64,000 nucleotides of DNA from Symbiodinium sp. CCMP2592 (Eukaryota > Sar > Dinophyceae > Suessiales > Symbiodiniaceae), in the NCBI GenBank assembly GCA_905221615.1, contig CAJNDT010006159.1, forward strand, positions 248,001-312,000, read 5' to 3'. Positions 1-64,000 of the stretch are shown in pieces. How positions within the stretch are numbered: the stretch's first letter is position 1; each line of letters opens with the position of its first letter. The notes beneath the pieces are model-generated. The model was not told where the DNA came from and made no database searches. It was given only the letters and a program-made list of their open reading frames with translations. A program made the position numbers and the translations under genes.

Positions 1-654
1 CACAAGTCCGAGCAGCGCCGACTCTCCCTCGAGATCAAGGACTTGGAAGAGCAGACCCAGACCGCTTACTCCCATGTGCAACAATGTGTCCCGTCTGCTG
101 CTGCACCTCCGCCTTTGGAGTGGGAACTGCAGGGCACAGAAGATGTTCTACCGGAACTGACGGAGGATCAGACTCGAGCCGAGCTGCAACGGATCTTGGC
201 CAAGACTCCCCATGGGATGACTACCCTTGTGCGAAATGCAACGACAGCGCCCAGGACACCTCCTGGCGACACTGTTCCTTCTGCAATGGAGATTTCGCCT
301 CCAGCGCATGCACCGAGAGATCCATATTTTGCGGCCATGCCACCGGCACCAGCCCCCTCGACTGCCCCTTCGCGGACGTCTGGACTTGTGGATCCGAGAC
401 AACCACCCTTGCAGGACAAGCAGGGGTCCCAATCTGCACTTGCGGAGAGACTTTCGGAGAAACGCAGAGCTTACCGCTCCGCCATGGCACCCTTTGGATA
501 CATCAGGGCGACGGATGCAGATGGTTCTTCGGTTGCTGGTACACATGGCGGTGTGAGGGAGCGGAAAGGCCGCGATACGGGCCAGTGCCTAGTGGAGGAC
601 GATCCAGACGAGCTACATGCTGTGCCTTCACCGGGCTTCGGTGCAATGGAGTGA
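1..654 (+). CDS. Hypothetical protein, 5' partial, possible ORF1-like product
   Basis: The frame is open from the first base, so the gene begins outside the window. The first residues (HKSEQRRLSLEIKDLEEQ) are charged and look like the end of a coiled coil. The rest is rich in Pro, Ala and Thr and probably disordered. It ends with TGA at 652-654. A second in-frame stop (TAG, 661) separates it from the long ORF at 703, which is in the same frame. A coiled-coil plus Pro-rich protein just before a large ORF resembles the ORF1/ORF2 layout of LINEs, but no RNA-binding motif is visible, so the role is inference. Confidence 0.4.
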   Translation, partial: HKSEQRRLSLEIKDLEEQTQTAYSHVQQCVPSAAAPPPLEWELQGTEDVLPELTEDQTRAELQRILAKTPHGMTTLVRNATTAPRTPPGDTVPSAMEISPPAHAPRDPYFAAMPPAPAPSTAPSRTSGLVDPRQPPLQDKQGSQSALAERLSEKRRAYRSAMAPFGYIRATDADGSSVAGTHGGVRERKGRDTGQCLVEDDPDELHAVPSPGFGAME

Positions 655-702
655 GATGCTTAGAGCAGAATTCCCAGCTGAACAGTCAGGCTTCCACGAA
701 GG

Positions 703-3700
703 ATGACAGACTACCAGGACCACTCACAGGTGAGGCTTCTTGGGAGAAGCCTCTCCTGTGTCCGATCCCTGTTGGCCAATGTCTCTTTTGTTAGTTGTGG
801 GATTCGCAGGTCTCACCGGTCTCATTGGAGACTGTATTTTCCATTTACGGAGTCGGAGACTCTGTATATTCCCAGGTGGCGATCTTGGGATCATCCTCCT
901 GTCATGCCTTGCCTTCACCCGACCTTTCAGTCGGCTTGGAATTGGCTGCACTATAAGAGGGCCTTCTTGAGATCCTTTGATTTGTCTCTGCCCTCTCCCT
1001 CTCTTTCAACTGCCTGTCCAAATGCGCCAAAAACGCGTATCGGTGGCTCTGGGTCGCGTGCTACGGACAGGCAGTTTCTCTTTTCCACTTCACCTGCGGC
1101 GCAAGCTCTTCCTTTTGCCGAGCCTTTGGGTTCTGTTGAGCGTCTCTGGTTTCTTTGGGCCCCGCCCTTTCCTCCTTGGGGTTTAGGCCCCTGTTGCCCT
1201 ATGGTTCTATTTAGGCCATTCTGCATTCAGCTGCTTGAGACAAGCGTGACCTGGTCTGGGGACCAGTTAGATCTCTGGCGCGCATTTGGCCCAGCAATTC
1301 CTTGGCTTTCTGTGGCATTTGAAGCGTTCTTTCGCACCTTGTGCGGTATTCTGCTTGTGGCCCTGCTTGCCTCATGCCATCATGTCCTGACTGGTAGGTG
1401 CATTCAGCGCAAAGCACCGATTTACCGTCGCCCTTCACACTTTGTCCTGCTAGTTAAGCCGGTTGGCAAGATAGGTTTTTCTTCGGGACTTTTGGATTGG
1501 ACCCCACATCCGTGCAGCAAGCAAAGAAGTGCTTCAAGGAAGACAAGGTCTTGCACCTTTGGGCTTAGGTCACGGCGAGCATTATCCTTCCTGATGTGGC
1601 TGATGCTTGGTTGCCTGCCTGTGCAGGTCTGGGCTGCTCCTCCTGACATCCACTCACTTGTTGATGCCTGTACTGACATCACACTTGGATTCCCGGAACA
1701 ATTCCCCTCTCCATCCGTGGGCTCTACCAACTGGCCTTTTCCGGACAGTGCGGCTAGCCGAACCGACGCTCGCCCCTCTTCAACAGCTTTTGGGAACCAT
1801 GGTCCTCGCATGATACATTGCTTGCTCATGGCGCCGGACTTTGTATCTGAGCAGATTGCTCTGTCGGTGGAAGCTCCGATTCACACCGACAAGTTGATAC
1901 ATCAGGTTGCAGCCGCATCCCGCCTCCTTTCCCGCTTGTCTACTGCACACCTTGTTCCGGTTAGGCCACAGCCGGAAGAGGGTTATGCGACCTTTCTCAT
2001 TTGCCCGAATTGGACCCAAAATGCCAGAAAGGTCACTGTGCTAATGGACTTTTGGGATTTAGGTGGGCCAACCTATGCTCGCCAGGTCGAACCGCAGGTT
2101 TCCTTCAATGACCTCATGGATGAAGCCAGGCGGCACGGACACGATCGGTTTGAAGCCTACTTACAGCTTCAGGCTAACAGTGTGACAACAGTAAGCGATG
2201 GAGCATGTTTCTCGTTCCTCCGTCCAGGCATGCTTCCGCATTGGTGTCCAGAAATCGACCGCTTTCTTCTTCAGCCGGATGACTGGGTAGATAGTCCTAG
2301 GTGTATGAGGCTTGAGCTTGATTCCGATCACTGGCTTTTCATCAGGGGGGACTTCACCAAGCTTCTTGCATACACTGTTGATTCAGAATATAGCCTCCAC
2401 GAGGTTATTGCTACCCAGATGCACCGCCGCTCCACACAAGTCAAGGTTCGCACGCCCGTCTCTGAAGCAGGTCTTGCAGTTGTGTTCGATGGATATCATG
2501 TTTCTAAGATCATTGCTGCAGCGCCGTGCCCGGAGCCAGTCTCCGACAGCATGCCAGACAAGGCTTTCGTGTTCCTTGATGCGAGACAAATGGGGCAAGG
2601 AATCCGATTTATCCTAGTGGATACACCTCTGCTCTCGCTTCAAGAGGCAGCAGAGTCCTTAACTCCACGTGTGACGCCGGGCTTCAGGGTTTTTGCCGAG
2701 CACCCTCGGCTGCAACCGGAAGGCCTTCATGTCCATAATGGGGATGTTTTGGCTATTGGCCTCGAGGCCGACCCGAATGCTCTTTTGGGCACAGCGTCTG
2801 CGGGTTCAGGACCGGCCTCTCCCCTTGCGCCAATACTCAGCAGCACTTTCGATGAACTGTCATGTGCAGCTGGCCCCGCGGCTGTTGCTAGACTATTTCC
2901 TGAGCGCCCCAGTGCTGAGGCAGATTCGCGCGTTGTGGGATTTGTTGTACTTGCACCAGCCCATACTCCGGAAAACGTCGAGGTGGAACTGCAACTGCCA
3001 TGTTCGGTTCATGCTGCCGGCCAAGCCCTCGCTCACGCTCGTGACGAGCGCCTTTCCCTACTGTTTGAGTATCTGGTTCCTGCTAAGCCCCAGCCAGATT
3101 TGGGATTCGTAGTTGTGCTTGCGGCGCCTCTTTGGGCGGAAACGAGTGTTTTCGTTCTAGTCGACTCGCGCTTGATCGACTCCCGCCTATTTCACTTTGT
3201 CTCAGGTGACAGACTCACCAGGGTTGACTTCCTGCGACAGATAGGCCTCATGGAGAGACCCGGCCTTCGCATACACATCCGCGGCTATCATGTTCCAGAA
3301 GCCGACACCCTGATTTTCGCGCAGGGGGACACGGTGACTATCCTGCCACCCGGCACACCTCTTGGCTTCATGCCTAGCCTGGAGGAGCTTTTGGGTACTC
3401 TAGGTGCTAAGGATGTTGTATTTCCGTCACTGCCAGGTCCAGCTCCCGCCGCCTTTGGTGTGCTATCAGATGAAGGTCTCAAAATCCATGCTGTTGACCT
3501 CTCTAAGGTGCAGTCAGGTGTGGCTTTCAAACAGGTGGTAGGCAGGGCTTTTGGGATACGACCTTTCAGCTGCCCTCTTCCGACCGGCCTCTCCCAAGTT
3601 CGCAATTTTGCGCACCTTGGACAGTGCTGCCAGGCGGTCTTTGTGGTAACTGAGGCCATCCCTCGCCGTATTGAGGCTGCCGATGATCATACCGGGCTGA

Positions 3701-4125
3701 TCATCTTGATTCTTGACCTGCGTGCCCTGATGCGAGGGTTTCATTGGCGCATCCATGAAGGCAACAGATTGCGCCTAGGACCTCTTGTTCAGGAGTTCTC
3801 GCAACATAAGCCTGCAGGTTATGAGGTCGTCATCACTGGGGGAACCTCTATAGACCTAGGCAATGAAACAGGCATTCAAATTCATCCTGGTTGCGTCGTC
3901 ACTGTCGACCATGATGCTCTGGCAGAACCGGTCACACCTGACATTGATTCAGCCGACATCTCGGATGGAGAAGATGAAGGTGAGGGCGAGGAATCCAGCT
4001 CTTCATCATCCTCTCCTTCTACGCCTCCTGCCATCGGACCGCGCAACCGCATCAGAAGCAGCCCTGCTGGGTCGCGGTCCCGCAGCAGAACACCCCCCCT
4101 CGCAATACCGGATCAGGTGTTATGA
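703..4125 (+). CDS. Large hypothetical protein with two internal copies of a repeated module
   Basis: An uninterrupted 1140-codon ORF, far too long to be chance. Residues about 1-290 are hydrophobic and irregular and may not be coding. A segment near 295-315 (SFLMWLMLGCLPVQVWA) looks like a signal peptide or membrane segment ending in a cleavage-like site. After it come two modules that resemble each other: about 370-480 (motif VRPQPEEGY, then CPNW, then VTVLMDFWD) and about 745-880 (AKPQPDLGF, then APLW, then VFVLVDSR). Each is followed by a Val/Ile-rich part. The C-terminus is acidic, then Ser-rich, then RS-like (SRSRSRTPP). The same module recurs antisense at 4208-5596 and again at 5584-6770. 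I recognise no known domain. It may be the N-terminal part of a LINE polyprotein or a separate gene family. Confidence 0.55.
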   Translation: MTDYQDHSQVRLLGRSLSCVRSLLANVSFVSCGIRRSHRSHWRLYFPFTESETLYIPRWRSWDHPPVMPCLHPTFQSAWNWLHYKRAFLRSFDLSLPSPSLSTACPNAPKTRIGGSGSRATDRQFLFSTSPAAQALPFAEPLGSVERLWFLWAPPFPPWGLGPCCPMVLFRPFCIQLLETSVTWSGDQLDLWRAFGPAIPWLSVAFEAFFRTLCGILLVALLASCHHVLTGRCIQRKAPIYRRPSHFVLLVKPVGKIGFSSGLLDWTPHPCSKQRSASRKTRSCTFGLRSRRALSFLMWLMLGCLPVQVWAAPPDIHSLVDACTDITLGFPEQFPSPSVGSTNWPFPDSAASRTDARPSSTAFGNHGPRMIHCLLMAPDFVSEQIALSVEAPIHTDKLIHQVAAASRLLSRLSTAHLVPVRPQPEEGYATFLICPNWTQNARKVTVLMDFWDLGGPTYARQVEPQVSFNDLMDEARRHGHDRFEAYLQLQANSVTTVSDGACFSFLRPGMLPHWCPEIDRFLLQPDDWVDSPRCMRLELDSDHWLFIRGDFTKLLAYTVDSEYSLHEVIATQMHRRSTQVKVRTPVSEAGLAVVFDGYHVSKIIAAAPCPEPVSDSMPDKAFVFLDARQMGQGIRFILVDTPLLSLQEAAESLTPRVTPGFRVFAEHPRLQPEGLHVHNGDVLAIGLEADPNALLGTASAGSGPASPLAPILSSTFDELSCAAGPAAVARLFPERPSAEADSRVVGFVVLAPAHTPENVEVELQLPCSVHAAGQALAHARDERLSLLFEYLVPAKPQPDLGFVVVLAAPLWAETSVFVLVDSRLIDSRLFHFVSGDRLTRVDFLRQIGLMERPGLRIHIRGYHVPEADTLIFAQGDTVTILPPGTPLGFMPSLEELLGTLGAKDVVFPSLPGPAPAAFGVLSDEGLKIHAVDLSKVQSGVAFKQVVGRAFGIRPFSCPLPTGLSQVRNFAHLGQCCQAVFVVTEAIPRRIEAADDHTGLIILILDLRALMRGFHWRIHEGNRLRLGPLVQEFSQHKPAGYEVVITGGTSIDLGNETGIQIHPGCVVTVDHDALAEPVTPDIDSADISDGEDEGEGEESSSSSSSPSTPPAIGPRNRIRSSPAGSRSRSRTPPLAIPDQVL

Positions 4126-4340
4126 GGTGTCTTGCCAACATCACTAGTGCCAAGGCCAGTACCAGGAGGCGAATAAGACCTCAAAACTCTGCGCCCATTG
4201 ACGTAGGCTACCGGACTTGGGATGTTTTCGCCATTTGGGTCCTTTCTTGGGGTCTGCCTCTTGCTGCCGCTGCGACTGTTGAGCCCAACCCACACACTCG
4301 ATCAGGCCATTCTGGTCTACTGACTATGAGTGCTTTGAGG
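4122..4340 (+). pseudogene. Possible fragment: membrane-segment part of the repeated-module family
   Basis: In the plus frame starting at 4122 a short stretch (about 4210-4290) reads RTWDVFAIWVLSWGLPLAAA followed by a cleavage-like TVEPNP. It resembles the hydrophobic segment plus following sequence that precedes the module in the 703-4125 ORF. It could be the start of a second family copy whose module part was replaced or inverted. It overlaps the end of the antisense ORF, so only one strand may be truly coding here. Confidence 0.3.
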
Positions 4341-5596
4341 TTGGTTCTTTGCTGCGCTCGATGCTGCAAATGGCTGGCAGAACCTGAGACAAACAGCCCA
4401 ACTGGGCGTGCGTCCCTTGCTGCATTGCGATATGCAGCTCCTCGATTAGGAATGCCTTGGCGCTGTATCCCGGCACCTGATGCCCAACATAAAGTGGGCG
4501 ACAGCGAATCAGAGTCGGAGACCTCTGAAGAAGATGACGCTGTGCGCTGGCTCCATTTTGCCGTTGCGACACCTGAAGGCAATCCAGTTAAAGCAGAGGC
4601 AGGAGCAGCAGGAAGCACAGCCTCCTGACCATGAAGCTCAAGTTGTTCAGACTGTTCCAGAACAACAGTCAGGACCTGGCCTTGCTGGACAGCAAGGCGC
4701 TCAACGCCGGCAGGTATGTCAGCAAGCAGTGCTTTCCATCCTGTAGGTACGTGGTCGGCGTATGCAGCAAGGACAGCAGCACAAAGCACAGTGGACTGTG
4801 TCACTCGCACAGCAGACCAGCCCGCCAACAAAGCACGGGCGTCAACCAGTACGTCGAACCATTCATTAAACAGAGGTCCGAAATCATCAGCGGCGATGAC
4901 AAAACGACAAGGCATGCCACTAAGGGCCGCGTTGCAGACGCGCGGCGCCGCTGGAAACAAGCGAAGCCTTCTGCTATTCGTGCCAATGCAGGCAGCGATG
5001 TGCGTCCTGTAGTCAGTCGGCCGATGTGGGTCAGCCATGAACAGAATTTGGTCATGAGCCGTGGCTAAACAGTAAGCCTGGCTCTCCTCAACTGAAGGTA
5101 TGGTAGAGTGGATACTCCACGTAAACCTTGACAAAAGCATCTGTGCGAGGGAGAATGGGGCGTCCCTCACTGTTTCTTGCGGTATGACAGTGATCGTAAG
5201 ACCATGGTGGACATGATGCAGTTCATCGTCCAACAAGGGAGACGGAGAATCACCCAGGAAAACCTCGATCCCTAGATTAGGCTTGACATCGGCTAATTCA
5301 AGCAAGCTGGCACGGGTCACGTACGCAGGCGACACTGCCGAGAAGATCCTGTGATCGAGCTTGGAGGTGTCAATGCATAAGATGCACCCACCAACCGCCC
5401 ATATGGGACCCGCCAGAAAGAAGCCAGAGCCTGGACAAGGTTGTGGAGACGCAGGTATCAAGAGCGGAAAGCGCACAGCGTCACCTTGTGCGCGAGCATT
5501 ACTGATAGCCGCCTCCGTCAGGGTCCCCGGCTTCACAAAACTCAGCTGATCAGAGACCTCAAAACAGTCAGCCGACCAACCGTATGGCCAACGCAA
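4208..5596 (-). CDS. Hypothetical protein, antisense copy of the repeated module
   Basis: A 462-codon minus-strand ORF. Its N-terminal two thirds align by eye with the modules on the plus strand: PASPQPCPGSGF, then AGPIW, then CILCIDTSK, then an acidic/His stretch and TITVIPQETV. After that come SRFTWSIHSTIPSV and RFVIAADDFG, with counterparts in the 703-4125 ORF. The last third (SSSSEVSDSDS onwards) is low complexity. Its start region overlaps by 13 bases the start of the plus-strand copy at 5584, so two copies sit back to back. An inversion of one module is a simple explanation. No known domain is recognised. Confidence 0.5.
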   Translation of the reverse strand: MRWPYGWSADCFEVSDQLSFVKPGTLTEAAISNARAQGDAVRFPLLIPASPQPCPGSGFFLAGPIWAVGGCILCIDTSKLDHRIFSAVSPAYVTRASLLELADVKPNLGIEVFLGDSPSPLLDDELHHVHHGLTITVIPQETVRDAPFSLAQMLLSRFTWSIHSTIPSVEESQAYCLATAHDQILFMADPHRPTDYRTHIAACIGTNSRRLRLFPAAPRVCNAALSGMPCRFVIAADDFGPLFNEWFDVLVDARALLAGWSAVRVTQSTVLCAAVLAAYADHVPTGWKALLADIPAGVERLAVQQGQVLTVVLEQSEQLELHGQEAVLPAAPASALTGLPSGVATAKWSQRTASSSSEVSDSDSLSPTLCWASGAGIQRQGIPNRGAAYRNAARDARPVGLFVSGSASHLQHRAQQRTNLKALIVSRPEWPDRVCGLGSTVAAAARGRPQERTQMAKTSQVR

Positions 5597-6770
5597 ATAG
5601 TCCCCCAGCCGATGATGTACCCAGTAGGCCAGAACGGATAGGTACGGACCAAATGCCCACGGCTGCAGCCGATCTTCCCACTTTCGTTGAAGGTGCCTTT
5701 TTGGTTGTAGGGATTGCCTATTCGCCTGAGTTGGTAAGGGTTAGATTCCGAGTTGGCCTTCCCCCGGGTGAGCTCATGCAATTGGTCAATGCAGCCCGTG
5801 AACCCACCCCGCGCTTTCAGTTGCCACGCATTCTTGCAGCATCTCCGCAGTCGGCTGATGGAATCGGCCTAGTGCTCTCCTTGCCAATTTGGGAGCCAAA
5901 TGGGGCGATAGTGGTTATAGATAGTTCTCGTGCCGGGGGGCAAATCTTCGCAGCCCAGGCCCCTAATTGCGCCATGAGGCGAACGCTGCTTCAGTTGGCC
6001 GATCTCCCGTGTGACCAAGGCCACAAGTCTATATCCATGAGATGCCCTGGCCCATCCCTGATGGCATGACGGTTGATCTCTCTCATGGGGATACGGTTAT
6101 CATTTTGGCAGCTCACAGTGGACATTTTGCGACCGCCTCTCTCGAGGAGATGTTGCAATCTGCCATTGGATGGAGGCAGACCTTGACCCCGCGGCAAGAT
6201 GCTCGCCACCTCCTGTGGATTCTCTCGCACCTGCGACCTTCCCTTTTTCAAGTTGAACCGGGACGTGGTTTGTCGCTTCGGGGAGATTTAGCACGGTGGT
6301 TCGGTGTAACCTCGCATTCCCTTTCCATCTGCATTTCTGAGCCTGCGATTTCGGATTTCTCTCATTTTGGACACACTGTGCAAGGAGTCCTTGCGGTTAC
6401 GGTGCCGCCTGTGTCAGCGTTGCCTAGTGTCAATGTCACTACCTTCTTTTTGGATTGCCGGCCATTCCTTCTTGGCGTTGCTCGACGATCATCGTCAGAC
6501 GGCTGGCTCCGCGCAGAAGGTCTATGGGACCAATGTCGAGGCAGATGTCCGACTGGATGGATTCTTTGTTGGTATAGTATAGGCCTTCGACCTTCCCGGC
6601 AGTTCTGCATTCAGATGTCCGCGTGAGGGAAGGGGACGTCATCGTCCTTGTATTTCTCCCCTTTGCCTTTTTTGATGGTACTGAGCCGGACACAGCTCCA
6701 GGAGGCTTTCCACTCTTCCCGCCTCCCCCGAGCCCCACACCCGGTAGTGGACACCCTGGTCAGTGAGTAT
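5584..6770 (+). pseudogene. Frameshifted copy of the repeated module
   Basis: The module is read in pieces. Bases 5584 to about 6020 give AASPQSADGI, LSLPIWEPNG and AIVVIDSSRAGG. About 6042-6490 gives DGMTVDLSHGDTVIIL and then QVEGPGRG-like and SLRGDLARWFGV parts. From about 6605 a further frame gives DVRVREGDVIVLVFLPFAF and a Pro-rich end. At least two frameshifts (near 6020 and between 6480 and 6610) are needed to connect them. The coding signal stops where the GC-rich repeat begins. It is a broken relative of the 703-4125 and 4208-5596 proteins. Confidence 0.5.
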
Positions 6771-6775
6771 GGTCC

Positions 6776-7192
6776 CCCTGATGCGCGCCCTACGCGCTTC
6801 GCGCGCTTCGCGCCTCTCGCGCGCCTCCGCGCGCCTTCGCGCGCTTCGCGCCTCTCGCGCGCCTCCACGCGCTTCGCGCCGCGCGCGCCTCCGCGCGCCT
6901 TCGCGCGCTTCGCGCGCTTCGCGCCGCTTCGCGCCTCTCGCGCGCCTCCACGCGCCTTCGCGCGCTTCGCGCGCCTCTCGCGCGCCTCCGCGCGCCTTCG
7001 CGCGCTTCGCGCGGCTTCGCGCCTCTCGCGCGCCTCCTGCGCGCCTCCTGCGCGCCTCCGCGCGCCTCCGCGCGCCTCCGAGAACTTCGCGCGCTGCGCG
7101 CCTCTCGCGGCTTTCGCGCGCTTCGCGCGCCTCTCGTGCGTCTCTCGCACGCTTCGCGCCCTTCGCGCTCTTCGCGGCCTTCGCGCGGCTTT
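6776..7192. repeat. GC-rich GCGCTTCGC-type degenerate tandem repeat
   Basis: About 415 bases built almost only from CGCGC, CTTCGCGCG and CTCTCGCGCGCCTC words, open in several frames on both strands as Arg/Ala/Phe-rich nonsense. The core CGCGCTTCGCGCG is nearly self-complementary. It abuts the (CAA)n tail of element A. A second, longer block of the same kind lies at 41085-41720. Confidence 0.85.
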
Positions 7193-7324
<132 letters not shown>

Positions 7325-7851
7325 TTATTTTATTGGACGCTGAGCGAGCGGGCTCTGCTCATTGCGGGCGTGTGAGACTGCCTTTGCACCTGAACAAAGG
7401 TCTGAGAGCAGAAATGCTAAGGGCCTGGGCCTGAAAGCGCTGAAACAGGCTACCGTGAAGAGAGCTACCCTACAAGCTACCTCAAAAGCCGGTTCATGCG
7501 TCTCAGGCGTGGGTGAGAAACCCTCCGTCACCCTCAGTGTGGACTATGGCGTCCCATGTCCACGGACCGATGATTGATGAGCCGTACCCCCTCGGGACCG
7601 TCACTCAGAGTGCCTGTTGCGTGGCGTCCCACTCATGGTCACTCTCAATCAAAGGCGACGGGCCGTAAGGTCGCAAAGGTGATGAGCATGTGGAACGGCC
7701 GCTCCGCTTTTGTGGGCAAGATTGCATCGGTGAACGATGTGGCACACCCTGGCGGTAAGCACACTGTGCCTAATAAGGCTAACCTTATTCGTAAGAGGCG
7801 TACTCCCCTCCAGAGGCCAGGCTTGCCGGCAATGGCTTGGGGGCCTCGGAC

Positions 7852-7884
7852 AACCCCCCATTCTCGAGCCGAGAATGGGGGGTT
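7852..7884. other. Perfect hairpin in the 3' UTR of LINE A
   Basis: A 15-bp perfect inverted repeat (AACCCCCCATTCTCG and its complement) around a 3-base AGC loop. A near-identical hairpin follows 26 bases later. Position between the stop codon and the tail suggests a transcript structure recognised by the reverse transcriptase or protecting the 3' end; this is inference. Confidence 0.8.
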
Positions 7885-7910
7885 GCAAAACCTTGATTTT
7901 TAGGCCTCGG

Positions 7911-7947
7911 ACAAACCCCCCTTCTCGAGCCGAGAATGGGGGTTTGT
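7911..7947. other. Second hairpin in the 3' UTR of LINE A
   Basis: A 17-bp stem with one mismatch and the same AGC loop as the hairpin at 7852-7884. The pair is preceded in both cases by GGCCTCGGAC, so the hairpin with its leader is a tandem duplication. Confidence 0.8.
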
Positions 7948-8223
7948 AAAGCCGATTTCAGCCATTGGTCAGCTGTGTTGCTGACAGGCGTTGCCTTTCT
8001 GGGAAAGCAGCGAGCGTTGCCCGACTAGCATGACAGGTATAGGCCGCTATTGCACACAAACGCTGAGTAGTGGAGCTACGTCAGCTGTACGACTTGAGCA
8101 GCAAAACTGAACAACAGCGTTCCTGCTCCCTGCCGTGTAGGCAGGTCGGTCCCACAGAGCCAGTAGGTCGCCCCCTTCCTGCAAGGGGAAGTAGGGGCCC
8201 CTGGCCTCAGGGGAACCCTCAGC

Positions 8224-11200
8224 TTAATCATCTGAAACTTGGACTGGCATAGGGCCAGCCTCCGCTGTGTGCGGTATTGAACCAAGTCGCACGAACAGCA
8301 CATAGCAGCCGTGGCGTGCCTGCCTGAGATCTGAATCTGAGGCCTGAACCGACGGACGACCATCGTCCGTGCTGAGCCAAGGTTGATCGGGGTTGCTCCT
8401 CCAGAGGGAGCGATAATGTCCACTGTGCGGGGTGTCACCTATGTGGAAGATACAGGACTGAACCCATCCTTTCTCTAGTTGTACGGAGCCCGTCGGGGCC
8501 CACTGCGAGAGCTGAAGGGGGTGGTGCAGACCAGTGACAGCATAGCTGAGCTTGCGGCCTTCAACAAATCGCGCCACTGTGAGAACCACCAGTCGTTGCT
8601 GCCCTCGAAAGGCGGTGTGCACCGGCTGGCCAGACCACCGAGAGAGCAGCTCCTGAAGTGCATGGGATCCACCTGTCGTTGGAGCTGGCAGCAAAGCGAG
8701 CGGACCTCCCGCATCGGTGACCTCAGTAGTGTTTACATCCCTGACTTCCCAGGGTCGTGCAATCGGAAAGGCCGTAATGCCTGCAAATAAGGCCACTAGA
8801 AACTCCGAAGCATCTTGTTGTTGGCCATCATAGCGCCAAGCGGGAGTAAGATGGCGAAGCGTGAAAGAGGCAGTCAGGGTGAAAGGAGAACCAGAGACAG
8901 AATCAGCCACTTCCTGATGGAGGGAGGTGCTTGCCCCTCCGTGCTCGTGCTCCAGCAAGATGCACGTCGGCACCAGGGCCGAAAGCGTTGAGTTAACATA
9001 GCAGTAGTTGGAGATGTTGCGCAGCGAGCGAGGAGCAGCGAGCGCGCCGTCCTTTGATTCTACTGTCCCTGACTTCGGTGGCAGGGGGCCTGCAGGCGTT
9101 GCCTGGCGAGTCTGGGGCGTTGCTCCAACAGCGGTGGTATCGTCCCGTGTGGGTGCGTTGCCTTGTGTCGTGCCAACCGCTGGCATGTACCTGCGTAACG
9201 GTCCGCCCTGGCAGCGGGAAAGTGCATGAACCAAGTCATAAAACAGAATCTGAAAAAGGATCGGACATTGTGCCGGATGCTGCCTCTTATCCGTAACAGG
9301 CTTGCGGCAGCACGGGCAAGGCATGCCCTTGACAAGGGTCAGGCCTGATTTGCTGCTCTGAGTTGCAGCTGTAGCGCCATGAGCCGCCCATTCAGGTTTG
9401 TGGGCCTGCCGGATGTGAGACTTGAGCTTGGTATTGTCCGGGGTCCAGAACCCACACAGCAAGCAATGTGACATAAGGTCCTGAGACTCATCAGATCGTC
9501 CGAGCTCCACAGCCGTGTGTGTTGTCAGAGTGTCATGCAAGCGCTGCTGCCTGGGATGCAATCTGGGCTGATGCTGCGAATCCAAGGGAGGGTGCGCCGC
9601 GTCATCCAGCTCCTGTAGCCTAGCTGGCTCCGAGCAGGCACCTGATAGCAAGTCCTTCATCTGAGGGAATTGCCTGTTGCAGGCCGCACACTTGGGGAGC
9701 CCTCCTACAGAGAGGGTGTGGGAGAAGCCTCGAGGGACATATCTGATGACCGAGCCTGGATGCTTGCGGGCCTGGTGGGTGCGAAGACCGACCTCAGTGT
9801 CGAAGGCCTGAGCACACGTTAGGCACACGAAGGACGGGGGGGCCTCCTGCTGTGATGTGTCCTTAGAAAGTTGCTGCAGAACGTCTGCATAACTAGTAGA
9901 GAGTGCCTCCGCCTGGAGAAGCGCGCGCTGGGTTAAAGAGATGTCCCCCGCAGGAGTTTTCCGCCGTCGAGCACCTAAGCGCTTGACACGATTGGCCTGT
10001 CGCGCCTGCAGCTTACGGACAGGGTCCATGATCTCATGGGAGGCGTAGAGGTCAGCCGTGGATATGTGTGTCAGGTGCGCTGGCTTGTTCAGGACAGCTC
10101 GAATTTTGCGAGCGTGCCAAGCCCGCAACAGTTTAGCTGTCTCTAGGGTCAAGCCCACATCCACCAATCCAGAGGCTACTGTGGCCCAGACAGTGCTATG
10201 CCAAATGTGCAACCGCGATGCAGGCCCCGCCGTTCGTCTGTTGTGAACGAAGCGGCGTACCTGCTGCAATTTCACATTGCCCTCCTGCAACCGGAACTTG
10301 AGAGTAGCCTTCTCGAAGTTGGAGTAGGAGAGCATGACGCCGAGATACTTAAAGGACGTCACCAGCGGAAAGCCCTCGTGAGACTTGGACTCTCCCAGTC
10401 TCCACATCTTATGGCGGGTTCCGTCAGGCGCGGTGCGCCAATAAGTGTGCTTGGAGATGGCGCGTTGCGCCTGTTGGCCCTCGAGTTTGACCATAACAGT
10501 GCATTTTGCACCGTTGACAGCAAATCCATGGCGACGGACCAACTGCAACAATTGCTCAATCAGAGCATGAGCGCGATCCAGGTCCTCCATTGAGTGGATG
10601 TCACGGTGAACCGTAAGGTCATCTGCGTAGCCCGTGAGGTAGTCCACCACGGCTCGAACCCCAACAAGAGCTATGAGCTCCCGGAAGATGGTGCCCGTAA
10701 GCATGGAAAAAAGTGTGGGGGCAAGCTTACACCCCTGTTTAATGCCCGCAGTGGACTGGACCGTGTCCTCTTCACCCTGGGTGCGAAACGTGTAAGCACT
10801 GCCAGCATGCAATGAGGCAACTAGGTCAATGAGGTCTTGCGGGACTCCCGCTTCCTGCAGTGTGCTAAGCAAGTCTGTTCTGCTCACCATGTCAAAGGCT
10901 TGTGACAAGTCTAGTGCCAAGCAGATGCCACCTACTAGCTGGGGACGAGTTCGTCCCGAGTGAAGCTGATGCCTGGTTCGTCGGGCCTCCTGGCAGTTAT
11001 TGCGTACCTGAGTGACATGACCAACGACCCTGCTCAAGGCATCTGAAAGACCGCGATGTGGCTGGTAGGCAAATTGTGGGAGACCCCGAAGATAGTCAGC
11101 CGTGTAGGGAGACAGCTGATCTCTACAAGCCCCCGCCAGGCCCTTGCCGTCTGGTCGAATGATGCCGAGGGGACGTAGATTGCCAGGCTTCGTGGCCGGC

Positions 11201-11538
11201 TTGTTAGGCTTTGGGATAAAACACAAGTCAGCATCCTTTAAGGGCGGCTGAAGTACCTCAGCAGCCGGCAATGGGCGTTGCCCCCGAGATTGCAGCGATG
11301 CTGCTAGCGCCTCTCCCGCAGCCGCCGAGCAGAGCCGCCAGGCAGCCGCCGGAGCAGAGCCTTGCGGTACCGCCTTGTGCGGTCTGATGGAGCCTATGTG
11401 CTTGGCCAGCAGACCAGCCGGGATTTCCGGCAGCGAGTCCACCTGGTGTGCGAGTGGCGGATGTCTGGCAAAGACCTGTTCCACGTGGTCTCTAAGCAGG
11501 CGGAGCTCAGAGGTAGAGTCCAACGGCAGACCATCCGG
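8224..11538 (-). CDS. LINE A polyprotein, downstream part: reverse transcriptase, zinc fingers, USP-like protease
   Basis: About 1100 codons after the TGA at 11539-11541, in the same frame as the endonuclease part. Residue numbers count from the TTG at 11523. RT about 95-400: LRPLGI (116), LDLSQAFD (204, motif A), GIKQGCKLAP (260, motif B), YADD (299, motif C), GFAVNGAKC (333), FKYLGV (391). Zinc fingers: C2H2 at 567-588, a C-x2-C finger at 612-630, C2H2 at 687-708, CCHC at 736-753. USP-like domain about 835-1080: NYCYVNS with the presumed nucleophile C841, QQDASEF (902), SGHYRSL with H1036, and STDDGRP (1051) followed by GCYVLFVRL. A TTG start here is unlikely; this is the rest of one polyprotein. 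The USP would hydrolyse ubiquitin or ubiquitin-like bonds, possibly to protect the element's own proteins (inference). Confidence 0.85.
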   Translation of the reverse strand, partial: PDGLPLDSTSELRLLRDHVEQVFARHPPLAHQVDSLPEIPAGLLAKHIGSIRPHKAVPQGSAPAAAWRLCSAAAGEALAASLQSRGQRPLPAAEVLQPPLKDADLCFIPKPNKPATKPGNLRPLGIIRPDGKGLAGACRDQLSPYTADYLRGLPQFAYQPHRGLSDALSRVVGHVTQVRNNCQEARRTRHQLHSGRTRPQLVGGICLALDLSQAFDMVSRTDLLSTLQEAGVPQDLIDLVASLHAGSAYTFRTQGEEDTVQSTAGIKQGCKLAPTLFSMLTGTIFRELIALVGVRAVVDYLTGYADDLTVHRDIHSMEDLDRAHALIEQLLQLVRRHGFAVNGAKCTVMVKLEGQQAQRAISKHTYWRTAPDGTRHKMWRLGESKSHEGFPLVTSFKYLGVMLSYSNFEKATLKFRLQEGNVKLQQVRRFVHNRRTAGPASRLHIWHSTVWATVASGLVDVGLTLETAKLLRAWHARKIRAVLNKPAHLTHISTADLYASHEIMDPVRKLQARQANRVKRLGARRRKTPAGDISLTQRALLQAEALSTSYADVLQQLSKDTSQQEAPPSFVCLTCAQAFDTEVGLRTHQARKHPGSVIRYVPRGFSHTLSVGGLPKCAACNRQFPQMKDLLSGACSEPARLQELDDAAHPPLDSQHQPRLHPRQQRLHDTLTTHTAVELGRSDESQDLMSHCLLCGFWTPDNTKLKSHIRQAHKPEWAAHGATAATQSSKSGLTLVKGMPCPCCRKPVTDKRQHPAQCPILFQILFYDLVHALSRCQGGPLRRYMPAVGTTQGNAPTRDDTTAVGATPQTRQATPAGPLPPKSGTVESKDGALAAPRSLRNISNYCYVNSTLSALVPTCILLEHEHGGASTSLHQEVADSVSGSPFTLTASFTLRHLTPAWRYDGQQQDASEFLVALFAGITAFPIARPWEVRDVNTTEVTDAGGPLALLPAPTTGGSHALQELLSRWSGQPVHTAFRGQQRLVVLTVARFVEGRKLSYAVTGLHHPLQLSQWAPTGSVQLEKGWVQSCIFHIGDTPHSGHYRSLWRSNPDQPWLSTDDGRPSVQASDSDLRQARHGCYVLFVRLGSIPHTAEAGPMPVQVSDD

Positions 11539-11541
11539 TCA
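11539..11541 (-). other. Single in-frame TGA interrupting the LINE A polyprotein
   Basis: Codon phase is identical on both sides (13140 and 11523 differ by a multiple of three). Five codons (CCG GAT GGT CTG CCG) follow before the TTG at 11523. No frameshift is needed to join the endonuclease and RT parts. Confidence 0.9.
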
Positions 11542-13140
11542 CTGAAGCTGTGCCTTAGTTTGGGGTTCCCAAGGTCGGAGCTTCTTTAAGGTCTTATGTG
11601 CGATGTAGGAATCGTGTCTGGCACACGCCTCATCGACCTCAGCCTGGAAAGCTCGGTGTCGTTCCTTCTTGGCTAAGTAGAGAGCCTGCTTATGCCATCG
11701 ATTCAGGTCCTCCAAAGACTGATCTAGGTCGGATAAGGTGGTTATGGAGTCCTCATGCAAAGAACGAATATGAGCGACTCGACTCCACATTCGCAGCGTC
11801 GCACGGTGCTGAGCAGTTTCAGGAGCTTGCTGAGGCCGTGGTTTGGGGAAAAACAGTGCAGAGGCCTCCAGCAGTACCTGATTAACTTCATCAGGCGTGT
11901 GAGTCCGAGAGGACAGACGCTGGCCCACCCAGTCTTGCATGCGACCGGCTATTGGCAGACCTGAACGGACAGCCGTCTCTAGAGCTTCCTTATGAAAGGT
12001 CGTGGAAGGACAAGTAGGCTTTGGCAGATTCCAGTGCTGGGTGGGTCTGAGTTGAGCCAAGACTGGAAGGTGGCCGCCCCTCTTCCATTTGCCGAGCTGA
12101 AGATCCTTGCACGGCCGAGACTGCTTTGCCAGGCCCTTGGCCGAGGCTTCTGAAGTGAGCAGGAAGTCAATTTGTGATCCCTGACCATTCAGGAAGAAAG
12201 TGTGACCTGCACCACTAGACCATGTGTTAAGAGCTACCAACCGATGGGAGGAGACTAAGGCTTGGAACGATTCATCCTGCATCTGAGTTTGCTCTGGCTT
12301 GGTGCTACACTGACCTACCAGACCCTCCTGCGGGGTCAGTCGAGCATTAAAGTCTCCTGCCAAGAGAAAAGTATCTCGCGCTGGAATGGCCCGTATCGCA
12401 GCCGACAGATCGCGGAGCAGGTGTGAGCGGTCATCCTTGTTCTGCTGTGGAGTCTTCTTAGAAGACCAGGCATGTTGGTAAACCGCTAGTACATGCACAC
12501 GAGCCCCAAGCCACGGGAAGATGACCTGAATGAGCCTTCCCCGGCGTTGCTCGCGCCATCTTATCTTCTGCTTGTCTATCTGCGGAGAGAGAAGAACCAT
12601 GACGCCGTCCGCTCGGCTTGTGTCGTGAACAGCCGGCTGCGTGGCAGCGCCTTGCTTGGGGCGTTGCCCTGAAGTGGCTTTACCTTTAGGTGCTCGAGCA
12701 GCCCCTTTTGTGGCGGAGCTTACGCAGTGCCAGCCTTCGACATCAAATTCTGTTGTCTCACTCCAGTGGGTTTCCTGAAGGACAAGAATGTCACAGACTG
12801 ACTTGGCCTCCGTGCGAAGCCATGTCTTCACTTCTGCCCATTGTTGCATGCCAAGGTGCCCTGCATTCCAGGAAAGAACACGAAGAGACTTGCTGGCACG
12901 ACCGCCTCTCGGGCGCGAGCGGAAACTGGCGGAGAAACCTGAGGGACCTGAAGGAGAAATCGTGGAGCTAGGCTGCACTGGGAGGGGGGGAGGGGAGGGG
13001 GGGGTGAGTCCACTGCGACGCAGATGTTCAGGCGTCAACGTACCATTCCGGTACGGGATGCTTTCTTGTGTTCTATGAACCTTATTGCAAGCCTTGCGAA
13101 AGGCCTTCTTGCGAATGCTCTCAAATGAATGCTGGTGCAT
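11539..13140 (-). CDS. LINE A polyprotein, upstream part: APE-type endonuclease
   Basis: 533 codons from ATG at 13140 to TGA at 11539-11541. A basic and Pro-rich leader (about 1-80) is followed by an apurinic-endonuclease-like fold: SWNAG (about 90), LQETHW, DGVMVLL, GRLIQV, GDFNARL, LNTWSSGAGHTFF, SQIDFLL and the catalytic-His region GGHLPVLAQL. This enzyme nicks target DNA to prime reverse transcription. The region after it is a helical linker to the RT. The stop sits in the linker, not in a catalytic motif, and the frame resumes at once, so it looks like a single recent nonsense change or a readthrough site. Confidence 0.85.
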   Translation of the reverse strand: MHQHSFESIRKKAFRKACNKVHRTQESIPYRNGTLTPEHLRRSGLTPPSPPPLPVQPSSTISPSGPSGFSASFRSRPRGGRASKSLRVLSWNAGHLGMQQWAEVKTWLRTEAKSVCDILVLQETHWSETTEFDVEGWHCVSSATKGAARAPKGKATSGQRPKQGAATQPAVHDTSRADGVMVLLSPQIDKQKIRWREQRRGRLIQVIFPWLGARVHVLAVYQHAWSSKKTPQQNKDDRSHLLRDLSAAIRAIPARDTFLLAGDFNARLTPQEGLVGQCSTKPEQTQMQDESFQALVSSHRLVALNTWSSGAGHTFFLNGQGSQIDFLLTSEASAKGLAKQSRPCKDLQLGKWKRGGHLPVLAQLRPTQHWNLPKPTCPSTTFHKEALETAVRSGLPIAGRMQDWVGQRLSSRTHTPDEVNQVLLEASALFFPKPRPQQAPETAQHRATLRMWSRVAHIRSLHEDSITTLSDLDQSLEDLNRWHKQALYLAKKERHRAFQAEVDEACARHDSYIAHKTLKKLRPWEPQTKAQLQ

Positions 13141-13443
13141 TGGCGATTGCGCCGTCCGCTAGTTTCGCCGGAAAGAGAGAACTCGAACCGACTCCTTTCA
13201 CCCTGCGGAAAAGGTGAAAACCACTACCGCTTACCTCATGCCAAGGTTGTATAACTGCAGACAGAGGTCCGGGAATTGGGACCCGGTAGATCACAGCGAC
13301 ACGCGGCTCCGGGAACAGCTATGGCTCAGTAAGAGGACGGTCCCTTAAGCTTCGCAGAAGGGGCACGTTGCGAGCCTCTAGCGTTGGTACCCAGAGCCTT
13401 GTTAGCAAAGCTACACAGCCTGCTGTGATCCATAGCGGCTACA
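13141..13443 (-). promoter_or_regulatory. 5' UTR / probable internal promoter region of LINE A
   Basis: About 300 bases before the ATG with no long ORF. The outer 290 bases (from about 13150) recur almost unchanged at 30370-30663 and 37897-38185, at the 5' ends of elements C and D, although the sequence that follows is unrelated. Such sharing suggests this segment alone carries what is needed for transcription or 5' end function. No specific promoter motif was recognised. Confidence 0.5.
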
Positions 13444-13706
<263 letters not shown>

Positions 13707-14035
13707 AGCCACTATCGTGTCATTTGGGGTTTTCATTTCCGATTGGGTGTTTCACCCTCCGAGTCCTGCCGTGGAAAGAAAGCAAAAAAGCACAAAAAAC
13801 ACCAATTATGTCATGCTTTGAAGCTGAGTTTTGTGGAGCCAACACACATGTTTTCATGCTTTGGGCACACACATACACCGAAATATTTGTGCATATTTTA
13901 AATGTTTTGCATGTTTTCCTCTGGTGTGCTCAACTGTCGTTTTGCCAAATCAAACTTGTTGTCAGCAAATCACATGGGAAACCGTTTTTTAACACCACAC
14001 ATCACACTCATGGAACAGTTTTGCAGCAGCTATGA
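13707..14035. other. Intergenic stretch without recognised feature
   Basis: AT-richer sequence with no ORF that looks coding and no repeat that I recognise. It is the flank of remnant E. Confidence 0.5.
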
Positions 14036-14880
14036 ACACGACCCTAAACTCTTAAACCCTAAGCCGACTCCCTAAATCCCAAGTCTTAAACTCTTTGGTT
14101 GCTAGGGCTTAGATGGTTTTGGGTGCAGGGATATTAGTCTTCGGGGTCATTCAGGGTGCCTCGGTGGGGGTTGAACAAGCCCCCTCTTGGCTTAGTGGGG
14201 TGATAGGGTTATTCAGGGTGCCTTGGTGGGGGTTGAACAAGCCCCCTCTTGGCTTAGGCAAGTAGTGGGGTTTTTAGGCAGGTGCTGGAGTTTTTCAGGG
14301 TGCCTTGGTGGGGGTTGAACAAGCCCCCTCTTGGCTTAGGCAGGTAGTGGGGTTTTATGCAGGTCTTGAGTTGTTCAGGGTGCCTTGGTGGGGGTTGAAC
14401 AAGCCCCCTCTTGGCTTAGGCAGGTAGTGGGGCTTTATGCAGGTCTTGAGTTGTTCAGGGTGCCTTGGTGGGGGTCGGCTCGGGTTTTGGGGTTGGGGTT
14501 TAGAGTGCTTGCCCAGAAGCCCGAAGCAAGACCCTAAATGCCAAAATTCTTTAACCCTGAACCCTAAACCCAAACCCCCGAAGCCCTACTCCCCTGAGCT
14601 CTGAACATGATGCCTCATCCTGAATTGTAAGGCTAAACTCATCCATAGCAATAGTTGCCAAGCCCCCAATTTGCACATGCCATCAACCTTCACCTCAGCC
14701 CTGGTAACCCTGAACCCCTGAACCTTATGCTCGAAACCCCGAACCACATAAACCCTGAACCTGAGGCCCTGAACCCCTTGACCTTAAACCCTATAGCGCC
14801 TCTAACCCTGTCGTTGCAGGCCTTTAAGAGCCCTAACCTTTACACCCTAAACCCCCAAACCCTACACCTGCGGTGGCACA
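14036..14880. repeat. Degenerate telomere-like CCCTAAA block with an 80-bp tandem repeat
   Basis: Many CCCTAAA, CCCTGAA and CCCTAA words in both orientations surround about four and a half copies of a roughly 80-bp unit (starts near 14150, 14212, 14294, 14374 and 14454). Each unit contains GGGGGTTGAACAAGCCCCC, itself an inverted repeat. The first unit is shortened to 62 bases. Confidence 0.75.
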
Positions 14881-14984
14881 ACACTGCTTGCGCCCGACGA
14901 CGAGGCATGGCATTCGCTTGCAACCGGTTGGGTTCTGTATTTTTCTCACACAACCATGAATTGAGATGATTCTTAGTTGCAGGT

Positions 14985-17437
14985 TTCTGCTGCAAAAAAA
15001 CAGGTTGCAACCAGTTGCGTTCTGTAACTTGTGGCAAAACCCATCAATTCAGATGACTTGAATACAGGTTTCTGTGGCAAAATACAGATTGCAACCAGTT
15101 GCGTTCTGTAACTTGTGGCAAAAACATCAATTCAGATGACTGGAATTTTGAATACAGGTTTCTGTGGCAAAATACAGATTGCAACCAGTTGCGTTCTGTA
15201 ACTTGTGGCAAAAACATCAATTCATATGACTTGAATACAGGTTTCTGTGGCAAAAAACAGATTGCAACCAGTTGCGTTCTGTAACTTGTGGCAAAAACAT
15301 CAATTCAGATGACTTGAATACAGGTTTCTGTGGCAAAAACCAGATTGCAACCAGTTGCGTTCTGTAACTTGTGGCAAAACCATCAATTCAGATGACTGGA
15401 ATACAGGTTTCTGTGGCAAAATACAGATTGCAACCAGTTGCGTTCTGTAACTTGTGGCAAAAACATCAATTCAGATGACTGGAATACAGGTTTCTGCTGT
15501 GGCAAAATACAGATTGCAACCAGTTGCGTTCTGTAACTTGTGGCAAAAACATCAATTCAGATGACTGGAATACAGGTTTGTGTGGCAAAAAACAGATTGC
15601 AACCAGTTGCGTTCTGTAACTTGTGGCAAAACCATCAATTCAGATGACTTGAATACAGGTTTCTGTGGCAAAATACAGATTGCAACCAGTTGCGTTCTGT
15701 AACTTGTTGGAAAACCATCAATTCAGATGACTTGAATACAGGTTTCTGTGGCAAAACACAGATTGCAACCAGTTGCGTTCTGTAACTTGTGGCAAAACCA
15801 TCAGATTGCTGTGGCAAAACACAGATTGCAACCAGTTGCGTTCTGTAACTTGTGGCAAAACCATCATTTCAGATGACTTCAATACAGGCTTGTGTAGCTA
15901 AACACAGATTGCAACCAGTTGCGTTCTGTAACTTGTGGCAAAAACATCAATTCAGATGACTGGAATACAAGGTCTGTGGCAAAATACAGATTGCAACCAG
16001 TTGCGTTCTGTAACTTGTGGCAAAACCCATCAATTCAGATGACTGGAATACAGGTTTCTGTGGCAAAATACAGATTGCAACCAGTTGCGTTCTGTAACTT
16101 GTGGCAAAACCATCAATTCAGATGACTGGAATTTTGAATACAGGTTTCTGTGGCAAAATACAGATTGCAACCAGTTGCGTTCTGTAACTTGTGGCAAAAA
16201 CATCAATTCATATGACTTGAATACAGGTTTCTGTGGCAAAAAACAGATTGCAACCAGTTGCGTTCTGTAACTTGTGGCAAAAACATCAATTCAGATGACT
16301 TGAATACAGGTTTCTGTGGCAAAAACCAGATTGCAACCAGTTGCGTTCTGTAACTTGTGGCAAAACCATCAATTCAGATGACTTGAATACAGGTTTCTGT
16401 GGCAAAATACAGATTGCAACCAGTTGCGTTCTGTAACTTGTGGCAAAAACATCAATTCAGATGACTGGAATACAGGTTTCTGCTGTGGCAAAATACAGAT
16501 TGCAACCAGTTGCGTTCTGTAACTTGTGGCAAAAACATCAATTCAGATGACTGGAATACAGGTTTGTGTGGCAAAAAACAGATTGCAACCAGTTGCGTTC
16601 TGTAACTTGTGGCAAAACCATCAATTCAGATGACTTGAATACAGGTTTCTGTGGCAAAATACAGATTGCAACCAGTTGCGTTCTGTAACTTGTTGGAAAA
16701 CCATCAATTCAGATGACTTGAATACAGGTTTCTGTGGCAAAACACAGATTGCAACCAGTTGCGTTCTGTAACTTGTGGCAAAACCATCATTTCAGATGAC
16801 TTCAATACAGGCTTGTGTAGCTAAACACAGATTGCAACCAGTTGCGTTCTGTAACTTGTGGCAAAAACATCAATTCAGATGACTGGAATACAAGGTCTGT
16901 GGCAAAATACAGATTGCAACCAGTTGCGTTCTGTAACTTGTGGCAAAACCATCAATTCAGATGACTGGAATACAGGTTTCTGTGGCAAAATACAGATTGC
17001 AACCAGTTGCGTTCTGTAACTTGTGGCAAAACCATCAATTCAGATGACTGGAATTTTGAATACAGGTTTCTGTGGCAAAATACAGATTGCAACCAGTTGC
17101 GTTCTGTAACTTGTGGCAAAAACATCAATTCATATGACTTGAATACAGGTTTCTGTGGCAAAAACCAGATTGCAACCAGTTGCGTTCTGTAACTTGTGGC
17201 AAAAACATCAATTCAGATGACTTGAATACAGGTTTCTGTGGCAAAAACCAGATTGCAACCAGTTGCGTTCTGTAACTTGTGGCAAAACCATCAAATCAGA
17301 TGACTTGAATACAGGTTTCTGTGGCAAAATACAGATTGCAACCAGTTGCGTTCTGTAACTTGTGGCAAAAACATCAATTCAGATGACTTGAATACAGGCG
17401 TCTGTGGCAAAACACAGATTGCAACCAGTTGCGACCT
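14985..17437. repeat. 83-bp satellite array with higher-order organisation
   Basis: About 29 head-to-tail copies of an 83-bp monomer (GCAACC at 15181, 15264, 15347, 15430). Each contains GCAAC-CA-GTTGC, a short inverted repeat. Variants (an 8-base insertion, a CTG insertion, a CTTGTTGG change) recur in the same order at intervals of 986 and 922 bases, for example starting near 15044, 16030 and 16952. The 64-base difference equals one partial monomer near 15790-15850. The ORFs here on both strands are repeat artefacts. Confidence 0.9.
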
Positions 17438-17700
17438 GTAACTTCGTAGTCGTAGTAACAGTTGAGAGATCTAGGGCCGTTGAGGTCCTCGGGTTTAGAG
17501 GTCAGGGTTAAGGGTTTAGGGCTAGTGCATCATGTCACATCAGGCATGTCATGTCATGCCATGTCATGTTCTGGAACCCTAAACCCAAAACCCTAAACCG
17601 CGGCACATAATGCATGATATGCCATGTCCTGTTCTGGTTTAGGGGTTTAGGGGTCCCATCTCGGCTCGGGTTGGGGGGTTGGGGTTTAGGGTGCCTATGA
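17438..17700. repeat. Telomere-like and CATGTCATG block bordering the satellite
   Basis: Starts GTAGTCGTAGTAACAGTTGA, then carries TTTAGGG/CCCTAAA words and CATGTCATGTCATGCC. The same block, nearly identical, follows a satellite remnant at 20459-20665, so satellite edge and block were copied together. Confidence 0.75.
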
Positions 17701-18420
17701 AGTCGCACAAGACGATCCTTTGCAAAGAGCCATTGTTTCATGGCACACGGTCGTGGACGGAAGATTGAAAGGCCCGGATACATGAAAACGCTAATGAACT
17801 TTGCTCGTCATCCAAAAAGGACGGCTTCCAGAATAAGACCACACACATCATGATCTAGCCACCCATGTGTGCCTCGTAAGCATTGGGGCTCACCTGGTAC
17901 AGATTTGTGGCCAGCATGCACAGGAAGTCACATGTCAAGCATGGGCGGACATGTTGGCTGCAAAGAACCGCACCGCCAGATGTTAGGCTCCAGCTCTTCT
18001 TACAGCCTGCAGGAAGTCCGGATGGTGCAAGCTGGTATGCGTCCGAGGGTGAAACTGTCAAAGCAGGAGATCAATTAGATCAGGTCTCTGCATAAATGTC
18101 TCGCACCACAGCCACTACAGGTAAAGTGAGGGTTGATGCATGTCTAAACCCGGCCTGCGCAAGAGCGGCAGGGAGGCCGCAAGGGAACTGCCATCAGCCT
18201 CGTAGTGAAAAAGGGTTGGGGTTGGGGGTTTAGGGGAGTCGGAGCTGAGCTGAGGATTGACTGTGACTGTGGTGTTTATGGAGCATCCCAGCTTCGATTT
18301 GATTGCAAGAGTTTCTTCGGATTTTCGGTGCTTAACACTGCCCTGGCACTCACTTTTTTCTTCATCAATACCCCAGAAGCATCTCAGGTCCCCAGCAAAA
18401 GACACATCGTTTGTGCATCT
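17701..18420. other. Stretch without recognised gene
   Basis: Short overlapping ORFs on both strands, none with a recognisable motif or a convincing exon boundary. A TTTAGGGG word occurs at about 18230. Confidence 0.4.
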
Positions 18421-18972
18421 TCAATCCCCCAAAAGTGAGCCCCTCATGAAGTTCGTGGCATTGATCCACTGGCAGTGCGCTGCAATCACTCGTGCCTTGT
18501 TCTGCTTAAGGCTGCACAGCAGGATTTTCTTTAACTTGTCCATGTCGTCACTTGAAACCCTGGCTGACAAGTCCATCCCAGCAAAAACCAGAGCCAAAGC
18601 AGATTCTCTGCTGAAGGGAGGTATAGCACCAGGATTGGGCTTCAGGTTATCGAGCATGTTGTGGGCATTGCACATGATCGAATGCAAGTCAGCCATTGTC
18701 AGGAAAGCCCGCAGATCGTTGAAGAGATTCAAGAGGGCCTCTTTGTAAGTCTCGACATGGTTTATGTGCTCTTGGTAAGTCTCGACATGGTTGTCCACCG
18801 CCCGTCTTTTCTGAGTCACTCCGTCGAGACTGAGCTTCCTCCGTAACCTAATCGTCGGCACCATCCTGTTGTTGCATCCTCGCTTTGTTGGCCTGCACCT
18901 GCTGCACATCTTGTCACGCCGGTAAGTTCGGCGCGTTGTGCAGAGCAAGCATTGCCACGCCATGATTAGCAA
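18421..18972 (-). CDS. Hypothetical protein or 3' exon region
   Basis: 183-codon ORF. The N-terminal part has a Cys cluster (CLLC, then CSRC) and the rest is helical and soluble-looking (LNLFNDLRAFLTMADLHSI; LSARVSSDDMDKLKKILL). A 30-base tandem duplication near 18740-18795 encodes NHVETYQE/NHVETYKE. The Cys cluster resembles the end of genes in which a DUF7869-like domain occurs, and this ORF lies downstream of such a gene on the same strand, but I cannot connect them by visible splice sites. Confidence 0.4.
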   Translation of the reverse strand: MLIMAWQCLLCTTRRTYRRDKMCSRCRPTKRGCNNRMVPTIRLRRKLSLDGVTQKRRAVDNHVETYQEHINHVETYKEALLNLFNDLRAFLTMADLHSIMCNAHNMLDNLKPNPGAIPPFSRESALALVFAGMDLSARVSSDDMDKLKKILLCSLKQNKARVIAAHCQWINATNFMRGSLLGD

Positions 18973-19572
18973 CTAGAGTTCGGAATGTTCTCTCTACTTG
19001 ACTCAACCACTGTTCAGATCATTGTGTGCTTCCTGTCTCCGTTCGTCCTCTGCTTCTGCAGTGTGCATGGAAAAAAACGACTGTGAGGGTACGGCTGCAG
19101 GCTTGGCATTGGGGGTTAGGGATAAGAGATGCAGACCAGTCAGTTCGGTTTCGGCTTCAGTGCCCATGTCATGGCATACACATCATTTCCTGTTGGGGTT
19201 TACGAGCTAGGGTGTGTAGGGCAGAGCACTAGCAATGTGGAAGTCAGTGTTCAGGCGATTGCACAAGTCCTGATGCAAAAAGGGGCAGAGCACTACAGGC
19301 CCGCCTGCTCCAACTCCGGGCATCGGCTGTCGCAAGCAGATTGGTCGGACCTGCCCAGACAAAACAAACTGTCACAGTCAAGCAGTTATGTCCTGCATTC
19401 ACAGCAGTGCACTGCACACAAGCCGCAGCGACATGGACCCACTACTACTACTGCTGCTGGAGTCTCGGAAAGCATTGCTTTTGCACCCACCAGCCCCGGG
19501 TCATCTTGTGTGCGTAGACGGCACTGTACACTCGCACACCATCTTATGCTTAATTTTCGGCCATGAAGGATC

Positions 19573-19872
19573 TCAGGAAACAAAGCAGAGCACTTGCTCC
19601 TCCGTTGCCTTTTTCATCTGACCCTTTGTCTCATCGTCCGTCTGCCTGTACTGCCTGATCTGCCGGCGCCAAATGCATGCCTGGGTCTCCCAAGGTCTCT
19701 TCGGGGTGTATACCATGGCTTCCGGAGTTGGGCATCGCACATTTGTAGGGCACATCTTGGCCTCTGCAGCTTTCATGACTTTGTACTCCGGTCTCTGCTT
19801 CATCCTCTCCACGAATCTCGCTCTCTTCGGTAAGGAGAGGTCCGTCATTGCAGAGAGAAGTCGTGAAGGCAC
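19573..19872 (-). CDS. Exon with SLBP-like (histone hairpin-binding) RNA-binding domain
   Basis: Residues about 18-80 read ARFVERMKQRPEYKVM, then CPTPEAM, then TPKRPWETQ and WRRQIRQYRQTDD. This matches the order of the stem-loop-binding-protein RNA-binding domain: a basic helix with K..P.Y, the HP.TP motif, the S/TKR.W motif and the W+R.+..Y/W motif. Such proteins bind the hairpin at the 3' end of replication-dependent histone mRNAs. Dinoflagellates use little histone, so the RNA target here may differ. Only this domain is visible; flanking exons were not found with confidence. Confidence 0.5.
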   Translation of the reverse strand: MPSRLLSAMTDLSLPKRARFVERMKQRPEYKVMKAAEAKMCPTNVRCPTPEAMVYTPKRPWETQACIWRRQIRQYRQTDDETKGQMKKATEEQVLCFVS

Positions 19873-20279
19873 GAGTCTAAGGCTGCAGAGAGAAGTCGCA
19901 CAGGGACGAGTCTAAGGCAAGCGGTTTCTTTGAGCAGTGAACCGAGCGGATGCAGGACAATCAAAAGCCTGGGGCACCATCAAACATCCTTAAATCCTGC
20001 TCTGCCAGGTGCTCGTGGGTTCTTTTGCATCCTCCGAATCATGACAAATCTTAACTCTCAACCAAGCTGCACCGACCCCTGCCCGGCCTGGAATTTCTTG
20101 GATGTCATAGCACTGCCGAAGAAGTAGTCAAGTGCTTCCCTCCAGGCTTCCTGCATCACAGCTGCATTAGACAAATTCCCCAGTCGCACAGTAGTACATC
20201 CTTAGACTCCGGTCCAATGCCATCTATAGCCACCTATATACCAAATCCATACATTTGAAAGGCTAATACCGTTCTATGT

Positions 20280-20460
20280 AGCAAGACTCAGATTGCAACC
20301 GGTTGGGTTCTGTAGTTTTCTCAGACAGCCATGAATTGAGATGATTCTTAGTTGCAGGTTTCTGCCACAAAAAACAGATTGCAACCAGTTGCGTTCTGTA
20401 ATTTGTGGCAAAACCATCAATTCAGATGACTTGAATACAGGTTTGTGTACCAAAACACTT
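20280..20460. repeat. Isolated, diverged 83-bp satellite copies
   Basis: Two or three degraded monomers (GATTGCAACCGGTTGGG, then GATTGCAACCAGTTGCG) about 2.8 kb beyond the main array, followed by the same telomere-like block that ends the main array. Confidence 0.8.
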
Positions 20461-21075
20461 AGTCGTAGTAACAGTTGAGAGATCTAGGGCCGTTGAGGTC
20501 CTCGGGTTTAGAGGTCATGGTTAAGGGTTTAGGGCTAGTGTATCATGTGACATCAGGCATGTCATGTCATGCCATGTCATGTTCTGGAACCCTAAACCCA
20601 AAACCCTAAACCGTGGCACATAATGCATGACATGCCATGTCCTGTTCTGGTTTACGGGTTTAGGGGTTGCATCATACATGGTTTAGGGCTAGTGAGTCAG
20701 GTTACATCAGGCATGTCATGTCATGTTCTGTTTTAGGGGCTTAGGGTGACATAATGCATAACATGCCATGCCATGTTGTGGTTTAGGGGTTTAGGGGTCG
20801 CATCAGACATGTCATCCCATGCCATGTTATGTTTTATTGGTTTAGGGGTTGCATCATACATGGTTTAGGGCTAGTGAGTCATGTCACATCAGGCATGTCA
20901 TGTCATGTTCTGTTTTAGGGGCTTAGGGTGACATAATGCATAACATGCCATGCCATGTTGTGGTTTAGGGGTTTAGGGGTCGCATCACACATGTCATCCC
21001 ATACCATGTTATGTTTTATTGGTTTAGGGGTCGCATCATGCATGCCATCCCAAGGCATGTTCTGGTTAAGGGATC
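20461..21075. repeat. Telomere-like repeat with 182-bp tandem unit
   Basis: The first 200 bases duplicate 17443-17650. Then a unit of about 182 bases (GGTTTAGGGCTAGTGAGTCA at about 20680 and 20862) is present twice and part of a third time. It is built from TTTAGGGG words and CATGTCATG/CATGCC words. Not a chromosome end; the motif is interrupted throughout. Confidence 0.8.
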
Positions 21076-21579
21076 ACATCAGGCCTGTCACAACATGCAG
21101 TCAAGTGCCCTTCGGTTTAATAGTGATGCAACCCTTTATGTAGGCCTGTGCTGTGACACTTTTACTCCGGCAGCTCGTCTGCTTCATCGTCCTCAGGCCC
21201 TGGGGGCAAGTTGCCTCCTCCATCTGCCTGCACATGTATCGGCCGGTACTCTTCTGGTGCCAGTGGAGCCCTTGCAGCTGCAGGAGCAAGAGCATCAAAC
21301 GCATGCCTTGTCAGGGCAGTTTAAGCCGCAAACCCACACTCAATTCACAGCTCATCTGCATGCTGCAGCAAACTCTTGCTTTACAAAATGAACAGGAATG
21401 ACTCAAATCCCTTCTTGAGATGGCCTGTTGTGGTTCAAGAACTCATACTGGGCAGGTCGCGGGTGTCGTCTCAAAGTGCCCTTGGCCCAGCCGACCAAGA
21501 AATCACGAGCAGCATCCTTGGCTTCCCGAAGAACTTGGCAGACCAGTGCCAGAAGCAAAGAAAATCAATTACTTAGAGT

Positions 21580-23409
21580 TTACAGCACAGCGGCATTGAT
21601 GCACCCTTCTCGGTGAGCCTGCAATGCTTTCGCAACCACTTTGTCCCGGTCCTTCACAGCTTTTCGCGGGTAAACACCTGACGGCTGCCTTGACAATCTG
21701 GCTCGCAGCGCCGGAACCTCTGTCCCAGGTACCAGAAGACAGACTTGAAAATGCCTCCGTGAAGCCATTCGCTGGCGCACCACACAAACTACATCATCAG
21801 GATGGGACGGTGGGGCACCTGGCCATGTTGTCACAGGCACTTGCAGGTAGCCGAGATCTTTCAAGGTCGTGATCTCGAACCTTGCTTCCGACACTTTCGG
21901 GTTTAGGGTCTGCTGCTCCGGTTCAACAAATTGTTCCAGCAGAAAAGAGGTTCCATGCAGCTCGAGTAGCGAATGGGGGGCCTTCGGGCCTGTCAGGTTG
22001 GAGAAGACCAAACCGACCTCCTCCCACCAGCTCTGCCAGTTGGCTTGCTCATCGCCTTGCGATCAAACCATTCATGGCTGCTACTTCAACTGAGGACACA
22101 AAACAGATCCAAAAATCCTCTGAGTTAAGCTGCCGAGTTGCCCTTCCAGGCACCTCTGAAGCTTGCTCCCCCATCCACAGTGGACTGCTGCAGGAACCCA
22201 TCGTAGATCCCCACCAAACTGTCAGCATCGGAGAACTCGCAGGCACTGCATTTGGTGACAGCCTGCCCTCCGAGCCCATCAAGTGGCCCGTGAGTGTGCC
22301 CCTTGCTGGGATATTGCAGGCTTATCCTCTCACACACCTGCAGCAAATGGAGCTTGACACACCAGGACAGGAGGAGACCGTTTTTGCAGTCCCGACTGCA
22401 GTTGTCCTGTACGATGCAGATGTGGACAGGAAGTGCTTGATTGCAGTTGTTGTAGACTTTGTCGAGAAGCCGAGAAATTCCCTCCACATTGGAATTTGTA
22501 TTCTTGTAGACATCTGCATCCTTGATCTCAAACGCCAGCGCATGGCCCTGGGCCCAAAGCATGAGCACTGACAAGCTTGGACGCAGCAGGGCTTCAAAGC
22601 CATGAGTCTTCGTCATAGACCTTGGGCACTTGTGCTTTGCCTGGTCCAGGCCGTCGGCCCTGATCAAGACTACACTCAGGGACCGCTGGATGTCCCGGAG
22701 TCGGACCCCCATTCCTTTCTTGCAAAGCTGGGCAAGAAAACCGAAGTGTGCTTAGTGTTGTACACAAAAAAGCAGCAACCCATGCATGGCAAGACGAGGA
22801 ACTCAAACTTGTTCGTAGCTGAACACTAAGAGCTGCCCATCGCAGATCAGCCTCCCGATCCTGCCATTGTAGCATGAGGTGCCTGATGTAATCATCCAGG
22901 GTCCTTGGTCAGGACCGAAGTTACTCGTCACATTTTGGGACTTGGGTTCTCATGTCTGTTTTGGGCTGCCCAGCCGCTGTTGCCTCTCAGCCGGACTGAG
23001 ATGCTGCCGGAGCCTTTGCTTGAAGCTCCTGAGGTCGCTGGTCGATAGGCAGGACATGAACTGACACAGCAATAGGCAGGACATGAACCGAGCCAGCAGT
23101 GCAGCCCGGCAGCCAGCAAGTGTCACAGACCGCATGTTCACCAGCATTCTTTCTGAACTTCAACCACCCACGGCACTCTCGGACTGCTCGGCAGAATGTT
23201 GTGAACGATGGCACAGGGTGACTGTTTTCCCTTGCCCACTGCTGCAGCCAGAGGAACATCATCGATGGCCGCGCCACACCCAGGTACCGTCTTGCACCTG
23301 CACCGACACCTGGACCGGTCAGCACCTTTTCAGGCGCTTCCAGTAAACAGCAGCACTGAAGCGAGCACGATGCCACTGCACGAGCTTCAGCATCTTCAGC
23401 AGCATCCAC
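21580..23409 (-). CDS. Multi-exon gene with DUF7869-like GHTH domain
   Basis: Exon pieces read on the minus strand in order. At 23409-22987 the motif WLKFRKNAGEHAVCDTC gives a Cys/His knuckle. At 22712-22125 FEIKDADVYKNTNSN is followed by VQDNCSRDCKNGLLLSW and then SKGHTHGPLDGLGGQ. At 22011-21600 LEQFVEPEQQTLNP leads to a basic end. The set, FRK...H..C..C, then DN.SR..KN, then GHTH..LD, is the layout I associate with DUF7869-containing proteins, which are often multi-copy and may derive from mobile elements. Function unknown. Coordinates span all pieces; exact exon edges are not resolved. Confidence 0.5.
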
Positions 23410-23787
23410 ATCCGAAGAGGAGGACGACCCACTTCTCGCTGCCGATTGCTGCTGCCTTCAGAACTGCAGCACATCGCCACACTCAAGCTTGATTACAAGC
23501 ATGTCACATTACAAAAACAACAAACTGAAGCTGTTGGAAGGAGGGACGAATGCACTATTGTAGTCCTGTGGCTGCCAACAGAGCTTGTCTCGAATCTGAA
23601 TTTGTCTGGCATGCCTTCAGCATCGAACTGGTACCGATGCCACAAAAAGAGCTTGCAAACCCGCAGCATGGGAGAGCTGGCCGGGTTCTTCGACCGAATG
23701 GAGTTTGCCTCACGGCGCCTGTCTGGCTGCCCTTGCAATACCTTGTGATCTCAGTGAAGTGGCCCAGCAACAAAGGAGTCAATGAAG

Positions 23788-24579
23788 CTAACAAACGTCT
23801 TGCATGTTGCAGTCCTGGCAACTCTGTGTACCCGAGATGCACCCACCTGGGCTCAGGGCTCGGACTATCAAGACATGTATCCCTAACCTGGGCAAAGCTA
23901 AGCAGGGAAACTCACACTCCAGATGAGCTGCACGAAGAAAGGCATATGCACTCTTCAGGCAAACTTTCAAGTCATCTGCAGGGACGATGCCTGCCAGTTG
24001 TACAGAGGGCCTCTTGGTAGCAATCCTTGTTTTGTAGTGCTTCCTCTTCTGGGGCTTCGAAGGCTTGCCGTCCTCGCTGGACTGCAGGTCCAACTCATCA
24101 GATTCGGGCTCAGAAGTTGATTCGCAAGCCTGATCTGCATGGCCGGGCTCAGAAGTACCTTCTGGATCACTGGTCACCTCATCTGGGCCCACATTTTCAT
24201 GAGGTGCAGAGCTTGTGGAGGAGCTCCTTCTCCGTTTCTTCGCCACTCTGACAGCTGAGGAGGACTGCACCTCCCTCTCATGTTCATGAGGTGCAGGGCT
24301 GGTGGAGGAGCTCCTTCTCCTTCTCTTCGCCATTCTGACAGCCGAGGAGGACTGCACCTTCCTCTCACATTCATGAGGTGCAGGGCTGGTGGAGGAGCTC
24401 CTTCTCCTTCTCTTCGCCATTCTGACAGCCGAGGAGGACTGCAGCTTCCTCTTATTGCTCTGCTTCTCTTCGCGGTCTGATACCATTGCAGACCTGCTAA
24501 AAATCCAGAGGATGTCTCGGTCGGCTGCAGCCCGATCAAGCTGATGAAGCTGGGTCGAGTACTTTTGTAGCTCGTTCAC
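23788..24579 (-). CDS. Arg/Ser-rich protein with three tandem nuclear-signal-like repeats
   Basis: 263-codon ORF. Three copies of a 24-residue unit (core AVRMAKRRRRSSSTSPAPHE) lie at about 24226-24450, with KRRRR clusters that look like nuclear localisation signals next to phosphorylatable Ser runs. An acidic/Ser stretch follows (SEPESDELDLQSSEDG), then another basic cluster (KPQKRKHYKTRIATKR). The last 60 residues do not look coding, so an intron or exon end may lie near 23980. It lies downstream of the methyltransferase-like gene on the same strand and could be part of that locus. No catalytic domain is visible. Confidence 0.5.
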   Translation of the reverse strand: MNELQKYSTQLHQLDRAAADRDILWIFSRSAMVSDREEKQSNKRKLQSSSAVRMAKRRRRSSSTSPAPHECERKVQSSSAVRMAKRRRRSSSTSPAPHEHEREVQSSSAVRVAKKRRRSSSTSSAPHENVGPDEVTSDPEGTSEPGHADQACESTSEPESDELDLQSSEDGKPSKPQKRKHYKTRIATKRPSVQLAGIVPADDLKVCLKSAYAFLRAAHLECEFPCLALPRLGIHVLIVRALSPGGCISGTQSCQDCNMQDVC

Positions 24580-25340
24580 ATAAGGGGCCGCCTTCTCGTA
24601 GCAGCCTCAATGAGTGCAGGGTAGTTGCGGTGTGTGTGTGTGGGCATGGAAAGCTTCACTTCTTATCATGCCGAGAAGGCTCTGTGCTTGCAATGTAAGC
24701 ATTGCTTCTGCAGCTTCCGGCATGTCTGCAAAGATGCAGAGAACTTGTTTGCGAAACTCATCATGGCTACCGGTGTCTCCGATAGGACTCATGAGGAGTA
24801 AGTTCATGCTCCTAGCATTCTACTTTCCTTCGGCAAGTCCTGGTGGATTTATAGGGTTTAGGTCTTCGGGTTGAGGCTCGGGTAAGTGGTTTCTGTGGTG
24901 CGTCATCTTTTCACACTCGCAATTTTGGACCACTGTGGGGCTAAACGGGTTCATGTCTATCAGGCTCCTGCTGTGCACTGCTTGAGAAACGAAGCTGCAC
25001 AGGCAGCAAGCAGTGGACATGCTCGTGAACAATCTCCATTCCTGCTTTCTTCAATCAAACAATGCTGCTCTCAAAGCAAGCTGTACGCACCTGGTCCAAC
25101 TGAAGCATGCCGCCGCTGCAGCCTGTATCGAAAATGCACGTTCTGAGGAACATTAGTTCATTTGCCTAGTGCCTCTCGATTCCCTCTGACTGGTGATTCC
25201 GACAAGGTCTCTTCAGTTTTGCTTCACGAAGATGTGATCTGTAGACCCTTGATCCTGTGTAAGCTCTGCGTTTAGCATTCGGCACACTTGCAATTGCAAT
25301 GGCTCTGCTTTTCCGGATTGAACAGCAACTCAAAGCAGCT
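24580..25340. other. Intergenic or intronic stretch
   Basis: No convincing coding frame. A TTTATAGGGTTTAGG telomere-like word occurs at about 24850. Confidence 0.4.
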
Positions 25341-25346
25341 GATTGG

Positions 25347-27730
25347 CTATTGCAGGATGTGCACCAGAATGGAAACCAATACACTGGCAGCCACATTGGC
25401 TGTGAAACCATTGCCAGCGAGCTCTTGGGCCTGCTTGACTGTAAGATCTGTCAGGCCTGCCGCTTTGAGCTCACGGCTTGACAGGCCTTGCAGGCTCATC
25501 ACAAACGTCGGAGACTTGTTCAGGTGCAGCCCATTCTCGTCCAAGTACAAAAACCGCTTCTGCGGAAGAAGGCATGGGTGCACTGTTCTCCATTTGTGTC
25601 GTTGCAAAGTGTCTCCGCTGGGGACGACGAACCTGGGCCGCTGCTGCCAACTATATGTCAACTTCACCCAGCGATCAGCAACCCCTTCAAGCTGCCAAAA
25701 TGAATGCAAGACACAGGAGAGACTGGTCGATGTCCTTGGTTTGTCACACCGGACCAGTCAAGGAGGTCATACATTGACACCGAATGGTTTACAACCTTTT
25801 GCAGAGCAAGATTCATGGCCCCATGTCTTGCGCAGCTTGGCAAAGGACAGATGGGTTGCTTCCAATTCTCTTTCTGGCAAATCCAGCTCCTGCAAGCCTT
25901 GTGCAAGCAGAAGGCCTTCAATCTGAGGTTCAAGAACCACCCGAATGCTGAGGCCGGAACACTGATGCACCCATCTGACCTGTGGAACTTGTAGATCCTT
26001 TTCTGTGATGTTGTGCTTCTCCTTGTAAGCTGCATGGTCTGCAGGCCATTTCTGAGAAGATGCTGCCCTGCCGGTTGCCATCTGTCGTTTCCGAAGTTCC
26101 TGCACACTAACAAATTGGAACAGAAACATGTATCCCACACTGACTGCCCAAGCAATATGCTTGTTCAGCTAGGCTGCTTGCTTATCAGTAGCTCTCTGCC
26201 ACAAATCCACCAAAGGCTCGTGCCATCGCACTTGACACCGTCTGACTAGTCGCCACGCTGACGAGAGCTTCTCTCCAGCTTTCCGCTCAGCCCCCGGAGC
26301 CTGGGATCTCAAGGTGGTCAATGAAAGAACAAGCTGGCCTGTTTCATTGATTTGCATTCTGCAGGCCAAGTTGCCGCCAGGTCCAATTTCAAGCTGATTC
26401 CATAGACCCTGTTCCTGCTATGTGGCAAAGCAAAATGTTTCGAGTTGACCACCTCAAGGGCAGGCCACTGAAGCAAACATGAGCTGCAAGCCTCAACTTG
26501 TTGCACAAATGATTCTGGAAAAGCTGCCTGGAAGCTCGACACATACCCCTGCTTGCGCATGAGGTCCTTGATGACTTCTGTCCCCTTTTCATTCACAGTC
26601 TTCCTGTGAGCGTCCAAGTTTTTCACACATTCCCACATGATGCCAACTGGTCTCTGGGACCATTCCAAGCGTTGGATGAACTCAAGGAATTGAAGAAAGC
26701 TGCTTCCACTGTGCCCCTTATCATCTAGAATGCTTTTCGGCGAAGAGGTCTGGCACGAGATATCATCACACTCCACACCGACAATGGCCAGGGAAAGTGC
26801 TGGCATGGATTCTCTGGGCACTGCCTGCAGTTCGGATGTGGCCCCATACACCTTGGTAGGCCACTAACCATCTGACAATAATCATATCACCCTGCTCGTG
26901 ATTGGTGAACTTTGCAAATCAACCAAGAGCCCTAAAGAGCATCCCACATCCTGCCAAGATTCGGGAATGTGTTCCCACTCGTGCCCCTGTGCTGCCAACA
27001 TATTCTGCAGCACATCGCGCTTCCACTTGACAAGCTCGGTGTAAAAACAAGGTTTTGGGATGACCGATACATCATGATCCTGCTGCAAAACTTTGCGCAG
27101 AATCTCCTCGGGTCAAGCTGCAACATACATCAAAGACGAAGAGCATCTGCAACTAAACACACAGCGACGATGCAAAACGAGCAACCAATGACTGGGAACC
27201 GGTACCCATTCCAGCACAGAATTCTGCAAAATGTACTTCTCTGGATCTCAACTTCCGCAGCTCTGCAGTGGAGAGGACATTGCCGAGCACGTAGCTCAGG
27301 AAATCAGTGCAGCATGAACTTCTGAAGCCGGGATTGGGCTGGCCAGTCTCTTCACAGTCTGAGCTTGAGTGAGGTGCAGCAGCCTTTCGTTTCTTCTTCT
27401 GCCTCTCTGCCCAATCCTTCTCTGCTTTCTCAATGCGAATGGTTTCTGGGCTATCCTCAGGTTCTGTTGTTACTTCTGATGCTGCTTCGTCTCCGGTAAG
27501 CTGTCTGTGTCCTGACTGGTACAGCAGGTATGCCACTGTAAGGCTGCAACATGACGACATGCAAGTCCTGGCTGGATCTTGGAACTTGATGCTCTGGACC
27601 TCCTTTGTCCTGGTGGCTCGCATCTGAGACACTGTAAGAGCTTTGGTTGCCGGCCAAAGCTCAGCTGGAGTCCTTTGGCCCTTGAAGCAGTCTCTTGCAC
27701 TGCAGGCTCTGAGGTTGATTCATCGGACAT
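25347..27730 (-). CDS. Divergent C5-cytosine methyltransferase-like gene, multi-exon
   Basis: Pieces in minus-strand order. Near 27730, KGLQLSFGRQPKLLQCLRC. At 27540-27165 an acidic/basic leader, then EVHFAEFCAGMGTGSQSL, the motif I SAM-binding loop. At about 27075-26930, FYTELVKWKRDVLQNML, in the place of the E-x-D/KR helix. At 26851-26370, LAIVGVECDDISC in place of the catalytic motif IV, GIMWECVKNL in place of ENV, and LPHSRNRVYGI resembling the motif VIII Arg motif. At 25709-25347, KSPTFVMSLQGLSSRE and QAQELAGNGFTANVAASVL, a motif IX/X-like end. Order and spacing fit the C5-methylase fold. The Pro-Cys catalytic pair and the Asn of ENV are not seen, so activity is doubtful. Exon edges are approximate. 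Confidence 0.55.
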
Positions 27731-28736
27731 GGCGATTCCCGGTGCAGAGGCAGGCTTTCACAGCTCTCGGGAAATTCTCTGATGTCTTGGATCTAGGGAA
27801 CCGACAGAGCTAGATGCTTATGAAGCTCCTGCCATGAGCTGCTTGAGCAACCTGAAGCATGACACTGCAGCTCTAGTCGGAAATGCATGCGATTTGAACA
27901 TACTGATAATTTGCCGCACTCAGAACCGTGATAGCTCAAAGCCATGCCCGACACAACCACAAGGCATGATCGAAGCAGAAATCATCAGTGGCGTCAAGCA
28001 GTGGCAAGCAGCCCCAACTTGCCCTCATCGGAAGAAATGCAAGCACTGCAATGCATGTGATGTTTCAAAGCATTCACGCCGAATCTAAAAGAAACCTTGG
28101 CAAGGTAAGCTACCGGCATTTCCGAAGCAGAGCACCTGGCAGGATAAAAGCAAGACGACAGACAGTCATGTGTGCACTCGATCAAATGCAGCCTTGCCAT
28201 GCACGCAGATTACGAAAGGTTCTTCAAAGCTCCACATGGATCGCTCTACAGCACTCAAACACATCTTGTAAACCTGGACGATGCAAACAGCTTTTTGCCT
28301 GTAAAGATCTGCTCGGGTTCTGCCCAGTGTCTGTTGCAAGCCCCCTGCCCCCTGCCCTGATGAGTTGACCCCTACCTACATGCATGCTGTAAGAGAGCTG
28401 GGGTTCTGCAGCACTGGTGGTCTCTGCTGAGTGGTGACCACTGTCTTAAATCGTCCTGTGTCAAAATGGACTGTGTGTCAAAATTGCCTGCTGCGGAGCT
28501 GCAGAGAAAGAAGCCTGGCCAGGCTAAACACATAGGTAAAGTCACAGAGACTAAGCTTTTGCTCATATCACTGGGCTTGAACTGACCCAAGCCACAGCCA
28601 TGACTTCATACAGCTCGGGAGGTCCGAACAGCTTCAAGAAGTCAGTCCATGGGTAGGCTCTGGACTAGCCTGTTCGGGAGGCCTAAGATATGTCAGAATC
28701 TCAATGTGAAGCTCTGGAGTTGTCCATAGAACCTGC
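27731..28736. other. Stretch without recognised gene
   Basis: Short ORFs on both strands, none with a recognisable motif. It separates the methyltransferase-like gene from the unknown gene at 28737. Confidence 0.35.
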
Positions 28737-29481
28737 TCATGAGCTTTCTTCTGCAAGCTTGATGTACTTGCCATTCTGCAAGCGCACCGACTGATCCAAA
28801 ATCATCATCGTCTTTTTTGCCGTCAGCTTGGTGTGCACCGGATCAAAAGAGAACTTCCAGGCCCAAACAACATTGGAGCTCAGGCGGCACCCCTTCAGGA
28901 CGAGCTCTCTGGCCTGGGCACACAACAGGAAGAGAAACAGGACTGAAGCAGCATTCCACAGAGTCATGTGAAAAAACCCCACTGCCAGTGCAACAACGGA
29001 ACCATGTTCCCGGGAGTGAGCTTCTTCTCGTCCTTGTCGCGAAGGATGTAGTACCAGTCATCGGATTTGGTAAGTGCAAATCCGTGCGTCCCACCAGATC
29101 CGGCCGCCTTGGTCCCGATCTTGTAGCCCGTGCAGGACAACTCCTTGCTGGCACCACTCTTGTGCAGCTCTTTGACCACCTGGTAGAGGCTGGAACGGTG
29201 CTCCGTCCCTCGCTTGACCCCCTCCTCGCCGTCCTCCACACCATGGGACACATCCACCCATGTCTTGTCCCCCTGGGGCATCTCCAGCTGAATGCAAGGA
29301 TCGGCCTTCTGCTGGCTCATGCGGCCGCCGCCCACTCCAGCGATGCGGAAGCCTCGAGGCAGGTTCACGTCCAAGGTCGCCTTCAGATAGTAGCACTTGT
29401 CCTTCTTGACAATCATCACCTTGGCATTGTCGAAGCTCTTTACCTCCAGCTCTGGCCCCTCAAGCGGGACTGACAGCACCT
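28737..29481 (-). CDS. Unknown protein, 3' exons, cut by assembly gap
   Basis: An exon from the gap edge (29481) to about 29010 reads EGPELEVKSFDNAKVMIV, then KATLDVNLPRGFRIAGV, a Gly-rich GGGRMSQQK, and SDDWYYILRDKDEKKLTPG. A terminal exon follows after an acceptor TGTGCCCAG (about 28917): ARELVLKGCRLSSN, then WAWKFSFDP, then TMMILDQSVRLQNGKYIKL, ending at the stop 28737-28739. Mixed sheet-like, soluble composition with several DDW/WYY aromatic clusters. I do not recognise the family. The 5' end is lost in the 100-N gap, beyond which lies transposon sequence. Confidence 0.55.
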
Positions 29482-29581
29482 NNNNNNNNNNNNNNNNNNN
29501 NNNNNNNNNNNNNNNNNNNNNNNNNNNNNNNNNNNNNNNNNNNNNNNNNNNNNNNNNNNNNNNNNNNNNNNNNNNNNNNNN
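29482..29581. other. Assembly gap (100 N)
   Basis: Exactly 100 N, a placeholder length. It lies where about 0.9 kb of element C (by comparison with D) and the 5' part of the gene at 28737 should be. Confidence 0.95.
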
Positions 29582-30339
29582 AGCCGTAGCCCGATACCCA
29601 TAGCACAGCAAGCGCGTCCGCTTAACGACTGTACCCAGATGTGACGTGGAGCCGTACCAGGTAGACACCGTGCTGGAACTGAAGACGTTGGCCAACTCTG
29701 CTGAACCTGAGTCCCCAGTGTCCCAATCTGCGCCTTGTCTTGTAGACAAGTCTGGCCCGGCGGCCCCCGGGAGGCCTCCCCCTCCAGAGAGGATAGCCCC
29801 TCTAGGCCCACAAGGGCACCCCATAGCAAGAGGAGTCCCTGGAATGCCCGTCGGGGCCAGCATTGGGAGGATGCTGACGCGTTGTGAGTCACCACGTTGC
29901 GCCTAGCCTGTCCTGAGTCTGACTTGCTCCCAGGCGCTGGCGGCTGAACAGAAGTGAAGCGCAGAAAACATTCAACCGTGACGAAGAACTCTCGATCGCA
30001 CTGGCTTCGTAGCAGCTGGTGGCAGTCCACTGTGCCGTTGAAGGAAAAACTAGTGCTCGAAGAAGACTGCATGAGAATACCAGACGATCCGTGTCCTTCT
30101 TGCGGAGGTGTACCAGTTAAAGCGCAAAACCAGAGCGCCAGCAAAACTGCGCAGGAGAGACCGTGAGCTGTACCTGGGTGTATTGTCGTGTAGCTGGAAA
30201 GTCGAAGAGAGGAGCGGAACGAGGCCTCAACTCGAAAGCTTCCTTCAGGATACCCAGGTGCAGAAGATGGCCAACCCATGACTGGGGCCGCCCCTTGAAT
30301 GGCTTGGTGCGGCAGGTCCTTTTGCAAATGTAAAAGCAT
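29582..30339 (-). CDS. ORF of element C, 3' partial
   Basis: Open from ATG at 30339 (MLLHLQKDLPHQ) to the gap, at least 252 codons. Ser- and Pro-rich parts (ILMQSSSSTSFSFNGT) and a possible hydrophobic segment (SCAVLLALWFCAL). No known domain. The corresponding frame in D has a stop after 176 codons because of a CAC-to-CTA-type change (minus strand TAG at 37334-37336), so C holds the longer version. It may be an ORF1-like protein of an ORF1-only element; this is inference. Confidence 0.45.
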
Positions 30340-30663
30340 CGGCAGGAGAAAAGTACTGAGGCACAGTCGACGCGCCTTCCGCTAGTTTCGCCGGAAAGAG
30401 AGAACTCGATCCGACTCCCTTCACCCCGCGGAAAGGTGAGAACCCTACCACTTACCTCTTGCCAAGGTTGTATAACTGCAGACAGAGGCCCGGGAATTGG
30501 GACCCGGTAGAACACAGCGGCGCGCGGCTCCGGGAATAGCTATGGCTCAATAAGAGGACAGTCCCTTAAGCTTCGCAGAAGGGGGCCGTTGCGAGCCTCT
30601 AGCGTTGGTACCCAGAGCCTTGTTAGCAATGCTACACAGCCTGCTGTGATCCATAGCGGCTAC
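29582..30663 (-). mobile_element. Non-autonomous element C, 3' part lost in the gap
   Basis: Nearly identical over about 1.08 kb to 37108-38185 (element D). It begins with the A-type 5' segment (30663-30370) and carries its own ORF, with no endonuclease or RT sequence. Its 5' end starts inside the (TTG)n tail of element B. Confidence 0.8.
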
Positions 30664-30770
30664 AACAACAACATCAACAACATCAACAACAACAGCAACA
30701 ACATCAACAAGAACAACAACAAGAACAACCCAACGACAACAACGACAACAACGACAGCAACAACAACAAG

Positions 30771-30832
<62 letters not shown>

Positions 30833-30862
30833 GAGAAACAACAACAAGAGAAACAACAACAT
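30664..30862 (-). repeat. Imperfect (CAA)n / (TTG)n tail of LINE B
   Basis: CAA repeats mixed with ATC, AGC, GAC and CAAGAGAAA variants. On the minus strand this is a (TTG)n tail with TCT interruptions directly after GAATGAAATG. It is older or less pure than the tails of A and E. Confidence 0.85.
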
Positions 30863-31081
30863 TTCATTCACACGCAGCGGGAGGATACTGTCTGAGGTGA
30901 AACTTAACGTCCACGCTTTGCGAGGGATCGACCTGCTGCTCTGCTTGCTACTTGCGCGGTCACTTCATGACGAGCCGTGCCTTAACACAGCACTCGCACA
31001 CGCTCCGCCCCTCAAGGCTGCAAGCAATGAAGTCGGAATCGGACGTGTCTTCAGAGTCTTATGCGGCATCGGTGGCCTGTT

Positions 31082-31345
31082 GTGGGGAGGGGTCCCCTGA
31101 GGGAGGATCTCCACTCTTGGCCTTTGCTGCAGGGGGAGTATCTCCACCGTCGCTTTGCCCAGTGATTCTCTTTTTGGAAGGACGAGGAGGGGGAGTGATT
31201 CCACCCGAGGGGAGAAGCTCCACCTGATGTTCTCCTACTGTTGAAAAACCCCTGGGGAGAAACTCCACCAGCTGTACACACATGGCAAGGGGAGAAACTC
31301 CTCCGATTGTTGGGGAGAGTCTCCTCCTAAGGGAGCATCTCCGCA
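31082..31345 (-). repeat. Array of small inverted repeats in the 3' UTR of LINE B
   Basis: Eight or so units of the form GGGGAG-NNN-CTCC about 30 bases apart (for example GGGGAGAAACTCCACC), each able to form a 4-5 bp hairpin. The same GGAG-TAA-CTCC motif occurs twice within the coding part at 33050-33100. It occupies the place taken by the two long hairpins in element A. Confidence 0.7.
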
Positions 31346-34300
31346 AGGCTCGCTGGAAGAGCTCTTGCAGAGACATTACTCGGGAGATTAGCTACGTCCT
31401 GCGGCTCGTGAGAGACGGCGCTGCGAGCTAGGAAGATGACGTAGCTATTTTCTTGAAGCAGGGGATCTTCGAGGGTACAGGGACTAGGGGGGTGAGAGTC
31501 ATCACCAACATACCAGGCATCTGCTGTACGTACAGCTGCACGGTAATGGCCACTAGTGGACTCCATTCCTAGGTGAATGATCACTGCCTCTACTGTGTAG
31601 GTACAGAACGAAACTCGGGATGTGTGGTCCAGGAAGACAGGGATCTGGACTTGCTGTGGGATTGTGATGCGAGTGTGTTCCTTAGCTTCACCTGCGAATC
31701 TCGGCAAGGCTAAGCACACCTGCTGTGCAGCTTCTATGAGAGCACATGAGCGCTCCTGAGACGACCATGCCACTAGCATGTCCTGTAGGTTGGTCTTGAT
31801 CGCCGTGGCAAGATGAATGGGAGAGCCCCCTTCTTCGTCCACTAGCACGCCTTCCGGTACTGAGGCTCTAGTTTCCCACTGTCCAAATCTTGATGCAGAG
31901 AGATTCCGAAACACTTGCTGCAGGAACTCAGCAGAGTCGTGCTGGCCTCCGTCAAAGAGCCAGCCCATGGTGAGCTCCGAGAAGACTCTGTGTTCAGGGG
32001 TTATTCTCGCAAGCTGACTGATCCGGGATGCCTCTTGAAAAGTCGCCCCTGAAGGATCTGATAGCCAGTGGAGACACTGCAGACCTGAGTTGGCATAGCA
32101 GTGGTTGCGACTATTGGCTAGCAGGAGAAAGCCTTCCAGTCTAAACACGGGGTGAGGAATTCCTGGCGTTGCATCTGAAGGCTTCTGTGTGACTATCTTC
32201 GCCGATGCCGTGGACTTTGCTCGAGTATATTCGCGGGGCTGCTTGTTGAGCTGCTGGCGCGCTACCTCCTGCAGTACGTGCACCTGCAGTAATGGAACGC
32301 ACTGCTGAGCATGTCTACCCGGGGCATCCACACGAAGTTTGCAGTATCGACAGCTATCTCCTTTGTGGAAGAAGACCTTAAATTGATTGAGTCTTGGTTG
32401 GAGAGTTTTCTCCAGATTGGCCATCACCTCAGGATGCTGCTTGTTTAAATGCTGTTTGGCTCCTTTCTGGCCTACGAGGATCTGACCACAGAGTGCGCAG
32501 GGTTCCATCAGGTAATCATGGAACGCCGGATTTCGAGCGGCGCCTTCTGGATTGTCCTGGGCATCAGACTGTAGACTTTCTACGAGTGAGATCCGGTTCT
32601 GTGCTTCTAAGGGTAGCTCTTCCTGCTGTCTAAGCAAAAGCTCTACCCTAGGGCAGGGAGATGCTTCGACATGTTTGCGCAGATAAAACACTGTTCGGAA
32701 TGTTGCTCGACAGGCGATGCAAGTTGCTGACCCTGGCATTGAATGCAAAATAGGATCAAATTTGGGTCCTTTCAGGCACTGCTGAGAATCTGGGTGAGCC
32801 TTCTGCAGGTGGCGACGGAGTGCTCCGGTGCCAGAGAGACATGCTCCACATTCTCCGCAGGTCAGAAGCCTATCCTCCACATGGTGCGAGGAGAAGTCCG
32901 TGGAGAGGCCTTCCAATGCCTGGCTAACTGCCGCAGCACGCAACTTATAGTGTGGGAGAAGCTGGGGATCGGAGTGTTGCTGTCTCTTTATAAACTGGGT
33001 CATTCTCTTTTGCAGCTGCTCCTTCACGTGAGGAACCCGTAATCTCCGGAGTAACTCCTGGTTTGATTCCTTCGTTTCCTGGGAGTAACTCCGCAGGACG
33101 AATCTGAGTTGGTACATCATGTGTGAATGGAGCTTTTGCAATCCCTGCTGTGTCATCCCCACCACGTGAAGTGCATACAGAGCAGAGGCCCACGCAGTTA
33201 TTGTCCAAAGCGACAGACGACGTCTGTCTGATAAGACTCGGTGGTTCCGAACTGCATGGGCTACTTCTGACATTGCAAGCTTACTGGATGACAGCCGATG
33301 TTTGAGAGTCTTCATTTCATAGTCGTGATAAGAAAGAATGACCCCCAAGTATGGAACCTGATGGCGCAGCGATATCAGCCTGCCCGAGGGGAGTTCAACA
33401 TACTTCTCTCCCTCGACCTGGCGAAAGAGTTTCTTCCTAATGGTCGAGGCTGAGCCCCCTTGCAGCTGTAGCAGAATTGCTGACTTGGACGGATTGACCT
33501 TGAACCCAAGCTCTACCAGCTGATCCAGAAGCATGTCGCAGTACCCTAGTGCTGTCATGAGGCCGGCCGCAGAGGCGAAATGCGACTGGATCAAGCTATC
33601 GTCAGCGTACATTGTGAGGAGCTTCACTAGTTCTGCTGGGCTGATTTTCCCAGAGAGCTTCCTAAAGAGAAGCCATGATGCAAAGGCGAATAAAGAGGGT
33701 GCTAGCTTACATCCCTGCTTGATTCCCCTGCGTGTGGCTATCTCAAAGCTCTGATCGCTGGCTGTCATCTTGTACCAGGCTTTGATGTGGAGATGGCCTA
33801 CCACCTCTATCAGAAGAGGATCTGCTTGTTCGGCTTCCAGGGCCTCTCTTAGTCGCAGCCTGTTGACAGTGTCAAAGGCTTTGCTCATGTCCACGCTCAT
33901 GGTGAGACTGCCTCTGAGCTTGAGCCCCTGTTGTCCCTTACCTGCCGCCCTGGTGGTGAGGGCCTGTCTGAACCTGGCCTGGTCCACATGTGTGAGGGCC
34001 TTGCAGATAGCCTCCTCTGTGCCCCTGCCTGGGACAAAGCCGAACTGAGAGACGCCGGTCATTGCTAGCTGGAGGGTAGACTTGAGTCTCTTCCTCACGA
34101 GTCCGGCTAAGACCTTACCCTCAGGTGCTATCACCCCGACCGGACGGAGTGAGGTTGGTTTGTCTGGCTTCTTGGGAGGCTTTGGGAGCCAGGAGATCTG
34201 TGACGAGGTGACACTGTCCGAGAGCCTTCCTGCAGTGACTTCCCTATTAAGGGTGTCCGAGATTAGCCGGATTGCTTGGGGACCTAGGGAGCGCCAGGCT

Positions 34301-35193
34301 ACTACGGGAGGACTCTTTTTAGGAACCGCCTTGCCCAGCTTTATTGTTCCAAGCTGTTCTTGCACTTCTTGCTCAGTGATGTGCAGGCTGCCTTGTATCC
34401 CTGAAAGCGGAAAGTCATCCCCTGCTCCAAACAGGTCTAGGGAATATTCCTCTAATTGTCTTCTTTCTTCCTCAGCAGTAAGGAAGCGACCCTCAGAATC
34501 ACGAAGCTGAACTCTTTCCTGGGGTCTCCCCGACCTGAAGCGCTTGATTACCTTGTAAAGGGAATGACTCCCGTCCTGCTTGGACTTAAGCTCTGCCTGC
34601 TGGAGTTGTTCATCTATTTCCTGCCGCCGCCGCTCCTGCTTGTGACGCTTTGCTACCCTCGCCTGTGCACTTTGCTGGGAAAACGTGCACCAGCATCGGA
34701 ACACCATACGGATCTGCAGCTCGGGCAAGAACTCTGCTAAGACCTTGACTGCTAGTGGGAGTGAGCGCAACGCAGAGCGCTCTTCCCAGATGCTGAGATC
34801 TGATCTTTGTGCTGCTTCCTTTCTCTTGGGAAAGTGAGTCGCGAGGGCTGAGTTCATTGCCTGATGGAGACTCTGCCAGGTTTGGGGATGATCCTGAAGG
34901 AGGGAGTCTACCTCCCTGGCAAATGCCTGTATTTTCGGGGAACGGTGTCTGTAGCAGTCCTCCATTGCCTGCTGGTCATAGGGTTTTGAGGCTTGGGAGG
35001 AGTATCTCCTGCTGTGCCTCAGTTTACCAAGAAGGGGGAAATGCCTACTACCATCCCTCCAGGATGCAACTGGGAAGGTCCTTAGTGGCCGGCAAACCCT
35101 GGCGGGGCCTTGGGACTGTGCAATCCTGACAAACGAGAAGTCAATCTGTGAAACAGAGTTGCCTTGTTCGTGGGTGGCTGGTCTATGCACTCC
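31327..35193 (-). CDS. LINE B polyprotein, downstream part: end of EN, RT, zinc fingers, USP-like protease
   Basis: 1288 codons after the TAG at 35194. Numbering from the GTG at 35190: SQIDFSFV (14) and SRHFPLLG (48, catalytic-His region) finish the endonuclease. RT about 330-640: SLRPVGVI (347), VDMSKAFD (433, motif A), GIKQGCKLAPS (489, motif B), YADD (528, motif C), LGFKVNPSKS (561), PYLGVILSY (613). Four zinc fingers at 778-799, 824-846, 898-919 and 947-964, in the same order as in A. USP-like domain about 1020-1225: RNHCYANS with C1031, GGQHDSAEF (about 1081), SGHYRAAV with H1215, WYVGDDS, and NSYVIFLARS. All three catalytic boxes match element A. Confidence 0.88.
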   Translation of the reverse strand, partial: GVHRPATHEQGNSVSQIDFSFVRIAQSQGPARVCRPLRTFPVASWRDGSRHFPLLGKLRHSRRYSSQASKPYDQQAMEDCYRHRSPKIQAFAREVDSLLQDHPQTWQSLHQAMNSALATHFPKRKEAAQRSDLSIWEERSALRSLPLAVKVLAEFLPELQIRMVFRCWCTFSQQSAQARVAKRHKQERRRQEIDEQLQQAELKSKQDGSHSLYKVIKRFRSGRPQERVQLRDSEGRFLTAEEERRQLEEYSLDLFGAGDDFPLSGIQGSLHITEQEVQEQLGTIKLGKAVPKKSPPVVAWRSLGPQAIRLISDTLNREVTAGRLSDSVTSSQISWLPKPPKKPDKPTSLRPVGVIAPEGKVLAGLVRKRLKSTLQLAMTGVSQFGFVPGRGTEEAICKALTHVDQARFRQALTTRAAGKGQQGLKLRGSLTMSVDMSKAFDTVNRLRLREALEAEQADPLLIEVVGHLHIKAWYKMTASDQSFEIATRRGIKQGCKLAPSLFAFASWLLFRKLSGKISPAELVKLLTMYADDSLIQSHFASAAGLMTALGYCDMLLDQLVELGFKVNPSKSAILLQLQGGSASTIRKKLFRQVEGEKYVELPSGRLISLRHQVPYLGVILSYHDYEMKTLKHRLSSSKLAMSEVAHAVRNHRVLSDRRRLSLWTITAWASALYALHVVGMTQQGLQKLHSHMMYQLRFVLRSYSQETKESNQELLRRLRVPHVKEQLQKRMTQFIKRQQHSDPQLLPHYKLRAAAVSQALEGLSTDFSSHHVEDRLLTCGECGACLSGTGALRRHLQKAHPDSQQCLKGPKFDPILHSMPGSATCIACRATFRTVFYLRKHVEASPCPRVELLLRQQEELPLEAQNRISLVESLQSDAQDNPEGAARNPAFHDYLMEPCALCGQILVGQKGAKQHLNKQHPEVMANLEKTLQPRLNQFKVFFHKGDSCRYCKLRVDAPGRHAQQCVPLLQVHVLQEVARQQLNKQPREYTRAKSTASAKIVTQKPSDATPGIPHPVFRLEGFLLLANSRNHCYANSGLQCLHWLSDPSGATFQEASRISQLARITPEHRVFSELTMGWLFDGGQHDSAEFLQQVFRNLSASRFGQWETRASVPEGVLVDEEGGSPIHLATAIKTNLQDMLVAWSSQERSCALIEAAQQVCLALPRFAGEAKEHTRITIPQQVQIPVFLDHTSRVSFCTYTVEAVIIHLGMESTSGHYRAAVRTADAWYVGDDSHPPSPCTLEDPLLQENSYVIFLARSAVSHEPQDVANLPSNVSARALPASLAEMLP

Positions 35194-35196
35194 CTA

Positions 35197-35526
35197 AGTG
35201 TTGGTTGCGACTAGCTGGTGCTCCGACAGTAGGGTCTGGAGATCCTTAGATCCGCGATGCCCGAGTCTGCAAGCCTGGATCGTGCATGGCCCTACGTGTT
35301 TGTTGTCGGTCTTGAGCGAGGAGTTAAAGTCTCCTAGCACAAGGAGAGTGTTGCGATTGGGAACAGCTCGGATGGACTTACTTAGGGCGTGAAGGGTCTG
35401 CTTCCGGGTTTCCTTATTCTGAGCAACTGTCTCCTTAGAGCGCCAAACGTATTGATAGCAGCTGAAGACATCCAGTGAGATGCCGTTGCTCGGCACCCGG
35501 ACCTGGAGAACTCTTCCTGGAACAGC
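35197..35526 (-). CDS. LINE B polyprotein, middle endonuclease part
   Basis: Same frame as the parts on either side, bounded by TAG codons at 35527-35529 and 35194-35196. It reads GRVLQVRVPS, then FSCYQYVWRSKET, then TLLVLGDFNSSL (the GDFN catalytic motif), ending VATNT where element A has LNTWSSG, so the downstream stop most simply replaces a Trp codon (TGG to TAG). Confidence 0.75.
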
Positions 35527-35529
35527 CTA

Positions 35530-36054
35530 GTTGTAGCGAAGATCCTGTGACTTGCACAGCGTGGAGTGCACCATTATGAGGACCCCGGCTCCCTTCTCCC
35601 CTGTGGAACCAGAGCTGATCACGTGCCAGCCTGACTTGCTGAATTGCCAAGAGCCCCTCCAGTGTGTTTCCTGGATTGCTACCAGCTTCACATCCTGAAA
35701 TGCGGCACTTTGCAGTACGGAGAGTAACTCTTCCCAAACTGCTGTTGTAAGAGATCCTGCGTTCCAGGATAGATAGCTGAGATTCTTATCTTCTGTAAAT
35801 TTTGAAGGCCGAGTCCTTCTGCCGGGATTGGTGGGCTTTACATGTGCAGGAGCAACTCCAAGCTCTGTTGACGACATCGTCCTTCCCTTGTAGACCGCAC
35901 TACCTTCAAGCAGAGCTTTACGTGCTGCCCTTTGATAAGAGCGTTTACCCTTCCCTTTAGGAACGGGCTGATGCTTGGTCGAACCACTAGGCTGTTTCGC
36001 AGCACTCATGTTGAGTACGGCTCCTGTCGGCTTCGCAATACCGACAAACCTCAC
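35530..36054 (-). CDS. LINE B polyprotein, N-terminal endonuclease part
   Basis: Basic leader, then YLSWNAGSL, VAIQETHWRGSW, GWHVISS and GAGVLIMV, the first motifs of an APE-type endonuclease. The best start is the ATG at 36009 (MSAAKQPSG); the frame is open from a GTG at 36054. It ends at TAG 35527-35529, after which the same frame continues. Confidence 0.75.
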
Positions 36055-36193
36055 CTCTGGGAGATGTTAGAGAGCTGTAAATCTAATACTCCCTCCCGGA
36101 CTTGGGACCGGGACTGCTCAGGCGCTGACAAATGCCATGGCAAGAAAGGAAAAAGGCAACTGTACTAGCCTGACCTTTCCTGAGCCGAGAGGC

Positions 36194-36196
36194 TTC

Positions 36197-36258
<62 letters not shown>
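36194..36258 (-). repeat. (CAA)n / (TTG)n tail of element D
   Basis: Pure CAA run of about 62 bases between the 5' end of B and the 3' end of D. On the minus strand it follows CGTCCAATAAA. Confidence 0.9.
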
Positions 36259-36259
<1 letters not shown>

Positions 36260-37333
36260 TTATTGGACGCTGAGCGAGCGGGCTCTGCTCATTGCGGGCG
36301 AGCAGAAACTTCGGAAGCGTGCCATCCCCGAGTGTGCCGTGAGCCAGCGCCACCGAGGTGAGCCATAAGCCAGCACCACTCCCTTAGAATCTGACCTGCC
36401 GACATTATTCTTATAGAGGTTACGCGGTCTTCGCCCGGCGGCCTTGTAAAGAAAAAGAAACAGACTGGCGCTTTGCGCGACGGGACTGCCCATGCGAGAA
36501 TCGCAAGTACCTCCTTCATCCGTTTCTGAGAACTACGACCGAAGTCAGGCCCCGAGGCCTCGCGTAAAACAAGCCAAAACGAACAGACCTAACAGAACCA
36601 ACAGAGAAGACCGCACAACCCCTATAGGATCCTCAGTGAAGGAAAAAGAGGAGCCGATGCTACAAACGTTAAAAGAGAAAGGGCCTAAGTCAAGAAGAGC
36701 AGTTCTGCAGACTGTACACAGCAGCAACAGCTCTTGGGCACCAGCCTCTAGGGGATAGGCCACAAGAAGTTGACTTCAGTTAGAAAGGCGTTGCCCGTTT
36801 TTACGCGAGCGATGCCCGACTCCTAACGTCCGTGACAGCCCGACTCACAAAGTCGTCGTCATGTAGCCTCCGTCACCCTCAGTGTGAGTCATTGCGTCCA
36901 ATACTCACGAACTGGCAGCCGGTGGGTCGTACTCAGAAGAGCCGTCTCCCAGAGTTCCCGTCTAGTGGCGTCCCACACTAGGTAACTCCCGACTACCAGC
37001 GATGGGCCGTACGGATAATTCGTCGTCAAGCAAAAACACGTGGGCCGTCACTCCTAGCACTGCCTGACCCCGTCGGTAACAGGACAGTAACGAACACACC
37101 TGGGAGGGCCGTAGCCCGACACCCATAGCACAGCAAGCGCGTCCGCTTAACGACTGTACCCAGATGTGACGTGGAGCCGTACCAGGTAGACACCGTGCTG
37201 GAACTGAAGACGTTGGCCAACGCTGCTGAACCTGAGTCCCCAGTGTCCCAATCTGCGCCTTGTCTTGTAGACAAGTCTGGCCCGGCGGCCCCCGAGAGGC
37301 CTCCCCCTCAAGAGAGGATAGCCCCTCTAGGCC

Positions 37334-37864
37334 CTAAAGGGCACCCCATAGCAAGAGGAGTCCCTGGAATGCCCGTCGGGGCCAGCATTGGGAGGATGCT
37401 GACGCGTTGTGAGTCACCACGTTGCGCCTAGCCTGTCCTGAGTCTGACTTGCTCCCAGGCGCTGGCGGCTGAACAGAAATGAAGCGCAGAAAACACTCAA
37501 CCGTGACGAAGAACTCTCGATCGCACTGGCTTCGTAGCAGCTGGTGGCAGTCCACTGTGCCGTTGAAGGAAAAACTAGTGCTCGAAGAAGACTGCATGAG
37601 AATACCAGACGATCCGTGTCCTTCTTGCGGAGGGGTACCAGTTAAAGCGCAAAACCAGAGCGCCAGCAAAACTGCGCAGGAGAGACCGTGAGCTGTACCT
37701 GGGTGTCTTGTCGTGTAGCTGGAAAGTCGAAGAGAGGAGCGGCACGAGGCCTCAACTCGAAAGCTTCCTTCAGGATACCCAGGTGCAGAAGATGGCCAAC
37801 CCATGACTGGGGCCGCCCCTTGAATGGCTTGGTGCGGCAGGTCCTTTTGTAAATGTAAAAGCAT
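37334..37864 (-). CDS. ORF of element D, prematurely stopped relative to C
   Basis: 176 codons from MLLHLQKDLPHQ, almost identical to the ORF of element C but ending at a TAG (37334-37336) where C reads through. Ser-rich with a hydrophobic segment; no known domain. Confidence 0.4.
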   Translation of the reverse strand: MLLHLQKDLPHQAIQGAAPVMGWPSSAPGYPEGSFRVEASCRSSLRLSSYTTRHPGTAHGLSCAVLLALWFCALTGTPPQEGHGSSGILMQSSSSTSFSFNGTVDCHQLLRSQCDREFFVTVECFLRFISVQPPAPGSKSDSGQARRNVVTHNASASSQCWPRRAFQGLLLLWGAL

Positions 37865-38185
37865 CGGCAGGAGAAAAGTACTGAGGCACAGTCGACGCGC
37901 CTTCCGCTAGTTTCGCCGGACAGAGAGAACTCGATCCGACTCCCTTCACCCCGCGGAAAGGTGAGAACCCTACCGCTTACCTCTTGCCAAGGTTGTATAA
38001 CTGCAGACAGAGGCCCGGGAATTGGGACCCGGTAGAACACAGCGGCGCGCGGCTCCGGGAATAGCTATGGCTCAAGAGGACAGTCCCTTAAGCTTCGCAG
38101 AAGGGGGCCGTTGCGAGCCTCTAGCGTTGGTACCCAGAGCCTTGTTAGCAATGCTACACAGCCTGCTGTGATCCATAGCGGCTAC

Positions 38186-38308
38186 AACAACAACAACTAC
38201 TACTACTACTACTACTACTACGACAACGACAGCGACAGCGACTACGACACGACTACGACTACGACTACTACGACTACTACGACTACTACGACTACTACGA
38301 CTACTACG

Positions 38309-38347
<39 letters not shown>

Positions 38348-38455
38348 GCTACTACTACTACGACTGCTACTACTACTGCTGCTGCTGCTACTACTACGAC
38401 GACTACTACTACCACTACTATTACTACTACTACTACTAAAACTACTGCTACTAAA

Positions 38456-38504
<49 letters not shown>

Positions 38505-38536
38505 TACTACTAGTACTACTACTACTACTGCTACTG

Positions 38537-38576
<40 letters not shown>

Positions 38577-38664
38577 GACTGCTACTACTACTGCTGCTGC
38601 TGCTGCTACTACTACGACGACTACTACTACCACTACTATTACTACTACTGCTACTAAAACTAGG
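38186..38664. repeat. (CTA)n-type microsatellite, target of element D
   Basis: Starts CAACAACAACTACTACTAC and continues as CTA/CGA/CTG triplets for nearly 480 bases. It contains a second-level duplication (CTACTGCTACTGCTACCACTACT occurs again at about 40425). Confidence 0.85.
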
Positions 38665-38690
38665 TACGCGCGCTTTTCGGCGCCGCGTAA
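38665..38690 (-). repeat. Inverted partner of the motif at 40255-40290
   Basis: AGGTACGCGCGCTTTTCGGC plus CGCG next to the CTA microsatellite. Its reverse complement, with a few differences, stands next to the (ACT)n run at 40255-40290. Both face outward into ACT-type repeats, as the 3' ends of two short elements in opposite orientation would. Confidence 0.5.
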
Positions 38691-38696
38691 GGTATA

Positions 38697-39915
38697 TCAA
38701 TTGTGTTTGGAAGGTTGTCGAGCACACATGAGGATGGAAGTGGTGAAAATGCTGGCAGGCGCAGCAAAATCGTCTGTTGCAACAGAAGTGTCCGCATTGG
38801 CATGCATGGAAAAGTGTGGCAGGCGTGGGTCAAAAGGCATATTGTACAGATCTCTGTTTAGGTACAATCCAGACAGAAAAGGCAGGAACTCCTCGGCCTG
38901 CGTGGGGTTTCGTGACATTGGCACTTCAGTGTATTTTCAGTACAGTGTGTCTGCAAGAGCAAAGCGCCGTGCGACAAGTTGCTAAAGCACAGGATGGCGA
39001 AAAGTTGCTTTTCGTACACTTAAGACAACTGTCGGCTCACTCTTTTTTCACCTCTGGTCATGGCACGTGGCAGCCGTCGGCCGAAGAAGGACAAGCCCAC
39101 GTTCCTCGCATCTGTTCGTTTGTCTTGAGGCCAAAAAGAAAGTTTCGCACCGCACTGAAGAACCCAAAAAATCGAAGTAATGCATGCTAGAAGCAGTTCT
39201 CTTCCACAGTCTGGGAGAGCGTGGTGTCCAAGGCAGGAGGTCCGGCAAGGATGCCGTGAGCCAGCAGGTAGCAATCCTCCATCACGGCGGCCCATTCTTG
39301 CCAGAGGCTGCGCCCAGCAGCATTCACAGCGAAGACAGCAGGCCTGGGAGATATTGGAGGTCGGGCGTGTTGCAAAGCTCGTTGAGTTTCGGGTACATGC
39401 TTTGAGATCCGACATGTAGCTGTAGAGTGAGAGGCTCTTTTTTTTTTGATGCCGAGACACAACCTGTTGACGCATGGGTACGCTTCTCGTACCGCAGCAA
39501 CCAGGTGCAAACAACCGGCGGACAGCGCGTCGCCAAGGTGCGCAACGAAGGAAGCCCTGGCCGAGAAGCGAGGCATCGGCTGCCAGGAGTCTGGCAACGA
39601 AGCACGAACGACAACTGCACGCGGCGTAGGTCCCGACATCAAAGAGCAGCGGAGCGAAGCGAGCACATGAGCCGCTATGGTGAGGATGCTCAGAGCGTCA
39701 TCTTGCTCTTGATGGCGCAACACGTTCTGGCAGAGCACTGTCGCATCTTTATTTACAGCCGCACGGCGCAAAAGCACACCCTGTCGCAGGAATGTGCCAC
39801 ACTGGTTCACAACCCCCCCGCCCCCCCCATGCACCCGCCCACCCCGCACTGTCAAAGTAACATGCCGACACGGGAGCAGGCGGAAAAGTTGTCTTCTGAC
39901 AAAGAACCAAACCAC
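38697..39915 (-). CDS. Hypothetical protein region
   Basis: The minus strand 39915-39187 is open for 242 codons; parts look coding (HVLASLRCSLMSGPTPRAVV; AVFAVNAAGRSLWQEWAAVM; LDTTLSQTVEENCF). A further piece at 38924-38697 (EEFLPFLSGLYLNRDLYNMP) may be a downstream exon. No recognised domain. The first 60 residues and the Gly run next to a poly-C tract are probably not coding. Confidence 0.3.
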
Positions 39916-40254
39916 GAAAAAACAATGCTTTTCGCGGCTGGAAAAGCAAAAACATAAGTAAACACAACGCGCAGAAGCAGTGAGGAGGTGTACGAAACAC
40001 TGTAAAAACCATAGGATCGGACCTCATCGAAAAAAGTGGCCTTGAGAAAACATGCAAAAACATTGTAAATACAGTGTGATTCGCCTCTTGACGCGCAAAA
40101 ACACACGTAAATAGACACGTTCCAGCTACGGTCTGCACGGACAGCTAACACGCAGGAGCGATCCGCAGGTGTAGAAAACACTGTAATTACCATAGGATTC
40201 GACACTTCCGAACGCAATTGCCCCCCCCACCCCCCCCCCCCAACCACAGCAGAC

Positions 40255-40290
40255 CCTCCGCGGCGTTGAAAAGCGCGCTTGCCTAAAACT
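40255..40290 (+). repeat. Short element end followed by (ACT)n
   Basis: CCGCGGCGTTGAAAAGCGCG, then CTTGCCTAAA, then ACTACTACT. See 38665-38690 for the inverted partner. Confidence 0.5.
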
Positions 40291-40329
40291 ACTACTACTA
40301 CTACTACTGCTACTACTACAAAAACAACA

Positions 40330-40408
<79 letters not shown>

Positions 40409-40437
40409 TACTACTAGTACTACTACTACTGCTACTG

Positions 40438-40516
<79 letters not shown>
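40288..40516. repeat. (ACT)n microsatellite
   Basis: About 230 bases of ACT/CTA triplets with a few interruptions; poly-Thr, poly-Leu and poly-Val frames here are artefacts. Confidence 0.9.
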
Positions 40517-40517
<1 letters not shown>

Positions 40518-40554
40518 GGTACTGTGTGTATGTTTGCAGGTGTGTAGGTGTGTG

Positions 40555-40870
40555 TGTATATATATATATATATACAACTATAACGCGATAAGCACAACAA
40601 AACAGAAAACGAAAACGACAAACAACAAGCAAAGAAAGCAACAAGAAGCGGAGCATGAAGAAAAGGCAGAAACAAAAAGGCAGAAAACAAAAAGCAGAGA
40701 AAGCAGCAGAAAGCGGAGCGCAAAACAAAACCAGAAAACCAAAAGCAACAAGTTAAAAAAAAAAAAAAAACAGGACCGAGAAGACCAAGGGACCAGGGGA
40801 CCAAAGGTCCACGGGACCGGAGGACCACGGGACCAGAGGAGCAGGGGACCAGAGGACCAGGGGGACAGGG
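40555..40870. repeat. Simple sequence: (TA)n, A-rich and GACCAGAGGA-type minisatellite
   Basis: (TA)9 at about 40557-40575, an A-rich stretch with a 16-base A run at about 40756, then about eight degenerate copies of a 10-11 base unit (GACCAGAGGA) at 40780-40870. Confidence 0.75.
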
Positions 40871-41084
40871 GGAGAAAAAAAGGGAGTGAAAAGATACGCC
40901 CTCCGCTGGAAACCACCCGAAATCCCCCTAATATCAAAAATGAAAGGCCCAAAATAATTCTGTATATTTCAGGTGGTAAAAGGGTTTTATTAAACGGATG
41001 AGGGGATTTCATACATATACATCATAAGTACATACATATATAAATCACCACACACATGCACATACACATGCACAGACACATGCG

Positions 41085-41720
41085 GCTTCGCGCGAAGCGA
41101 AGCGCATGCAGGCTGCTTGGCGTGGCTTCGCGCGCGTTTTGCGCGGCTCGTGCCGGCTTCGCGCGCGTGGCTTCGCGCGTGCCCCTGCGCGCGCTCGGCT
41201 TCGCGCGGCTTCAGGCGGCTTCGCGCACTTCGCGTGGCTTCGCACGTGCTTCGCGCGCCTCGCGCCGGCTTCGCGCGGCTTTGCGTGCAAGCGCTTCGCA
41301 TGTGCGCTTCGCGCGGGCTGCTTATAGGCTTCGTGGGCGTGTGCGCGCACTCGGCTTCGCGCCGCTTTGCGCGGCTTCGCGCAGCTTCGCGCGCTTCGCG
41401 TGACTTCGCGCGCCTTCGCGCGCTTCGCGCGCTTCGCGCCGCTTCGCGCCTCTCGCGCACCTCCACGCGCCTTCGCGCGCTTCGCGCGCTTCGCGCCGCT
41501 TCGCGCTGCTTCGCGCGGCTTCGCGCGGCTTCGTGCGGCTTCGCGCGGCTTCGCGCCGCTTCGCGCCGCTTCGCGCCTCCGCGCTTCGCGCGCTCGCATC
41601 GCGTGGCTTCGCGCGTGCTTCGCGCGCCTCGCGCCGGCTTCGCGCATCTTCGCGCGCCCGCGCTTCGCGCGCGGGCGCTTCGCGCGGCTAGCCGCGCGCT
41701 TCGCGCGGGCTAGTCCCGTC
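41085..41720. repeat. Second GC-rich GCGCTTCGC-type repeat
   Basis: Over 600 bases of CTTCGCGCGGCTTCGCGC-type words like those at 6776-7192; here GGCTTCGCG dominates in the first half. Open on both strands as repetitive nonsense. Confidence 0.85.
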
Positions 41721-41742
41721 CCCAGGGCGGATCATTCTGTGG

Positions 41743-42310
41743 TCAGTCCAGCACAGGAGCCATCACGTCCATGAACCCCACTGAAGCTCCGCCATCCACA
41801 GATGCGGGCACCGGGGGTTCAGGAGCCAACGGTGGAGGTGCGTGTGACAATTGCAAAGCAGCATTTGTTGCCAGCATTTCCTTCCTTCTTCCACAGAGTC
41901 GAGTAGTCACGTGGGACATAAGTTCTGAGCAAGCCTGCCCTTCTTCGGGCAAACTTAGTGCCACCCCTGTCCTCCTCTGTGGTTGCCAGCTCCTTTGCAT
42001 CTTCGCTTTCTGTGGTCTTCTTCAGTTGCATGTGAGCATTGCGAGCGCCGCCCGTTTGGCGGCCTTAGCTGTGTTTGCTCTGGGCCAAAGAGACGACGGA
42101 GTGCGGAAGATGATGATTTTCATAGCCATTGCCAATTTTCTTCTGCTGCCGGCCGAGGCAGTACAGATGTACCCATCTCTATGTGAGAGCTTTGCGAGCT
42201 CTCGTTGCGGATCAACTGACGAAGTCCGACTCTACCGTGAGGCTCCGATAGTGTACTTTGCGCAACGCCGGAGCAGCGTACATCATTATGATGTATTTTG
42301 TTTCCACTGA
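41743..42310. other. Ambiguous open frames on both strands
   Basis: A 179-codon plus ORF with a possible membrane segment (LLCIFAFCGLLQLHVSIASA) and a minus ORF (SELMSHVTTRLCGRRKEML) overlap. Neither has a recognised domain or clear exon edges, so I do not call a gene. Confidence 0.3.
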
Positions 42311-43433
42311 TGTTTTATAGTTCCAACATCTCCAACACGGAGATTTGACTATATCTATGCGCTTGAGTCGGGACGAAAAAACAGAAAGAACCCCATAAAA
42401 CCCCACTTTTGGCTCAAACTTGTCATTATAACCAGCGCCTTGAGAGAGAAAAAAGAAGAAGACTATATACATGCATACATACAGCATAGATACTATATTA
42501 TACACATGCACACTCTCATACACACTCTCAGTTTTCGCTCGCTTGAACTTGCAAGCCTCCCAACATCTCAAGCCCTCATGTCCTTTTTGCAAGATTTCAG
42601 ACGACCGAGTCGAAGCACTGCTGGCGGCTCTGCTGTCCGACAGTCCATGGCAGGTTCGAGAGCATGCAAGTTTCTTCTGCTGCGACAGACCCTCTTCTCG
42701 AAGCGACAATTCTCATGTGTAGCGCTTGCATCTTGAAGGATGCCGGTTTATATGACGGAGCGAACTATAGAGTTTTCTTGAAGCAGAGCTCTGAATGCCA
42801 TGAGCTCCCTTTCGGAAGCAGCATGGATCAGCAGTGCGAGGCGGGTTCCCGGTCTCGAGAACATTTGCCTGCAGGCTCATGCATGGTGAACCGGCAGGCC
42901 CATGATGATTTGATGCACGTGCAGCTGTTCATGAACATCGCTTTGGAGGCTCATGCACCGAACTGCACCGTTGCACGAAGTGTGTCAAGATCTGCATGCA
43001 TGCCGCATGCTGCAACATTCCGCAGACCCGCAGACAGCACGGCCCGAACGGGATGCTGAGTGAAGGACGGACATGACATGCAGGCTCACTCCAGGGCAGG
43101 CTCACTCCAGGGTCAGCTTCACAAAGCTCTCTCGGGGCATGGGCGTTAGCTCATGGCTGCACATAGGCACAGCACAGCACTGCCTCTGAGACTCCTCGAA
43201 GGCCAGGGCCCTGTGATAGGGTCTGTGGCCGCGGTGCTGCCATGGCACTTGTGGCTGCGATGGAGCCAGTGCCTGAATGGCGTTCGGTCCGCGACTTCGC
43301 TGCAATGATTTGTGGAACAGATTCAGGGAAAAACAAAGTCTGCATTGTCGATCTTTGCACATATCAAGCACCCACCTCTTCTGTGCACCGATCTTTGGGC
43401 TTCATGCGTGGTAGTTATAGTCATGCGACGTGC

Positions 43434-46400
43434 AGGCTCTGGCAAAGTGAAGTGGACCTACGAGAAAGTGCAGGGCATCGCCATGGCGATGCGGGAGCAC
43501 CTGCCGTTGGCAGTGAGAGACTTGATAGAAGGCCCCAATTGGAGGGGTGGCGCCATCGTCCGACTCGAGTCGGACGTGGCACGACCGACAGCGCGTGAGG
43601 TGTCCCGCCACTACTTCATCCTCAAGCCTTGGGTTCAAGCGCTCCCCACCACGGTGCCGAGCGCTTTTATGATCACTGACGCTTTGCTAATGCTGAACCA
43701 GTTGCTCGAGCGGAAGCTCTTCCCTGTCAAGCCGGATGAGTCATTGATCAACAAGGCGGCCGCGGAGGCCGTGAAGATCAAGAAGCTCCTTCAAGCTTTG
43801 AGGTACCTTTTTCGATCGAGCGGCTCAATTGCAGATCGGTTCACGAAGGCAGGCTCCATGTTGTTTTTTGCATGTCAATTAGCAAAAGCACCGGATCCCA
43901 GGTAAGAACAGTCGCTTCACGAGAATCGCGGATTTGAAGCACGACCTTCGACCGAAGGCGGGTATTGTCCTTTGAGAGGGTTTGGCGTGGAGATTGCTTT
44001 CTCGTTTGCCCTGCTTTTCGCTTGGAGGAGAAGACACCTACGCCTACGAAGGCGGAGGCGAACAAGGAAGGGGACAAGTCGATCGATGACGAGTACCTCG
44101 CCTCGATTGCCGACGAGGAGGCCGCTCCGATTCAAGATGTGGCTGTGGCTGCATGGGATCGAGGCTTCGTTAGTGCAGTTCCGCCGTGGTTCGGACTGCT
44201 CCGTGGATGCACGATCTGAGGAAGAGCCCCGGCTTTCGCAAGCCTCTACAAGGCAGTTGGGAGATCGCTCCGAAGATGATGAAGAGGATTCTTCGTTTCC
44301 CACCATAGGAAACTTCATTCACTCTTCAAAAGCCCCCAAACCCTATAATATAATCCTAAACCCTCCTTCCAGGACTTCTCGGACAAGGACTCAGTGACTT
44401 TGCTGAATGAACTGACCTCGGAGGAGGCCGGGATGCATGAGTTTTGTGAGACTTGCAGACAACAGCACTATGTAATGGAGGAGTTCAGTGATGATGAAGA
44501 TCCTCTAGATCTCAAGCTCGAGGAGCTGCAGGCCGGTATGTTCCCGCCAGAGGTCTACGAGAAAGCGAGATTGTTGGCTGAACAGCACGCGGCTCAAGCG
44601 ATGGAAATGATGGAGTCGCAAGCGGATTCGCCAGCCGCCGCTAGATTGCACAATCAGTTTTCCTGAGCATGCAGTGGGAGATATCAGATAGTGCGTGTAT
44701 AAGGAGGATCCGGAGAAGACGGCCTCCTTTGCCGGAGCGTCGGACGTTCCGACGCCACCGAGCTCTGCCAGCTCATGCTCCCAGGACGATCGGCTTTGTG
44801 CTTGTTTTGGAGTGTGCTCAAGTATGTTCATGCATGAGGAGGATGTGGAGATGATTGCCAGCGGCAAGAGATTGCCACAGGACAGCGCTTGCTGTCTTGT
44901 GTCTCGAAACATGCATGAAACACTTCTGCACTGTATGAGCGCATCAGGATGATGGAGGGCCTTGGTTGTGTCGACCCCAACCAAAAGTCGATCTAGATGC
45001 ACCAATCTTTGGAATATGGCCTATGGTTATCAGTGATGATGAGGATGACGATTTCAAGCATGCAACATGTACTTGTGCATATCCCGTGATAATGGAACAC
45101 GCAGCGCATGTTCCTGTAAAGGACACCCGAAGTGGCAGCGACATGGAGCCGCACACATCACCGGAGAAGGACGTTGTGATAAATGAGCATGTGCATGTTA
45201 AAGTTGATTTGTAAGAGTTTGCTCCAGGATGAAGCGACCGACCTCGAGAACGCCGAGCAGATCCTCAGCCAGGAACCCTCGCAGGACGGTTTGAGTCTGA
45301 TTTGTTCTTATCAGTATGTGCTTATAGTTGTGTGCTTTGGCAAAAGGAGCAGAGCGAGGCCGACGTGGAGCCGAAGAAGCGCCGATCCGCTTTGAAGGAG
45401 TTCCCATGCGGGTCATACATGAATTCGGTTTAACTCTTTGATTCTGCAGAACCGCGATGCCGTGATTACGCCGGGCAGCCAGGATGAGAGGGAGGCTGGG
45501 GACAGTGACGTGACATGCAAGTTGGTTTCCTTTTGCAGCTGCAAGCAGTGGGTTTTGTAGGATGAGATCCGGCCCAAGAAGACGAGGAACAAGGATGCCA
45601 GGTCGTCCCGACAGGACGGCACTCCCGAATGCAGGTTTCATTCATGAACTTTATACAGTGGTGCGATTTTGAAGGCTGGCATTGGGCCGAAGAAAAGGAA
45701 GGGCCAGGATGTGCATGACTCGTCCAAGGACAGTGAGATGCAGGTCAGTCTTCGTGTGCAGCAGTGATTCGTGCAAGTGTTGTGTCTTGTGGCAGGATGA
45801 GCAAAGCGAAGCCTACATTGGGCCGAAGAAGAGGAAGGACCAGGATGCGGATGACTCGTCCGAGGACAGTCAGATGCAGGTCAGTGTTCGTTACCGTGTG
45901 CAGCAGTGAATCGTGAAAGTATGTGGTGTTTGTGGCAGGATCAGCAAAGCGAAGCCTACATAGGGCCGAAGAAGACTGGGGGCCAGGATGCGCATGACTC
46001 GTCCGAGGACAGTGGGGATGCAGGTCAGTGTTCGTTACCGTGTGCAGCAGTGATTCGTCCAAGTATGTGGTGTTTGTGGCAGGATCAGCAAAGCGAAGCC
46101 GACATTGGACCGAAGAAGACTGGGGACCAGGATGCGTGTGACTCGTCCGAGGACAGTGGGGATGCAGGTCAGTGTTCGTTACCGTGTGCAGCAGTGATTC
46201 GTCCCAGTATGTGGTATTTGTGGCAGGATCAGCAAAGCGAAGCCGACATTGGACCGAAGAAGACTGGGGACTCGACCGAGGACTGTGGGGATGCAGGTCA
46301 GTGTTCAGGTGCAGCAATGATTCGTGAAAGTATGTGGTGTTTATGGCAGGATCAGCAAAGCGAAGCCGACATTGGACCGAAGAAGACTGGGGACTCGACC

Positions 46401-47950
46401 GAGGACTGTGGGGATGCAGGTCAGTGTTCAGGTGCAGCAATGATTCGTGAAAGTATGTGGTGTTTGTGGCAGGATCAGCGAAGCGAATCCGACATTGGAC
46501 CGAAGAAGACTGGGGACCAGGATGTAAACGACCGCATTAAGCAAGTCTGTTTGTGTGGACAGATTACATTCCCGAGACACTATGTTATGGTGTAGGATCG
46601 TGATGCGAGCGACAGCGACGTGCAAGGGCCTGGAGAGTCCAGCTCAGAGAAGGCGGGGATGCAGGCGAGTTGTTTTCAATCAGAGCAATTAAACAAACTG
46701 TTCAGGTGCTGGCAGCGATAGGCTCGCCCGGTGAGGACAGTGAGATGTATTTCAGTTTCGTGCACAGGTTTCATTAATGCGAGGCTTCTAGATCTATTGC
46801 TCAGTCCCGTTTAGGATCTGCCCAGCGACTTCGACAGCCCGGTCCAGGATGAGTGGGTGAAAGAAACCATGCTGGACTGTCATGCAAACATGCAATATGT
46901 CAATATGGAACATACATGTTCAGATGATGTGGGTGCAGGATGACGATGAGGTGGACTTGGCGACTCCGTTTTGGAGCACCAGCGAGGACTGCATGCTGCA
47001 CATGCACCTGCACTTTGAAAGTTCACGAATTTTTATTGTGTGTGAGGATGATGCCACGGATAAGCCACCTCGTGCCCATGATCCCAAGGATGACCCACCG
47101 GTTGAGGCAAATGTATCACTCTCGTACTGAAATTATACTCCGGATGGGATGCTCCAATTGCTTGAGGATATCTTTGCTGCCGCAAGCCCGTCCGGTTATG
47201 CAGCCAGTGCCGAAGAGGCCGATAGTTTCTGATCCATTTAAGCAAGTTAGCAGAATAGCAAGACAGCCTTTTGAAGGATGGAAGCTCACCCCTGGGAGAT
47301 GAAGCAGTTGCCTCAGGGGGTCGTTATTGGCAATGCAACTTCTGTGCATTGAAACCTAAAGTCCCCAAACACAGTGATGCGAAAGAGGACTTGGAGTTGG
47401 ACTCCATGCTCGGAGCCGACGGCCGCGACGATGAGGCTTTGCTATCGCGTGCATAAGCCCGGATCGGGCAGCCTTAAGTGTGTATGCGTGCCAGGACCTG
47501 ACGCCTGTTGGGGTGCAGAAGAAGCCGACGAGAAAGAAAGGCCAGGCCAAGAGCAGGTTGCCGAAGAAGGTCAAGAAGGCCGGCTTCAACCGCAAAGGCG
47601 GCAGGCGCAAGAGGAATAAGGTGGCCAAGATCGCGAAGAAGGCCAAGGAGATGGAGGAGGCGGCAACCGAGCCGTGTCGCCACGGCTCCTACGACCTCAG
47701 GGCGCTTGGCATCCCGAAGGACGCGCTGCCCCAGGGGGACAAGGCAAACAAAGGAGCACACTCGTATACGGTGGCTTCGCCGGGAAACGAGTGTGCCGTG
47801 GAGGTGTTGCTGAGGAACCGCGCTTTCTACAGCAAGCGGCTTGCGACGGGTGCTCCGGGCCCCCGAGGACAGGTCGGGTGGGCTACTTTCCACGGCATCG
47901 AAGCCGCGTGGTCCGAAGTGAAGAAAAGGGTCGGATGGAATGATCAGTGA
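43434..47950 (+). CDS. Multi-exon gene of unknown function with mini-exon array
   Basis: The first clear exon follows an acceptor GTGCAG (43433) and reads KWTYEKVQGIAMAMREHLPL, IEGPNWRGGAIVRLESD, FILKPWVQALPTTVPSAFM and INKAAAEAVKIKKLLQAL, ending at GAG|GTACCT (about 43802). Further exons: EKTPTPTKAEANKEGDKSID (from about 44028); EFCETCRQQHYVMEEFSDDE (about 44368-44660); then many short acidic/basic exons with the core IGPKKxxxQD and DSSEDS (45200-46600). The last exon, about 47480-47950, has a Lys/Arg-rich part (KKVKKAGFNRKGGRRKR) and then SYTVASPGNECAVEVLLRNR and RKRVGWNDQ-like ending. Composition suggests a nuclear protein. I do not recognise a catalytic domain. Exon edges are approximate. 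Confidence 0.5.
45795..46600 (+). repeat. Serially duplicated mini-exon/intron units
   Basis: Units beginning GATGAGCAAAGC or GATCAGC(A/G)AAGC after GGCAG at 45795, 45939, 46083, 46227, 46350 and 46473, that is 144-base spacing three times, then 123 twice. Each has an exon-like part (DQQSEADIGPKKTGDQDA and variants ending SSEDSGDA) and an intron-like part (GGTCAGTGTTCG to GTGGCAG). The 123-base units lack 21 bases inside the exon part, a multiple of three. Diverged earlier units lie from about 45345 onward. Confidence 0.8.
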
Positions 47951-48360
47951 TGACAGTTGCCGGTATGCTAGGAGTACGACATACGCTCATACTCCTATAC
48001 TTTTACTCTTATATACTATACTAAATACAAAAACATTCCTGTATGTACACTGTATACTATATACTGTAGCTATATTTAATTTGTAATACTATACTATCTA
48101 TCTACAAGAACACCTGCTATTGGTGCCATTGGGCCATGGAATATAGTCCTAATACAAAGTGAGACTTAATTGTATGCATATACTGTTTTATATACTAATG
48201 AACCTGAAATACTGTACTATACTATCTACTAATAGTACGTAAGGAGAGGTTTGTATGTATACTGTACTGTTCCCTAATGCTGTGCTATACTGAACTTGTA
48301 ATACTGTACTACTATCCACACGATACACACCTCCTACTCATGGTACCATAGAAACAAGCA
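47951..48360. repeat. AT-rich low-complexity spacer
   Basis: Dominated by TATACTATACTA and ACTGTACTA words; no ORF. Lies directly 3' of the gene ending at 47950. Confidence 0.7.
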
Positions 48361-48727
48361 GCAATGCAAAGAGAGATCATGCCATCCGGCAATGCGAGCA
48401 CTCGGGCTTTATAAGCTGTGTTGGAGATGCAGCGAGCCGCAAATTTTGCACACAGTTCTTTTGATTTTGCCCTCGGCAATGCTGCCGAACGGAGTGTGGC
48501 TTAAAACACGAGGGGTGGCTGACTTTCAGCAGAGCGAAGCCACGCTGAAAAATAAAGTCCCATCAGTTGCTGTATGTCGTGATCACGGGCAACAGCACAT
48601 GAGCATTGCCTGCACCCAGCACATGAGCATTGCCCGCACGCAGGCATCCCCCATGATGATATATTCCGATGTGGGCCGATCATGATGTGGAAGGACCGAC
48701 GCAGGGGTTCAGGGCTAGCACGCAACT

Positions 48728-48815
48728 GTGTTTGCGAGTGTGTCTGTCTGCTTGCATGAGAGTCATCGACTGTGTTTGCGAGTGTGTCTGTCTGCTTGCA
48801 TGAGAGTCATCGAAC
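48728..48815. repeat. Tandem duplication of about 45 bases
   Basis: GTGTTTGCGAGTGTGTCTGT ... GAGAGTCATCGA occurs twice in a row, starting near 48728 and 48773. Confidence 0.85.
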
Positions 48816-48919
48816 TTGTGTGCAGGCTCATAGTGTCTATTGCAATGGTATGTGGATGCCGAACAGATGCTGCCACACATCCAGCCCATACAAACATGAT
48901 ATACAAGTATGCTAACATG

Positions 48920-50264
48920 TTTCGTCTAGATATAAGAAAACCATGTTCCATGACATGTGCAGTCTGTGCTAAGTTGTCGCAGCATGCAATGAAGCAGCGT
49001 CGTCGCAAAGACAAAAGAAAGCTGCGTGTGCAGCGACCCCCGCCGAAGACCGGGCGACTTTTGCAGCAAATGTATGTGCTGTATGGTTTGGCACAGATCG
49101 GTGTGCCACTGGAGCTTTGGCTGGCATATATTGGTTGCATCATGAGCATGTGATACCCTTCCCGCGATGCCACAAACTTTTATGAGTGTCAAGGTTATCT
49201 TCAAACTGGTGGCTATGGTCACACGGATCGAGAACCTGCCTTGGGAAACTTCCTTGCAGCACTTCGAGACATTTGCTGGGCGCAAAGCTGTTACCCTAGC
49301 TGAGATTCGAGCCGCCTGTTTGCAGAATAGTTCAATGCTTGCATTCTTGCCCCGGCAACCCTCCCAAAAGCCCCTTCCCTGCAAGTTGCTCCCAGGCTGG
49401 GCGGCGTGCGGTTGCACACGATGTGAGCTACAACGAACGCACGATGGACATTCTCAGCTCCCTCGGCTTCTGCATTGCAGTGTTTGAGTGCTTGAGACTG
49501 GTGCCGGGCAGTGGAATGCTGACCGCACCAGTTTGCTCATCATGGATATTTATGTAGGACACTGAGTTGCTGATGTGGAACACACATATGATGTGGGTTT
49601 TCTGTGTGCTTGCATATTGACCTCTGCTGTGGTTCTCTTATGATTTGAGGTCCCAATCGAAAACCCAACGACGTCCGGGTGATGTGATTGGAGACGAATC
49701 TGTCAGCTCTGTGAGAGCTGCAAACCGCATGATTTGGCGGGTTGTTGCACTCCTGCTGATCTGCTCCTCTAAGGGAGTGTGGTGGATATTGGAACAACCA
49801 GAAAGATCGCTGATGGAACATCACCCGGCCATGCAGTTGCTCTTCGGCCTGGTGAAATGCCATCGTGTATCTGTGAACATGGAGGATTTTGGCGCGAAAT
49901 CCAAGAAACCAACATGGTTGTACTCCAGTGCCTTGACCGCACATATACACTCAGATTGGTGATTGGTGCATGGAATGTCTGTCAGTCGGTGGTGCATATT
50001 TGTTGCCTCTGAGATCGACAGATACTGGGAGATCTTGCGAAGTTCAAGCCACCTGTGGATGAGTTGCCGACAGATGAGGAGAAGAGGGGATGGGAGATGT
50101 CGGTGCGCTACACGGACGAGTTTGGGAACAAACGAGTCAACGGCGGTAAGCACCTGAAGGCCTCGCAAGCGTACCCAAGGCAGTGGGGCTCTGAGGTACG
50201 CTGTTTCGACATGACATACACGAAGGGTCGCCGCCCGAACCCTTACAATAATGTTTCCCAATAA
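48920..50264 (+). CDS. Multi-exon gene of unknown function (LEQPERSLM family)
   Basis: Coding pieces: about 48950-49070 (MKQRRRKDKRKLRVQRPPPK); about 49420-49490 (ERTMDILSSLGFCIAVF); 49645-49950 (GDESVSSVRAANRMIWRVVA, then GVWWILEQPERSLMEHHPAM, then KPTWLYSS); and 50055-50200 (VRYTDEFGNKRVNGG, then HLKASQAYPRQWGSEV). The combination W.LEQP.SLM ... KPT.LYS ... LK.SQ.YP..WG is one I associate with a large multi-copy dinoflagellate family with no assigned function. No catalytic residues can be named. Exon edges are not resolved. Confidence 0.45.
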
Positions 50265-50269
50265 GGTTC

Positions 50270-51030
50270 GGCATTGCATTGGCATCCTTGCGGACCCAGC
50301 ACGAGAAACACGTCAAGGAGCAGGCTTGGGCAGATCTGCGTGATGCTATGAAGCGGCCTTTGAAGGTGCCTGTGGATTCTAAAGTTTCCAGGAGATGGGC
50401 ACATGGTGCCCATTTCGACAAAGTTTTTGCATTCCTGCGACAACAGCAGTAGCTGCAATACTTGTACATCCTTAATTGCTACGCAGCATGCAGCGCGAGC
50501 TCTGTGTGCAGTTCCATGCAAGCAGTATGGTCGGGGTGCGCCAACCGGAAAATGTTGCACTGAAAGGTTTCTGCATGCATGCCTGGTGATGTGCCTGTAT
50601 ATAGCTGTGGGTATCGAATAGATAATAGAACATGGTGCCTTGCTACGCAGGACTATGCCGCGGTTTACATTGAATCAAGGCCGTCTGCGATTGGCTGAAT
50701 GCAAAGCTGCAGATCAAGGCAGCGTGCTGGGTGCATTGGGTGCCATGTATGTCACACAGACAGTCTCAGTATGCTCTTCTGTGCACGCATGGAATGGTTA
50801 TACATGAGAGTAAAGGGAATGCTGGGAGGGGACAGCATGAGAGGCAAAGGGGGGGGGAGGAGAGAAGAGAGAGGAGAGAGGAAACGGGCAGGGGACCCAG
50901 GAGAAAGGACACGGGAGAGCGCAGATCGACAGAGACGGAACAGGAGAGCTACACAGAGGGATGGGAACGGAAAACAACGAAACGGAAACGAAACACAGCC
51001 AACAAAAATGGTTGCAACACCGGCAAAGTC
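50270..51030. other. Stretch without recognised gene
   Basis: Includes a purine-rich run (GGGGGGGGAGGAGAGAAGAG) at about 50847-51000. The overlapping Arg-rich ORFs there follow from base composition. Confidence 0.4.
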
Positions 51031-51039
51031 AATGCCGTG

Positions 51040-51545
51040 ATTTGGCGTGACCGCTAGCGTGATTTGGCGTGGAATGCCGTGATTTGTATTTGCCACCCTG
51101 AAACCACACCGAAGCAACCCCGAACGGCCACAACTCGACCCATGAACCGCGATTTCGGCCAACATTATAGCTCCTAGGAGCGTGATTTGTAGCAACCGCT
51201 GCCGTGATTTGTAGCAGCCGCTGACAAAATTTTATCAACCAGCCGCGATTGTAGCAACCGCTGCCGTGATTCCTAGCAACTGCTGCCGTGATTTGTAGCA
51301 ACCGCTGCCGTGATTTGTAGCAACCGCTGCCGTGATTATAGCAACCGCTGCCGTGATTTGTTGAGCAACCGCTGCCGTGATTATAGCAACCGCTGCCGTG
51401 ATTTGTTGAGCAACCGCTGCCGTGATTTGTAGCAGCCGCTGCCGTGATTTGTAGCAACCGCTGCCGTGATTTGTTGAGAAACCGCTGCCGTGATTTGTAG
51501 CAGCCGATGCCGTGATTTGTGCTGCCGTGATTTGTAGCAGTTATA
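51040..51545. repeat. 22-bp minisatellite
   Basis: About fifteen copies of GCAACCGCTGCCGTGATTTGTA, dense from about 51180, with variants (TTGTTGA insertions, CAGCCG). Diverged copies of GCCGTGATTTG start at about 51030. The 175-codon minus ORF (NHGSGC repeats) is the repeat read through. Confidence 0.9.
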
Positions 51546-51780
51546 AGCATATACATATATATAGTTATAATTTTATAACATTATCATTGAATATTATGTA
51601 TATAATGTATGTATATATATATATACATACTGCTGTATTATGCTTATATGTAGTATAGGAAGTGTATGAGTCTATATCTATATATACAGATATATGTAAC
51701 AAAAAAAGTTGTGATTGCATAATTGTAGATGTACTGATATTAGAAAGCAAAATACAGTATATGTATAATTCAATTGGGGC
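51546..51780. repeat. AT-rich spacer with (TA) runs
   Basis: TATATATATATA words and poly-A/T; no gene seen. Confidence 0.6.
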
Positions 51781-52214
51781 TGCCTGATTTGCCTGCATGC
51801 ACTGGAAGCAAACCTAATAACATGTGTAATATGCACACATGGAAGCTATAGCATGTATAAAAGTAGAGTATCACGGTCTGTGCATATTATCCATGCATTA
51901 TATACATATGCCATGTGCGTGCTGTTTCTATATCACGCATACGTATGCATGTCTGTCTCTCTGTCTCTATATGTACCATCACAGCCCATGCCCAGCCCAG
52001 CCGTCCCGCCCAGCCGTCCCGCCCAGCGCTGCTGTCTGTTTCGGTCTGCCTGTCTGTCTGTCCATCGTTTGCAAAGGTGCGAGTGAGATGCAGTGAGATT
52101 GTGGGAGAGGGCCTGCAGCAGGAATGCATTCGTTCTGTGCATGTTGAAGCAACACTCATGTCCTTAAGCATTTGGCTTGGAACTTTTTTTCAAGTGTGCT
52201 GCAGTGCTGCAGCC

Positions 52215-54916
52215 ATGGGAAAAGACGTCACCCACCGTGTTTCTACGAAACGCCAGCAATCAAAAGATGCAGCAAGCGAGCCGGCAAAAAAGCCTCGGGT
52301 CTCTACTGGTTCTGGGAGCCACAAAAGCTCAGAGAAGGCAAAGAGGCAAGCCGAGCCATCCGATCGAGAAGTGGCTCGGCATCAAAAGTTGCTGAAAGCA
52401 GCAGCGGCGGCGTCTTCTGTGCCACCGAAAGACCAGGAGAATAAGAAGAAGCCGAAGAAGGAAAGCAAGGGAGAGATAGAAGCCCAAGACCAGAAGCCAA
52501 GAAAAGAGGATAAGACAGACAAAGAGAAGAAGGAGAGCAGGGAAAAGAAGGCAGGCACGACGCAGCAGGAGAAGCAAGTCAAAGAGAAGAAGGAGGGCAG
52601 AGAGAGCAGAGATGCAAAAGACAAGAAGGACAAGCAAGACCCCGCGCCAGCGAAGGCGAAGGGACCTGAACCGGCCAAACCCCAGCAAGGCCCAGGCCAG
52701 GGAGCACAGCAACAGAAGAAGGAAAGCAAAGACCACAAGGGAAACAAAGACCAGAAGGAAAGCAAAGACCAGAAGGAAAGCAAAGACCAGAAGGAAAGCA
52801 AAGACCAGAAGGAAAGCAAAGACAAGAAAGAAGCCAAAGACAAGAAGGAAGCCAAAGACAAGAAAGAAGCCAAAGACAAGAAGGAAGCCAAAGACAAGAA
52901 AGAAGCCAAAGACAAGAAGGAAGCCAAAGACAAGAAGGAAGCCAAAGACAAGAAGGAAGCCCAGGACAAGAAGGAAGCCAAACACAAGAAAGCCCGCGTG
53001 TCCGAGGAGGTGGGTGCAGTTTCCTTTGTTGTGCAAAGCACTTCCGCAGAGCGTGACGCATGTGTTATGGTGCATGATGACTTTGAAGCATTCTGTGTCT
53101 AGGACGGAGAGTCCGAGAATGATTTTGATCAAGTGGCGCTGATCGAGGCACAGATAGCAGCCGAGGAACTTGCTGCATGCTCCCCAATGGCTTCAGAAGG
53201 TTCCGCGGATTTCGGTGACCAGGATGATGATGATGATGATGGACAGGAGGAATCGGAGGAGGCAGGGGAGCCGGAGGCATCTCCGAATGTCGCTGAATGT
53301 GAAGCCGAAGCCGAGGAGGAAATCCTGCCGTCGCAAGAGTGCCACCTGAATGAAGAAGACATGCCAAGCGGTTCCTCATCTGAGGAAGGATCCGAGGACC
53401 CCGACGGGGAGCCCTTGTCTGGAGATGATGACGAACCGACCCCCGACCCAGCTTCCTTGAGGGAGGCCACGGAGAAGGAGGAGGAAGTAGTGCGGAACAG
53501 CTCCCCAGATGAAATGTCGTTTGATGTCTTGTGCAACTTGAAACTATAGGGGGCTATGTGTATAGTGACAGTGTGTCTTTTGTGCTTCTAAGGTACGACG
53601 CACAAAAAGGAATGGGCCGTGTTTGATCGGGCGATCAAGAATCGCCAGAAGTTCCCCGTCAGCCTGAGTTCCTACGCAAGCAAATCCAAGACGGATTTGT
53701 TTGGTGCCTGGCTCGATTGCAACGGCAATTGGGATGAGCTACTTGGCTGAAGCTATGGCGCGTTTGTGCATTTGCACCTTTTGCCTTCTTGCTGTTGTCC
53801 GACTCCAGACGTGATTTGTGATGGTTGCCGCCCAGGGTGAAGCTTATCATGGAACGAAAACATGAAAGGAAGAATCTCAACCGACAGGATGTTGTTGCCA
53901 TCCAGGGGAAAGACTTGAAGGCTAAGTACACCGACGAGGCACCGTCGGTCTGTGTGCATGCTTCTTTACATATCGTGTGTGCTTGCCAGGCCATGTACAA
54001 GCAAGTAATTGCCGCAAGAAAAGCCGAAGGACGTTGGTACAAAGACAAAGACTTCCCGGACAAAGAGGATGTGTCTAGGTTGCGGTCAGTGTGGCAGAAG
54101 GGTTTTTGCTGGATATGAATTGGCTTTCTGAGGAAGCTTGGTATTATATGCCGAAGGGCCACCTGCTGCGGCTTGACAACAGCACAAGCGAGTCTCAGAC
54201 CCTCCGGGTGGATCAAGCGATGGATGAAGATTTGGCAAAGGTTCTCGAAGAGGGCAATGTGCTTCAGGCAGGCAGTATGCCTGCTGTGCATGCAGCCTCC
54301 GAGGCTGGTGAGAAGGCTCTCCTGAGCCTCTTCGACGAGGCGGGAGGGATGCAGAAGCGCATCCCAAAACCGAGGAAGGACAATAAGGAAGAACCCGAGG
54401 AGATGAAGCCCAAGACCCTGAAAGAGCTTCTTGATTGCATTCAAGAATTCAATCTTTATAAAGGCTGCATGTGGTATCCGTGGTTGATAGTCAATTGTTC
54501 CAAGGCAGGTGGCGGAAAAGGAAACCGAGATCCTGAAGGATTCCACGGAGGCTCGCAAAACCTCCATCACCCTGACCAAGCTGAACTACGGCGGCCAGCT
54601 ATCGGAGCAGCTGCTCAAATTTTCGAAGCAGATGGAGTCTGCCTACAAGAAGATGTGTCAGCTGGACAAAGACGGAAACACAAAAGCCTTGAGGAAAGTT
54701 ATCAAGTGGGTGGATCAGAAGAAGCCATGGTTCAAGCAAGCCCAGGCACAATGATATGATGTTGGATGCAAACTAGCATGTAGATACATTGGGCATGTGC
54801 TTGGATTCGTTGCTTACACGCAGGCAGCAGCAAACGGCCTGCAGTCTGGATTGAAATCCAAAAAAAAGGCTGCAGCAAAGAAGGCGGCCGCCAAGAGTTC
54901 CGCAAAAGCGGACTGA
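52215..54916 (+). CDS. Multi-exon gene: Lys/Glu-repeat and acidic N-terminus, coiled-coil C-terminus
   Basis: Start ATG at 52215 (MGKDVTHRVSTKRQ). Exon 1 to about 53009 is Lys-rich with a KDKKEA/KDQKES repeat. A 93-base GT-AG intron (53010-53102) leads to an acidic exon (53103 to about 53540; DFGDQDDDDDDG). Then an exon near 53593-53745 (KEWAVFDRAIKNRQKFP; DLFGAWLDCNGNWDE), one near 53838-53938 (NRQDVVAIQGKDLKAKYTDE), one near 53990-54068 (YKQVIAARKAEGRWYKDKDF), one near 54127-54440 (EEAWYYMPKGHLLRL; LSLFDEAGGMQKRIPK), one near 54505-54745 (NYGGQLSEQLLKFSKQMESA) and a last Ala/Lys exon ending at TGA 54914. Several introns begin after GAG with GC or GA and not GT. I see no known domain; a nucleic-acid-associated nuclear protein is a guess from composition. 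Confidence 0.6.
52735..52992 (+). repeat. 18-bp coding repeat (KDQKES / KDKKEA)
   Basis: About fourteen tandem copies of an 18-base unit (AAAGACAAGAAGGAAGCC) in frame in exon 1 of the gene at 52215. The first four are KDQKES type, the rest KDKKEA type. Length always stays a multiple of 18. Confidence 0.9.
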
Positions 54917-55389
54917 TGCGGCTTGAAGATGCGCTGCACAATGTGTGACGAGTCGGGACGAAAGCATTCTGACGTGGGATAGAGCTTGCCACACGGCGAC
55001 CCCTCACAGGGACATGCGTGCACACTTGAGGATTTGTGTGTGTGTTTTGTTTAACCCAGCATACACACACATGCTGTGTAAAGTACCGAAGTTTGGGAGA
55101 ATGATTCTGAGAGAAGTGTGCCATGCGTGTCACCGAATGCCTTGGGAAACTCATTTTGCCAAGATGTGCAGATGGTTTTGCAGAAGTGCATAGGGCTCTG
55201 TGGAAAGACTGTGGTGCTGGCTCTTTGCATGTGCGGCAGTCGGCTTTGCTTAGGGATCCTGATGTTGTTTCTGCTTTGTTGATTGCAGGCGTGGCTGGTG
55301 ATGACCTATCCAAGCCGAGGTTTGGTCGTTGTGATCGTCGTGTGCTTATAGCTTGTACAGCTACAATGTTGCTGTCGTGTCGTTTCGCA

Positions 55390-56623
55390 GGCCCAAATCT
55401 TTTCGTCGGAGAGAAGACTATGCTGCGATGCCACATTCTCACGCAGCAGAAGAGCTTCTGGAAATGATTGGTAGTGGGAAGAGCCATGTGGCTCATGCGC
55501 AAAGTTTGGCAGTTGCAATGGTTCGTGATGGAATACCCCAAGAAGCCGTGACTGCTTTTGCAAGTTTGGGCTCCTTCGGTGCCCATGAGTCGAATGCTGA
55601 GCGAGACCTACATAGGTGGCTTCGAGGCTTGTACGGGGTGACTTTGGAACCATACTTCATAGATGTCATGCTTGAAAAAGACGATGCCGATATTGATGAC
55701 ATTGGTGAACAGGAAGATAACCCTTTGAAGGGGACGGCATCCACGCGGATACCTGTGCTCCTACCACACGAGGTCTTCTCTGCGATTCACTCTTCAAGCG
55801 ACCATCAGGTTTCAGTGGGGGCCAAATAAAGACAGACGTGGTGTGTTTTCCGAAAGAAAGGGCAAGAGAGCGAGGACGAGAAAGACAAGCAGCAAGAGCA
55901 TGCTGTTGGTTACATGTGCTTCCACGTATGTGTGCACGTGAGTATAAGTAAGTGTGTGTGTGTGTGTGCGCGTTTTCACTGGTATGTCATGCTGTATAAA
56001 TGTCTCCTTGTTCCCTGCCAGTTTGGTTTGAGTATGCTGGGGCGACACTCGCCGGCTGCGATCAAGCAATTTTGGCGGCATTTGCAACGATATGTGCCGG
56101 AAGAAGTGAAGGATCATCCGGCATTGGCCGGCTGCGATCTAAGCGAGATGATACAGTTGCTGATTCACTTTGATGGTGCAGAGATGTACAAGAACTCCGA
56201 ATACAACATTTGGTCGTTTTCGAGTGCATTGTCCTCATTGCTGGATGTGGATTGCCTTGAAACGCAGTTCGTGTGCTGCATCCTCCCGCAAAAAGCTATG
56301 CAACAGAAGCAGGCCTGTGTTGGATTTGCTGGTTTTTGTGCGCATGCTAATATACTGAACTCGAACGCACAGAAAGCAAATCGCCTACTCGAAGGTCAAG
56401 AACTACGTGCACAAGGAAATCGCGAGGCTGATGAGCTGGTCTTTCAAAGTCCTTCAAAGCGGAAAGTTTCCATCGACTGGCTTCTATGGTGAAGAGTTTC
56501 CTTCTACGTCGTGCCGTGCGAAAAGAAGTGGCACGGCGCTGGCTGGTGAATGGAAGATTCTTGGGTTGCAGCTGTGTGTGTGTGTATGTGTGGCTCTGTG
56601 TGTGTGGGCATGCACTTGGGGGC

Positions 56624-56676
<53 letters not shown>

Positions 56677-56722
56677 TCTATCTTTCTTTCTTTCTTTCCC
56701 CAGGCTTGAGGGCGTGCCTTTA

Positions 56723-56807
<85 letters not shown>

Positions 56808-57600
56808 CTCGCTCTCTCACTCTCTCTTTCTCTCTGATGGTCCGAGGGCGTGCTTCTATGGATTTCGTGGAGATCAGAAAGCCCGGCGGGAGTGTCACTA
56901 TTTCTCTCGCCACTACAACTGTATCCAGCTGTGCGACCGATGTTGTGCGAAGACGCCGACAGAGAAACACATGGATGATATGAACTTCAAGAACTTTTCG
57001 GCGAATGCTCCCTTTCTTTTGACGGCTATTGATCACAACATGTACCTCAACACAACTCCTTCAGCCGAACTTTCACCCTGGACGGCAATGCCAGGATGGA
57101 AGATTGAAAATACTTTCTTTGACTGGATGCACATTGTGTTGCTGGGGATTGCAAGAGATGTGGTTGCTGCCGCTATCAAGCTGATGGCAATGCGGGGTGT
57201 GATTTCCATGACGAATTTGCGCCTAGAGCTCAAGAGCCTTACAGCCTGGATCAAGAAGGAGCGCAAGAGCGAGACTGGGCCGCCCGGGGGGGGGTGAACA
57301 AACTTTGTTCTAAGCTTATTATGTGTTCTGTTATTTCAATAGTTCATAACTTCCCGCCTGAAGGGTTTCCTGCTCTTTGCCTGCAATGACACCTGCGAAC
57401 ACGGGCTTGGAGTCCTGGAGTGAATATCCGGAAATGGGGAGCAGCTTCAAAGCTGCACAGATGAAGGTCATGGTGTGGGGCATGGCAAGGAAGCTTCAGA
57501 TGGTGTTGCAGAATGTTCAGGACCTTCATATATCGGGCAAGCATCATGTCATCAATTTCCGTATTTCTAGATATTTGTACCCTCCCCCTAGGTTCCTCGC

Positions 57601-57641
<41 letters not shown>

Positions 57642-58198
57642 GTCCGCTTCGTCTCTCACTGCACGAGGATGAGGAGCTGCTGCAGATGGCAGTTGTGGTA
57701 CGAGCCCTCAATAAGGCCCAACGATTGTTGGACCACTCCGACTTATTGATGACCGAGCAGGATTCTACAAGGTTCAACGAGCTGGTTCAATTGCATCTGC
57801 GGACGTGGCAGCGGCTGGCTTTGAAGTTTGAGGCCTTGGGCATCGCTTTGTGCAAAATCCGTCCCAAACACCATTATCTTCAACACATTGGTCTGTATGT
57901 GGCATCGACGCGAGTGAACGTGCGTATACATCAAAACTTCAATTCAGAATCGTACATGGGGAAGATGAAAAAGATCGCTGTTAAGTGCCATTCGATTTCG
58001 ATGATGCTGCGTGTACAACAGCGCTATGTGCTGTACCTGGCTTTGTCATGGGAGCGAGCAAAAAGAGCATCTACTGGAGCCGGTGCTGCACTGACTGGAA
58101 AGGAGACTCTGGAAGAGCTGTTGCTGTGCGACGACAGACCTTTAAGCAGCTCTAGCGCTGAATATGCAAAGAGACGATGCATCATGGGCATTAAATGA
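55390..58198 (+). CDS. Multi-exon gene of unknown, apparently multi-copy, family
   Basis: Exons in order: about 55390-55808 (AEELLEMIGSGKSHVAHAQS; LGSFGAHESNAERDLHRWL; a final RIPVLLPHEVFSAIH; donor CAG|GTTTCA); about 56022-56285 (IKQFWRHLQRYVPEEV; LLIHFDGAEMYKNSEYNIWS); about 56390-56550 (EIARLMSWSFKVLQSGKFPS); about 56850-57290 (YGFRGDQKARRECHYFSRHY, a CIQLCDRCCAK knuckle, IENTFFDWMHIVLLGIARDV); about 57400-57520 (EMGSSFKAAQMKVMVWGMAR); about 57660-58198 (LQMAVVVRALNKAQRLLD; FEALGIALCKIRPKHHYLQH; SYMGKMKKIAVKCHSISMML), stop at 58196. The order PHE, W, HxDGAE, GDxKAR, WMH..LLG, RPKHHYL resembles a protein set repeated in dinoflagellate genomes. Possibly transposon-derived; function unknown. 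Confidence 0.55.
56625..56840. repeat. (CT)n microsatellites in an intron
   Basis: Two long CT runs (about 56629-56672 and 56726-56835) separated by TTTCTTTC and a unique 30-base stretch. Shorter CT run at about 57605-57640 in a later intron. Confidence 0.9.
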
Positions 58199-58299
58199 CG
58201 AAGTGACGGCTCGGATCCTCGCGCAAAAGCTTTCGAATGCGGTTTACGCGAAGATTCGGGATTGCATGGGTTACCTCATATAGGATTCAGGGTACAGCT

Positions 58300-58430
58300 T
58301 TCCAGGGTGTGCAAAGCTGGTCCTGATGAGATTGGGGGTTCGGGATTTTCGGGTCGGGTTTTGAGATAGCCGGCCGGGCCCAAAACGAATGCCCCAAAAG
58401 CCCTCAACCCGAAACCCTCAAGCCCATGAG
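58300..58430. repeat. Degenerate telomere-like words
   Basis: GGGTTCGGGATTTTCGGG, CCCGAAACCCTCAAGCCC and related words, directly downstream of the gene ending at 58198. Confidence 0.5.
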
Positions 58431-58704
58431 AAGCTTTCGTATGAAGCAAAGCAATCCCAAGAACGTTCTGTGATGCAACATCTCCCATATGACCCTCTCA
58501 TTTCCCAACGTTGTCACATTTGAGGCACAAGAGAATGCGCCATCATATTGGCTTAAAATTAAGAATATACTATCATATAACCCGCATAAAGAAATCCCTA
58601 AGTTTCGTGATATACACACACATATGAATGATTGTATGTGTGCACATATACAATATATAGCACCCTACAAACCTTAATGAGTTTGGCTCGAATGTTGGCT
58701 CAAG

Positions 58705-58752
58705 TCACCCTATGGAAAACCGAGTTTGCAAGCTCGGTTTTCTATTGGGTGA
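58705..58752. other. Long imperfect hairpin
   Basis: TCACCC-TATGG-AAAACCGAG, 8-base loop, CTCGGTTTT-CTATT-GGGTGA. A nine-base inner stem plus a six-base outer stem. No T-run follows, so I do not call it a terminator. Confidence 0.65.
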
Positions 58753-58819
58753 CATGGCTCAATTGTTGCAAGTGTTAATACAATCGGCTCGAATGCACAC
58801 GTTGTTGGCCATATTGCGG

Positions 58820-59590
58820 CAGCAAACGCCATCAGCGCAAGCATTTTTCGCATCAGCGCATGAACCAGTAAACGCCATCAGCGCAAGCATTTTTCGCATC
58901 AGCGCATGTGTGTACCATCTTACGATGCATGGGAAATAGAATCAACGTCACTTAAGTGTCACAACAAGTTTCTGATGAAAGCAGCTATAACCAGTAAACG
59001 CCATCAGCGCAAGCATTTTTCGCATCAGCGCAAGTGGCCAGTAAACGCCATCAGCGCAAGCATTTTTCGCATCAGCGCATCAAGTACCATCTCACGATGC
59101 ATGGGAAATAGAATCAACGTCACTTAAGTGTCACAACAAGTTTCTGATGAAAGTAGCCATACCCAGTAAACGCCATCAGCGCAAGCATTTTTCGCATCAG
59201 CGCAATTGGCCAGTAAACGCCATCAGCGCAAGCATTTTTCGCATCAGCGCATCATATACCATCTTGCGATGCATGGGAAGAGAATCAACGTCACTTAAGT
59301 GTCAACAAGTTTCTGATGAAAGTAGCCATACCCAGCAGCGCAAGCATTTTTCGCATCAGCGCAATTGGCCAATAAACGCCATCAGCGCAGGCATTTTTCG
59401 CATCAGCGCATGTGTGCACCATCTTAGGATGCTGGGAAAAAGAATCAACGTCCGTTGTGTCACTGATGAAAGTATAGCCATATATAACCAGTGAACGCCA
59501 TCAGCGCAAGCATTTTTCGCATCAGAGTCAAGTTGGCAAGTAAACGCCATCAGCGCAAGCGCTTTCGACATCAGCGCATGCACACTGATG
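58820..59590. repeat. Nested tandem repeat (36-bp core in a 172-bp unit)
   Basis: About ten copies of AACGCCATCAGCGCAAGC...TTTTTCGCATCAGCGCA, occurring in pairs 47 bases apart (58823/58870, 58996/59043, 59168/59214). The pairs repeat every 172-173 bases with a shared spacer (CCATCTTACGATGCATGGGA, ATCAACGTCACTTAAGTGTC). Later copies decay. The CAGCGCA ends make each core partly self-complementary. Not a CRISPR: spacers are the same. Confidence 0.85.
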
Positions 59591-59622
59591 CATAAGTAGC
59601 ATCAACGCAAGCACATATATGG

Positions 59623-59712
59623 CTTGCGTATACGCAGCGTATAACCTATATACGCAGCGTATAACCTATATACGCAGCGTATACGCATATACGCAGCGTA
59701 TACGCTACAAAT
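59623..59712. repeat. Tandem TACGCAGCGTA inverted-repeat motif
   Basis: Four to five copies of TATACGCAGCGTATAACC. Each has arms TACGC and GCGTA around a single A. Confidence 0.8.
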
Positions 59713-59887
59713 CACGGCGCTGACTTTACGCTCGTGTATATTGTGTACGCTCGTGCGCAAAACACGCCTTTGGATCCTCACGGTATCCCATTGTGCGGCC
59801 TGTACCCACGCCCGCGCGTGCCCCCAGGATCCGCCTGCATGATTGCCTGGTACCGCATGGTAGTCATATAGTAACTGCTCCTCCTGA

Positions 59888-60809
59888 ACAGGACACGGTG
59901 AGCTACGCACCTTGCTGTTGGACACCCTTCTTGAGCATTTTGAGACTATGCCTCCCAAACATGTGCTCAGCCTGCAAACACAGATATCTGACCAAGCTGT
60001 ACCAAGAGTGCCCCCGATGAACAAAGAGGTCCTCTTCGGTGACACACCTCTTGGTTTTACATGGCAACACCTGTTCCAATTGCGCACAACCAAGGTGCAG
60101 CTCTTGCCTTGGCAAGATCTGGTGCGACATTCTGCCCTAAGGCAAGAAGCTGACTTGGCCAATCGTGTGACGCTTGCTATGCAACTTGCTGTGTCCGATG
60201 GGCATTGCGGCATTCTGTGCTTCACGGACGGCTCTTTTACGCCGGCCTCTCAGACTGTTGGCGCTTTTGCAGGATGGGCCTGCATCTTTGTCGATACGAA
60301 GTCTGGGCAGGTTGGTGCAGGTTTTGGGAGAGTGCCTGACTGGCTGCTCGGTGATAAAGAACAATTGTCTGCCTATACTGCAGAATGTTTTGCCCTCACG
60401 ATCGCAGCAGTCGTTTCGTGGCTGGTCTTTCCCCGACTCCACGGTCACATTTTTCTCCGATTGCATATCAGCCCTGAGGGGCGCGGAGGGCAAATATGTT
60501 TGCCAGCCTGGAGGGTGTGCACAAACTATGAGTCATTCCTTCGATCTCCGGAGAGGCCTTTGCGTTGCTGGGGATATGTTTGTATATGTTCCCGGACATC
60601 AGGGCTGCTTCTTCAACGAGGTAGCAGACCGCTTCGCCAAGGCCGGCTCTCAAATCGAAGGGGTTGCTGACCTCCTCAGCCTCCCAGAAGAAAGCCTCTG
60701 TTTTTGGCTGGCATGTGCTCATCTGTGCTCTACCATGGGCGGTGACTGTACTCCGACAATTGAAAGGCGACATTGCCCTTCCACCTTCAGGCGCGTCCGA
60801 TTTGGGTGA
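59888..60809 (+). pseudogene. RNase H-like domain of LINE F, frameshifted
   Basis: The first frame (to about 60440) carries CFTDGSF (Asp at about 60227) and SAYTAECFAL (Glu). After a shift of frame near 60440 the next frame gives TFFSDCISAL (Asp), then FVYVPGHQGCFFNEVADRF, the His and last Asp region. All four acidic positions of a type I RNase H can be read, in order and at normal spacing. It would remove the RNA strand of the cDNA hybrid. A further frameshift near 60740 joins it to the endonuclease frame. The start at 59912 is a TTG and not trustworthy; the frame opens after TGA 59885. Confidence 0.65.
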
Positions 60810-61680
60810 TGATACCTGGCACCAGGGGCTCAGCTATGCCCAAATGCTCAAACCCTTTATGCCGGCCGACCTTGGTGAGGCTCACACAGGCGATTCTGTT
60901 GATCGGGTGATCTCCGAACTCGACCTTTGCATTGCCTCGTTTAACACACTCAGCCTAGGTGCTTGCATCGAAACCGATGCGGGAGTCGGAACGGGTGGAC
61001 GAGGTTTGCATCAAACGCCAGCGAGGGCAGCCCTTTTAGCACGGCAGTTCAGCGAATGCGGCGTGGCAGTAGCCGCGCTCCAAGAAACACGATGCCCGCA
61101 AGGATTCTCTAAGATTGGGGGATTCCTTACATATTCCGGTGGTTCGGATAATGGCCACCACGGCACCGAGCTATGGTTTCGTGATGGCTGCTGCGTGCTT
61201 CGCTCATGCTCTGAAAGCGCAGCAGATGCTGTCTTTGCGGAAAAGCACTTCAGCATTCTCCATGCTGACCCGAGACGTGTCATTGCCAGATACAGCGCGG
61301 GCAAGCTTGTACTTGTTTTCTGCTCCCTACATGCCCCGCACAGGGCTACTGAGCGACAGATGCTTCTGTCTTGGTGGCAGGATACGAAGAAATTGTTGTC
61401 CCAACACCGCCGTAACGACCCTATTGTTATAGCTGGGGACATGAACTGTTCAATTGGCAGCGTCCCCTCTCCCCATGTAGCTGACGTAGGGCAGGAAGAA
61501 GAGGACACATCCGGTGAACTCTTTCACGACATCATTCGTGAAAATCAATGCTGGGTCCCGTGCACCTTTGAAGGGTGCCAGTGCCAGGACGGACCATCAG
61601 CAACATTCTTTCAGAAACGAAATGGGAAGCCTTGTCGGCCTGATCTCATTTCGATACCCCACTCCTGGCAGCTAGGTTGA
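60664..61680 (+). pseudogene. APE-type endonuclease of LINE F
   Basis: From about 60910: DLCIASFNTLSLG, VAALQETRCPQGF (QE), GTELWFRDG, RVIARYSAGKLVLVFCSLHAP, VIAGDMNCSIG (GDMN), and SATFFQ...RPDLISIP. The frame ends at TGA 61678-61680, but the expected next block with catalytic His (GIDHVATLLRS) is read in another frame at about 61705-61740, so there is a frameshift near 61680. Confidence 0.75.
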
Positions 61681-61689
61681 TCATGGTAT

Positions 61690-62296
61690 TCAGGTCGCCA
61701 GCTCGGGGATTGACCATGTTGCCACTCTGCTGCGTAGCCGGGTGAAAATGAGCATGCCTTGCTCCAAGAAACATCAGAGGCGTGCTTGTCTCCCGCGCCA
61801 CATGTTCACGGACCCGGCCTTGAAGGAGGACATTGCGCGCGTTTTGGCTTCGGTCCCACAGATACCATGGCACACGTCGGTGCATGCCCACGCCGCCATT
61901 GTGGTGCAGCACCTCCAACAGGGCCTCGCTGCTGCTGCACCTGCCAAACAATCTCGGCCACACCATGTATACCTTCAAGAGCCCACGTGGTCTCTACACA
62001 AGAAAGTCTCCGGCCTAAAGCGAAGTTTGAGTAGACTGCAGCAGCAAAGTCGGAACGCTGCCTTAGCCTTCTGCTTTTCCATCTGGGCCGGCTTCGGGTT
62101 CCATCACGAATGCACTCCATGGTCAGGAGCTTGGGCCGACCAGGCCTTGCTTCAGACGATATTGCATATGTATCGCATTCGGGTTGACAGCAAGGCTCTG
62201 CGCCTCGCCTGTAAGCAAGACAGAACTGCATATACCAATGATTTGGCCGAGCGTCTTGCAACCGGCCCTAACTCAGAGGTATACACGATGCACTAA
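61690..62296 (+). pseudogene. EN-RT linker of LINE F
   Basis: Reads GIDHVATLLRSRVKMSMPC, then TDPALKEDIARVLASVPQIP and a helical stretch (SLHKKVSGLKRSLSRLQQQS) typical of the region between endonuclease and RT. Stops at 62294; the RT frame resumes at about 62306. Confidence 0.55.
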
Positions 62297-62305
62297 TTAC
62301 ACAAG

Positions 62306-63215
62306 TTGCTCAGGCACAAACGAAAAAAGGCGTATGCTCCTGAGCCTCTGCCACAGGTCAAAGATGTGCAGGGGAATGTATGTCCCGATGCCAATTCCGC
62401 CCTGCAACGTTGGCGGGACTATTTCGCTTCCATGGAAGCGGGTACCGCCATGGCTCCTGCCGAGCTTGGCCCCAGTCTGGATGTTGGTTCCATTGATTGG
62501 CCTGCTCCTCCTAAGGTCGGAGACCTGCCTACCAAGCCAGACCTTGTACGCCTTATGCTGACCTCTAAATGTGGCAAGGAACCTGGTATGGACGGTTTGC
62601 CAAATGAGCTCCTGAGAAGCTTTGCCTCGGACTGTGCTGAACTGCTCTTCCCGCTTCTCATGAAACTAGTCTTTCGGGGACAAGAGGCCATGGGAATGAA
62701 AGGCGGTATGGCGGTCTGGTTTCACAAGGGGCGTGGCGCTAAGGATCTTTGCGAATCATACCGGCAAATCATCCTGCTGCCTTGTTTCGCCAAAATACTT
62801 CACCAAGCCGTACGCCCGGCTATACGTGAGCTGTATGTGCATCAGACTCCGTCCTTGCAACTAGGAGGCAAACCCGGCCAGTCCGTGTGTTTTGGGGCTC
62901 ACTTGGTAAGATCCTTTTTGCGATACAATTGGGAACGCAAACAGAGCTGTTCCGTGCTGTTTTCTGACATAGCATCCGCCTTCTATGCTGTGGTACGCCA
63001 GCTCGTTGCTGCTCCCCGACCCGAAGACTCAGAAGCTCCTGATATCCCCGACGCCGTCTGTCGCGGAGTGGGTATCTCCGAAGACGAGCTTTCCGCTCTC
63101 CGGCAACATGTGCGGGAACACACGGGGCTCCACCGGGCTGGTGCGAGCCCTTGGTTGAAAGCTCTCTGTCAGCAGCTTTCCGATAGATCCTGGTTCATGT
63201 TACGGGATGACTCTC
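62306..63215 (+). pseudogene. Reverse transcriptase of LINE F, N-terminal half
   Basis: KCGKEPGMDGLPNELLRSF, VWFHKGRGAKDLCESYRQI, ILLPCFAKILHQAVR and motif A SVLFSDIASAFYAV. The frame is lost near 63215, just before motif B. Confidence 0.75.
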
Positions 63216-64000
63216 TTGGCGGACATTATGTTCGGAATGCTGATTGGGAGAGTTCTCAAGGAACGTGACGCCCTTGAAGGCCTCGCTGCCTGCTCTGCCG
63301 CAGAGGTCCCCAGGCTGCCATGGGATGGCCAAACAGTTCTTTCTGCGTGCCCCGAGCAGAGTGACACGATCCCACTTGGGGATCTCATCTGGGCTGATGA
63401 CACAGCCACCATGCGTCTTGGCAGAGCCAACCCACGTCTCGACTCTGCCATTGCTTCCTGCGTCGGCAGCATTTGCGACGCTTTTGCCAATTTTGGATTC
63501 CGCATGTCCTTTGGACCCAACAAGACCGCAGTCTTAGCGCAGGCTGCTGGGGCTGGATCCCCCAACACACGACGGGCCCTTTTTGGGCCTACTGGGCATA
63601 AGGGCACTATCCAAGCCTTGCGCGAATCCTCCTCTCCCGTAGGGGTGCCTCTGGTAGCTACCTATAGACACCTGGGGGTCTTCCATGCTTCCAGAGGTAG
63701 CATGCTCACTGAGCTCCGATACCGAGCTGCTCAGGCTTGGGTCGCTTTTTCTGAAGGGAGGCGCAAAATCTACAAGACTAAGGGGTGCCCATCAGCCGTA
63801 GAGCCTTCATTCTTCGAGCATCCGTCCTTCCCAAACTGCTATACGGATGCGGTTCCTGGCCTCCCTTGCGAAAACAAGAGCTTCAGATTTTCGGAGGGAC
63901 ACTTTGGTCCCTGTATAGGGCAATATGCGGTATTCCCGCGGACGGGAACCAACACTTTCACGCCAGCACAATTCTTGCGCTGACCGGGCTTCCGGGACCT
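63207..64000 (+). pseudogene. Reverse transcriptase of LINE F, C-terminal half, partial
   Basis: DDSLADIMFGMLIGR (motif B region after the shift), LIWADDTATM (motif C with Trp in place of the usual Tyr/Phe before ADD), FGFRMSFGPNKTAVL (motif D) and TYRHLGVF (motif E). The true frame shifts again near 63790: the sequence then reads SRRAFILRASVLPKLLYG and continues to the window edge. Confidence 0.7.

Follow-up and report, generated by a model that had tools for sequence, protein, structure and literature searches.

The 64,000-nucleotide stretch of Symbiodinium sp. CCMP2592 DNA analyzed here (the window) contains a retrotransposon, LINE A, whose coding region seems to end in a ubiquitin-specific protease (USP, peptidase family C19), which raises the question of whether this domain is a genuine USP belonging to the element and, if so, what it does there. 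The reading favored here, at a probability of roughly 60%, is that the LINE polyprotein ends in a genuine and probably active deubiquitinase that would protect the element's own ribonucleoprotein (RNP); the mechanism is its conjectural part.

LINE A is an AP-endonuclease-type non-LTR retrotransposon with endonuclease (EN) and reverse transcriptase (RT) in one coding unit in a Pfam scan; its features, like those of LINE B below, are all on the minus strand. A (TTG)n T/G trinucleotide microsatellite of 213 nt (13443..13655) adjoins the 5′ end, and the 5′ untranslated region (13141..13442, first letters AGCCGCTATGGATCAC) begins directly after it, with an identical junction in the copies L039 and L040. 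The start Met (13140-13138) is followed by an AP-type endonuclease (PF03372, 12145..12876, E 1.4e-13), a reverse transcriptase (PF00078, 10333..11217, E 9.7e-24), four CxxC-led zinc-finger motifs picked by eye (9265..9831), and the USP domain (8275..9045, from Pfam, alignment, and predicted model); the stop codon (8224-8226) and 3′ untranslated region (together 7324..8226) lead into a second (TTG)n microsatellite (7194..7323). Because insertion is into microsatellites, target-site duplications are hard to define. The original prediction had placed the EN, RT, four zinc fingers, and USP in one frame. The two enzymatic domains stand, but an in-frame TGA (11539..11541) divides EN from RT, both being in the same frame, and Pfam zinc-finger models matched the LINE A frame only below their cut-offs. 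The sister copy L039 has a residue at the TGA and carries EN, RT, and USP in one frame of 1646 amino acids; relative to it, zinc finger 2 of the window copy is four residues shorter and the USP two residues longer.

The USP motifs lie in the order and places predicted, and their codons could be located: the Cys box NYCYVNS (9009-8989, with the catalytic Cys at 9003-9001 and the oxyanion Asn at 9016-9018), QQDASEF (8820-8800, with Gln at 8818-8820, Asp at 8812-8814, and Glu at 8803-8805), the His box SGHYRSL (8424-8404, His at 8418-8416), and STDDG (8373-8359, Asp at 8365-8367 and 8362-8364). The proposed profile check gave a significant match to Pfam PF00443 (UCH; cut-off 23.9 bits), scoring 34.3 bits (E 2.4e-8) for 8227-9120 alone and 28.5 when the 1104-amino acid LINE A frame is scanned. 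Scores are modest in the LINE A family (26-34 bits, 26.0 in L039) and reach 43.4 in L042, 43.3 in LINE B, and 72.8 in L044; the public records P0001 (19.1) and P0003 (20.7) fall under the cut-off, and P0001 departs from the family past the His box and has no Asp. In an alignment of 16 USP rows, N35, C40, and H235 are invariant and D252/D253 are conserved at 90% or more; the Asp and Glu of the QQD motif, which we take to be the acids gripping the arginines in ubiquitin's tail, likewise do not vary in any of the 16 rows. The fold check agreed as well, since the predicted model has the USP variant of the papain-like fold with Cys, His, and Asp in the family positions. Its best Foldseek match is USP35, solved with ubiquitin, and it also resembles USP18 (with ISG15) and USP36 (with Fubi). 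In predicted fold and active-site order the domain is like the cellular USP30, USP35, USP46, USP12, and USP2, while differing from them in its low identity (13-24% in the rows listed), in being borne by a retrotransposon, and in having no CxxC zinc pair by eye in residues 16-298 of the domain translation. This pair of the finger subdomain is common among USPs but does not define them; without it, ubiquitin binding might be altered. A chance motif match is ruled out by the Pfam score, the fold, and selection, and the domain is almost certainly a genuine USP fold and part of the LINE.

The USP-bearing LINE is not a one-off. A genome search with the LINE A USP gave at least 132 matches, some being pieces of one copy; for eight of the matches the surrounding open frame is exactly 1646 amino acids long. 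Copies of the LINE A family are dispersed and share a common 3′ end with a simple tail; a TTG run of at least 18 nt lies 0.9-1.03 kb past the end of the ORF in 23 of 29 loci (L010-L038). The EN-RT-USP architecture recurs across numerous contigs as well as in public records of independent origin, and a USP is also found in LINE families that share 29-56% RT identity with LINE A. Near-constant spacing separates a USP match from the RT at 86 of 99 RT places; the other 13 have no USP match within 6 kb, and the one of these inspected runs into N. A host gene beside the LINE is ruled out by the single frames and by this spacing. The window itself holds a second, distantly related LINE, LINE B, with a 1288-amino acid frame (31327..35193) containing an RT (33337-34173, E 1.7e-21), CxxC motifs, and a C-terminal USP (31432-32121, Pfam UCH E 4.5e-11) that is also predicted to have the USP fold. 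An endonuclease-like part in the same frame, recognized by eye from SWNAG, QETHW, and GDFNSS, lies at approximately 35194..35780 and has in-frame stops. A third LINE (60625 onward; L047) yielded no USP in a six-frame search of 9 kb with the USP profile, which rules out a USP on every LINE here and indicates that a LINE in this genome need not have the domain. Pfam scans of LINE frames found no methyltransferase domain in them.

Judged from sequence comparison, the LINE USP is under purifying selection, although it evolves faster than its neighbors: the ratio in the LINE A pair is 0.11 for USP versus 0.04 for RT and 0.02 for EN, and in L041/L042 it is 0.083 for USP versus 0.036 for RT. Architecture, predicted fold, and constraint together make the USP an old, integral component of a group of LINE families here. 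The enzyme is very probably active, and there are about even odds that its main role is to protect the element's own protein or RNP. LINE proteins usually bind their own RNA in cis, and the translated polyprotein would do so here; host E3 ligases would mark the polyprotein or RNP with ubiquitin for destruction by the proteasome, the tethered USP would strip those ubiquitin chains, and the longer-lived RNP could reach the T/G-rich microsatellites in which copies lie and perform target-primed reverse transcription. Cis action would account for the purifying selection, because an element whose USP is inactive would give rise to fewer new copies. A role in ubiquitin biology, whether RNP stabilization or removal of histone or defense tags, is a conjecture, one that gains from that selection and from the deubiquitinases on other mobile elements. 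The accessory domains of a mobile element reveal the host processes that it has to overcome; the USP may guard the element against disposal by the cell, and a selected USP on recently active LINEs would point to the ubiquitin system as a retrotransposon control in a lineage for which we know of little work on silencing. The LINE USP is also a directly testable enzyme, and dinoflagellate genes annotated as USPs may be transposon proteins.

Other explanations differ in what they ask of the domain. If it were an exon captured from a host USP, or an artifact of assembly, it would have no role for the element, and the stop and small indels of the window copy would be expected; this passenger status is virtually untenable, being already contradicted by the repeated architecture, by purifying selection with a conserved active site, and by the USPs of LINE families with divergent RTs. 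Viral papain-like proteases cleave their own polyproteins, and the USP, situated within a long polyprotein, might process it similarly, for example by freeing the EN-RT. The sequence PRGG does stand directly ahead of the endonuclease in LINE A proteins (residue 83 in L039), with a similar one at residue 84 of P0026, but [LIVMFRKP]RGG occurs in only 4 of 12 scanned proteins (L039, L040, P0026, and P0037) and is absent from L042, L044, L045, LINE B, P0005, P0011, P0012, and P0036, which rules out an RGG-type self-cleavage site common to all families. None of six ubiquitin words tried was found in the scanned polyproteins, we know of no USP that acts as a polyprotein-processing enzyme, and self-processing is very unlikely.

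Specificity mainly for another ubiquitin-like modifier (NEDD8, SUMO, Fubi, or an ISG15-like protein), for example in the inactivation of cullin ligases, would suit the matches to USP18 and USP36 and the Ulp1-type proteases borne by other LINEs in portions of PMC4640811; the invariant QQD acids and the solution of the top match, USP35, with ubiquitin speak against it, though both are compatible with another modifier, and it is distinctly unlikely. Action at the target is unlikely. Tethered to the integration complex, the USP would deubiquitinate chromatin or repair proteins (H2A/H2B, PCNA, or FANCD2-like) so that target-primed reverse transcription completes. Its fusion to an EN-RT protein that itself acts at the target is in favor, as are the matches of the LINE B model to SAGA Ubp8 and USP1-FANCD2 complex structures, which are no better than those to many other USPs, and the DNA-repair role that Bao and colleagues proposed for transposon Ulp1 and OTU domains in a passage of PMC2836005; however, the structural matches single out no substrate class, and the histone version is weakened by the histone-deficient dinoflagellate nuclei described in an excerpt of PMC6723414.

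The claim that a USP on a LINE was undescribed is uncontradicted: none was found among the matches listed in a word search of open-licence PubMed Central, with Repbase and subscription papers outside its scope. The USP class can be added to Ulp1, OTU, and VTD, domain types previously known from mobile elements. According to sections of PMC5890265 (de Mendoza 2018), the Symbiodinium retrotransposons SymbioLINE-Dnmt and SymbioDIRS-Dnmt3 carry a DNA methyltransferase; SymbioLINE-Dnmt, present in hundreds of copies, is likewise a Symbiodinium LINE that has taken up a regulatory enzyme from its host and keeps it under purifying selection, but its methyltransferase is mostly in a separate upstream ORF, whereas the LINE A USP is fused C-terminally to the EN-RT. 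The main text of that paper has no words starting with ubiquitin, protease, or peptidase. NeSL and Utopia-1_TSP, in parts of PMC4640811, also join a non-LTR RT protein to a cysteine protease of ubiquitin-like-modifier type, but theirs is Ulp1-like, N-terminal, and from nematodes, with a restriction-like endonuclease in Utopia, in contrast to the C-terminal USP and AP endonuclease of LINE A. Helitrons and Helentrons with VTD or OTU domains (portions of PMC9741609) similarly encode a deubiquitinase; they are animal rolling-circle DNA transposons, however, and these folds are not USP. Ginger1 transposons carry OTU or Ulp1 domains, and the USP class has its closest precedent in the peptidase C19 domain of a Trichomonas transposase_11 protein, the single such protein mentioned in the relevant passage of PMC2836005; unlike LINE A, both are DNA transposases without an RT.

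A joint reading of this history is tentative and rather doubtful. Deubiquitination would be ancestral and near-obligatory in a large dinoflagellate LINE group: a USP captured once would have passed down with the RT along almost every deep RT branch sampled (P0035 being an exception), and Helitron-like elements of this genome would carry a second USP lineage N-terminally. If true, ubiquitin-dependent destruction would be a main host barrier to mobile DNA in these algae, countered by two unrelated element classes, and mobile elements would own much of the apparent USP gene richness of the genome. Neither a single USP gain nor universal retention is proved. No USP match was found in the 589 residues after the RT in P0035 or the 616 in P0040, and USP presence is unclustered on the RT tree (14 changes versus 14.1 in shuffles), a scatter due in part to truncation, as many public records end before the USP. 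A single clade of 20 LINE USPs versus six others, with L005 counted outside, was not rejected (p 0.069), and the split has support of only 80/71.

LINE A, a non-LTR retrotransposon on the minus strand of the window, carries a C-terminal ubiquitin-specific protease (USP) domain at 8275-9045. The USP motifs and coordinates of the original prediction are correct on the window sequence, and the Pfam profile UCH (PF00443, peptidase C19) matches above its cut-off of 23.9 bits, with 28.5 bits when the complete frame is scored and 34.3 bits (E 2.4e-8) when only 8227-9120 is. The predicted endonuclease and reverse transcriptase (RT) are also recovered (AP-type, PF03372, 1.4e-13; PF00078, 9.7e-24). Four predicted zinc fingers are visible by eye as CxxC-led motifs, but score below the cut-off of the Pfam zinc-finger models. 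The single frame that had been described is not intact in the window copy, although its halves are in the same phase: the endonuclease frame (13158-11539) and the frame with RT, CxxC motifs, and UCH at its end (11538-8224) are separated by an in-frame TGA (11541-11539). In the sister locus L039 (contig C5148), one frame of 1646 amino acids contains endonuclease, RT, and UCH; compared with it, the window copy has four residues missing in zinc finger 2 and two extra in the USP. The predicted fold is that of a USP. When solved structures are searched by sequence, the single sequence matches USP2 and USP14 weakly (E about 0.0045), and in one search with a 16-row profile the C-terminal part matches USP36, USP35, USP12, USP46, and USP2 (1e-10 to 7e-9) and the RT part matches RTs including L1 ORF2p (1.2e-22; L1 7e-22 to 1.6e-21).

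Published reports describe Ulp1 on LINEs (PMC4640811), OTU and VTD on Helitrons (PMC9741609), C19 on a Trichomonas transposase (PMC2836005), and DNMT on Symbiodinium LINEs (PMC5890265). In agreement with the expectation that a USP on a LINE is undescribed, none was found among the matches listed in a word search of open-licence PubMed Central. Databases already list some USP-LINE sequences, annotated as hypothetical proteins or as RTs.

The window USP has at least 132 matches in the genome (132 scored of 1903 candidates, a lower bound, with some matches being pieces of one copy), eight of them at 32-33% identity. An open frame of exactly 1646 amino acids surrounds eight of the 132. The corresponding search with the RT produced 131 matches (129 of 3213 candidates scored), of which 99 at 85% identity or more were kept, 30 at 55-56% and two second pieces of counted copies being dropped. 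When these are compared with the USP matches, less the eight at 32-33%, 86 of 99 RT places are followed, on their own strand and no more than 6 kb away, by a USP match (median gap 1216 nt); of the 13 without a USP match, the one looked at runs into N. The 55-56% RT family also has a USP in the single copy fetched (L048). The 888-nt USP coding stretch is identical to that of L039 in 17 of the 30 best-scoring loci (one being L039's own place), differs by one base in ten and by two bases in two, and in the window copy, also among the 30, by one mismatch and six gap positions. Such near-identity points to recent movement, or recent duplication, of the LINE A family; loci L023 and L028 have common flanks and are one duplicated place.

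LINE A is flanked by (TTG)n on both sides, 213 nt (13443-13655) and 129 nt (7194-7323), and LINE B, a second USP-bearing LINE, likewise lies between TTG microsatellites (30771-30830 and 36196-36258). A TTG run of at least 18 nt follows the 3' end in 23 of 29 loci. The next 80 nt are at least 80% T+G in 12 of the 16 loci with exactly located last bases, compared with 0.4% of window 80-mers; the other 13 loci, with no exact match to the end, are left out of this count. A tail added by the element could account for T/G at the 3' end alone, but the 5' end also has T/G-rich repeats in the LINE A sisters L039 and L040, and the tail of L032 joins the 5' end of a further copy, head to tail. These observations suggest that USP-LINE copies (L010-L040 and the window) prefer T/G trinucleotide microsatellites through targeted insertion; locus L042 is instead preceded by GGA/GTA repeats. 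Four short window segments (30372-30663, 37897-38185, 36259-36300, and 13653-13696) correspond to one end of LINE A only, either its first 294 nt (93%) or its final 42-44 nt (100%). The interval 38185-36259 resembles a non-autonomous element of 1.9 kb whose ends match LINE A and whose interior differs. The LINE A 3' UTR has two 48-nt near-repeats (92%) with an inverted match between them (7842-7950), possibly an RT recognition structure.

Nei-Gojobori ratios indicate that the USP is under constraint, weaker than that on the RT. For L039/L040 (proteins 84% identical) the USP has a dN/dS of 0.11 (dS 1.21, dN 0.134), compared with 0.04 for the RT, 0.02 for the endonuclease, and 0.45 for the 45-codon linker directly before the USP; for loci L041/L042 the ratios are 0.083 (USP) and 0.036 (RT). 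Several dS values exceed 1 (saturated) and one dS is undefined, so the ratios are rough, but USP and linker differ clearly. The active site is conserved. Among 28 LINE-type rows (34 with USP, less L001, L004, L005, L007, L043, and L046; P0001 and P0002, both counted, are C-terminal fragments that lack an RT match as long as required), those reaching the columns have Cys and the oxyanion Asn in 25 of 25, His in 27 of 27, and the second Asp in 25 of 26.

Among public proteins, the window USP matches four (7999 candidates scored) and that of L042 three. The L039 RT matches 37 at 1e-10 (8000 candidates scored), and 11 of these have a precomputed UCH. The USP profile matches 22 of the 37 at 1e-3 (E for the small set searched; P0005, P0009, and P0012 are members of the profile seed), 17 over at least 180 positions. 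The minority of records with an organism name are from Symbiodinium species, and with these named relatives the host is taken as a dinoflagellate, probably close to Symbiodiniaceae. The LINE domain order is kept in L044 (2693 amino acids) and L045 (2093 amino acids). USP and RT distances among 26 proteins are correlated (r 0.89, inflated by four included near-duplicate pairs; none of 2000 permutations as high). In the USP tree (26 of 34 rows, without the near-copies or fragments P0003, P0006, P0015, P0017, P0018, P0032, P0038, and P0039), a single branch (support 80/71; present in 84% of bootstrap trees) separates the 20 LINE rows, including the unplaced L005, from the remainder, and three Helitron-like USPs form a separate clade (99/99). 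This would suit, without proving, a single USP capture by LINEs; the only other USPs in the tree are two genomic rows, of unassigned context. A tree of 42 RTs (the 45 rows less three near-copies) shows a scattered USP presence, which takes 14 changes against a mean of 14.1 after shuffling, in part because some records stop shortly after the RT. P0035 and P0040, however, have no USP match despite about 600 residues after the RT, so the USP is truly lost or missing in some cases.

The observations comprise the architecture, the predicted fold, the conserved active site, selection, and near-identical copies; from these we infer that the USP would be catalytic, and infer likewise its substrate and its benefit to the element. 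The favoured proposal is that it would shield its own polyprotein and RNP, in cis, from ubiquitin-dependent removal, because retention of the USP in propagating families would follow from an advantage in cis, and because the Helitron VTD study inferred likewise for another deubiquitinase (PMC9741609). Action at the target site and action on another modifier are both live alternatives to protection in cis. Self-processing of the LINE A polyprotein is unlikely, even with a PRGG site preceding the endonuclease.

LINE B (31327-35193, minus strand; RT 1.7e-21, UCH 4.5e-11) is distant from LINE A and also has its USP at the C-terminus; an endonuclease-like frame, recognized by eye from motifs, lies upstream on the same strand to about 35780. 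Pieces of a third LINE (60625-63983, plus strand) have an endonuclease (9.2e-8) and an RT piece below cut-off (3.6e-5), are frame-broken, and carry WADD instead of YADD. The 9 kb retrieved at and past this locus (L047) contain no USP match, and the USP thus characterises some LINEs, not all. A 1147-codon open frame (682-4125, plus strand) has no Pfam match at 0.01. An N-terminal USP is present in frames L043 (1813 amino acids), L004, and L046. L043 also has a helicase (PF13604, 1.3e-17) and the motif GRPHVHALFWL, which we take to be HUH-like, so it is probably a Helitron-like element with a USP. On contig C994, a 593-amino acid and an 1837-amino acid USP frame occur together as a pair three times in a row.
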